From: Lachnospiraceae bacterium
Lineage (GTDB): Bacteria > Bacillota > Clostridia > Lachnospirales > Lachnospiraceae
DNA: 41,036 nt
Assembly (NCBI GenBank): GCA_024685495.1
Contig: JAIKVT010000150.1
Location: 1 to 41,036, forward strand
Direction of reading: 5' to 3'
The notes under the pieces were generated by a model, which was given only the letters and a program-made list of their open reading frames with translations, ran no database searches and was not told the DNA's origin. The translations under genes were made by a program, and so were the position numbers. Positions within the stretch are counted from its first letter, which is position 1. Every line of letters begins with the position of its first letter. Below, piece after piece: positions 1-41,036 of the stretch.

Positions 1-1
1 C

Positions 2-1783
2 AACATTTACAATATCACAACATATGAATTAATTGATAGAATTGAAATGACCTCTGAATATCGATTGGGCAGGGTATGCTCAGTTGAAGTGGAGGGTCTT
101 AATGCGTCTAAAATCTGCTATCTCATTTACAGAGACGGCAAAGAGACTATGGACGAATATGCTACTAAGATTGTTGGTCGTGATAAATGGAATGACAAGT
201 CGCGTTCTAACATTAAGTACAAGGTATATTCCGCTATTGCTACGGATAACTTTGAATTTTCTAACAAGAATCCCGCGATTGCACCTAAAGACATGATTAT
301 ATATAAGCTTCATATGCGTGGCTATACCATGCAGCATGGGCTTAACAGATGGGACAAGGGTAATTATAAGGGATTTTTAAAATGTCTTGATGAGATTGAA
401 GATTTAGGTGTAACGACAATAGAATTTCAGCCCATTTACGAATTTGAAGAGATGGGGCTTGTTGAATCTACAATCGTAGATGAACATTTTCAGACGGAGA
501 ACGTTGTAAAAGATACAGGTAAGATTAATTACTGGGGATATGACAGCGGTCATTTCTTTGCACCGAAGGCTTCATATTTTGGTGGTGAAAATGCGTCAGA
601 GAACATGAAGAAAATGATTGACGAGCTTCATGGTCGAGGTCTTGAAATCATAATGGAAATTGCTTTTGATAAGACAGTTTCTGAAGATGTAATGATATCT
701 TCATTGATATTCTGGGTAAAGGAATACCATGTGGACGGTCTTCATATATTGGGTAATAATATCCCTATAGCGAAGATAGTAAGAAGTCCGTATCTGGCTG
801 ACACTAAATTGTTCTATCATGAATATCCTTATGATTTGTTAGAAGGTGAAAAGTACGGAAAGCACATTTTCATAAGTAATGATGAATTCTTATATGCGCT
901 TAGAGCGCTTCAGAATCATTTTGACGGTTACATCGCAGAGCTTGCCAACAATACAAAGAGACAAAATGAAAATTACGGTTTTGTAAATTATGCCGCAGCA
1001 AGCAACGGATTTACATTATTCGATTCATTTGCATATGGTGAGAAGCATAACGAAGATAACGGTGAAGAGAATAGAGACGGTAATAATTACAATTGTTCTA
1101 ATAATTACGGTTATGAAGGAAAGACAAATAACAGAGCGATTAATACCATAAGATTAAATAATATTAAGACTGCTATTTGTGCGGTTATGTTGGGACAGGC
1201 TATACCTTTGATTCTTGCGGGTGATGAAGTCGGTAATTCCCAGATGGGCAATAACAATGTTTATTGTCAGGATAATAAAGTGGGTTGGGTAGATTTTCCT
1301 AAGACCAAATTTTCCAAAGAGATTAGGGAATTTACAAAAGAAATGATTAAGTTTCGAAAAGACAATCCTATTATCAGATTAGAAGAGCCTATGCATATGA
1401 ACGATTATCATCACACAGGTATTCCTGATTTATCATATCACGGCAGAGAGCCTTGGATGATGGGAATCGGAGATGAGAAGAAGGCACTGGGAGTATTGTA
1501 TACCGGTGAGTATTCGCAGGATGATAATAAAGACGATGTCTTAATTTGTTACAATTTCCACTACGAAGCAGAGAGATTCGCACTTCCGAGAATGCCGGGC
1601 AATAAGAAATGGTATAAGGCTTGTAACTCACTTGGACATTTTGAAGAACTTAAGTATATTAAGTCGCAGCATTATATTATGGTGCCGGGTGGTTCAATAA
1701 CAATTCTTGTAGGCAAAGAGACTAAGCTTACCGAGGAAGGCGCTGAGATTTTAACGGGTAATAAAAGCAGAGGCAAGCGATGA
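2..1783 (+). CDS. GH13 glycogen-debranching/isoamylase-like protein, 5' partial (reading frame open to window edge), catalytic residues apparently degenerate
   Basis: Frame of the 47..1783 ORF is open back to position 2 (NIYNITTYELIDRIEM...). GlgX/isoamylase-like signatures: YWGYDSGHFFAPKASY, NGFTLFDSFAYGEKHNEDNGEENRDG, LILAGDEVGNSQMGNNNVYCQDN. Confidence 0.85.
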   Translation, partial: NIYNITTYELIDRIEMTSEYRLGRVCSVEVEGLNASKICYLIYRDGKETMDEYATKIVGRDKWNDKSRSNIKYKVYSAIATDNFEFSNKNPAIAPKDMIIYKLHMRGYTMQHGLNRWDKGNYKGFLKCLDEIEDLGVTTIEFQPIYEFEEMGLVESTIVDEHFQTENVVKDTGKINYWGYDSGHFFAPKASYFGGENASENMKKMIDELHGRGLEIIMEIAFDKTVSEDVMISSLIFWVKEYHVDGLHILGNNIPIAKIVRSPYLADTKLFYHEYPYDLLEGEKYGKHIFISNDEFLYALRALQNHFDGYIAELANNTKRQNENYGFVNYAAASNGFTLFDSFAYGEKHNEDNGEENRDGNNYNCSNNYGYEGKTNNRAINTIRLNNIKTAICAVMLGQAIPLILAGDEVGNSQMGNNNVYCQDNKVGWVDFPKTKFSKEIREFTKEMIKFRKDNPIIRLEEPMHMNDYHHTGIPDLSYHGREPWMMGIGDEKKALGVLYTGEYSQDDNKDDVLICYNFHYEAERFALPRMPGNKKWYKACNSLGHFEELKYIKSQHYIMVPGGSITILVGKETKLTEEGAEILTGNKSRGKR

Positions 1784-1818
1784 ATAAGGTAATAAAAGCA
1801 GAGGCAAGCGATGAATAA
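1757..1818. repeat. Perfect tandem duplication of a 31-bp unit (ggtaataaaagcagaggcaagcgatgaataa x2)
   Basis: 1757-1787 and 1788-1818 are identical; spans the GH13 stop and the traX start. Confidence 0.97.
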
Positions 1819-2500
1819 GTATCAGGTAATTAATGCATCGGTTTTAAAATGGATTGCCGTTATCACTATGATAATAGACCATGTGGGCCATGTGTTTTTT
1901 CCGGAATATGAGATTCTAAGATGGATAGGAAGAATCAGCTTTCCGCTTTTTGCATTTCTTTTGACAGAAGGATATAAGCATACATCCAATATATGGAAAT
2001 ATTTTTTAAGGCTTGGAATATTTGCTGTTATTTCTGAGGTTCCATACGATTATTGCATTTATGGTAAGATAATATATTTTGGAAGTCAAAATATATTCTT
2101 TGAACTTTTGTTAGGACTGTTGGTTTTATATCTGATTGACAGAGAATATATTTTCAAAGAAAGAGATATTACTATTTATGTTAAAGCATTTATAGTTATC
2201 GCGGCGGCGACACTCGCACATTTTGCAGGCTTCGATTACAGATGGGTAGGCATTCTTGTAATCATAGCAATGTATTACATGAGAGATCAGTTCAAATACT
2301 TTGCGCCTCTTTTCATAGTTATTTATCTTGTTAATTATGAACTTATCAACACAGCTTTTGCCTCGATAGCACTAATTTTGATACTGTTATACAACGGCAA
2401 GCCGGGATATTCAGGCAAGAAGTTTAAATGGTTCTTTTACATATTCTATCCGCTGCATCTGGCAATATTCGGTATCATGCACTGGATGTATGGGATATAG
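1811..2500 (+). CDS. TraX family membrane protein (acyltransferase-like)
   Basis: LKWIAVITMIIDHVGHVFFP...LRWIGRISFPLFAFLLTEGYKHTSN, multiple TM segments; typical TraX pattern. Confidence 0.85.
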   Translation: MNKYQVINASVLKWIAVITMIIDHVGHVFFPEYEILRWIGRISFPLFAFLLTEGYKHTSNIWKYFLRLGIFAVISEVPYDYCIYGKIIYFGSQNIFFELLLGLLVLYLIDREYIFKERDITIYVKAFIVIAAATLAHFAGFDYRWVGILVIIAMYYMRDQFKYFAPLFIVIYLVNYELINTAFASIALILILLYNGKPGYSGKKFKWFFYIFYPLHLAIFGIMHWMYGI

Positions 2501-2508
2501 AATTAAAT

Positions 2509-2572
2509 ATTGGTGAGCCAAGTGCCTGCTAAGCGATTTTCATCATGAGCGTGTAGGCACTTGGTCACCAAT
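2509..2572. repeat. Long imperfect inverted repeat (attggtgaGccaagtgcct ... aggcacttggtcaccaat)
   Basis: Arms at about 2509-2527 and 2555-2572 are complementary with a single bulge. Confidence 0.85.
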
Positions 2573-2579
2573 AAGTATA

Positions 2580-2680
2580 GTATAATACATCCACTCAGGA
2601 TGGAATAAGTTATTGCAGAATGTATTGGTAGGAACCCGGGAACCAATATATAAATGAGTATAATGCATCCACTCAGGATG
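2580..2680. repeat. Two 23-bp near-identical direct repeats gtataat[a/g]catccactcaggatg, each with an internal CATCC/GGATG hairpin
   Basis: 2580-2602 and 2658-2680, one mismatch; palindromic tattggt...accaata lies between them. Confidence 0.85.
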
Positions 2681-2699
2681 TATGGAAAGGATACAGGTT

Positions 2700-3281
2700 A
2701 TGTTTCGACCAATAAGTCATTTCAAAACTATAACAAATCACAGACACCTTGTTATGAAGGGCTGCTTCGAAGTGGGACTTTATAAGCAGGGACTATTACA
2801 TGATTTATCTAAATATACGCCAACGGAGTTTATTCCTGGCGCAATATTCTATAAAGGGACAGAGAGTCCTAATAATGCAGAACGAAGAAAGTTAGGTCAT
2901 TCCTCTGCGTGGCTTCATCATAAAGGAAGAAACAAGCATCATTTTGAGTATTGGATTGATTATACTTTAGCACCCGATCATCATATCGGTGGCAATAAGA
3001 TGCCTGTTAAGTATGTTGTGGAAATGTATGTAGACAGAGTCAGTGCCAGCAAGAATTACCAGAAAGAAAAGTATAGTGATGCAAGTGCCTTAAAGTATTA
3101 TGAAAAAGGCAAAAACAGATATATGATGCATCCCGATACAGAGGCTTTACTCGTTACGATGCTTGAATATCTGGCAGAAAACGGAGAAGAAGCCACTAAT
3201 GAATTTATAAGAAAAAATATTCTTCATACTGATAAAAAGGTTAAGCTGGTTAAAAAAATTATAAGTAAAATTAGAAAGTGA
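2700..3281 (+). CDS. DUF5662-like protein (HD-type metal-binding motif HDLSKY)
   Basis: ORF listed from 2682; the ATG at 2700 (MFRPISHFKTITNHRHLV) is more plausible. GLLHDLSKYTPTEF and DHHIGGNKMP motifs. Confidence 0.7.
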   Translation: MFRPISHFKTITNHRHLVMKGCFEVGLYKQGLLHDLSKYTPTEFIPGAIFYKGTESPNNAERRKLGHSSAWLHHKGRNKHHFEYWIDYTLAPDHHIGGNKMPVKYVVEMYVDRVSASKNYQKEKYSDASALKYYEKGKNRYMMHPDTEALLVTMLEYLAENGEEATNEFIRKNILHTDKKVKLVKKIISKIRK

Positions 3282-3288
3282 TTGAGAC

Positions 3289-4296
3289 ATGGAAGAGAAA
3301 AAGAAAATATTATATTCAGGAATGCAGGCTACAAATGCGCTTACAATCGGTAACTATTTAGGAGCACTTAAGAATTGGGTTACTCTTAATGAAGAGTACG
3401 AATGCTTCTTTGGAGTTATGGATTTGCATTCTCTGACAGTTAGACAAAACCCGACAGAATTTCGACAAAATGCCAGAAAATTATATGCTCTTTATGTGGC
3501 GGCAGGATTAGATCCGAAGAAGAATTGTGTGTATTATCAATCGCACGTACCTGCACACGCACAGCTTTCGTGGATACTTAATTGCTTTACATATATGGGT
3601 GAACTTAATCGTATGACACAGTTTAAGGATAAGTCTGCGAAGCATGCCGACAACATCAACGCAGGACTATTTACCTATCCTGTTCTTATGGCCGCAGATA
3701 TTTTACTTTATCAGACAGATGTCGTTCCCGTGGGTAAAGATCAGATGCAACATCTCGAGATTACAAGGGATATTGCAATGAGATTTAATAATATTTACGG
3801 TGATGTATTCAAGATTCCCGAAGCGTATATCGGTAAGAGCGGAGCGCGTATCATGTCGCTTCAGGATCCGACGAAGAAGATGTCTAAGTCTGATGAAAAT
3901 GTGAATGCAACAATTTTACTTACTGATGATACCGATACTATCATAAGAAAGTTCAAACGTGCTGTAACCGATTCGGATACACAGGTTAGATATGATGTCG
4001 AAAATAAACCCGGTGTCAGCAACCTTATGGATATTTACAGTAGTATTACAGGTAAGTCAAGCGATGAGATTGAAGCTGAATTCGACGGTAAAGGTTATGG
4101 TGATTTCAAGCTTGCTGTCGGTGAGACTGTTGCAAAAGAATTAGCGCCTATACAACTAGAATATGAGCGTCTTCTTAAAGATAAAGAGTATATTAACGGT
4201 TGTATTAAAGAAAATGATGAAAAGGCAGCTTACTTTGCTAACAAGACTCTTCGTAAGGCAATGAAGAAAGTCGGACTTACCGAGATGATAAGATAA
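3289..4296 (+). CDS. trpS: Tryptophanyl-tRNA synthetase
   Basis: GMQATNALTIGNYLGALKNW (HIGH-like) and KKMSKSDEN (KMSKS). Confidence 0.97.
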   Translation: MEEKKKILYSGMQATNALTIGNYLGALKNWVTLNEEYECFFGVMDLHSLTVRQNPTEFRQNARKLYALYVAAGLDPKKNCVYYQSHVPAHAQLSWILNCFTYMGELNRMTQFKDKSAKHADNINAGLFTYPVLMAADILLYQTDVVPVGKDQMQHLEITRDIAMRFNNIYGDVFKIPEAYIGKSGARIMSLQDPTKKMSKSDENVNATILLTDDTDTIIRKFKRAVTDSDTQVRYDVENKPGVSNLMDIYSSITGKSSDEIEAEFDGKGYGDFKLAVGETVAKELAPIQLEYERLLKDKEYINGCIKENDEKAAYFANKTLRKAMKKVGLTEMIR

Positions 4297-4347
4297 TCTA
4301 TAGAGTATGATATATGTAATAATAATATAGTTGCGAGAATGATATAT

Positions 4348-4398
4348 CCACCTAATGCAATATGCTTAGTTATGAAATATTGTATTAGGTGGTTTTTT
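4348..4398 (+). terminator. Rho-independent terminator after trpS
   Basis: ccacctaatgcaatat...atattgtattaggtgg followed by tttttt. Confidence 0.9.
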
Positions 4399-4494
4399 AT
4401 ATGTAATTTATGCTGGATAGTTTCTTGTAAATGTGATAGTATAATTTCATCTTAATTCAAAATCTTTATTTCAGATCAGATTTCCAAATTACAA

Positions 4495-6102
4495 ATGTAT
4501 AGTAGTGTAACTACAGCAATTCTTAGAGGGATAACGTCAACTATCGTTACGGTAGAAGCCGATGTCAGTTCAGGTATGCCCTATTTTGAAATGGTGGGGT
4601 TTCTTTCGGCAGAAGTTAAGGAGGCAAAAGAGCGAGTCAGAACAGCTCTTAAAAACTGCGGATTCGTATTGCCGCCTAAGAGAATTACGGTAAATATTGC
4701 GCCTGCATCTATTAAAAAGCAGGGGTGTGGATTTGATTTGCCACTCGCTATAGCCATATTAAAAGCCATGTCGGTAATTAATGACAGAGGTGATGACAGC
4801 GGTAGTAATAGGAGTAATTACAGCGGTAATAACAGAAGTAATGATGGCTGCAATAATATAAGAGATGATAAGATAATGATGATAGGTGAGCTGGGCTTGT
4901 CGGGACAGATTAATTCCGTTACAGGTGTGCTACCCATACTTCTTGATGCAGTTAATAATGGTATAGAAGAATGTATTGTTCCTTATGAAAACTATGGCGA
5001 AGCAAAATTAGCTAAAGGTATAAGAATAATTCCGGTTAAGCATCTGTTAAATGTTATAGATTATATGAATGATGGAGTTATACCTATTGTCGAAGACACA
5101 AGTATACCACCTGAGGAGTATATAAGTGATGATAAATATGATTTTGCAAATATCAATGGACAAAAAGTATTAAGAAGAGCATGTGAAATTGCTGTATCGG
5201 GGATGCATAATTTTCTTATGATAGGACCACCCGGAGCCGGTAAGACATTAATTGCCAAGTCACTGCCAAGTATATTGCCGCCTATGACTGAAGAAGAGTG
5301 TATTGTAAGTTCTAAGATTGCAAGTGTAAGCGGACATTTTAAAGATAATCCCAGACTAATTAATGTAAGACCGTTTCGTTCACCCCATCATACAATTAGC
5401 CCGCAAGGTCTAATAGGCGGAGGTATGATTCCAAAGCCGGGTGAGATATCTTTAGCACATAACGGTGTATTGTTTCTTGATGAGCTTACTGAATTTCATA
5501 AATCAACACTTGAAATGTTAAGACAGCCTATGGAAGATAATGAGATTCATATTGCCAGGGCTTACGGTACATATACATATCCTTGTAATTTTATGTTAGT
5601 CTGTGCAATGAATCCATGTTCCTGCGGATATTATCCTGATCTAAATCGCTGCCGATGCGACCGTAATTCAATAAGGCGATATTATAATAAATTGTCCCAA
5701 CCGCTTTTAGATAGGATAGATATGTGTTCAGAAGCGTCTATGGTGAAATACCGGGATATTGTTGCAACAGAAAATAATGAGTCTTCAGAGGTGATTAGAA
5801 ACAGGGTTATTAAAGTACATGATATTCAAAAAAGAAGGTTTCAAAATAAGCCTTATAATTACAACAGTGATATTCCGTCTAGTGAAGTCGCTGATGTTTG
5901 TGGACTTACAGGTAATGAAAACAAATTTATGGAATCAATATATGAAAAATGTGAATTGACAGGCAGAACCTACTATAAAATGCTTCGTGTCGCAAGAACG
6001 ATTGCAGATATGGCGGGGGAAGATAAGGTGGGTATCATTCATCTGAAAGAGGCCCTCATATATAGAGGATTAGATAAAAAATATATTGATAAAAAATTTT
6101 AA
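4495..6102 (+). CDS. comM: YifB/ComM family Mg-chelatase-like AAA ATPase
   Basis: GPPGAGKTLIAKSLPSILP, RPFRSPHHTIS, AMNPCSCGYY motifs. Confidence 0.95.
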   Translation: MYSSVTTAILRGITSTIVTVEADVSSGMPYFEMVGFLSAEVKEAKERVRTALKNCGFVLPPKRITVNIAPASIKKQGCGFDLPLAIAILKAMSVINDRGDDSGSNRSNYSGNNRSNDGCNNIRDDKIMMIGELGLSGQINSVTGVLPILLDAVNNGIEECIVPYENYGEAKLAKGIRIIPVKHLLNVIDYMNDGVIPIVEDTSIPPEEYISDDKYDFANINGQKVLRRACEIAVSGMHNFLMIGPPGAGKTLIAKSLPSILPPMTEEECIVSSKIASVSGHFKDNPRLINVRPFRSPHHTISPQGLIGGGMIPKPGEISLAHNGVLFLDELTEFHKSTLEMLRQPMEDNEIHIARAYGTYTYPCNFMLVCAMNPCSCGYYPDLNRCRCDRNSIRRYYNKLSQPLLDRIDMCSEASMVKYRDIVATENNESSEVIRNRVIKVHDIQKRRFQNKPYNYNSDIPSSEVADVCGLTGNENKFMESIYEKCELTGRTYYKMLRVARTIADMAGEDKVGIIHLKEALIYRGLDKKYIDKKF

Positions 6103-6126
6103 TATAAAGCCAAAGGAGATTAGATT

Positions 6127-7221
6127 ATGGAAGAATTAAAATATGAGCTTTGGCTTATGAAACTTAGTATTGGCAATGTCGCCAAGAATAAATTAACGGA
6201 TTGTTTATCTTCGGCAAGAGCAGTGTATGAAGCAGATAAAAGCCTGCTAATGTCTACTAATATGATAGATGAAGAAGTTGCCGACCGTATTATAGAAGAT
6301 AAAAAAGATGTAGATCTTGATAGTCTCTATGAAGAATTTTTGTCATATGATCAGAAACTAATTACAAGATCTATGTCAAAGTATCCTGATAAACTTAGGA
6401 CAATTTCAAGTGCACCACACGGTTTGTTTTATATAGGACATTTCCCAGATAATTTTGATAAATGTGTATCAATAGTTGGCGCCAGAACATGTTCAGAATA
6501 CGGAAGAAGTGTGGCGACTGAATTAGCGGCTAATTTGGCAAGAAGAGGTTATGTTATTGTAAGCGGATTGGCACTCGGAATAGACAATGCTGCGCATCAG
6601 GGTGCACTGCAGGTTGATGGAGTCAGTGTTGCCGTATTAGGTTGCGGTGTTGAGAATTGTTATCCGAGAGGTAATATTAATACTTATACGGCTTTGCAGA
6701 AGAAAGGTGCAATAATATCGGAATTGTATCCTAAGACAAAACCGATGTCATATAATTTTCCAACCAGAAACAGGATTATATCAGCTCTCAGTAACCAGGT
6801 AATTATAATAGAAGCAAGAGAAAAAAGCGGTTCACTTATAACGGCTGATTTTGCACTCGAACAGGGTAAAGATATATATGCTCTTCCGGGAAGAATAACA
6901 GACTCACTGTCCGGCGGATGTAACAGATTAATTGAGCAGGGAGCAGGTATTATTACATCTGTATCAGATTTTATAAATAATATAGAAGAAGTGAGACTTG
7001 ATACAATATATACCGGAAATGATATGGATTATGATAATTTCTTCAAAGAAAAAGAAGATAGAATTGTATATGAATGTCTTGATTTTTATCCTAAGAATAT
7101 TGAGAAGATTGTTAGTGAATCTAACCTTGAATTGATGCGTGTTTTAGCTTCTGTAATGAATCTTTGTGAAATGGGATTTGCAGGTGAAGCATTTGTCAAT
7201 CAATACGTCAAACTCAAATGA
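6127..7221 (+). CDS. dprA: DNA processing protein DprA (Smf)
   Basis: IVGARTCSEYGRSVA...VSGLALGIDNAAHQGAL...FPTRNRIISALS. Confidence 0.95.
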   Translation: MEELKYELWLMKLSIGNVAKNKLTDCLSSARAVYEADKSLLMSTNMIDEEVADRIIEDKKDVDLDSLYEEFLSYDQKLITRSMSKYPDKLRTISSAPHGLFYIGHFPDNFDKCVSIVGARTCSEYGRSVATELAANLARRGYVIVSGLALGIDNAAHQGALQVDGVSVAVLGCGVENCYPRGNINTYTALQKKGAIISELYPKTKPMSYNFPTRNRIISALSNQVIIIEAREKSGSLITADFALEQGKDIYALPGRITDSLSGGCNRLIEQGAGIITSVSDFINNIEEVRLDTIYTGNDMDYDNFFKEKEDRIVYECLDFYPKNIEKIVSESNLELMRVLASVMNLCEMGFAGEAFVNQYVKLK

Positions 7222-7394
7222 GGTATCAGACAATAATTTTAATTGTCAGAATTTATTTCTTGAAAAAGAAGAAATGTTGGTGTATAGTTGATAAGATTTC
7301 TGTCATAAAGACGGGTAAAGAAGGTTTAATACATATGAATAATAATCTTACGGCAGAAATCATGTAAATATTTTAAGATAATTAGGAGTTAATG

Positions 7395-9467
7395 ATGGCT
7401 AAAAATCTTATAATAGTAGAGTCGCCTACCAAGGTGAACACAATTAAGAAATTCTTAGGTAAGAACTATACCGTTACTGCATCTAACGGACATGTAAGAG
7501 ACCTTCCCAAAAGTACAATGGGAGTAGATGTGGATAACGATTATGAACCCAAATACATAACTATAAGAGGCAAGGGAGATTTGCTTGCAGGTCTTCGTAA
7601 GGAAGTTAAGAAAGCAGATAAGATATATCTCGCAACTGACCCGGACCGCGAGGGTGAAGCTATATCATGGCATCTTATTACCGCACTCAATTTAGAGGGT
7701 AAGAATGTCAATAGAATAAGTTTTAATGAGATTACAAAAAAAGCAGTAAAAGATGCATTAAAGAATCCAAGAAATATTGATATGGATTTGGTAGATGCAC
7801 AACAGGCAAGACGTGTGCTTGATCGTGTTGTCGGATATGAGATTAGTCCCGTGCTTTGGGATAAAGTCAAAAGAGGGCTTAGTGCCGGTAGAGTTCAATC
7901 GGCGGCTCTAAATATTATATGTGCAAGAGAAAAAGAAATCTCAGAATTTATTCCTGAAGAGTATTATACTCTTGATGCAAAGTTAAAGAGTAAAGGCGCT
8001 AAGAAGGTTACCTTTGATGCAGCATTTTACGGTGATAATAAATCTAAGATTGAAATTACCGGTAAGAAAGAACTTGATAAAATATGCAGTGAATTAGACG
8101 GCGCATCATATAAGGTAGAGAGTGTAGTTAATTCTAAGAGAGAAAAAAAGACACCACTTCCTTTTACAACTTCAACAATGCAACAGGAAGCTTCTAAGCA
8201 GCTTAATTTTGCGATATCTAAGACTATGAATGTTGCTCAGCAGTTATATGAAGGTATTAACATTTCAAAGGTTGGAACTGTCGGCCTTATTACATATTTG
8301 AGAACTGATTCAGTTAGAATTGCAGATGAGGCAAAAGATGCATGTCAGCAATTTGTTGAGAGTGAATATGGTAAAGAATATGTCGGAGATTATGTCGCTA
8401 AGGATAAGAAGAAGGCAAAGATTCAGGATGCCCATGAGGCAATAAGACCTGCTGATGTTACTTTGACTCCGGCTATGGTAAAGAGTTCACTTAATGCTGC
8501 ACAGTATAAGTTATACAATCTCATATGGAAGAGATTCGTTGCAAGTCAGATGACTAATGCAGTATATGATGTAATTAAGGTAAAGGTTTCTGCTAAAGAT
8601 TATATCTTTAGTGCTTCAACTTCTAAGACTGCATTTGACGGCTTTATGTCTGTATATAAAGATAGCGATGATAAAGAAGACAAAAAGCAAAAATTAGACA
8701 GCTTAAAAGAAGGGGACAGTCTCGAGCTGGTTAGTTTAGATGAGACACAACATTTTACACAACCCCCTGCACATTATACGGAAGCATCTATAGTAAGAAC
8801 GCTCGAAGAATTGGGGATTGGTCGTCCGAGTACATACTCACCGATTATATCTACACTTCTTAAGAGAAGATATATCGGTAAAGAAGGTAAGAATATCTTT
8901 GTTACCGAGATGGGTGATATTGTAAATGGACTAATGAATAAGGCATTTCCTGAGATAGTTGACGAGAAGTTTACCGCAAAGTTAGAAGATGAGCTTGACG
9001 GAGTAGAAGAAGGTGATGTGCCTTGGAAGGATATAATAAGAGATATATATCCTAAGGTTCACTCTGAAGTAAAAGATGCGCTTGATAATTTAGAGAAAGT
9101 TACTATTCTCGATGAAGAGACTGATGTCATATGTGAAGAATGCGGAAGCAATATGGTTATCAAATACGGTCGATACGGTAAATTTTTGGCATGTCCTAAT
9201 TTCCCTGAGTGTCGTAACACAAAGCCATATCTTGAGAAGATCGGTGTAGCCTGTCCTAAGTGTGGTAAAGACGTTATCATTTGCAAGACTAAAAAAGGCA
9301 GAACATATTATGGCTGTGAAGGATATCCTGATTGTGACTTTATGAATTGGAACAGACCTGTCAGCAAGAAATGTCCTGAATGTGGCGGCTATATGGTTAT
9401 AAAAGGCAAAAAACTCGTATGCCAGAATCAAGAATGTGGATATGTATGTGATAACAGTGAGTCTTAG
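7395..9467 (+). CDS. topA: DNA topoisomerase I
   Basis: LIIVESPTKVNTIKKFLG, TDPDREGEAISWHL, YLRTDSVRI, C-terminal Cys4 zinc ribbons. Confidence 0.97.
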   Translation: MAKNLIIVESPTKVNTIKKFLGKNYTVTASNGHVRDLPKSTMGVDVDNDYEPKYITIRGKGDLLAGLRKEVKKADKIYLATDPDREGEAISWHLITALNLEGKNVNRISFNEITKKAVKDALKNPRNIDMDLVDAQQARRVLDRVVGYEISPVLWDKVKRGLSAGRVQSAALNIICAREKEISEFIPEEYYTLDAKLKSKGAKKVTFDAAFYGDNKSKIEITGKKELDKICSELDGASYKVESVVNSKREKKTPLPFTTSTMQQEASKQLNFAISKTMNVAQQLYEGINISKVGTVGLITYLRTDSVRIADEAKDACQQFVESEYGKEYVGDYVAKDKKKAKIQDAHEAIRPADVTLTPAMVKSSLNAAQYKLYNLIWKRFVASQMTNAVYDVIKVKVSAKDYIFSASTSKTAFDGFMSVYKDSDDKEDKKQKLDSLKEGDSLELVSLDETQHFTQPPAHYTEASIVRTLEELGIGRPSTYSPIISTLLKRRYIGKEGKNIFVTEMGDIVNGLMNKAFPEIVDEKFTAKLEDELDGVEEGDVPWKDIIRDIYPKVHSEVKDALDNLEKVTILDEETDVICEECGSNMVIKYGRYGKFLACPNFPECRNTKPYLEKIGVACPKCGKDVIICKTKKGRTYYGCEGYPDCDFMNWNRPVSKKCPECGGYMVIKGKKLVCQNQECGYVCDNSES

Positions 9468-9476
9468 GAGTTTTTA

Positions 9477-10259
9477 ATGAGTGTTCAATTATTAGATAAG
9501 ACGAGAAAAATCGGCAATCTTTTGCACAATAATAATTCAACAAAAGTAGTTTTTAACGATATATGTAAAGTTCTTCGTGAAATTCTTGATTCCGGCGTAA
9601 TAGTTATCAGTAAAAAAGGTAAAGTGTTAGGAATCAGTCACAGTAAAAAGGACAATGACTTATCTAAAGTTTCCGACCTTATTGTTGATAAGGTGGGTGT
9701 ATTTTTAGATCCGACATTTAATGAGAGACTTCTTAATATTCTCTCTACTAAGGAAAATGTTAATCTTGCTACTTTAGGTTTTGAAGATGAGTTTGTCGAA
9801 AATTATTGTGCCATTATTTCTCCAATATATATTGCTGGTAAGAGATTAGGTACATTATTTGTATATAGATTTGACAAACCATATAATATTGATGATATAA
9901 TATTAAGTGAATACGGAGCAACCGTTGTCGGACTTGAGATGACAAGGGCGGTAACCGATGAACACGATGAAGAAGTAAGAAATAAGCAGATAGTAGAATC
10001 TGCAATTAATACATTGTCTTTATCAGAATTGGAGGCAATTAATCATATCTTTGATGAATTAGACGGTGAAGAAGGACTTCTTGTTGCTTCTAAGATAGCC
10101 GACAGAGTAGGTATAACAAGATCCGTAATAGTCAATGCGCTTCGTAAATTTGAGAGTGCGGGCGTTATTGAAACCAGGTCGGCCGGTGTAAAAGGTACAT
10201 ATATTCGTGTAATTAATGATTTAGTTTTTGAAGAACTTGCCGATATAAATAACAAATAA
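9477..10259 (+). CDS. codY: GTP/BCAA-sensing transcriptional repressor CodY
   Basis: N-terminal GAF-type domain, C-terminal SKIADRVGITRSVIVNALRKFESAGVIETRSAGVKGTYIRV HTH typical of CodY. Confidence 0.96.
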   Translation: MSVQLLDKTRKIGNLLHNNNSTKVVFNDICKVLREILDSGVIVISKKGKVLGISHSKKDNDLSKVSDLIVDKVGVFLDPTFNERLLNILSTKENVNLATLGFEDEFVENYCAIISPIYIAGKRLGTLFVYRFDKPYNIDDIILSEYGATVVGLEMTRAVTDEHDEEVRNKQIVESAINTLSLSELEAINHIFDELDGEEGLLVASKIADRVGITRSVIVNALRKFESAGVIETRSAGVKGTYIRVINDLVFEELADINNK

Positions 10260-10298
10260 CAAGATAATATATATTTCATGGATGGAATATTAGATGCG

Positions 10299-10326
10299 AA
10301 AAAGGACTTTTTTATAAGTCCTTTTT
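10299..10326 (+). terminator. Terminator after codY
   Basis: aaaaaggactt-ttttat-aagtccttttt. Confidence 0.85.
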
Positions 10327-10499
10327 GTGTTTTTATCGAAAAATACCGGAATTTATACTTTTCACAATCCCCTAGAAATAGTATATATTGTGGCATTGAC
10401 AAAATAAAAGCACAATATATGCAAAAAATGTCTTGTATTTTAAAAAATATCCTATATAATTATGTAAAGAAGTATGGATAAATATCTAAAGGAGGTTTT

Positions 10500-10889
10500 A
10501 TGTTTAGTTCAGATGCATTTGATTATGTGAATCTTTTAGACAAAGCAGCTGATGCGAGTTGGATGAGAGAGAAGTCTATAGCGCATAATATTGCCAATGT
10601 TGACACTCCGGGTTACAAGAGACAGGATGTTGAGTTTGAGACTACTCTTAAGAGAGCAATTACCCGAACTAAGCAGGATAATGTCTTAGACGCTGCGACT
10701 AATTTAGATGCAGCAAGTTTACAGCCTAAGGTATTTACCGATTATGCCGGATACTCATACAGATTAGACGGCAATAACGTAGATATTGATACTGAGAACG
10801 TTGAACTTGCTTCAGAACAGATTAAGTATCAGGCGCTTACACAGGGTATATCTCAAGAATTTACTCGTTTTAAGGCTGTTGCTAAGTAG
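10500..10889 (+). CDS. flgB: Flagellar basal-body rod protein FlgB
   Basis: IAHNIANVDTPGYKRQDVEFE; strong SD aaaggagg; first gene of flagellar operon. Confidence 0.95.
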   Translation: MFSSDAFDYVNLLDKAADASWMREKSIAHNIANVDTPGYKRQDVEFETTLKRAITRTKQDNVLDAATNLDAASLQPKVFTDYAGYSYRLDGNNVDIDTENVELASEQIKYQALTQGISQEFTRFKAVAK

Positions 10890-10924
10890 TGAGTTTGTTA
10901 TAGCGTTTATTTGGAGGATAGAAT

Positions 10925-11365
10925 ATGGCATTATTTCAGTCATTTGACATTGCCGCATCCGGTATGAGTGCACAGCGTTTTCGTATGGATACGATTGCCG
11001 AGAATATCGCCAATGTTAATACAACACGAACCGATGACGGAACTCCGTATCGTCGTAAAGTTGTTACATTCAGAGAGAAATTAACATCACCTACTTTTTC
11101 TGAAGCATTAGAAAGAGCGACGGAATTTAGAGGCGATGGTGTCAAAGTAGCAGGTATATATGAAGATACCAGTGATTATATTATGGAATATGATCCGTCA
11201 CATCCCGACGCCGATGAGAATGGATATGTATCATATCCTAATGTTAATACGGTAACCGAGATGACTAACTTAATCGATTCGAGTCGTGCTTATGAGGCCA
11301 ACGTAACAGCATTTAATGCAGTTAAAAGTATGGCAACAACGGGACTTCAGATTGGTAACAGTTAA
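10925..11365 (+). CDS. flgC: Flagellar basal-body rod protein FlgC
   Basis: FDIAASGMSAQRFRMDTIAENIANVNTT; C-terminal EMTNLIDSSRAYEANVTAFNAVKSM. Confidence 0.96.
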   Translation: MALFQSFDIAASGMSAQRFRMDTIAENIANVNTTRTDDGTPYRRKVVTFREKLTSPTFSEALERATEFRGDGVKVAGIYEDTSDYIMEYDPSHPDADENGYVSYPNVNTVTEMTNLIDSSRAYEANVTAFNAVKSMATTGLQIGNS

Positions 11366-11454
11366 TATATGAAGTAATATTTGTACTACAGAGTATCAAT
11401 TGATTATTGAAGTAGTAATTAATTAATTCATTAAATGATTTTCAGGAGTAGATT

Positions 11455-11772
11455 ATGGACATTAATGCAATTAATGCGATGTATAAGACAACTAATACAC
11501 CTGCAAGCGGTTACGGAACCAATCCTGTTGAAGAGGCTGGTGGTAACAGCTTTGACAGTGTACTTAATTCTGTAATTAATATGGTCGGAGAGACTAATAC
11601 ATTACAGAATAATGCTTCAGCGGAAGAAATCAAATTTGCTCTGGGCGAATCAGACAATACACATGATTTGTTGATTGCTGAGCAGAAAGCAACTGTTGCA
11701 TTACAGTACACGGTTGCCGTAAGAGATAAGTTCTTAGACGCATATAAAGAACTAATGAATATGCAGATGTAA
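11455..11772 (+). CDS. fliE: Flagellar hook-basal body complex protein FliE
   Basis: C-terminal HDLLIAEQKATVALQYTVAVRDKFLDAYKELMNMQM. Confidence 0.93.
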   Translation: MDINAINAMYKTTNTPASGYGTNPVEEAGGNSFDSVLNSVINMVGETNTLQNNASAEEIKFALGESDNTHDLLIAEQKATVALQYTVAVRDKFLDAYKELMNMQM

Positions 11773-11950
11773 TTAGTAGTTTTAGCAGATTTGCAGCAAA
11801 TATTAGTAGATTTAATGTAGTTGCAGCAAAGTAGAGCAGATTTAATAGATTTGCAGCAAATATTAGTAGATTTAATGAAGTTGCAGCAAAGTAGAGCAGA
11901 TTTAATAGATTTGCAGCAAAGTAGAGCAGATTTAATAGATTTGTAGCAAA
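11771..11950. repeat. Six tandem 30-bp units between fliE and fliF
   Basis: Units end in ttgcagcaaa at 11800, 11830, 11860, 11890, 11920 and (ttgtagcaaa) 11950; two subtypes, gtagagcagatttaatagat- and tattagtagatttaatg[t/a]ag-. Confidence 0.96.
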
Positions 11951-12001
11951 GGATAACAGAAAATATTAAAATTTGGCAGTATATTTAGGGGATGATACAT
12001 T

Positions 12002-13603
12002 ATGCCGGAAGCGATACAGAATATTCTAAACAGAATTAAAGAATGGTGGTCGAAATTTTCAACCAAGCAAAAAGCAATACTAATCAGTACCGTAGCAGTG
12101 GTAGTGGTTGCTATTGTTATTTTGGCGTACGTTGTTACAAGACCGACTTGGGTAACACTCGTTAATTGTACGACAGCTCAACAGGCGTCTTCGGTTAAGG
12201 AGTTACTTACCAATGAGAATATTGAATATCAGACTTCACAAGATGGTATGACCTACATGGTCAAAACAGATGATCAGGCCAACGCAAGTATACTTCTTGG
12301 AACTAATAATATTCCTGCAGAAGGATATAGCATCAGTGATGTTATTGATGGAAGCTTCAGTACAACGGAAGCTGATAAAGAAAAGAAATACAAGCTATAC
12401 TTAGAAGAGAAATTTGCCAAGGATTTGACGGCGATAAGCAGTGTTGATTCGGCAGAGGTTACGCTTAATATACCTTCTAATGATGGAACGATAAGCTCTA
12501 AGAAAGAAGAAAGCTATGCCAATGTAATTCTTCATCTTAAGAGTGGTCAGACTATGGAACAAGATACTGCGGCAGGAATCGCTCAGTATGTTGCAACGGG
12601 TCTTGGTAATAAGACTACTGACAATATTGTCATATTAGATGGTGACGGTAATGTATTGTTCTCAGGTGGAGATTCGGCGTCAGGAGCAGGAACGGCATCT
12701 TCTAATCTAAGTGCTAAGGAAAAAGCATCTAACAGTGTATCTAAGAAGGTTAAAGATATACTTTTAGGCTCTCAGATGTATGATGATGTTAAGGTTGCAC
12801 CAAACCTTAGTATGAGTTTTGATAAAGTCAATGAAGTTGATTACAATTATTATCTTAATGATGGTCAGACTCAAGGTTATCTTGATTCACGTACTGAATC
12901 GACTTCTGAATCAACATCAGGAACAGGTGGAGTTCCCGGTACAGATAATAATGATAATGATACAACATATGTTATTGATGAAAATGGTGTCAGCTCATCG
13001 ACCACTTCAGATGTTACGGAAGACTATTTGCCAAGTGAGAAGATAACGACTACAGATAAAGAAGTAGGAGCAGTGGATTTAGAGAATTCTTCTATTTCGG
13101 TTGTGGCAAAACGATTTGTAATATATAATGAAGATGAGATGAAAGAGCAAGGTCAATTAGATGATCAGACATTTGCTGAATTTGAGGCTGCGAACAGTGA
13201 TATTGTAAGAGCTGATGTTGATGATGAGATGGTAGAGAGTATTTCAAGAGCTACAGGTATAGCTCAAGAGAATATCTCAATGACAGCTTATAATGTTCCT
13301 ATGTTCCAACCATCGGCAGGGTTAGGACTCGATCTTAGAACAATAATAGAGATTGCTCTTGCAGTACTCATATTTGCACTTCTTGCATTCGTTGTATTCA
13401 GAACTCTTCGTAAAGACAGAGAGGAAGAAGTCGAAGAAGAGATTACTATTGAAGATTTAATTCAAGGTCAGGAAGATGAACTTGAAGATATCGGATATAA
13501 TGAGAAGTCTGAAGCAAGAATGTTAATTGAGAAATTTGTAGATGAAAGACCGGACGCCGTTGCGACGCTACTTCGTAACTGGCTGAACGATGATTGGGGA
13601 TAG
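12002..13603 (+). CDS. fliF: Flagellar MS-ring protein FliF
   Basis: N-terminal TM, YscJ/FliF fold segment (YKLYLEEKFAKDLTAISSVDSAEVTLNIPS), C-terminal TM and FliG-binding tail. Confidence 0.95.
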   Translation: MPEAIQNILNRIKEWWSKFSTKQKAILISTVAVVVVAIVILAYVVTRPTWVTLVNCTTAQQASSVKELLTNENIEYQTSQDGMTYMVKTDDQANASILLGTNNIPAEGYSISDVIDGSFSTTEADKEKKYKLYLEEKFAKDLTAISSVDSAEVTLNIPSNDGTISSKKEESYANVILHLKSGQTMEQDTAAGIAQYVATGLGNKTTDNIVILDGDGNVLFSGGDSASGAGTASSNLSAKEKASNSVSKKVKDILLGSQMYDDVKVAPNLSMSFDKVNEVDYNYYLNDGQTQGYLDSRTESTSESTSGTGGVPGTDNNDNDTTYVIDENGVSSSTTSDVTEDYLPSEKITTTDKEVGAVDLENSSISVVAKRFVIYNEDEMKEQGQLDDQTFAEFEAANSDIVRADVDDEMVESISRATGIAQENISMTAYNVPMFQPSAGLGLDLRTIIEIALAVLIFALLAFVVFRTLRKDREEEVEEEITIEDLIQGQEDELEDIGYNEKSEARMLIEKFVDERPDAVATLLRNWLNDDWG

Positions 13604-13605
13604 AA

Positions 13606-14616
13606 ATGGCAGCATCTGATGATTTAAGTGGTGTTCAGAAAGCGGCTGTACTTCTAATATCTTTAGGGCCTGAGAAGTCGGCTGATATATTTAAGCACCT
13701 CAAAGAAGATGAAATTGAAGAATTGACTTTAGAGATAGCTAATACCAGAAGTATCTCACCTGAGGTAAAGGATGCGGTAATAGACGAATTCTATCAGGTG
13801 TGTCTCGCTCAGCAGTATATTGCTGAAGGTGGTATAGGTTATGCTAAAGAATTGTTAGAGAATGCACTTGGTGATGACAAAGCACATGATGTCATCACCA
13901 AGTTAACTGCGTCTTTACAGGTACGTCCTTTTGAGTTTATCAGAAAGACTGAGCCGGGCCAGGTTCTTAACTTTATTCAGGATGAGCATCCGCAGACTAT
14001 TGCTATGATACTTTCTTATCTGGCTCCGGCTCAATCATCCATGATTCTTAGTGCGCTAAATCCTGAGATGCAGGCTGATGTCGCAAGAAGAATTGCACTT
14101 ATGGATAGAACAAGTCCTGAAGTTATCAAGGAAGTTGAGAAAGTATTAGAGCGTAAGCTTTCTTCTCTTATCAATCAGGATTATACGATTGCAGGTGGTG
14201 TTGATTCTATCGTATCAATTCTTAATGCGGTTGACAGAGGAACTGAGAAGAGAATAATGGAAGCATTAGAGATTGAAGAGCCCGAACTTGCTGAAGAGAT
14301 TCGTAAGAAAATGTTCGTATTCGAGGATATCTTGTTGCTTGACGATCGTTCAATTCAAAGAGTTCTTCGTGATGTTGATAATAATGAACTTGCTAAAGCT
14401 CTTAAAGGTGCCAATGAAGAAGTTCAGAACTGTATCTTCCGTAATATGTCTTCACGTCTTGCTACGATGGTTAAGGAAGATATGGAATTTATGGGTCCTG
14501 TACGTATGAAGGACGTAGAAGAATCACAGCAGATTATCGTTGGAATTATCAGAAAGCTCGAGGATCAGGGTGATATTGTTGTATCTCGTGGCGGAGGTGA
14601 CGATTTAGTTGTCTAA
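13606..14616 (+). CDS. fliG: Flagellar motor switch protein FliG
   Basis: VQKAAVLLISLGPEKSADIFKHLKEDEIEELTLEIA; C-terminal FEDILLLDDRSIQRVLRDVDNNELAKALKG. ATG at 13606 preferred over TTG at 13594. Confidence 0.97.
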   Translation: MAASDDLSGVQKAAVLLISLGPEKSADIFKHLKEDEIEELTLEIANTRSISPEVKDAVIDEFYQVCLAQQYIAEGGIGYAKELLENALGDDKAHDVITKLTASLQVRPFEFIRKTEPGQVLNFIQDEHPQTIAMILSYLAPAQSSMILSALNPEMQADVARRIALMDRTSPEVIKEVEKVLERKLSSLINQDYTIAGGVDSIVSILNAVDRGTEKRIMEALEIEEPELAEEIRKKMFVFEDILLLDDRSIQRVLRDVDNNELAKALKGANEEVQNCIFRNMSSRLATMVKEDMEFMGPVRMKDVEESQQIIVGIIRKLEDQGDIVVSRGGGDDLVV

Positions 14617-15502
14617 TGATAATGTATTAAAACCTTTTTTTACAATATTTGAGAACGAAAGCGGAACTTCCAGAGAGATAGATTCAAATGATCTTGTAGA
14701 AGAGAAGATCACCGAATTTAGAAAAAAGGAAGAGGAAACCCGCCGTCGTAAAGAAAAAGAGCGTCTTGAGAATATGACTCCCGAAGAACGGGAGGAATAT
14801 GAACAAGAGCAGCCCGATGATTTAGACGGATTATTTCAAGATTTCGATCCTGAAGCCGATGACGATGGTATGTCTATGTCGATGGATATGGATATTACTA
14901 ATGACTTAGTTAATCAGGCACAGGAAGAAGCAGATAATATTCTGGCTGAAGCTAATGCAAGAGCAGATGAGATTATGGCCGATGCTACAACTACGGCAGA
15001 ATCAATGAAAGAACAGGCGATTAAAGAAGGTCAGAAGCAGGGTTATGATATGGGTCAGGCTTTGGCAACCGGTGAGGTTGAAACTGCCAAAGCCGAGATG
15101 AATGCCGAGATTGAGCGAATCAGGCAAGAGTATATTGATAAAGAAATAGAAATGGAGAAAGACGTTCTCGATGTTGTGTGTGATGTCATGAGCAAGGTGT
15201 TTATGATAGAGTTCGGAGACAAGAAAGAGATTCTTCTTCATCTGTGTGAAAATGCGATAGCTAATGTCGAGAGTTCTAAGACATTAATTATAAGAGTTAA
15301 TGAGAATAATAAAGACTACATTAACGAGAATAAAGAAATGATTCAAGACAAAGTGGGCGAGAATGTCCAACTTGATATAGTAATGGATCCTTTACTTCAA
15401 GACGATCAATGTATTATTGAATGTGATGGTGGAATAATTGATTGCAGCATTGGAGTGGAATTAGATAATTTTATCAAAGATTTAAGAGCACTTAGCATTT
15501 AA
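14609..15502 (+). CDS. fliH: Flagellar assembly protein FliH-like
   Basis: Position between fliG and fliI; coiled-coil A/E-rich middle; TTG start overlapping the fliG stop. Confidence 0.8.
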   Translation: MSNDNVLKPFFTIFENESGTSREIDSNDLVEEKITEFRKKEEETRRRKEKERLENMTPEEREEYEQEQPDDLDGLFQDFDPEADDDGMSMSMDMDITNDLVNQAQEEADNILAEANARADEIMADATTTAESMKEQAIKEGQKQGYDMGQALATGEVETAKAEMNAEIERIRQEYIDKEIEMEKDVLDVVCDVMSKVFMIEFGDKKEILLHLCENAIANVESSKTLIIRVNENNKDYINENKEMIQDKVGENVQLDIVMDPLLQDDQCIIECDGGIIDCSIGVELDNFIKDLRALSI

Positions 15503-15605
15503 TAATCAGACTTATGATTATAAAGCACTTGGCATTGAATTATTTTTATAGATTTACAAGCATTTAATATTTAATATAAATGCATTTTTATTAGGCACGT
15601 GGCTT

Positions 15606-16907
15606 ATGATTGATACTAAGAAATATTATACACTTTTAGAAAATACTTATTTTGATAGGCTTGGTAAGGTCTCTAAAATAGTTGGTTTGACAATCGAATC
15701 AATTGGGCCGGATGCCAAGCTTAATGATTTATGTGAGATAATTGCAGAAGACGGTAAGAGGATTAAGGCAGAGGTAGTAGGCTTTCGTGATAAAAGCCTG
15801 CTTTTGATGCCTTTTGATTCTGTTGAGGGTGTCGGTGTAGGATGTATGGTTGAGAATACGGGTAAGCCGCTTACAATTCCGGTAGGTGACGAACTGTTAG
15901 GCCATACTATTGATGGTGTAGGAAGAGTTGATGACGGAAGTATCTTAGAGCTCGAGGAAGAATATCCTGCAGAAGCTGCTCCGCCTGATCCAATGGACAG
16001 AGTAATTATATCAGAGGTGTTACCGCTTGGAGTTAAGGCCGTAGATGGTCTGATAACGGTCGGCAAAGGTCAAAGAATTGGAATTTTTGCCGGTTCCGGT
16101 GTTGGTAAAAGTACATTAATGGGAATGTTCGCACGTAATACGAAGGCTCAGGTCAATGTAATTGCGCTTATAGGAGAGCGTGGTCGTGAGGTTAGAGAAT
16201 TCGTCGAAAATGACCTTGGTGAAGAAGGTATGGCCAGATCTGTAGTAGTAGTTGCTACAAGTGATAAGCCTGCACTTATTCGTAATAAAGCGGCGAAGAC
16301 TGCAACATCCATTGCTGAATATTTTAGAGATCAGGGTAAAGACGTGCTGCTTATGATGGACTCTCTTACACGTTTTTCAATGGCACAAAGAGAGATAGGA
16401 TTAGCATCGGGCGAGCCTCCTGTTACAAGAGGATATCCGCCGTCAGTTTATTCGGAGATGCCAAAGCTTTTAGAAAGAGCCGGTAATTCTGATAAGGGTT
16501 CCATAACAGGATTATATACGGTACTTGTAGACGGTGATGATTTTAATGAGCCTATTACAGATACCGCAAGATCGATATTAGACGGTCATATTGTATTAGA
16601 CCGTAGGCTTGCACAACGAAATCATTATCCGGCAATTGATGTCTTACAAAGCATTTCCAGAGTTATGTCTGCCGTTGCAGACAGAGAGCATAAGAGTGCG
16701 GCAGGTAAGATGAAAAATGTACTTGCAACATACGCCGAAGCAGAAGACCTTATTAATATTGGAGCTTACAAGAATGGGTCTAATAAGAATATTGATTATG
16801 CTATTGAGAAAATTGATCAGGTTAATGAATTTCTTTTACAGGAGACACATACAAAATACGAATTTGACGATGAGATACAGACATTAGAGGATATGTTCAA
16901 AGAGTAG
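15606..16907 (+). CDS. fliI: Flagellum-specific ATPase FliI
   Basis: GIFAGSGVGKSTLMGM Walker A, LIGERGREVREF, LLMMDSLTRFSMAQREIGLA. Confidence 0.97.
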   Translation: MIDTKKYYTLLENTYFDRLGKVSKIVGLTIESIGPDAKLNDLCEIIAEDGKRIKAEVVGFRDKSLLLMPFDSVEGVGVGCMVENTGKPLTIPVGDELLGHTIDGVGRVDDGSILELEEEYPAEAAPPDPMDRVIISEVLPLGVKAVDGLITVGKGQRIGIFAGSGVGKSTLMGMFARNTKAQVNVIALIGERGREVREFVENDLGEEGMARSVVVVATSDKPALIRNKAAKTATSIAEYFRDQGKDVLLMMDSLTRFSMAQREIGLASGEPPVTRGYPPSVYSEMPKLLERAGNSDKGSITGLYTVLVDGDDFNEPITDTARSILDGHIVLDRRLAQRNHYPAIDVLQSISRVMSAVADREHKSAAGKMKNVLATYAEAEDLINIGAYKNGSNKNIDYAIEKIDQVNEFLLQETHTKYEFDDEIQTLEDMFKE

Positions 16908-16920
16908 ATAGGTATATTCT

Positions 16921-17376
16921 ATGGCAAAATTCAGATATAGGATGCAAAGTATCCTTGACATCAAAGAAAAAATTGAAAGCCAGGAGAAGATTGCTTACTC
17001 TCAAGCCAATGCTGAATTGCAGGTTGAGCAGGATAAGCTTACTAAGCTTATGATAAGAAGAGCAGGATATGAGAGAGACCTAAAAGCAGCTACGGTCGGA
17101 GATTTGGACTTTAACGAGATTAAAAGACTTAAAGCAGCAATCGAGACTATGAAGGTTTTGGTAAGAGAACAGATGATGAACGTGCATATAGCAGAAAAGC
17201 GCGTCGAAGAAGCCAGAGCCAGACTTGATGCGGTCATGAAAGAGAGAAAGACGCATGAGAATCTTAAGGAGAAAGCATTTGAAGAATTTAAAGCCGAGAT
17301 GAATGCGGAAGAGAATAAAGTTACTGACGAGTTAGTCAGTTATACATATGGTAAGAACGAGGATGGAGAAGAGTAA
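16921..17376 (+). CDS. fliJ: Flagellar export protein FliJ
   Basis: FRYRMQSILDIKEKIESQEKIAYSQA; coiled coil; directly after fliI. Confidence 0.9.
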   Translation: MAKFRYRMQSILDIKEKIESQEKIAYSQANAELQVEQDKLTKLMIRRAGYERDLKAATVGDLDFNEIKRLKAAIETMKVLVREQMMNVHIAEKRVEEARARLDAVMKERKTHENLKEKAFEEFKAEMNAEENKVTDELVSYTYGKNEDGEE

Positions 17377-18200
17377 TGGCTGACCAGGATAAAAAAGAAG
17401 AAAAGAAAAAGAAAAAGGCTGAGAAGAAAGAGCAGAAGAAAAAAGAAAAAGAGAATAAAAAGAAAAAAGGATCTGAAGGAGACGATGATGACGAAGAAGA
17501 AGGTTCCGGTAAGGGGCTGGTTGTTTTTGTTGCCATTTTGATCTTTCTTATTTGGATGGTCATACTTGGTCTTCTTATCAAAATGGATGTAGGCGGATTT
17601 GGTTCTACCGTTCTTTATCCAATACTAAAAAATGTACCTGTTGTTAATAAGATTCTTCCTGAAGTGGAAGAGTATGCCAAAGAAGATGCACAGTATAGCT
17701 TTGCTTCCGTAGAAGATGCCGTTAAAAGAATTAAAGAATTAGAGGCTGAACTTGCAGCCGCAAAATCTTCCGGAGGTGTTGACAGTGCACGCCTTGCAGA
17801 ACTTGAGGCACAGGCGATTGAACTTCAGACTTATAAACAAAATCAACAAAAGTTTGAAGAAGAGAAAGAAAAATTCTATCAAGAGGTTGTTTTTTCCGAC
17901 AAAGCGCCCGATATAAATGAATATAAGAAGTATTATGAGTCAATTCAGCCATCAAATGCTGAGGCAATTTACAAGCAGGTAGTAGAACAGACTACACAAG
18001 ATGAGCAGATTAAGCAATACGCTTCAACATATTCAAGCATGAAGCCGGCACAGGCAGCGGGAATATTTAATACGATGACTGATAATCTTGCTTTGGTAGG
18101 TAAGATATTATGGGCTATGGATGCTTCTTCCCGTGGTAAAATCTTAGGCGCTATGAATGCCGATACGGCAGCACAAATAACCAAAATTATGGAGCCTTAA
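17376..18200 (+). CDS. MotE-like flagellar protein (TM plus MgtE-N-like C-terminus) with Lys-rich then Asp/Glu-rich N-terminus
   Basis: K/E-rich N-terminus, one TM (GLVVFVAILIFLIWMVILGLLI), coiled coil, C-terminal MKPAQAAGIFNTMTDNLALVGKILWAMDASSRGKILGAMNADTAAQITKIM. Confidence 0.75.
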   Translation: MADQDKKEEKKKKKAEKKEQKKKEKENKKKKGSEGDDDDEEEGSGKGLVVFVAILIFLIWMVILGLLIKMDVGGFGSTVLYPILKNVPVVNKILPEVEEYAKEDAQYSFASVEDAVKRIKELEAELAAAKSSGGVDSARLAELEAQAIELQTYKQNQQKFEEEKEKFYQEVVFSDKAPDINEYKKYYESIQPSNAEAIYKQVVEQTTQDEQIKQYASTYSSMKPAQAAGIFNTMTDNLALVGKILWAMDASSRGKILGAMNADTAAQITKIMEP

Positions 18201-18294
18201 TTAAAAGATTATTTAAGCGGGTCAACCGTTTTATGATAACGCATCCTAAGGGATATGTTATATATAACAATTTAATAAGGAAAGGAGGAATTGT

Positions 18295-19977
18295 ATGACT
18301 AGTGGAAATGTTGCTAACATAGGTCCTAATATCATGGTTAACACGAAGACTGTTTCAAAAGATGATGACAAGTCTTTAGGTTTTCTTGATGTTATGAACA
18401 AGAATGTTGCAAAAAGTAACCGGGATTTACAGTCGCAAGATTCGTCTAAAGAAGTTAAAGCTCCTGAAAAGAAGATTAACGAGAAAGATGATTCTAAAGC
18501 AGTAGATGCTTCTAAAGAGACAGCAAAAGAAGATAAGACGAATAAAACCGATAAGGTAGAAGATACTGAGAAGACTACAAAACTTGAAAAGCCCGGTAAA
18601 GCTGAACAGACAGATAAGACTGAAGCTACAGATGTTAAGCCTGAAGATGCAGCTATGATTAGTGAAGAGATGGCAACAGTGGCTGAAGCAACAGAAGTCT
18701 TAGAACTTCCGCCGGAAGTTATGGAACTTGTTAATGAAGTTCTTAATAATTTCGAAAGTGAAGTAAAAGATGTTTTAGTTCAAGCGCTAGGTATTACAGA
18801 AGAGGAATTAAGTGATGTTATGGCAGATATGAATATTACATTTGCTGATTTACTTAATCCTAAGCAGGTAACAGAGCTCATGGTTGAGGCTACTAACGTA
18901 GAGGATAGCGTATCGCTTGTACTTGATGAGAATTTATCTGATGCATTATCACAGATAAGAGAGTTAAGCACAAATGTTATCGATAAGACCGGACTTGAAG
19001 CACCTGTAATCCAAGAAGCAGTAAACCAATCAGGTAAGGGTATTGAGATTCCTAAGGAAATGCTTAATGCAAATCCCAATCAAAATCTTGATATCGATCC
19101 TAATCTTCAAACGGCTAATGTAGGCGAAGAGGTTGATATGACTAAAGTGCCAAAAGAGGTATTACAGTCTAATCCCGAAATGGCTAAGCCGGTTATGACA
19201 GATGGTAAAGAGGTTAAAGTAGAGGATATTCCTGATGATGAGAAGCCTGTAGTTGTTAAAAACGATCAGACTACTGTAAGCGAGAATGAAGAGTCAACCG
19301 AGACTGAAGTAAGTGATAACACATTTACGACAAAACAAACGACTGAGAATAACTCAGACAACTCAAATAGTTTCACAAGACACGATAATCGTCAGGAGAC
19401 AGGCAGACAGTTTAACACAGATAACATCGTAGTTAATAATCAAAATGTTCAACCTGAAGCAAATGTTACTGCAGAAGCTAAACCTGTTATCACAAGATTT
19501 ACAACAATGCAGATGATAACTCAGATTACCGAAGCAGCAAGAATTAATCTAAGCGATGAAACAACAAGTATAGAGATGATTCTTAATCCTGAGTCATTAG
19601 GAAAGATTTATCTTAACGTATCTCAGAAGCAGGGAGCTTTACATGCACAGATTGTTGCACAGAATGAAGCGGTTAAAGAAGCTTTAGAGAATCAGATAGC
19701 ATTACTTAAAGAGAATCTCAATAAGGCAGGAGTTAAAGTAGAAGCTGTTGAAGTATCTGTAGGAACTCATGAATTTGAGAGAAATCTTGAGGAAGGCATG
19801 CATCAGCAGGAAGAGCAGGCCAGACAGCAGGAAGAACAAGCCTCTAATATGAGGAGAAAGCCCGTAAGTATTAATCTTAATAATCTTGATGAGTTACAGG
19901 GACTTATGTCTGAAGAAGACAAACTTGTAGCACAGATGATGAAAGATCAAGGCAACTCAATGAATTTACAGGCTTAG
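18295..19977 (+). CDS. fliK: Flagellar hook-length control protein FliK
   Basis: Low-complexity acidic N-terminus; C-terminal SIEMILNPESLGKIYLNVSQKQGALHAQIVAQNEAVKEALENQIALLKENLNKAGVKVEAVEVSV (Flg_hook). Confidence 0.92.
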   Translation: MTSGNVANIGPNIMVNTKTVSKDDDKSLGFLDVMNKNVAKSNRDLQSQDSSKEVKAPEKKINEKDDSKAVDASKETAKEDKTNKTDKVEDTEKTTKLEKPGKAEQTDKTEATDVKPEDAAMISEEMATVAEATEVLELPPEVMELVNEVLNNFESEVKDVLVQALGITEEELSDVMADMNITFADLLNPKQVTELMVEATNVEDSVSLVLDENLSDALSQIRELSTNVIDKTGLEAPVIQEAVNQSGKGIEIPKEMLNANPNQNLDIDPNLQTANVGEEVDMTKVPKEVLQSNPEMAKPVMTDGKEVKVEDIPDDEKPVVVKNDQTTVSENEESTETEVSDNTFTTKQTTENNSDNSNSFTRHDNRQETGRQFNTDNIVVNNQNVQPEANVTAEAKPVITRFTTMQMITQITEAARINLSDETTSIEMILNPESLGKIYLNVSQKQGALHAQIVAQNEAVKEALENQIALLKENLNKAGVKVEAVEVSVGTHEFERNLEEGMHQQEEQARQQEEQASNMRRKPVSINLNNLDELQGLMSEEDKLVAQMMKDQGNSMNLQA

Positions 19978-19989
19978 AAAGGAGTTAAG

Positions 19990-20634
19990 ATGGCGTTAAT
20001 CCAGGAAATAAAAAACGGACAGGTTGTAGATAATTCGACTTCATCAAACGATTCAACTACTAAAGCGAACAATTTTGACAAAGATATGTTCCTTCAATTA
20101 TTAGTAGCAGAGATGAAATATCAAGATCCGTTAGAGCCTACAACCAATACAGAATATGTTTCTGAACTTGCCAGTTTTACACAGATTGAATCGACTCAGA
20201 ATGTACAGGATAAGATGGATGATATACAAGCATCAAGTTATGTTGGCAAGTACGTAATAATTAATACAACCGATTCATCAGGTGAACAACAATATGTATC
20301 AGGAAAGGTTGATTTCTTAGAGAAGACAGATGACGGATACATGGTATCAGTTAATGATGGATTATACAAACTTGAAGAGATTGAAACCGTAGCTGACGAG
20401 ACATATTATACCGCAATGATGACAACTAAAACCTTTGAAGACGCAGTTACAAAGTTACCTAATCTTCAGGCAGTTTCATTACAAGATGAAGAAAAAATCA
20501 GTGCTGTCAGATCTTTATATGACTCAATGGATGAATATACAAAGCAATTTATCAATTCTGATTCATATTCTACATTAGAAGCATTAGAAAATAGGATTGC
20601 AGCTCTAAAGTCTGAGGAAGAAACAACCGAATAA
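19990..20634 (+). CDS. flgD: Flagellar hook-capping protein FlgD
   Basis: FDKDMFLQLLVAEMKYQDPLEPTTNTEYVSELASFTQIE. Confidence 0.93.
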   Translation: MALIQEIKNGQVVDNSTSSNDSTTKANNFDKDMFLQLLVAEMKYQDPLEPTTNTEYVSELASFTQIESTQNVQDKMDDIQASSYVGKYVIINTTDSSGEQQYVSGKVDFLEKTDDGYMVSVNDGLYKLEEIETVADETYYTAMMTTKTFEDAVTKLPNLQAVSLQDEEKISAVRSLYDSMDEYTKQFINSDSYSTLEALENRIAALKSEEETTE

Positions 20635-20674
20635 TATAATAGGTGATAATTTTTCTAAGATAGGAGATGAACTT

Positions 20675-21070
20675 ATGAATGAGATTGGAAGTAACTTCGG
20701 CTCAATTCAACAGATTGCTGACACATATCTGAGTAATCAGACAAGCAAGTCGCGTGAATCTTCTACAGTCACTAATTCTTTTGAAGATGTCTTAAGGCAG
20801 AGAATAAGTGAAGAAAGCAAAGTTAAGTTTTCTAAACACGCTGCAGCAAGACTTGATGAGAGAAACATTTCTCTTTCAGAAGAACAGAACGTACGACTTG
20901 AGGCAGGAATTATGAAAGCCGGAGAGAAGGGAATTAATGATTCACTGGTGATTATGGACAGTTTGGCATTTATTGTAAATGTACCTAATCAGACAGTAGT
21001 AACAGCATTAGATCAAGATGAATCTAATGGTAACGTATTTACTAATATTGATGGAGCTGTTATAGCATAG
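20675..21070 (+). CDS. TIGR02530-like flagellar operon protein
   Basis: KFSKHAAARLDERNISLSEEQNVRLEAGIMKAGEKGINDSLVIMDSLAFIVNVPNQTVVTAL, located between flgD and flgE. Confidence 0.85.
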   Translation: MNEIGSNFGSIQQIADTYLSNQTSKSRESSTVTNSFEDVLRQRISEESKVKFSKHAAARLDERNISLSEEQNVRLEAGIMKAGEKGINDSLVIMDSLAFIVNVPNQTVVTALDQDESNGNVFTNIDGAVIA

Positions 21071-21090
21071 CTGGACCTTATGGAAGCTAT

Positions 21091-21142
21091 GGCCGCTGAC
21101 TGACAGAGGCGGCCGACGCAGCTCCTCCACATTACGAGGAGG
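21091..21142 (+). promoter_or_regulatory. Two tandem GC-rich hairpins in the flgE leader; the second contains the Shine-Dalgarno
   Basis: ggccgc(21091-21096)/gcggcc(21109-21114); ctcctc(21122-21127)/gaggag(21136-21141), where gaggagg is the SD for ATG 21152. Confidence 0.7.
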
Positions 21143-21151
21143 ACATGTATT

Positions 21152-22792
21152 ATGATGAGATCACTTTATTCTGGTGTATCAGGTCTTAAGACTCACCAGA
21201 CCAAGATGGATGTTATAGGTAACAACATCGCTAACGTTAACACTATTTCGTTCAAATCTTCTTCAACCACTTTTACTGATATCATGTATCAGACAACATC
21301 GGGCGCATCAGGTGCTACAGCCACTACTGGTGGTAAGAATGCTAACCAGATTGGTCTTGGTGTATCAAGTGGTGCAACTAAAGTAAGTATTACTTCTGCA
21401 GGAGCAGCTCAGTCAACAGGACAGGCTCTTGATGTTAAGCTTACTGATTCTAACAATACCAACTTCTTTATTGTTAATAATGGTAGTGAGAATTTATTTA
21501 CACGTGCAGGTTCATTCTACATTGACGGTAATGGTAACCTCTGTATGAGTTCTACAGGTTATATGGTTCAAGGATGGCAGGTAGACACAACTTCAGGCGC
21601 TGCTGTAATCAAGAAGGATACAGTATCTCCACTTCGTGTAATGAATGCCGCTAATCTTACTTCACCCCCTGAAGCAACAACTAATGCTAATGTTGCAGGA
21701 GTTATCGATAAGAATGATACTAATGTTACATCTGATTCAGGTTATGCAATGAGTCTTTCATTCTACGATAACTTAGGATATCAGTATACAGCAAAGTTCG
21801 CTGTTAAGGCTACTGACGCTGATAATGGAACATTTACAGTTGAGCTTGCTAATATCTATGATGATGATAATAAAGATATTCTTGCTGAGTATGTTGCAGG
21901 AGGCAAAAAAGTCAGTGATATATTTGGTCAGGATACTCAAGCAACAAAGAGTTTTGCACTTCAGGGAGCGTTTGTATACGATGCTGCTTCATCTACCGTA
22001 CGGACAGTTTACGAAGGTAAGACATATGCAAGAAGCGGAGATATAACAGAAGTTGGCGGTGTAAAAGGATGTCAATTCACATGTACAACCGATACTTCTA
22101 CAAAATTCTTCTCATTAGCTGAGATGTATGGTGTAGATGATGCCGCAATTGCAGATGGAACATTAACAATTAGTGCAACAGACGGTTCTTTACAAAAGAC
22201 TTATGATACAACTAATTTTACATTACAGTTTAACAAAGCTGACGGATCGTTTTCATATATCGGAGCTGCAGGAGCTAAGTCTCAATCACTTAATATGACT
22301 AAGTTTGGTGTTCAATTTGCAGATATTGACGTTAACTTCCAGAATTCACTTAACTATGATAACGGTGGTACATCAACACTTGCAATTGATAAAGGTGACA
22401 TAACAGGAACTATTGGTGTAGGTAAGAAACTCGGTACTATGACAGGTATGTCAATTGACGGTACAGGTTGTATATACGGTTCTTATGACAATGGTAATAC
22501 GGTACTTCTTGGACAAATCGCAGTAGCGCAGTTTGCTAACGCATCAGGTCTTGAGAGTACAGGTAACAGTTGCTATCGTACAACTCTCAACTCAGGCGAT
22601 TTCGACGGAATCGGCGTTGAGGTTACAGCCGATGGTGGTAGCATGAGTACAGGTCAGTTGGAAATGTCTAACGTTGACCTTTCAGCTGAATTTACCGATA
22701 TGATTACTACTCAGAGAGGTTTCCAGGCTAACTCAAGAGTTATCACAACAAGTGACACAATGCTTGAAGAACTTGTTAACCTTAAGAGATAA
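21152..22792 (+). CDS. flgE: Flagellar hook protein FlgE
   Basis: MRSLYSGVSGLKTHQTKMDVIGNNIANVNTISFKSS; C-terminal VDLSAEFTDMITTQRGFQANSRVITTSDTMLEELVNLKR. Confidence 0.97.
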   Translation: MMRSLYSGVSGLKTHQTKMDVIGNNIANVNTISFKSSSTTFTDIMYQTTSGASGATATTGGKNANQIGLGVSSGATKVSITSAGAAQSTGQALDVKLTDSNNTNFFIVNNGSENLFTRAGSFYIDGNGNLCMSSTGYMVQGWQVDTTSGAAVIKKDTVSPLRVMNAANLTSPPEATTNANVAGVIDKNDTNVTSDSGYAMSLSFYDNLGYQYTAKFAVKATDADNGTFTVELANIYDDDNKDILAEYVAGGKKVSDIFGQDTQATKSFALQGAFVYDAASSTVRTVYEGKTYARSGDITEVGGVKGCQFTCTTDTSTKFFSLAEMYGVDDAAIADGTLTISATDGSLQKTYDTTNFTLQFNKADGSFSYIGAAGAKSQSLNMTKFGVQFADIDVNFQNSLNYDNGGTSTLAIDKGDITGTIGVGKKLGTMTGMSIDGTGCIYGSYDNGNTVLLGQIAVAQFANASGLESTGNSCYRTTLNSGDFDGIGVEVTADGGSMSTGQLEMSNVDLSAEFTDMITTQRGFQANSRVITTSDTMLEELVNLKR

Positions 22793-22831
22793 TTAATAAG
22801 TAACGCTTAACTTAAGCATTTACACACCTTA

Positions 22832-22860
22832 GGACATGGGTTTATCCCGTGTCCTTTTTT
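22832..22860 (+). terminator. Terminator after flgE (end of flagellar operon)
   Basis: ggacatggg-tttat-cccgtgtcc-tttttt. Confidence 0.93.
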
Positions 22861-22943
22861 GTAGTATATTTATACACATATATTTTGATTATGTCGTGTA
22901 AATATGTTAGAATTTTATCATATATGTTGAGAGGATAAATCGT

Positions 22944-23711
22944 ATGAGCGTAAAAAGAATTATAGGCATATTAATTGCAGTCGGACTTGATATAATTACG
23001 GTGATTATAGGAATTACAACTATTTTTGTAAATCTGTTTTCGGGAAATTTTGTCGGAGCAGGACTTACACTTCTTATTGTACTTGCTTTGGTTATTATTT
23101 TTCCGATTTTGGGAATCGTATTTACAAAGGATAAAAAACCGGCACTTCCGGATAAGCAAATGATATATGACGATAATGAGCGCCTTCAGGCAGAACAACA
23201 AAAAGCATTAAGTCTTAAAGAAGTTAAGAGAATAGCATCACGTTATCAATATGGTTTTTATCTGGGTAAGACTGCCAAAGCCATTGTTAATCAGGCTAAT
23301 CTTGTCGGAACTAAGATTGATGAAGCAAGACAGGCTGTCAATAACAGATTTGAAGTTAATTCAATTACATGGGATAGATATATGGGCGTCGTTGATGCGG
23401 CTTCTAACACAGCGGTTAATAATCTTGATACGATGGCGCGCAGAATCAGTGTATTAGATGAGAAAGAGTATTCATCACTTGCTAATCCACTTAAAAGAAT
23501 TGGGAATAAACAGGATAATTCGGGGCGACTTGAGTTTTATCAGGAGAATAAGCAGTCTATCGAACGATGCTTAACCGATAACCAGGAAATGTTTAATAAA
23601 CTTGACAGACTTTCAATAGAGCTTATGAAAAGTGCCGACGACAGTACCGGTTCTGATGCAGTAGTTCAGGATATTGAGGATATTACCAATCAGGTGAAAT
23701 TCTATCATTAA
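22944..23711 (+). CDS. Two-TM membrane protein with helical cytoplasmic domain, XpaC-like
   Basis: Two TM segments then helical region; weak family assignment. Confidence 0.45.
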   Translation: MSVKRIIGILIAVGLDIITVIIGITTIFVNLFSGNFVGAGLTLLIVLALVIIFPILGIVFTKDKKPALPDKQMIYDDNERLQAEQQKALSLKEVKRIASRYQYGFYLGKTAKAIVNQANLVGTKIDEARQAVNNRFEVNSITWDRYMGVVDAASNTAVNNLDTMARRISVLDEKEYSSLANPLKRIGNKQDNSGRLEFYQENKQSIERCLTDNQEMFNKLDRLSIELMKSADDSTGSDAVVQDIEDITNQVKFYH

Positions 23712-23788
23712 TTCTAATAGGTATTTATAAAGGACGCTGAGTCTTTGAGAAAGAGGCTTTAAATTATATAAAATGAAGGAGGTATATT

Positions 23789-24331
23789 ATGGGAAAGAAT
23801 CCGTATGCAGGAACTAAGACAGAGAAGAATTTGTGGGAGGCTTTTGCAGGCGAATCACAGGCCAGAAATAAGTATACTTATTTTGCATCTGTAGCTAAGA
23901 AAGCCGGATATGAGCAGATTGCCGCAATGTTTTTAAAGACTGCTGACAACGAGAAGGAGCATGCGAAATTATGGTTTAAGGCATTAGGTGAATTAGGAGA
24001 CACACCTACTAATCTTCTTGCGGCTGCAGAAGGTGAGAATGCTGAATGGACAGACATGTACGATCGCATGGCTAAAGAGGCCGATGAGGAAGGATTCCAC
24101 GATTTGGCTGAGCAATTTAGAGGAGTTGCTGCAATCGAGAAATTACATGAAGAACGTTATCGTGCACTTCTTAATAATGTTAAAGCTATGGAAGTATTTA
24201 AGAAGAGCGGCGTTGTTATGTGGGAATGTCGCAATTGCGGTCATGTAGTAGTTGGTACAGAGGCACCTGACGTATGTCCTGTATGTAATCATCCTCAGAG
24301 TTTCTTTGAGGTTAAGGCAGAGAATTATTAA
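23789..24331 (+). CDS. Rubrerythrin (diiron plus rubredoxin-like domain)
   Basis: [61 protein letters not shown]. Confidence 0.96.
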
Positions 24332-24351
24332 GAGTATTGGAGGAATTTATT

Positions 24352-24726
24352 ATGACATTTTATATATGTAGATCTTGTGGAAATGTAATTGTTAAATTAA
24401 ACGATTCGGGAGTAAAAGTATCTTGCTGTGGAACATTTATGGAAGAACTTGTTCCGGGTACAACTGATGCGGCAACAGAAAAGCATGTACCTTCAGTAAA
24501 GGTTGACGGTAATAAAGTTAATGTTCAGGTTGGAGATGTAGAGCATCCGATGGTAGAAGGACATTATATTCAATTTATCATTCTTGAGACAGACAAGGGA
24601 TACAGTTGTGTAAACCTTACTCCGGAAGATAAACCTGTAGCTGAGTTTATCGTTCCTGACGGTGAGAAACCTGTAGCTGTATACGAGTATTGCAATATGC
24701 ATGGATTATGGAAAAAGGATATCTAA
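24352..24726 (+). CDS. Desulfoferrodoxin / superoxide reductase
   Basis: CRSCGNVIVKLNDSGVKVSCCG, EKHVPSV, VEHPM, YCNMHGLW. Confidence 0.95.
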   Translation: MTFYICRSCGNVIVKLNDSGVKVSCCGTFMEELVPGTTDAATEKHVPSVKVDGNKVNVQVGDVEHPMVEGHYIQFIILETDKGYSCVNLTPEDKPVAEFIVPDGEKPVAVYEYCNMHGLWKKDI

Positions 24727-24727
24727 T

Positions 24728-26050
24728 ATGGTTAAGACAGAGTACGGTTTGGTAGAAGGCTTTAAACGAGGAGGATGCACAATTTATCAAGGCATTCCGT
24801 ACGCGAAACCGCCTATTGGAAGGCTTGCGTTTAAACATCCTGTTAAATGTGACAGCTGGTCGGGAGTCCTTAAGGCAGACCATGGTAGTAAGAACCCAAT
24901 ACAACCTCTGGAAGGTTTTGGTGTAGGTAATAATGGTTTAGATTGTTTGTATCTTAATATTTTTGTCCCTGATAAAAAAGGTGACGAGAAGTTACCTGTT
25001 ATGTTCTGGATATTTGGAGGCGCATATGTGCAGGGGGCGGCAGGAGCAGTTGAAGAAGGCTCTAATATTCTTGCCTACAATCTTGAACGTTTCGCTGTTG
25101 AAAGTAATACTGTAGTGGTATCTGTTAATTATCGACTTGGTATATATGGCTTCCTCAATCTTAACAGTTTAAACAGTAATTTTGATATTAATAACGGTCT
25201 GCATGATCAACTTATGGCACTTCAATTTGTTAATGATAATATTGAAGCTTTTGGCGGAGACTCTAATAATATAACAGTGTTTGGTGAATCAGCTGGAGCC
25301 GGAAGTACACTTGCTTTAATGAGTATGGACAAAGCAAAAGGACTTTTTCATAAGGCAATAGTTCAATCTGCACCTGTAGATCATGTCTTCACATATAGAG
25401 AGAGTGCAAAATATGCCAGACTGTTTCTAAAAATAGCAGGTATTCATAAGGCGTCTGATTTACTTAATATGTCTCAAAAACAACTTGATTATAGTTTTAA
25501 AATGTTTTCGAATATATTAAGAGCCCAAACAGAAATTCGATGCCCGTTTTCTCCTATAATTGATGGAGTTGATCTTGTAGATGAACCAAAGAAATTAGCT
25601 GTGAAATCTAACATTTCAATGTTAATTGGTAATACTAAGAATGAAGGTGCACTTTTCACAAGGAATATGCCGACATTTGTGATGCCGATTGTAGCACCTT
25701 TATTGGGTCTAAAATTAAAGCCTGATGCAGATACCTTCAGACAACGTGTTATCAATGCTTTGACTCGTAAAGTGTTTATTGAACCACAGATGGAAATTCT
25801 TAACGATTATAAAGGAAAAGTTTACAAATATGTGTATCAATATGTGGTAAAAGGTTCGAAATTAGGAAGTTTTCACGGCAGTGAAGTGTTTATCATGTTT
25901 GGTGCAAAGGAAACTTTTGATGGTCTTAAGATAGAAAAAGATGATGAGATAGGAGCTTTAATGCGACGTATCTGGGGTAAATTTGCAACAACAGGCAATC
26001 CGGGATGGGAGGAATATTCACCGGGGGCCAATACATTTGTTATCGGATAA
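24728..26050 (+). CDS. Type-B carboxylesterase/lipase family protein
   Basis: GIPYAKPPIGRLAF, DCLYLNIFVP, FGESAGAGSTLALM. ATG at 24728 follows the desulfoferrodoxin stop. Confidence 0.93.
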   Translation: MVKTEYGLVEGFKRGGCTIYQGIPYAKPPIGRLAFKHPVKCDSWSGVLKADHGSKNPIQPLEGFGVGNNGLDCLYLNIFVPDKKGDEKLPVMFWIFGGAYVQGAAGAVEEGSNILAYNLERFAVESNTVVVSVNYRLGIYGFLNLNSLNSNFDINNGLHDQLMALQFVNDNIEAFGGDSNNITVFGESAGAGSTLALMSMDKAKGLFHKAIVQSAPVDHVFTYRESAKYARLFLKIAGIHKASDLLNMSQKQLDYSFKMFSNILRAQTEIRCPFSPIIDGVDLVDEPKKLAVKSNISMLIGNTKNEGALFTRNMPTFVMPIVAPLLGLKLKPDADTFRQRVINALTRKVFIEPQMEILNDYKGKVYKYVYQYVVKGSKLGSFHGSEVFIMFGAKETFDGLKIEKDDEIGALMRRIWGKFATTGNPGWEEYSPGANTFVIG

Positions 26051-26057
26051 TATATTA

Positions 26058-26086
26058 CTGCATCGCGGGAAGCGGTGCAGTTTTTT
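26058..26086 (+). terminator. Terminator after carboxylesterase gene
   Basis: ctgcatcgc-gggaa-gcggtgcag-tttttt. Confidence 0.85.
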
Positions 26087-26338
26087 AATTGCTATATTGA
26101 CGAATTCTTGGCTTTTAAGTATAATCAATAAGTACTTAATCTTATTTCTTTGATTTATCAGGATTTATTTGGCTTGGATTATTTGTTCGAGTTGGATAAT
26201 TTATCTTATGTCCATATATTCGGACACGTTATCATATATAATTGTTAATATAGTGTTGCAGGAGAGTGTGTATGATTATGCGCTCGGTACAACGAACAAA
26301 TTATAGAACAAAAATCGAACAAATTTTCGATTTTTCTA

Positions 26339-26367
26339 TTGACAACACTTCATAAGTAGTATATTAT
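26339..26367 (+). promoter_or_regulatory. Sigma-A-type recA promoter
   Basis: TTGACA (26339-26344), 17 nt, TATTAT (26362-26367). Confidence 0.75.
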
Positions 26368-26380
26368 AATTTCAGTTAGA

Positions 26381-26394
26381 CGAACAACTGTTCG
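26381..26394. promoter_or_regulatory. LexA/SOS box (CGAACAACTGTTCG)
   Basis: Perfect match to the Gram-positive GAAC-N4-GTTC palindrome, just downstream of the recA -10. Confidence 0.92.
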
Positions 26395-26409
26395 CAGAAG
26401 GAGAGAATT

Positions 26410-27498
26410 ATGGCGAAAGAAGATAAGTTGAAAGCCCTTGAAGCGGCGATATTACAGATTGAGAAGCAGTATGGTAAGGGCTCTGTAATGAAATTAGGAG
26501 ACACTTCATCATCTATGAAGGTAGAGACGGTACCAACCGGATCGATAAGTCTTGATATAGCATTAGGACAAGGTGGACTTCCTAAGGGAAGAATCGTAGA
26601 GATATATGGTCCTGAGTCTTCAGGTAAGACAACTGTAGCGTTACATGCAGTGTCTGAAGTTCAGAAGCGTGGAGGAATTGCAGGTTTTATTGATGCTGAG
26701 CATGCTTTAGACCCTGTATATGCTAAGAATATTGGAGTAGATATAGATAATTTATATATTTCTCAGCCTGATAACGGTGAGCAGGCATTAGAGATTGCTG
26801 AGACAATGGTTAGATCTAATGCTGTTGATATAGTAATAGTCGATTCTGTTGCTGCACTTGTTCCTAAAGCAGAGATTGACGGTGAGATGGGTGATGCACA
26901 TGTAGGTTTGCAAGCAAGACTTATGTCTCAGGCTTTAAGAAAACTTACGGCAGTCATTTCAAGAAGTAATTGTATAGTTATTTTTATTAACCAGCTTCGT
27001 GAGAAGGTTGGTATTATGTTTGGTAGTCCCGAGACGACTACAGGTGGACGTGCTCTTAAGTTCTATTCATCAGTAAGACTTGATGTAAGAAGAATAGAAT
27101 CTTTGAAGCAGCAAGGTGAAGTTATAGGTAACAGAACAAGAATTAAGGTAGTTAAGAATAAGATTGCGCCACCGTTTAAGGAAGCTGAATTTGATATTAT
27201 GTTCGGTAAAGGAATCTCTAAAGAAGGAGATATACTTGATATGGCTGCAGACCTTGATATTATTAATAAATCAGGCGCATGGTATGCTTATAACGGTGAG
27301 AAGATAGGTCAGGGACGTGAGAATGCTAAGAAGTATTTAGCAGATAATCCTGCGGTATACGAAGAAGTAGAGAAGAAAGTAAGAACTCATTATAATCTTG
27401 ATGGTGATAATGAAGATACGAAGGAAGCTGATGAAGCCAAGGATAAGGCTAAGCCCCAATCAGAACCTTCTGCAGATAAGAAGCCAAGCGCTAAGTAA
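26410..27498 (+). CDS. recA: Recombinase RecA
   Basis: [50 protein letters not shown]. Confidence 0.99.
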
Positions 27499-27503
27499 AC
27501 CTT

Positions 27504-28091
27504 ATGATTGTAACTAATATTGAATATCACACCAAAACCAAAGTGAAAGTCTCTCTCGATAATCGGGAGGACTTTCAACTTTATAGGGGCGAAATAAAAA
27601 AATATGGCATAGAAGAAGGCGTAGAATTAACTAACTATGATGAGATATTAAGAGAGACTTTAATTCCAAGAGCAAAAAAACGAACAATGCATCTTTTAGC
27701 AAAGATGGATAGAACTAAAGCTGATATTACTAAGAAACTCAGAGATAATGGATATCCGGCTGAAGCTATTGCAGAAGCTATAGCATTTGTTGAATCTTAT
27801 GATTATATTAATGATTTAAGATATGCATATATGTATGTAAGGAATTATCGAACTACCCGCTCTCGTAATCGTATAATGCAAGATATGTATCGTAAGGGAC
27901 TTAACAGAGATATAATTAACGATGCAATTGATAAGGAATATACTACGAATGAAGAAGATTTAATAAATATGTATATTCGAAAGCGTAATTTCAATCATGA
28001 GAGTGCTACTATTAAAGATAAAGAAAAGATGTGTCGATTTCTGCTTGGGAAAGGATTTGAGATTGATATGATTCATAAGGCGTTAATGTAG
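27504..28091 (+). CDS. recX: Regulatory protein RecX
   Basis: RecX-type three-helix repeats (DITKKLRDNGYPAEAIAEAIAFVESYDYINDLRYAYMYV), adjacent to recA. Confidence 0.9.
   Translation: MIVTNIEYHTKTKVKVSLDNREDFQLYRGEIKKYGIEEGVELTNYDEILRETLIPRAKKRTMHLLAKMDRTKADITKKLRDNGYPAEAIAEAIAFVESYDYINDLRYAYMYVRNYRTTRSRNRIMQDMYRKGLNRDIINDAIDKEYTTNEEDLINMYIRKRNFNHESATIKDKEKMCRFLLGKGFEIDMIHKALM
27544..27577 (+). other. Strong intragenic hairpin near the recX 5' end
   Basis: tGAAAGTC-t-CTCTCGA-taa-TCGGGAG-GACTTTCa: about 14-15 bp stem with one bulge and one G-T pair. Confidence 0.8.
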
Positions 28092-28168
28092 CAGACTTTT
28101 TACAAGTGTAATCTGATTCAATGTAGGATTACATATCATAGCTGTATTTGGCTGTATTTTGATTGAGG

Positions 28169-28197
28169 TTGACATCTTTTGGCACAAAGGGTAGAAT
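28169..28197 (+). promoter_or_regulatory. Sigma-A-type promoter upstream of rny
   Basis: TTGACA (28169-28174), 17 nt, TAGAAT (28192-28197). Confidence 0.75.
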
Positions 28198-28275
28198 AGA
28201 TATGTTGTAATTTATGACAAAATGATTTTGCTTATGTTATATGTACAATGAAAATTTAATAAAGGAGGTGCTCTT

Positions 28276-29838
28276 GTGTCAATGATTATTATTACACTTA
28301 TTATTGCCGTTGTAGCGATAATTCTTGCGATAGTATGTACAGTTGTAGTTTCTAAGAATATACAGAAGAAAGAAGCTGCTAATAAAATTGACAGTGCTGA
28401 GAATAAAGCTCGTGAAATTATAGATGACGCCGTTAAGACAGCTGAATCTAAGAAACGTGAAGCTTTAATCGAAGCTAAAGAAGACGCTCTCAAACAGAAG
28501 AATGAGCTCGATAAAGAGATTCGTGAACGTAGATCAGAAATACAGAGAAATGAGAATAGAATTGCTCAAAAAGAAGAAAATCTTGATAGAAAGCTCAATC
28601 AGCTGGAGAAGAGAGAGCGAGACTTGTCATCGCGAGAAGGACAGCTTAACAAAGACAAAGAAGAAGTGGCGAAATTAAATCAACAAAGAGTACAGGAACT
28701 GGAGAGAATCTCAGGTTTAACCTCCTCACAAGCAAAAGAACAATTACTACAAACTGTTGAAGATGATGTGAAAATTGATGCTGCCAAGCTCATTCAAGAG
28801 ACTATGGCGCAAGCAAAAGATGAAGCGAATAAGAAAGCTCGTGATATTGTGATTACAGCCATTCAAAAATGTGCTGCCGATCATGTGTCAGAGTCTTCAA
28901 TTTCAGTTGTTCCTTTACCAAGTGATGATATGAAAGGTCGTATTATTGGTCGTGAAGGAAGAAATATTCGTACACTAGAAACAATGACCGGTGTAGAACT
29001 TATAATTGATGATACGCCGGAAGCAGTAGTTTTATCTGCTTTTGATCCTGTGCGACGCGAAATTGCTCGTGTGGCATTAGAGAAGTTAATAGTAGATGGT
29101 AGAATTCATCCTGCTCGTATTGAAGAGATGGTTGAAAAAGCTACAAAAGAAGTTGAAACGAACATTAGAGAAGAAGGTGAAGCTGCAACCTTAGAGGTTG
29201 GTGTTAACGGTGTTAGTCCTGAACTTGTTAAATTACTTGGTCGTATGAAGTATCGTACAAGTTTTGGTCAGAACGCTTTAAAGCATTCTATTGAAGTTGC
29301 TCATTTATCAGGTTTGTTAGCTGCGGAGTTAGGACTTGATGTTAGAGTTGCTAAGAGAGCAGGATTACTTCATGATATTGGTAAATCAATAGACCATGAA
29401 GAAGGAGCGCAAGGCTCTCATGTTCAGATTGGTGCAGATCTTTGTAGGAAATACAAAGAATCACCTACCATTATCAATGCTGTAGAAGCACATCATGGAG
29501 ATGTAGAACCGGAGACTTTAATTGCATGTATAGTTCAGGCTGCTGATGCTATTTCAGCCGCTAGACCGGGTGCAAGAAGAGAGACTTTGGAAGCTTATTC
29601 TCAAAGATTACAACAGTTAGAAGAGATTACCAACGACTTTAAGGGCGTTGAGAAGTCTTTTGCTATTCAGGCAGGTAGAGAGGTTCGTGTAATGGTTGTT
29701 CCTGATCAGGTAAGTGATTCTGATATGGTTATAATGGCCAGAGACATTTCTAAGAGAATCGAATCCGAGATGGATTATCCCGGACAGATTAAGGTCAATA
29801 TTATCAGAGAATCCAGAGTTACTGATTACGCGAAATAG
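28276..29838 (+). CDS. rny: Ribonuclease Y
   Basis: N-terminal TM, coiled coil, KH ([31 protein letters not shown]), HD ([15 protein letters not shown]). Confidence 0.98.
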
Positions 29839-29859
29839 ATTGATTTTACGCGAAATATT

Positions 29860-29890
29860 ATCGGCTGCATGAATTGCAGCCGATTTTTTT
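29860..29890 (+). terminator. Terminator after rny
   Basis: atcggctgca-tgaat-tgcagccgat-tttttt. Confidence 0.93.
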
Positions 29891-29925
29891 ATTGTATTAT
29901 AGTTTAATTGCATCTTAATTCAGTA

Positions 29926-29970
29926 CACATTAATACATTGCACATTAATACATTGCACATTAATACATTG
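29926..29970. repeat. Three perfect tandem copies of 15-bp cacattaatacattg
   Basis: 29926-29940, 29941-29955, 29956-29970. Confidence 0.97.
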
Positions 29971-30014
29971 CATTTTAATTTATGAATTATAATCGTTATT
30001 ATGGAGGAATTAAT

Positions 30015-30557
30015 ATGGATCACGTAGTAGTTGAAAAAAGAAATTTAATCCATAAAGGAGCTATTGTTGATATATATCAGGATGAAATGTTACTTCCTAA
30101 TGGAAGTCATGAACTCTGGGATTATATAGAACATAGAATGGGGGCGGCTTGTGTTTTGCCTGTTTTAGATAATGGTAAAATTGTTATGGTAAAGCAATAT
30201 CGTCATGCACTTGATCGTTATACAATCGAAGTGCCTGCCGGCTCGCGTGATTCAACTACAGAAGATACTCTTATATGCGCTAAAAGAGAATTAGAGGAAG
30301 AGACAGGGTATCATTCTGATAATATTACATTTCTTTTATCATTAAAGACTACAGTTGCTTTTTGTAACGAGTCTATTGATGTATATCTTGCAAAAGATTT
30401 AAAGCCCGGAAAGCAACATCTTGATGAAGCAGAGAATATTAATGTAATAGAATACGAACTAGATGAGCTTCTTGATATGATTTATAGTGGTAAATTACAA
30501 GACTCTAAGACTGTATCTGCTATTTTAGCTTATGCCGTTAAGGTTAAACAAGGATAG
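30015..30557 (+). CDS. NUDIX hydrolase (ADP-ribose pyrophosphatase type)
   Basis: VPAGSRDSTTEDTLICAKRELEEETGYH Nudix box; ATG at 30015 preceded by ggaggaatta. Confidence 0.93.
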   Translation: MDHVVVEKRNLIHKGAIVDIYQDEMLLPNGSHELWDYIEHRMGAACVLPVLDNGKIVMVKQYRHALDRYTIEVPAGSRDSTTEDTLICAKRELEEETGYHSDNITFLLSLKTTVAFCNESIDVYLAKDLKPGKQHLDEAENINVIEYELDELLDMIYSGKLQDSKTVSAILAYAVKVKQG

Positions 30558-30573
30558 TGATTACAAATAATAA

Positions 30574-31431
30574 TTAATCAAAGTATTTTTGCTTAACTTC
30601 TTCTACAGGCATGTCTTTATTTGTCCAGAGTTTGAAGCTTCGTGCACCTTGATAAAGAAGCATATATTTGCCATTGATATATTTACAGCCGCATTCTTTG
30701 GCGTCTTTAAGTAGCATTGTCATCTCAGGTTCATATATAAGATCGCAGACAATAAGAGATGGTCTAAGCATTGATTTGTCTATTAAAGTGTTGTTGCTTG
30801 TCATTCCAACGGGTGTGGCATTAATAAGTATGTCATGATTATTAATTGCATTTTTCAACGCAGATCTATCTTCGATATCTATAACTTCAACTACACAATT
30901 AGTCTCAGATGACACATTTTCTGCAAAAGCTTTCACATCATTAATGGTTTTGTTGAATCGTTTAGCTATTGTTATTTTTTTTGCCTTATCAATAGCACAT
31001 TTTGTAATTATAGATTTTGCGGCTCCGCCGGCACCCAGAATCAAAATCTTTTTTTTCGGAATTTCTACATCTATTTCTTTTAAAGAATCAATGAATCCCG
31101 CACCGTCAGTGGTATATCCCCATAATTTATCATTTTTTCGAACAATGGTATTAACAGCACCTGACAGACGGGATGTAATATCAAGTTCATCTAAATATTT
31201 TATAATGCCTGTTTTAAGAGGCATGGTCAGATTTGCACCAAGAAAATCGTCACTTCGAATGTAACTTGTTACAGAATCAATATTGTCAAGCGCTATATCG
31301 ACAGCAGAGTATGTTGCATCAACGCCAAGCTTATCAAAACTATAATTATGCATTTTCGGGGAAATGCTATGAGATACGGGAGAACCGAATAAATAAGCTT
31401 TTTTTGTATTTAAAGTATTTTTTTCTTGCAT
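30574..31431 (-). CDS. aroE: Shikimate dehydrogenase
   Basis: YLFGSPVSHSISPKMHNYSFDKLG, GANLTMPLKTGII, ILGAGGAAKSI, INATPVGM. Confidence 0.95.
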   Translation of the reverse strand: MQEKNTLNTKKAYLFGSPVSHSISPKMHNYSFDKLGVDATYSAVDIALDNIDSVTSYIRSDDFLGANLTMPLKTGIIKYLDELDITSRLSGAVNTIVRKNDKLWGYTTDGAGFIDSLKEIDVEIPKKKILILGAGGAAKSIITKCAIDKAKKITIAKRFNKTINDVKAFAENVSSETNCVVEVIDIEDRSALKNAINNHDILINATPVGMTSNNTLIDKSMLRPSLIVCDLIYEPEMTMLLKDAKECGCKYINGKYMLLYQGARSFKLWTNKDMPVEEVKQKYFD

Positions 31432-31581
31432 TATAGAATTCCTTTCAATTATTTTTTATAAAAGCAACTTGAAAATGTAGTGGCTTGATAAAAAAATGTT
31501 ATTTAAATTTACTATAATTTTTATGTGGAATATGATACCATAATTTCGTTAATGAACAAAGTCTAATATATGAGGTATATT

Positions 31582-32319
31582 ATGAGAGTAAAGAATATTG
31601 ATATAGAGAACTTCAAGCCGATTGTGTGTGTGCCAATCGTTGACAATACAGTTGCCAGAAGTCTTGAGACGGCTCGTGTCTTAGCTTTAAGAAAGGTTCC
31701 CGTAATAGAATGGCGCTTAGATTATTTAAAAGAGCTTAATGATAAAGACGCCATTATTAACGGATTAAAAGAATTTTCTGCGATATGTAAGGATAATGTT
31801 ACTATAGCAACTATCAGAACAAAGGCTCAGGGAGGGTTATCTTCATTTAATGAGTCGGAGATGGAATTGTATCTTTCTCTTATTGCTAATAATAAATGTG
31901 TTGACTTTATTGATGTAGAATATTTTACATATGAAAGACCTAAGAAGCTTATAGACAGTCTTAAATCTCTTGGAGCTAATGTAATTTGTTCAAATCATGA
32001 TTTTGAGGAAACACCTGAAGATGAGATGATTCTTACTCTGCTTGAAGAGATGGATTGTAGTGCCTGTGACGGCGTTAAAATGGCTGTTATGCCTTCTAAC
32101 AGTACTGATGTGACGAGGTTTATGGATGTATGTAATTCATTTGCGGTAGAGACAAAGAAACTTTTTATATCCATGTCTATGGGAGAGTTGGGTAAAGTTA
32201 GCCGATTAGCGGGAAATGTTACGGGATCATGTATAACATACGGTGCATATAATAAGACTTCTGCGCCCGGACAAATGGATTATAAGAAGCTAATGGAATA
32301 TATTGGCGAAGATGATTGA
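31582..32319 (+). CDS. aroD: Type I 3-dehydroquinate dehydratase
   Basis: PIVCVPIV, VIEWRLDYLKEL, VICSNHDFEETP, VKMAVMPSN, SMGELGKVSRLAG. Confidence 0.95.
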   Translation: MRVKNIDIENFKPIVCVPIVDNTVARSLETARVLALRKVPVIEWRLDYLKELNDKDAIINGLKEFSAICKDNVTIATIRTKAQGGLSSFNESEMELYLSLIANNKCVDFIDVEYFTYERPKKLIDSLKSLGANVICSNHDFEETPEDEMILTLLEEMDCSACDGVKMAVMPSNSTDVTRFMDVCNSFAVETKKLFISMSMGELGKVSRLAGNVTGSCITYGAYNKTSAPGQMDYKKLMEYIGEDD

Positions 32320-32322
32320 TAA

Positions 32323-32418
32323 AAAAAGATTTATTGCATAAGATAATTAATTTGAAAAAGATTTATTGCATAAGATGATTAATTTGAAAAAGATTCATTG
32401 CTGAAGATAATAAATTGG
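32323..32418. repeat. Three tandem copies of a 32-bp unit between aroD and aroK
   Basis: aaaaagatttattgcataagat[a/g]attaatttg at 32323-32354 and 32355-32386; diverged third copy 32387-32418. Confidence 0.93.
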
Positions 32419-32428
32419 AGAAAATGAT

Positions 32429-32923
32429 ATGATTATATATTTGATAGGATTTATGGGTGTAGGAAAGACTACAGTCGGCACAAAACTTGCAGAAGATATG
32501 GGATACGAGTTTGTTGACACAGATGAGATGATTGAATCAAAAGAGGGTCTTATCATAAATGAAATCTTTGAACAAAAAGGAGAAGATTATTTCCGAAAGC
32601 TTGAGACTGACACGATTAAAGAATTAGTAAATAAAGATAATATCGTGGTCTCATGTGGTGGTGGAATTATTAAGAACAAGACTAATGTTCAACTTATGAA
32701 AGAGTCAGGTAGAGTAATCCTACTGGAGTCACCTGCAGAAGTGATTTATGAGCGTGTTAAGGATACTGATAATCGCCCCCTATTAAAAGGCAGAAATAAT
32801 ATAGACGGCATTAGGAGTCTTATTGAGGAAAGACAACCGCTATATAATATGGCATTTACAGATAGGGTAAATGCGGATGCAAAGCCTGCAAATGTAGTGG
32901 CAAAAATAAAAGAATTATTGTAA
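32429..32923 (+). CDS. aroK: Shikimate kinase
   Basis: IYLIGFMGVGKTTVGTKLA, FVDTDEMIE, FRKLETDTI, VVSCGGGII, DNRPLL. Confidence 0.96.
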   Translation: MIIYLIGFMGVGKTTVGTKLAEDMGYEFVDTDEMIESKEGLIINEIFEQKGEDYFRKLETDTIKELVNKDNIVVSCGGGIIKNKTNVQLMKESGRVILLESPAEVIYERVKDTDNRPLLKGRNNIDGIRSLIEERQPLYNMAFTDRVNADAKPANVVAKIKELL

Positions 32924-32930
32924 GTAAAAG

Positions 32931-32956
32931 ACATGGTTTCAGACCATGTTTTTTTT
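32931..32956 (+). terminator. Terminator after aroK
   Basis: acatggt-ttcag-accatgt-ttttttt. Confidence 0.9.
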
Positions 32957-33075
32957 GTTAATAATTTGTTAATAAAAAATTAATAATTTGTTAATTGATT
33001 TTTTATATTTAATATTATATATTGTTAACACGAAAAACGTATGCCAATTTTAAGTGAATAAAATGTAACATAGAC

Positions 33076-33120
33076 GAATAAATCTAACGGAGGTGTAGTA
33101 TGAGTAGATTTATTCTTTTT
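33076..33120 (+). promoter_or_regulatory. Terminator-like hairpin whose loop contains an SD and the start of a 7-codon ORF
   Basis: GAATAAATCT (33076-33085) / AGATTTATTC (33106-33115) plus ttttt; loop holds ggaggtgtagtATG (mini-ORF 33100-33123, MSRFILF). Confidence 0.6.
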
Positions 33121-33253
33121 TAATGCATTTTTTTACATAATAAGATTGGATTTGCTTTGATAAGTTCTTATATTCAGGGGTTAAGTCTAATCGTCTTTCA
33201 TTATGCAAAAGTATTTAATGCAATTCTAAACATTTTCTAAGAAAGGATACCCA

Positions 33254-33604
33254 ATGAATCAAATAGTAAAAACATATTTAGCGATATTTTTAATGTTAAT
33301 AATTATTCTTGTTGGCGCAGGACTTATAGTATGTGCTCTTGATGCACAAAAAGCAGAAAAGACAAATAGTTCTTATGCTGATACTATAGCGGCACATAAT
33401 TATTCTACGTCAGTGATCAATCAGTGTGTTGATGAAGCGTCAAAAAATGATTATATATTGTCAATCAAAAGATATGACACAAACAGTGACGGTTATATGG
33501 ACATATGTGAATGTATTCTGGAATACGATTATTCTTTAAAGTTTTTAAATTCAAATGATACAACGGCAAATGGTAAACATCATTTTTCAAGGATAATGAA
33601 ATAG
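33254..33604 (+). CDS. Pilin/TadE-like single-TM membrane protein
   Basis: VKTYLAIFLMLIIILVGAGLIVCALDAQKAE TM segment, short extracytoplasmic domain; clear SD aaagga. Confidence 0.55.
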   Translation: MNQIVKTYLAIFLMLIIILVGAGLIVCALDAQKAEKTNSSYADTIAAHNYSTSVINQCVDEASKNDYILSIKRYDTNSDGYMDICECILEYDYSLKFLNSNDTTANGKHHFSRIMK

Positions 33605-33616
33605 GAGGTAAAAAAT

Positions 33617-33727
33617 ATGAAATATATTATTGATGAATATGGAGAAGCGATAGTAAGTGCAATTATTGGAATGTTGATGATTGGAATATGTATATCATCA
33701 TTTATTTATATAACAATAAATAGATAG
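33617..33727 (+). CDS. 36-aa membrane mini-protein MKYIIDEYGEAIVSAIIGMLMIGICISSFIYITINR
   Basis: Not in the ORF track; SD ataggagg; N-terminus shared with the next two ORFs; stop supplied by IS-junction sequence. Confidence 0.75.
   Translation: MKYIIDEYGEAIVSAIIGMLMIGICISSFIYITINR
33715..33722. repeat. Left copy of 8-bp target site duplication (aataaata)
   Basis: Identical to 35640-35647, directly abutting the IS ends. Confidence 0.85.
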
Positions 33728-33820
33728 TGTCAAGTGACCTATGAAAAAACAGAGTCAAAGAAATAGGCTCGAATGAACCTTGAAAACTGTAGATATAGAT
33801 AACGAAAAGCTCTCCGAGGG

Positions 33821-34000
33821 CTTAGGGCTCTGCCCTAAGAACCCGCAAGGGACTCGTCCCTTGACTCGTAACCTGGGCTCTGCCCAGACCCGTCCTCGCC
33901 GAAGGCAGGGAAAGGCAGTTAGCCTTTCCTTTTAGATAGGATGCACCGAGAACCTTTTGTAAAGGGACTTTCGCGGCATATCCTCACCGGCTTTGCCGGT
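33821..34000. repeat. Cluster of five compact GC-rich hairpins in non-coding IS DNA
   Basis: cttagggctctgccctaag 33821-33839; aagggactcgtccctt 33847-33862; ctgggctctgcccag 33873-33887; ggaaaggcagttagcctttcc 33909-33929; accggctttgccggt 33986-34000. Confidence 0.85.
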
Positions 34001-34041
34001 TCCGGTATTCCACGGATCCCTTGACAACGGTTCCGCTCCAT

Positions 34042-35508
34042 TTAGGCTGAAGTTTGTTGTTGCATTTTTAGGATTGTTTGTTGACCAAGGAAGATTAGTA
34101 GTTGCCACTTGCCTGGCATATTTTCGCCGTGAGAGATTATATCGTCTTCAACAGGTGGCTTATATCGATTGTGTTTATGAGGTCTTAAGAAGTTATAATA
34201 AGCAACCCATAATGAAAGATCATAGTTAGCGCCATCGTAATTATCAAAGCCGTTCGTTGGTCGATATGAAGCTTTGTAAGTACGGTTTAATCGTTCAATC
34301 ATCTGCTTGTAAGGTCGGAATTCTTTAGATACTTCATCGTCATTAGTAAGACCTATGACCTTAGTTATATCAAAGTTAAAACGCTGACCAAACTTATAGA
34401 AGAACTGTTGGGCGGCGAGCGGATATGCACTGTAGCCATCGGCAATGAATTTAAAGTTTTTAGGAAGTTCTTTAAGATGCTGAAAAGCCATTCTCATTGC
34501 CATAATACAGGGACCGACTCCACGATTATCTGAGACTTGATAACCAACGATAGCTCGAGTGGCGGCGTTCATAATAAACCAAATGTAACCGGTGATACCA
34601 CGAACTTTGATGTAGGTTTCGTCGGCGGTATAGGCGAGGTCGTTAGGATCTTTTTCGTATGGGTATGTATCAACAAAAGGCTTTATGCATGTGGCGGCAG
34701 TTTTACAGTAATTAGCAACCATTTGATGAGATATAGAAATGCCGTGGATGTCCTTTAACGCTTGGGCTGTTTTACGAAGGGATAAGCCCAGATTGACACG
34801 ATAGGAAAGACAAAGAGACATAATGTAAGCGTTATTCTTTTTGAACTTTAATGATGATGCATTCTTTGGTAAAGATGTTATATCTATCTTGAAGAAGTCA
34901 ATTACGAACTCACGATAGATGTAGTGAAGTTTATATTTATGTTTGCCATGTTCTTCGTTTAAATCATCCTTATCAACTTTACTAAGGTTGTGAAGATAGT
35001 AGGGACATTTTGGGTTAATGCATTTGTGGATGATGAAGTGCTTTCGATTCTTTTTGGGAGAAAGAGAATGCGAGCAATAAGGACACTTTAAGGAGTGAGT
35101 CTTACTAAAACGATTTTCGTATGGAGAAAACTTTGTGTCACATATTTTGCACATTAGTTGACCAGCCTTACCGTTATTGCGATACAGATAGGGTTGAGGA
35201 GCTTTGCAAGAAGGGCAGGTACAGTATTCAGGGATGTTACACTCAGAGCGACGATTGATAGGCTTAATAGGCTTTCCGTATTTCCATTCGTAATAACTGT
35301 TAAGGTCTTTCCAATTCCAGTCTTGCTGATGATATATGATTTTAGGAAGCTTATCAATTTTAAACTTTTGATATTTGGGAGAATGAGAATCATCAAAAGC
35401 CCATTGCTTTAATGGTATATATCTGCAGATAAAATTTAAAAGCCAACGATTTTGTTGGTATAGTTGTTGAATTAATTGAATTAAATAAAGTATAATGTCC
35501 ATGAGCAT
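34042..35508 (-). CDS. DDE transposase, IS6/IS240-like catalytic domain with N-terminal zinc-ribbon region
   Basis: Cys pairs CPSCKAPQP/CKICDTKF and CPYCSHS; catalytic D (TADETYIKVRG), D (IADGYSAY), E (MIERLNRTYK). Confidence 0.88.
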   Translation of the reverse strand: MLMDIILYLIQLIQQLYQQNRWLLNFICRYIPLKQWAFDDSHSPKYQKFKIDKLPKIIYHQQDWNWKDLNSYYEWKYGKPIKPINRRSECNIPEYCTCPSCKAPQPYLYRNNGKAGQLMCKICDTKFSPYENRFSKTHSLKCPYCSHSLSPKKNRKHFIIHKCINPKCPYYLHNLSKVDKDDLNEEHGKHKYKLHYIYREFVIDFFKIDITSLPKNASSLKFKKNNAYIMSLCLSYRVNLGLSLRKTAQALKDIHGISISHQMVANYCKTAATCIKPFVDTYPYEKDPNDLAYTADETYIKVRGITGYIWFIMNAATRAIVGYQVSDNRGVGPCIMAMRMAFQHLKELPKNFKFIADGYSAYPLAAQQFFYKFGQRFNFDITKVIGLTNDDEVSKEFRPYKQMIERLNRTYKASYRPTNGFDNYDGANYDLSLWVAYYNFLRPHKHNRYKPPVEDDIISHGENMPGKWQLLIFLGQQTILKMQQQTSA

Positions 35509-35571
35509 TTAACTCCTTTCGGGATGTGATTTAGCCAATGACATTATACCGAAAATGGGAGGTAAATGCTC
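35503..35571 (-). promoter_or_regulatory. Inverted repeat able to sequester the transposase SD and start codon, with a TATAAT between the arms
   Basis: Plus-strand arms gagcatttaactcc (35503-35516) and ggaggtaaatgctc (35558-35571), 13/14 complementary; minus-strand TATAAT at 35548-35543. Confidence 0.65.
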
Positions 35572-35639
35572 TTTTTATTTAAACCTCCCGAAAATAAAGG
35601 ATTTATAAACAAAAAAGGAGTGTCAGACTTGACACTACC

Positions 35640-35647
35640 AATAAATA
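35640..35647. repeat. Right copy of 8-bp target site duplication (aataaata)
   Basis: Matches 33715-33722. Confidence 0.85.
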
Positions 35648-35662
35648 TATAGGGGTGGAAAG

Positions 35663-35806
35663 ATGAAGCAAATAATTGACGAATATGGTGAGGCAATAAT
35701 AGGTGTAATAGCAACAGTATTAATACTTGGAATAGCATTTTTTCTGTTTAATCAGGGAGGAATAATTGAGCAGTTTTTCAGCCAGATAGCTAATAATGCA
35801 ATTTGA
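35663..35806 (+). CDS. 47-aa membrane mini-protein MKQIIDEYGEAIIGVIATVLILGIAFFLFNQGGIIEQFFSQIANNAI
   Basis: Not in the ORF track; preceded by aggggtgg; N-terminus paralogous to the 33617 and 35828 ORFs. Confidence 0.8.
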   Translation: MKQIIDEYGEAIIGVIATVLILGIAFFLFNQGGIIEQFFSQIANNAI

Positions 35807-35827
35807 ATGAAAGGGGGGAAAAGTTAA

Positions 35828-36706
35828 ATGAAGCAAATATTAGATGAATATGGTTCTACTATTATCACAACAATTGTAGGTGTAATTATTATAGCTGTTT
35901 TAGGTGTGGTGTCATTTAATGGGGCAGTAGGACTTATTAATATAGCGGGTAGGGAAACGAGTGATATTGCTGATAACGATACTAATATAGTACAGACAGT
36001 AACAACTGCGTCACTTGATAATCAGGCAGAATTAGCAGTGCCTGATGTTAGAGTAAAAACTAAACCTAAACTTGGAACTTCATATAAATTAACAGATGTT
36101 TTTGAACTTAATAATTGTGAAGAAAGTGCTTCTTTATCTGTTGCAGAAGCAACAACAGAATTAAATGATTCTTCAACAGATGCAATAGGAACAGGAATGA
36201 TTACATTAAACAGTGACACTATAAAGTTCAATAATGTTGATACTTTCTATATAACACTAGAAATTAGACAAGATAGCAGAAAAATGTCAAGAACACTTGA
36301 AGTGACATCGTTAGTTCCAGATCCATACTACGATATGCAAAAAGTAAATGGTTATTGGTGTTATTGTAAAAATGAATGGAATGTAGAAAAGGGAGGGTAC
36401 ACTAGAACTGTAATTAGACAATATCCGTACAGCAAGACAGTTCACTATGAAGACGGTCCACCAACACAGCCAAATGTTGGTTCATATATAAATTATTATT
36501 TATATTATGACGAGTCAAAGAAATGCCTACGTTATAATATGTACGACCATTATTGTTCAGGTTGGCACGCAAATCAGGTTTATCGTAACGGTGAATGGGT
36601 AATTACCGGTTACAGTATAGACGGTTTCGATAGTTACCGTAATTCCGGTACCGAGGCAATTTGGTGTCTTAATAAACAAACAGGACTGCCTACTTGGGTT
36701 AGATAA
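35828..36706 (+). CDS. Membrane-anchored secreted protein with the same MKQILDEYG N-terminus and a large extracytoplasmic domain
   Basis: MKQILDEYGSTIITTIVGVIIIAVLGVVSFNGAVGLI; SD aaagggggg; aromatic-rich C-terminal domain. Confidence 0.75.
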   Translation: MKQILDEYGSTIITTIVGVIIIAVLGVVSFNGAVGLINIAGRETSDIADNDTNIVQTVTTASLDNQAELAVPDVRVKTKPKLGTSYKLTDVFELNNCEESASLSVAEATTELNDSSTDAIGTGMITLNSDTIKFNNVDTFYITLEIRQDSRKMSRTLEVTSLVPDPYYDMQKVNGYWCYCKNEWNVEKGGYTRTVIRQYPYSKTVHYEDGPPTQPNVGSYINYYLYYDESKKCLRYNMYDHYCSGWHANQVYRNGEWVITGYSIDGFDSYRNSGTEAIWCLNKQTGLPTWVR

Positions 36707-36731
36707 AAACACTTAATAAAGAGGATAATAA

Positions 36732-37337
36732 ATGAAAAACATAGTTTATGGTGTAGTAATAATATTACTTGGTATAGTTATTGCCCTAACAATTATAACG
36801 GTAACAGGTACAATGAACCGTGAAGTTGAAATTGAAGATTCGTTACAAATAGCAGTAGAAAAAAGTGTAGATGCGTGTACTACAAAGCATAATTATAGTC
36901 TTGATAATACAGATCAATTTGTAGCCGATTTAATGGTTGAATTATCAAATGCTATTGAAAATGACTCAGCATTAGATATACAAATTATGGGTATTGATAA
37001 AGATAAGGGTATGCTTTCTGTCAGAGTAGTCGAATACTACACAACAGCAATAGGTGTACCTAAAACCGCAACTTGTGAATCAACTGCAATTTTTGACAGA
37101 GGTGACGCTAATAATATTAAGTCGGGAATTACTATTACTTTTGTAGATGACGATGGTTCATACTTAGGCGAACAGACAGTTGACGCAACAAAAGAAATTA
37201 AAGCAATAATAACACCTGCAAAAGAAGGAAAGACATTTAACGGTTGGTTAAATACTAAGACAAATAAAAATGTTGGTATAAATTTAGGTAAGGCTGGTGA
37301 AGATATTACATTTAAGGCAACTTATATCTTAGTTTAG
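36732..37337 (+). CDS. Pilin-like membrane protein with InlB-B/Flg_new-like C-terminal domain
   Basis: N-terminal TM; C-terminal GITITFVDDDGSYLGEQTVDATKEIKAIITPAKEGKTFNGWLNTKTNKNVGINLGKAGEDITFKATYI fits the InlB B-repeat pattern. Confidence 0.65.
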   Translation: MKNIVYGVVIILLGIVIALTIITVTGTMNREVEIEDSLQIAVEKSVDACTTKHNYSLDNTDQFVADLMVELSNAIENDSALDIQIMGIDKDKGMLSVRVVEYYTTAIGVPKTATCESTAIFDRGDANNIKSGITITFVDDDGSYLGEQTVDATKEIKAIITPAKEGKTFNGWLNTKTNKNVGINLGKAGEDITFKATYILV

Positions 37338-37349
37338 AATTATATTCCA

Positions 37350-37384
37350 AAAATATCAGTAGCCTGCCAAATAACTGATATTTT
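37350..37384 (+). terminator. Putative terminator hairpin after 36732 ORF
   Basis: aaaatatcagt ... actgatatttt; 11-bp stem, short T tract. Confidence 0.6.
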
Positions 37385-37551
37385 AAGAATTTAATAACTA
37401 AATTGCACTAAAACCTATACTGTAATCAGGCTAATTTTCACAAAAATAAAGTTTTAAAAAAAAACAGCGTATGGTTTTAGCCCCTATCTCAGTATAATTC
37501 TAGTAGAAAGAAAAACATACAATAATTCTTTCATGAATTGGAGGACGAAAA

Positions 37552-38523
37552 ATGAGAACAAGAAGTAAACTAATAGTAGGTATAATGGTATTAACACTGG
37601 CAATAACAACTATATGCTTTATACCAACATCAGCAAACGCTGAAACAACAGGACAGCTTATGTATAGAATGTATAATCCAAATAGTGGCGAACACTTTTA
37701 TACAGCAAACGCCGGAGAAAAAGACAATCTCGTAAACGCCGGTTGGAAGTGGGAAAACTTTGGCTGGATAGCAGCTGAAAGTGGAAACCCCGTATATCGC
37801 GTATATAACCCCGTTGCAGGCGACCATCACTATACTATGAACGAGATGGAGAAAAACCTTTTAGTATTCCTTGCAGGTTGGCAAGACGAGGGTATCGGTT
37901 GGTATTCAACCACAACAGAAAATGAAGATACCACACCACTTTATAGATTATATAGCCCAAGTGCAAAATCGGGAGCACACCACTATACTTTAAGTGCCGC
38001 CGAGCGTGATATGTTAATAAACGCAGGTTGGCAAGACGAGGGTACTTGTTGGCTGTCAAACTATAATATAGAAGTATCAGGCTATAAAGAAGCTACTTGT
38101 TGTGAAGAAGGCACAACGGGCGATGTATTAAATAAACGTACAAGCGAAGTATTATTCAAAGGTCAGGTAATTCCTAAAACAAACAATCACCAAAACGTAA
38201 CACACTATGACGCTGTGACGGAAGTGAGATATTTAGATAAACTAAGAAAAGCATATTGTAAAGACGACGGAACATATATTGGCTTTAGAGGAGAAGAAGA
38301 TACAAAAATAATTCAACACTTTAATACATATCACGGATACAACCTACCACTTAATGCTGATTTATGGACCGACGAACAAATACAACAATGGTTTGATATA
38401 TGTCAAAATCATTTAATATACGAAGATGTACCCGCACAAGAAGTAATAGTTGTAGTATCACCCGAGTATTGGAAGTGTAATGACTGTGGAAAAATAAGCT
38501 ACGACAATAAAAATTGGCAGTAA
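37552..38523 (+). CDS. Secreted protein with three DUF5648-like repeats and a C-terminal unique domain
   Basis: Signal peptide to ANAET; repeats MYRMYNPNSGEHFYTANAGEKDNLVNAGW, VYRVYNPVAGDHHYTMNEMEKNLLVFLAGWQDEGIGW, LYRLYSPSAKSGAHHYTLSAAERDMLINAGWQDEGTCW. Confidence 0.85.
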   Translation: MRTRSKLIVGIMVLTLAITTICFIPTSANAETTGQLMYRMYNPNSGEHFYTANAGEKDNLVNAGWKWENFGWIAAESGNPVYRVYNPVAGDHHYTMNEMEKNLLVFLAGWQDEGIGWYSTTTENEDTTPLYRLYSPSAKSGAHHYTLSAAERDMLINAGWQDEGTCWLSNYNIEVSGYKEATCCEEGTTGDVLNKRTSEVLFKGQVIPKTNNHQNVTHYDAVTEVRYLDKLRKAYCKDDGTYIGFRGEEDTKIIQHFNTYHGYNLPLNADLWTDEQIQQWFDICQNHLIYEDVPAQEVIVVVSPEYWKCNDCGKISYDNKNWQ

Positions 38524-38550
38524 ACTAATTTCAAAAAATAACAAATAATC

Positions 38551-38579
38551 AAAGGGCAGGCAAATAACCTGTCCTTTTT
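38551..38579 (+). terminator. Terminator after DUF5648-like gene
   Basis: aaagggcagg-caaata-acctgtccttttt. Confidence 0.85.
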
Positions 38580-38671
38580 GTGTGTAAAAATAAATAAAAC
38601 CCTAAAACTCCGTCACTACCTTATATATATAAAGATAATAATACAAAAATCATAAAAGGAGAGCATCGCAT

Positions 38672-41036
38672 ATGAAACCGAAGCGACTAATTAAATCAAG
38701 TATAGCTTTTACACTAGCATTTACTATGGTTCTAACATCAGGCATTGTAGCAAACGCCAATGAACTTAATGGTAGCGAAAAATATACTACTATTAGCGAA
38801 AACATAAAAGATATACTTCCTAAACAGACAGAAGAAATAAAGCAAGTAAACTCCATAGAAGAACTAGATACAAATGATACTATTGTAAAGGAATCAGATA
38901 GTATCTTTAAGTCGTGCCGACTTATAATCTATTCTGATAAAGAAATGGAGTTTGATAATGACTACATTAAGTCAGTACAAAAATATGATAACTTTTATGT
39001 CGTAGAATATGCGTCTGTAAAAGATACGGAAGATAGTTATAACAACTATAAAGAAGATGGCATTGATGTAGAAATAGACGAGGTAAAAGATACACCTGAG
39101 ATAGTAGAAAATAAGGCAAACAAAAATACCGAAGCCGAAGAAGATGTATCAAAAGAAGAAATAGCGACTACTAATACCGATAAAGATAAGCAAAATATAG
39201 ACGAAGCTAACGCTGACTCAAAAATAGTAACCGTTGCTATTTTAGATACGGGGCTTAATGCTGGAGAAGATATTTTTGACAATAGAATAGTAGAAGGTAA
39301 AAACTTTGTTGACGGCGATAACACTAACGATAATAACGGACACGGAACTGCTATGTCAAAAATAATGCTAGAAGAAACTAATGATCAGGAAGTTATCACA
39401 AAAATAATGCCAATAAAGGTACTTAATGATGAAGGCGTTGGTACAACTCTATCAGCATATAAAGGAATAAAATATGCAATAGAAAAAAATGTAGATGTAA
39501 TTAACTTATCTTTGTCAGGACTTGGCAAAAGTAAGTTATTAGAGTCTGCTATAAATGACGCAATAAACCATAATATTCCCGTAGTAGTCAGCGCAGGAAA
39601 TGATAACAAGGAAATCACAGAATATACACCGGCAAATATTGAAAGTACAATAACAGTATCAAGTACTGAAAATATAGATAATAAATACACTAAGACTATA
39701 TATTCAAACTTTGGCTCTGACACAAATAACATTGATTTTGCTACAAAAGGTTTTTATGAATATACAAGAACAATAAATAATAAGCAAGTAAATACAAGCA
39801 TAAGTGGTACATCTGTATCAAGTGCTTATGTAACAAGTTATGTGGCATTACTAAAACAATTAGCATTAACAGATGACGACGAAAATAATGACAACTTAAA
39901 CTTTAATGATATATATAACAGTTTAGTTTTAAGTTCTACAAAAATAAATGAAACTAATTCTGATTATACTGAAAAAGAAAACAAATATTATTTTGGTAAT
40001 GGCTACCTAGATAAGAGTAATTTTGTTATACAAAAAAGTGAAGAAGAAGTAACTCCACTTCCCGTAGAAGAAGTAAAAGAAACAGACGAAAACATAACAT
40101 TAAACACACAAGCAACAAATAGATTTATGTCCGCTTGTATAATTGACGGACACGGCTTTTATAATTCAAGTAAAGGCTTAGAAGCCCTAGCCGCTCAAAG
40201 TGCTTGTGGTTATGCTAGTAGTTGGGAAGATAAAGGTGCATTTTTAGACGCAATACTAGGTACTTATATAACAGATTACCAAAATCATACAATAACATTT
40301 AACGACGCATTTGAAATGGATAATAAGGGTGCAACAATAAACCTATACGGCACAAAGACTGTAAATTGCGTTGACAGTGATGGCGTTTCAGGTGACGGTA
40401 TTGGTGAGAAAAGTGCAGACGGTTACGCCCCGGCCGTAACTGTTAACGGAAATATAACTTTTGTGGGAGGAAGTTTATCATCAGCTAAAGCACAAGACTC
40501 AACTAATCTTTCATATATAAATCTTAATGAGGGCGTCTTAAATTATCGCCCCGCACTCGAAAACAACGGCACTGTTACATTAAATAATACAGGACTTCGT
40601 GCGGGAAGCAGAGCAGAATATGTAGTAAAAAATAACGCAGGACATACAATGACACTTACAGGTGGTGGTGCGTCAATAGGTGCTGCTAACGCAAGTGCAA
40701 GTAAGCCTAATATTATAAATGAAGGTACTTTAACTATTAGTGAAAACTCAACAAAGAAATATCAGTTAGATAAGAGCTACACGCCAAGCGGTTTTCAAAA
40801 TAGTGAAGCAATCCGAAATAATGGTACTTTATATGTAACAGGTGGTGTAATTGGACACGCTACTGTGGGAATAAAAAATAATACAACCAATGCTTATATA
40901 TCGGGTGGTACAATTTTTGCCTGTTCAGTCGGTATAGAAAATGCAAGTAGCAAACGATTAAATCAAAGTAGCGGTTCTATAACAAGTAACACCTATGGCG
41001 TAGTAAACAATAGTGGTGCAACTTATATAAAAAGTG
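38672..41036 (+). CDS. Secreted S8 subtilisin-like protease with C-terminal beta-solenoid-like repeats, 3' partial at window edge
   Basis: Missing from the ORF track because it has no stop in the window. Signal peptide MKPKRLIKSSIAFTLAFTMVLTSGIVANA; catalytic Asp VAILDTGLN, His NGHGTAMSK, oxyanion Asn VVSAGND, Ser SGTSVSSAY; then NNGTLYVTGGVIG-type repeats. Confidence 0.88.
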   Translation, partial: MKPKRLIKSSIAFTLAFTMVLTSGIVANANELNGSEKYTTISENIKDILPKQTEEIKQVNSIEELDTNDTIVKESDSIFKSCRLIIYSDKEMEFDNDYIKSVQKYDNFYVVEYASVKDTEDSYNNYKEDGIDVEIDEVKDTPEIVENKANKNTEAEEDVSKEEIATTNTDKDKQNIDEANADSKIVTVAILDTGLNAGEDIFDNRIVEGKNFVDGDNTNDNNGHGTAMSKIMLEETNDQEVITKIMPIKVLNDEGVGTTLSAYKGIKYAIEKNVDVINLSLSGLGKSKLLESAINDAINHNIPVVVSAGNDNKEITEYTPANIESTITVSSTENIDNKYTKTIYSNFGSDTNNIDFATKGFYEYTRTINNKQVNTSISGTSVSSAYVTSYVALLKQLALTDDDENNDNLNFNDIYNSLVLSSTKINETNSDYTEKENKYYFGNGYLDKSNFVIQKSEEEVTPLPVEEVKETDENITLNTQATNRFMSACIIDGHGFYNSSKGLEALAAQSACGYASSWEDKGAFLDAILGTYITDYQNHTITFNDAFEMDNKGATINLYGTKTVNCVDSDGVSGDGIGEKSADGYAPAVTVNGNITFVGGSLSSAKAQDSTNLSYINLNEGVLNYRPALENNGTVTLNNTGLRAGSRAEYVVKNNAGHTMTLTGGGASIGAANASASKPNIINEGTLTISENSTKKYQLDKSYTPSGFQNSEAIRNNGTLYVTGGVIGHATVGIKNNTTNAYISGGTIFACSVGIENASSKRLNQSSGSITSNTYGVVNNSGATYIKS

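Follow-up and report, generated by a model that had tools for sequence, protein, structure and literature searches.

Lachnospiraceae rank with the main bacteria of gut and rumen, and the way in which surface machines pass through their wall is, to our knowledge, little understood. We analysed a stretch of 41,036 nucleotides from a Lachnospiraceae bacterium (contig JAIKVT010000150.1), hereafter called the window, whose final part encodes several small membrane proteins with nearly the same N-terminus next to large secreted proteins. The locus raises the question of what such a set of genes would build. An earlier note, made from the sequence alone, proposed major and minor subunits of a Tad-like pilus or another surface filament. 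As judged from sequence comparison, the window carries the subunit and cargo half of a probable pilus-like machine, uncharacterised so far, that occurs in Lachnospiraceae of the gut and the rumen.

Gene content of the cassette

All genes of the cassette are encoded on the plus strand. In brief, TM110 (33254-33604) encodes 116 aa with an N-terminal membrane helix and a small alpha/beta domain. The genes for the DEYG mini-proteins Mini1 (33617-33727, 36 aa), Mini2 (35663-35806, 47 aa) and Mini3 (35828-36706, 292 aa) follow; Mini3 joins the DEYG N-terminus to a variable exported domain. TM200 (36732-37337) encodes a DUF5411-like protein of 201 aa with a long N-terminal helix, three strands and an InlB B-repeat domain. 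Downstream are an accessory gene for a secreted DUF5648 protein (37552-38523, 323 aa) and the putative cargo gene, a secreted subtilase with a repeat region (38672-41036, open at the contig end). The latter is preceded by a terminator-like hairpin on the plus strand (38551-38577), which is a consensus match only. The ORFs starting at 33254, 33617, 35663, 35828, 36732, 37552 and 38672 are thus present as previously described.

Contrary to the earlier note, the three mini-genes are not consecutive but are interrupted by a 1.9 kb insertion sequence (33727-35635; ends GTGTCAAGT/ACTTGACAC) that separates Mini1 from Mini2 and contributes the final base of the Mini1 stop codon. Its transposase is encoded on the minus strand (34042-35508). 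The element is present in a single copy in this genome and is missing from the cassettes of the sister species. Assignment to the IS6 family was not supported, the transposase scoring 64 bits against a cut-off of 125 and the flanks showing no 8-bp duplication.

Mini-proteins with a common N-terminus

The near-identity of the three N-termini is borne out: Mini1, Mini2 and Mini3 all begin with MK-x-I-[IL]-DEYG, each is preceded by a purine-rich ribosome-binding site, and they are the sole motif-bearing ORFs in the window. Counting M-[KR]-x-I-[IL]-[DE]-E-Y-G together with a ribosome-binding site gave 64 matches in 411 kb of related loci, compared with 0-1 in Markov shuffles and none on the opposite strand of the same loci. 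A further 1.01 Mb gave 216 matches versus 1. Lack of conservation or translation of the mini-ORFs had been named as a possible refutation of the pilus proposal. The lengths of 36 and 47 aa are preserved among relatives and pN/pS is below 1, indicating purifying selection, and we therefore regard the mini-genes as translated genes. Mini3 has homologues within the genus, and equivalents of 130-370 aa occur in most operons. A fourth mini-gene, Mini0, is located before the ATPase gene. Each operon has 3-4 paralogues, and in one of them the same N-terminus is joined to an exported domain. An acidic residue at position +5 after the Gly was found in only 17 of 204 mini-proteins (missing in 92%) and in 0 of the 3 in the window.

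TM110 and TM200

The AlphaFold model of TM110 (pLDDT 70) has helices at residues 2-47 and 52-64 and three strands. TM110 and TM200 have a common alpha-alpha-beta3 layout and related N-termini. The order of elements in both models would fit the long N-terminal helix packed on an antiparallel sheet of a type IV pilin, at moderate model confidence. A PDB fold search found no pilin match for either protein, and the former reading of the proteins at 33254 and 36732 as TadE or pilin proteins found no supporting profile or PDB match. The InlB-like domain of the latter is well supported (Pfam E 2e-7; PDB fold match E 2e-5). The DUF5411 match is weak, being found in 3 of 22 TM200 members with a best E of 7.7e-5, and a Pfam search with TM110 gave no convincing family. 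TM110 would likely be a minor or tip subunit.

Motor and platform

Co-occurrence with Tad-type machinery had been put forward as a check that would support a pilus, and it was found. In the sister species G002 and G005 the cassette directly follows the genes for a CpaF-type ATPase and for a platform related to TadB and TadC; across Lachnospiraceae, mini-genes flank the ATPase gene. The ATPase profile matches CpaF, GspE2, VirB11 and FlaI, its motifs are invariant, and these ATPases form a single clade separate from canonical TadA. The platform is one fused protein, with an N-terminal half resembling TadB (E 9e-9) and a C-terminal half resembling TadC (E 1.6e-5, both by hhalign); its profile had no relevant match among PDB sequences. 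It was found in 8/8 genomes of the genus and in 31 of the 250 Lachnospiraceae genomes sampled.

In the genome of the window, Mini0 and the ATPase are encoded on contig C268 and the platform on C143. The outer neighbours of these contigs, ppiA and AHCY, are the same as in the sister species; a sequence overlap between the contigs was sought and not found, and they are joined by synteny alone. The split arrangement recurs in the sister species G004, which has no insertion sequence there. In G003, Mini0 is kept beside the motor though the cassette is missing.

We collected 80 loci, Roseburia among them, via ATPase alignment, so that this set cannot test for the presence of the ATPase. The complete operon also occurs in Lachnoclostridium phytofermentans, a culturable non-pathogen. 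The 60 well-covered ATPase loci encode the platform in every case (60/60), TM110 in 58, TM200 in 54, Mini0 in 45 and at least one downstream mini-gene in 53. TadZ was not found as a part of the loci; inspection by eye showed a MinD-like gene in G120 and G131 only, where it is upstream. We did not find a prepilin peptidase (PF01478) in the operons; in 37/37 genomes with the system the matches are on a different contig or at a great distance. PF01478 is near-universal, being present in those 37/37 genomes and in 247/250 of the family, and its co-occurrence is therefore uninformative on prepilin-peptidase dependence. A peptidase encoded elsewhere in the genome could act on the products of these operons. 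The proposal of a Tad-like subunit set thus stands as regards its association with Tad-type machinery, whereas the narrower reading as Tad/class III prepilins is weakened because an acidic +5 residue is rare and the operons lack a prepilin peptidase.

Secreted proteins

Profile matches agree with the domains previously named in the secreted proteins, namely DUF5648 in the protein at 37552 (E 2.6e-50) and Peptidase_S8 in the subtilase at 38672 (E 7e-28). The DUF5648 protein is also encoded at the corresponding place in the sister species and is not a general part of the operons. The subtilase gene runs on past the window edge: the last 141 bases of the window match the first bases of contig C21 exactly. 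The gene extends onto C21, encodes 1792 aa, is open throughout and is followed by addB. A large signal-peptide protein is present with most operons, and the C-terminal module of the subtilase recurs, in many genera, in secreted operon proteins that are dissimilar in other respects. Genome G003, which lacks the cassette, also lacks any protein with this module. It should be noted that strict leave-one-out detection of the module fails for 13 of 30 members, and that a Pfam search with it gave no convincing family.

Proposed function

Building on the directly established gene content, conservation, motor and platform homology, shared N-termini and shared cargo module, we suggest that the window encodes the subunit and cargo cassette of a compact Tad-like type IV filament machine, whose motor, platform and Mini0 are encoded elsewhere in the genome. 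We consider this reading as a whole probable. That the cassette belongs to a Tad-like machine is very likely, and the mini-proteins can with reasonable confidence be predicted to form its filament; that the C-terminal module links the cargo to the machine, which would recognise it in this way, stands at about even chances. The mini-proteins would insert in the membrane with the N-terminus inside, and the ATPase would power the platform to draw them into a short and thin helical filament that spans the Gram-positive wall. A minor or tip complex may be formed by TM110, TM200 and Mini3. A giant surface protein exported by Sec, here the subtilase, would be held and displayed, or pushed out, via the shared module. 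If so, a widespread machine gains named subunits and a named cargo class, and offers a natural exception to the usual prepilin rules of a Glu at +5 and an own peptidase.

The machine might instead be a pseudopilus-type pump that expels its cargo. We regard this as possible but somewhat less than an even bet: Miller et al. 2022 (PMC9523054) predicted a secretion function for operons of this type and the large signal-peptide proteins have a C-terminal module in common, but Sec substrates of monoderm cells require no such pump and the giant repeat or solenoid proteins resemble surface-bound ones. It is unlikely that the mini-proteins are accessory membrane subunits of the motor or platform, as a stator or adaptor, with any filament made of TM110 and TM200. 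The missing Glu at +5 in most mini-proteins, the retention of Mini0 with the motor in G003 and the more pilin-like models of TM110 and TM200, a long N-terminal helix and then an alpha/beta domain, would agree with such a role, whereas three to four paralogues per operon, one with an exported domain, better suit co-assembled subunits.

The cassette in this genome may also be a decaying surface locus without a motor, given that the motor is encoded at another place and that an insertion sequence interrupts the cassette. We consider this quite improbable, as motor, platform and Mini0 are all present in the same genome, every cassette ORF is open, the cargo over 1792 codons, and G004 is equally split yet has no insertion sequence. 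Short hydrophobic proteins are frequently similar and no convincing Pfam family was found with the mini-proteins, but the motif counts, the fixed operon positions and the purifying selection leave chance likeness of the N-termini with virtually no probability; it was rejected on the shuffled and opposite-strand counts. A compact Tad-like filament machine that displays or exports the cargo is the preferred reading.

Comparison with known systems

The same genome also carries canonical Tad/Flp (type IVc) pilus genes, on contigs C148 and C113. The present system resembles these in its TadA-type ATPase and TadB/TadC-type platform, and its subunits are likewise small, with a single helix behind a short charged leader whose last residue is Gly. 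It differs in that the ATPase forms its own clade, the TadB/TadC-type platform is fused in one protein, most mini-proteins lack the Glu at +5, the operon has no TadV, and three to four different mini-subunits are found in place of one Flp. Imam et al. 2011 (PMC3244431) described tad-like loci of Gram-positive bacteria in which no prepilin could be recognised, some of them in Lachnospiraceae-related Clostridia; those loci are reported to have tadV, tadZ and rcpC homologues, which the present operons as a rule lack. The likeness to InlB B-repeat (List_Bact_rpt) proteins is confined to the C-terminal domain of the protein at 36732 and does not imply an invasion function; the repeat here, unlike in the known InlB setting, is part of a membrane-anchored protein of a filament-type operon.

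The operon type itself has already been predicted by Miller, Stern and Burstein 2022 (PMC9523054), whose Fig. 5a depicts, as a prediction only, a secretion-related operon of Roseburia, Ruminococcus and Eubacterium. That operon, of 8-9 genes in Clostridia, encodes a CpaF ATPase, a PilC/GspF membrane protein, a DUF5411 protein and a protein that partly resembles InlB, and its remaining genes are left without assignment in the main text. The CpaF ATPase, the PilC/GspF-type platform, the InlB repeat on TM200, the weak DUF5411 matches and the Roseburia loci found here agree with it. New here, and beyond the main text of that paper, are the mini-protein family (mostly without Glu at +5), the fused platform, the shared cargo module and the movement of the cassette as a unit. 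We tentatively raise the idea, which we consider less likely than not, that these monoderm gut bacteria have a class of type IV filament machine of its own, with 3-4 paralogous, possibly uncleaved mini-pilins, a giant secreted protein recognised via a common C-terminal module, and subunits and cargo that can move between loci together.

Mini-genes and the insertion sequence

All the ORFs named in the earlier note were recovered in their places, and the nearly equal N-termini that it claimed for the genes at 33617 (Mini1, MKYIIDEYGEAIV), 35663 (Mini2, MKQIIDEYGEAII) and 35828 (Mini3, MKQILDEYGSTII) hold, each being followed by one hydrophobic helix. A ribosome-binding site precedes each of the three, and among the ORFs of the 41-kb window their shared motif is confined to them. 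They are not consecutive, as had been claimed, since an insertion sequence (33727-35635), whose minus strand encodes a DDE transposase (34042-35508), separates Mini1 from Mini2. It occurs once in the window's genome and is absent from sister cassettes, where Mini1 and Mini2 have the same lengths as in the window, 36 and 47 aa. A 17-bp imperfect direct repeat (15/17) lies on either side of the element (33711-33727 and 35636-35652); it could be the relic of an early duplication or a coincidence.

When a ribosome-binding site is demanded for each match, 411 kb of related loci hold 64 copies of the motif; five shuffles gave 0, 1, 0, 1 and 0, and the opposite strand gave 0. In 80 further loci the count was 216 against 1 on the opposite strand. 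The consensus is M-K-E-I-[ILF]-E-E-Y-G-x-A-I-I. Per site, replacements are fewer than synonymous changes, with pN/pS of 0.13-0.26 for Mini0 (a fourth mini-protein, encoded before the ATPase), 0 and 0.06 for Mini1 and Mini2 (G002 vs G005) and 0.26-0.59 for the window vs its sisters. The mini-genes encode real proteins. A Pfam search found no pilin family covering them, and 17 of 204 have an acidic residue at +5 after the motif Gly, as Flp prepilins do.

Genomic location of motor and cassette

Using the 292-aa Mini3 as query against 41 genomes, we found relatives confined to the genus. The Tad-type machinery expected beside homologues is present in two of these genomes, G002 and G005, where an ATPase (PF00437, E 8e-21) and an adjacent 453-aa membrane protein, the platform, are encoded ahead of the cassette. 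G002 has the genes in the order ppiA, Mini0 (56 aa), ATPase, platform, TM110, Mini1, Mini2, Mini3, TM200, subtilase, DUF5648, AHCY. In the window's own genome, contig C268 carries ppiA, Mini0 and an ATPase cut by the contig end, and C143 carries the platform at its end with AHCY directly after. The join of C268 to C143 is inferred from synteny; a search for sequence overlap between them found none. Because the platform here directly adjoins AHCY, unlike the sister order, the cassette has moved from between these genes. It is now flanked by aroK and addB, an arrangement shared with G004. In G001 the subunits remain with the motor, and a cargo protein whose C-terminal module is that of the window's subtilase adjoins addB. 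G003 retains motor, platform and Mini0; TM110 was not found there, nor any strong cargo-module match (E below 1e-7). Their retention without subunit cassette or cargo-module protein (L091) may reflect a use of Mini0 and motor of their own.

Motor and platform

Among solved structures, GspE2, VirB11, CpaF and FlaI are matched by the profile of the ATPase. The sequences keep Walker A, the acidic box, the Glu of Walker B and the His box, with Ser mostly in place of the Gly that usually precedes this Glu. In a maximum-likelihood tree one branch (99/99) unites all 26 system ATPases, and 17 canonical TadA of relatives are set apart (100/98). Over 228 columns, the platform's N-terminal half can be aligned to canonical TadB (E 9e-9); its C-terminal half matches TadC (E 1.6e-5) and TadB (E 4e-5), and the two halves align to one another (E 3e-5). 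Two unrelated control alignments gave no match.

TM110 and TM200

The proteins at 33254 (TM110, 116 aa) and 36732 (TM200, 201 aa) are related over their first 45 residues (E 1.7e-5). In the predicted structure of each, one long helix at the N-terminus is followed by a short one and by three strands, and TM200 carries an InlB B-repeat as well. The models are of moderate confidence (mean pLDDT 70 for TM110 and 83 for TM200) and a fold search among solved structures returned no pilin, so the earlier label "pilin-like" covers the order of elements alone.

The cargo and its C-terminal module

The subtilase at 38672, the cargo (giant secreted protein) of the window, extends past its end, and the final 141 bases are identical to the start of contig C21. 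Joined, they give a subtilase of 1792 aa, followed by addB. Its C-terminal module of about 130-150 residues consists of an Ig-like stretch (tvtY.a.D..GN.t) followed by R-[FSY]-I-x..Y...S-x-W...Y...L. Two different seeds, searched in 178 large ORFs, converge on the same 29-30, whose N-terminal parts are unlike one another. A profile built without the genus recovers the genus cargo at E about 1e-12 (reversed decoys 0); strict leave-one-out, with all BLAST-similar members removed, failed for 13 of 30. Pfam gave no family convincingly covering the module. Among 39 genomes, strong matches occur in 19 of the 26 with a platform vs 1 of the 13 without a platform match. The one exception, G008 (74% complete), has its match directly after a TM200 end.

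Distribution

The platform is present in 8 of 8 genomes of the genus and 31 of 250 of the family. A scan based on the ATPase collected 80 loci, most of them from gut and rumen Lachnospiraceae; represented are Roseburia, Agathobacter, Lachnoclostridium phytofermentans, [Clostridium] fimetarium, Clostridium tyrobutyricum (another family, judged by name) and Anaerobium. Sixty loci had enough flanking DNA for counting: the platform is found in 60, TM110 in 58, TM200 in 54, upstream Mini0 in 45, at least one downstream mini-gene in 53 and at least two in 44; the ATPase alone is present by construction. Mini-proteins and ATPases are almost identical in L. phytofermentans, C. fimetarium and C. tyrobutyricum (L167/L068, L162, L177), which suggests horizontal transfer. 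ParB- and ParM-like genes, named by eye, lie immediately upstream in L068. G006 has a second, divergent copy of the system (L088, G006:C17:25000-40000), its mini-genes separated by an unrelated gene for a 524-aa ATPase-like protein. G120 and G131 (L062, L063) differ in operon order, a MinD/TadZ-like gene and the gene for the large surface protein preceding the ATPase.

Proposed function and relation to known systems

We suggest that the mini-proteins most likely build a short Tad-like filament. TM110, TM200 and Mini3 would be its minor subunits, perhaps at the tip, and the filament would recognise the cargo and display or export it. Weak points of this reading are the Glu at +5, missing from most mini-proteins, and an operon without its own peptidase.

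The window's genome also holds a canonical Tad locus (L020, L023) with peptidases, TadA, TadB, TadC and an Flp with Glu at +5, alongside a set of type IV pilus genes (L019, L021); three filament systems would thus share one cell. A flagellar operon, FlgB, FlgC, FliE, FliF, FliG on to FlgE (named by eye), followed by unrelated genes, occupies 10500-22792 of the window.

Prepilin-less tad-like loci were already noted by Imam et al. 2011 (PMC3244431). From gene context, Miller et al. 2022 (PMC9523054) predicted that an operon of Roseburia, Ruminococcus and Eubacterium, comprising CpaF, PilC/GspF, DUF5411 and InlB-like proteins, is related to secretion. DUF5411 is matched by three TM200 members of the present set. 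We take that operon to be the same system, which as a prediction is therefore already known. New in the present analysis are the family of mini-proteins, the fusion of the platform, the clade formed by the ATPases, the module that the cargo proteins share and the cassette's change of place.
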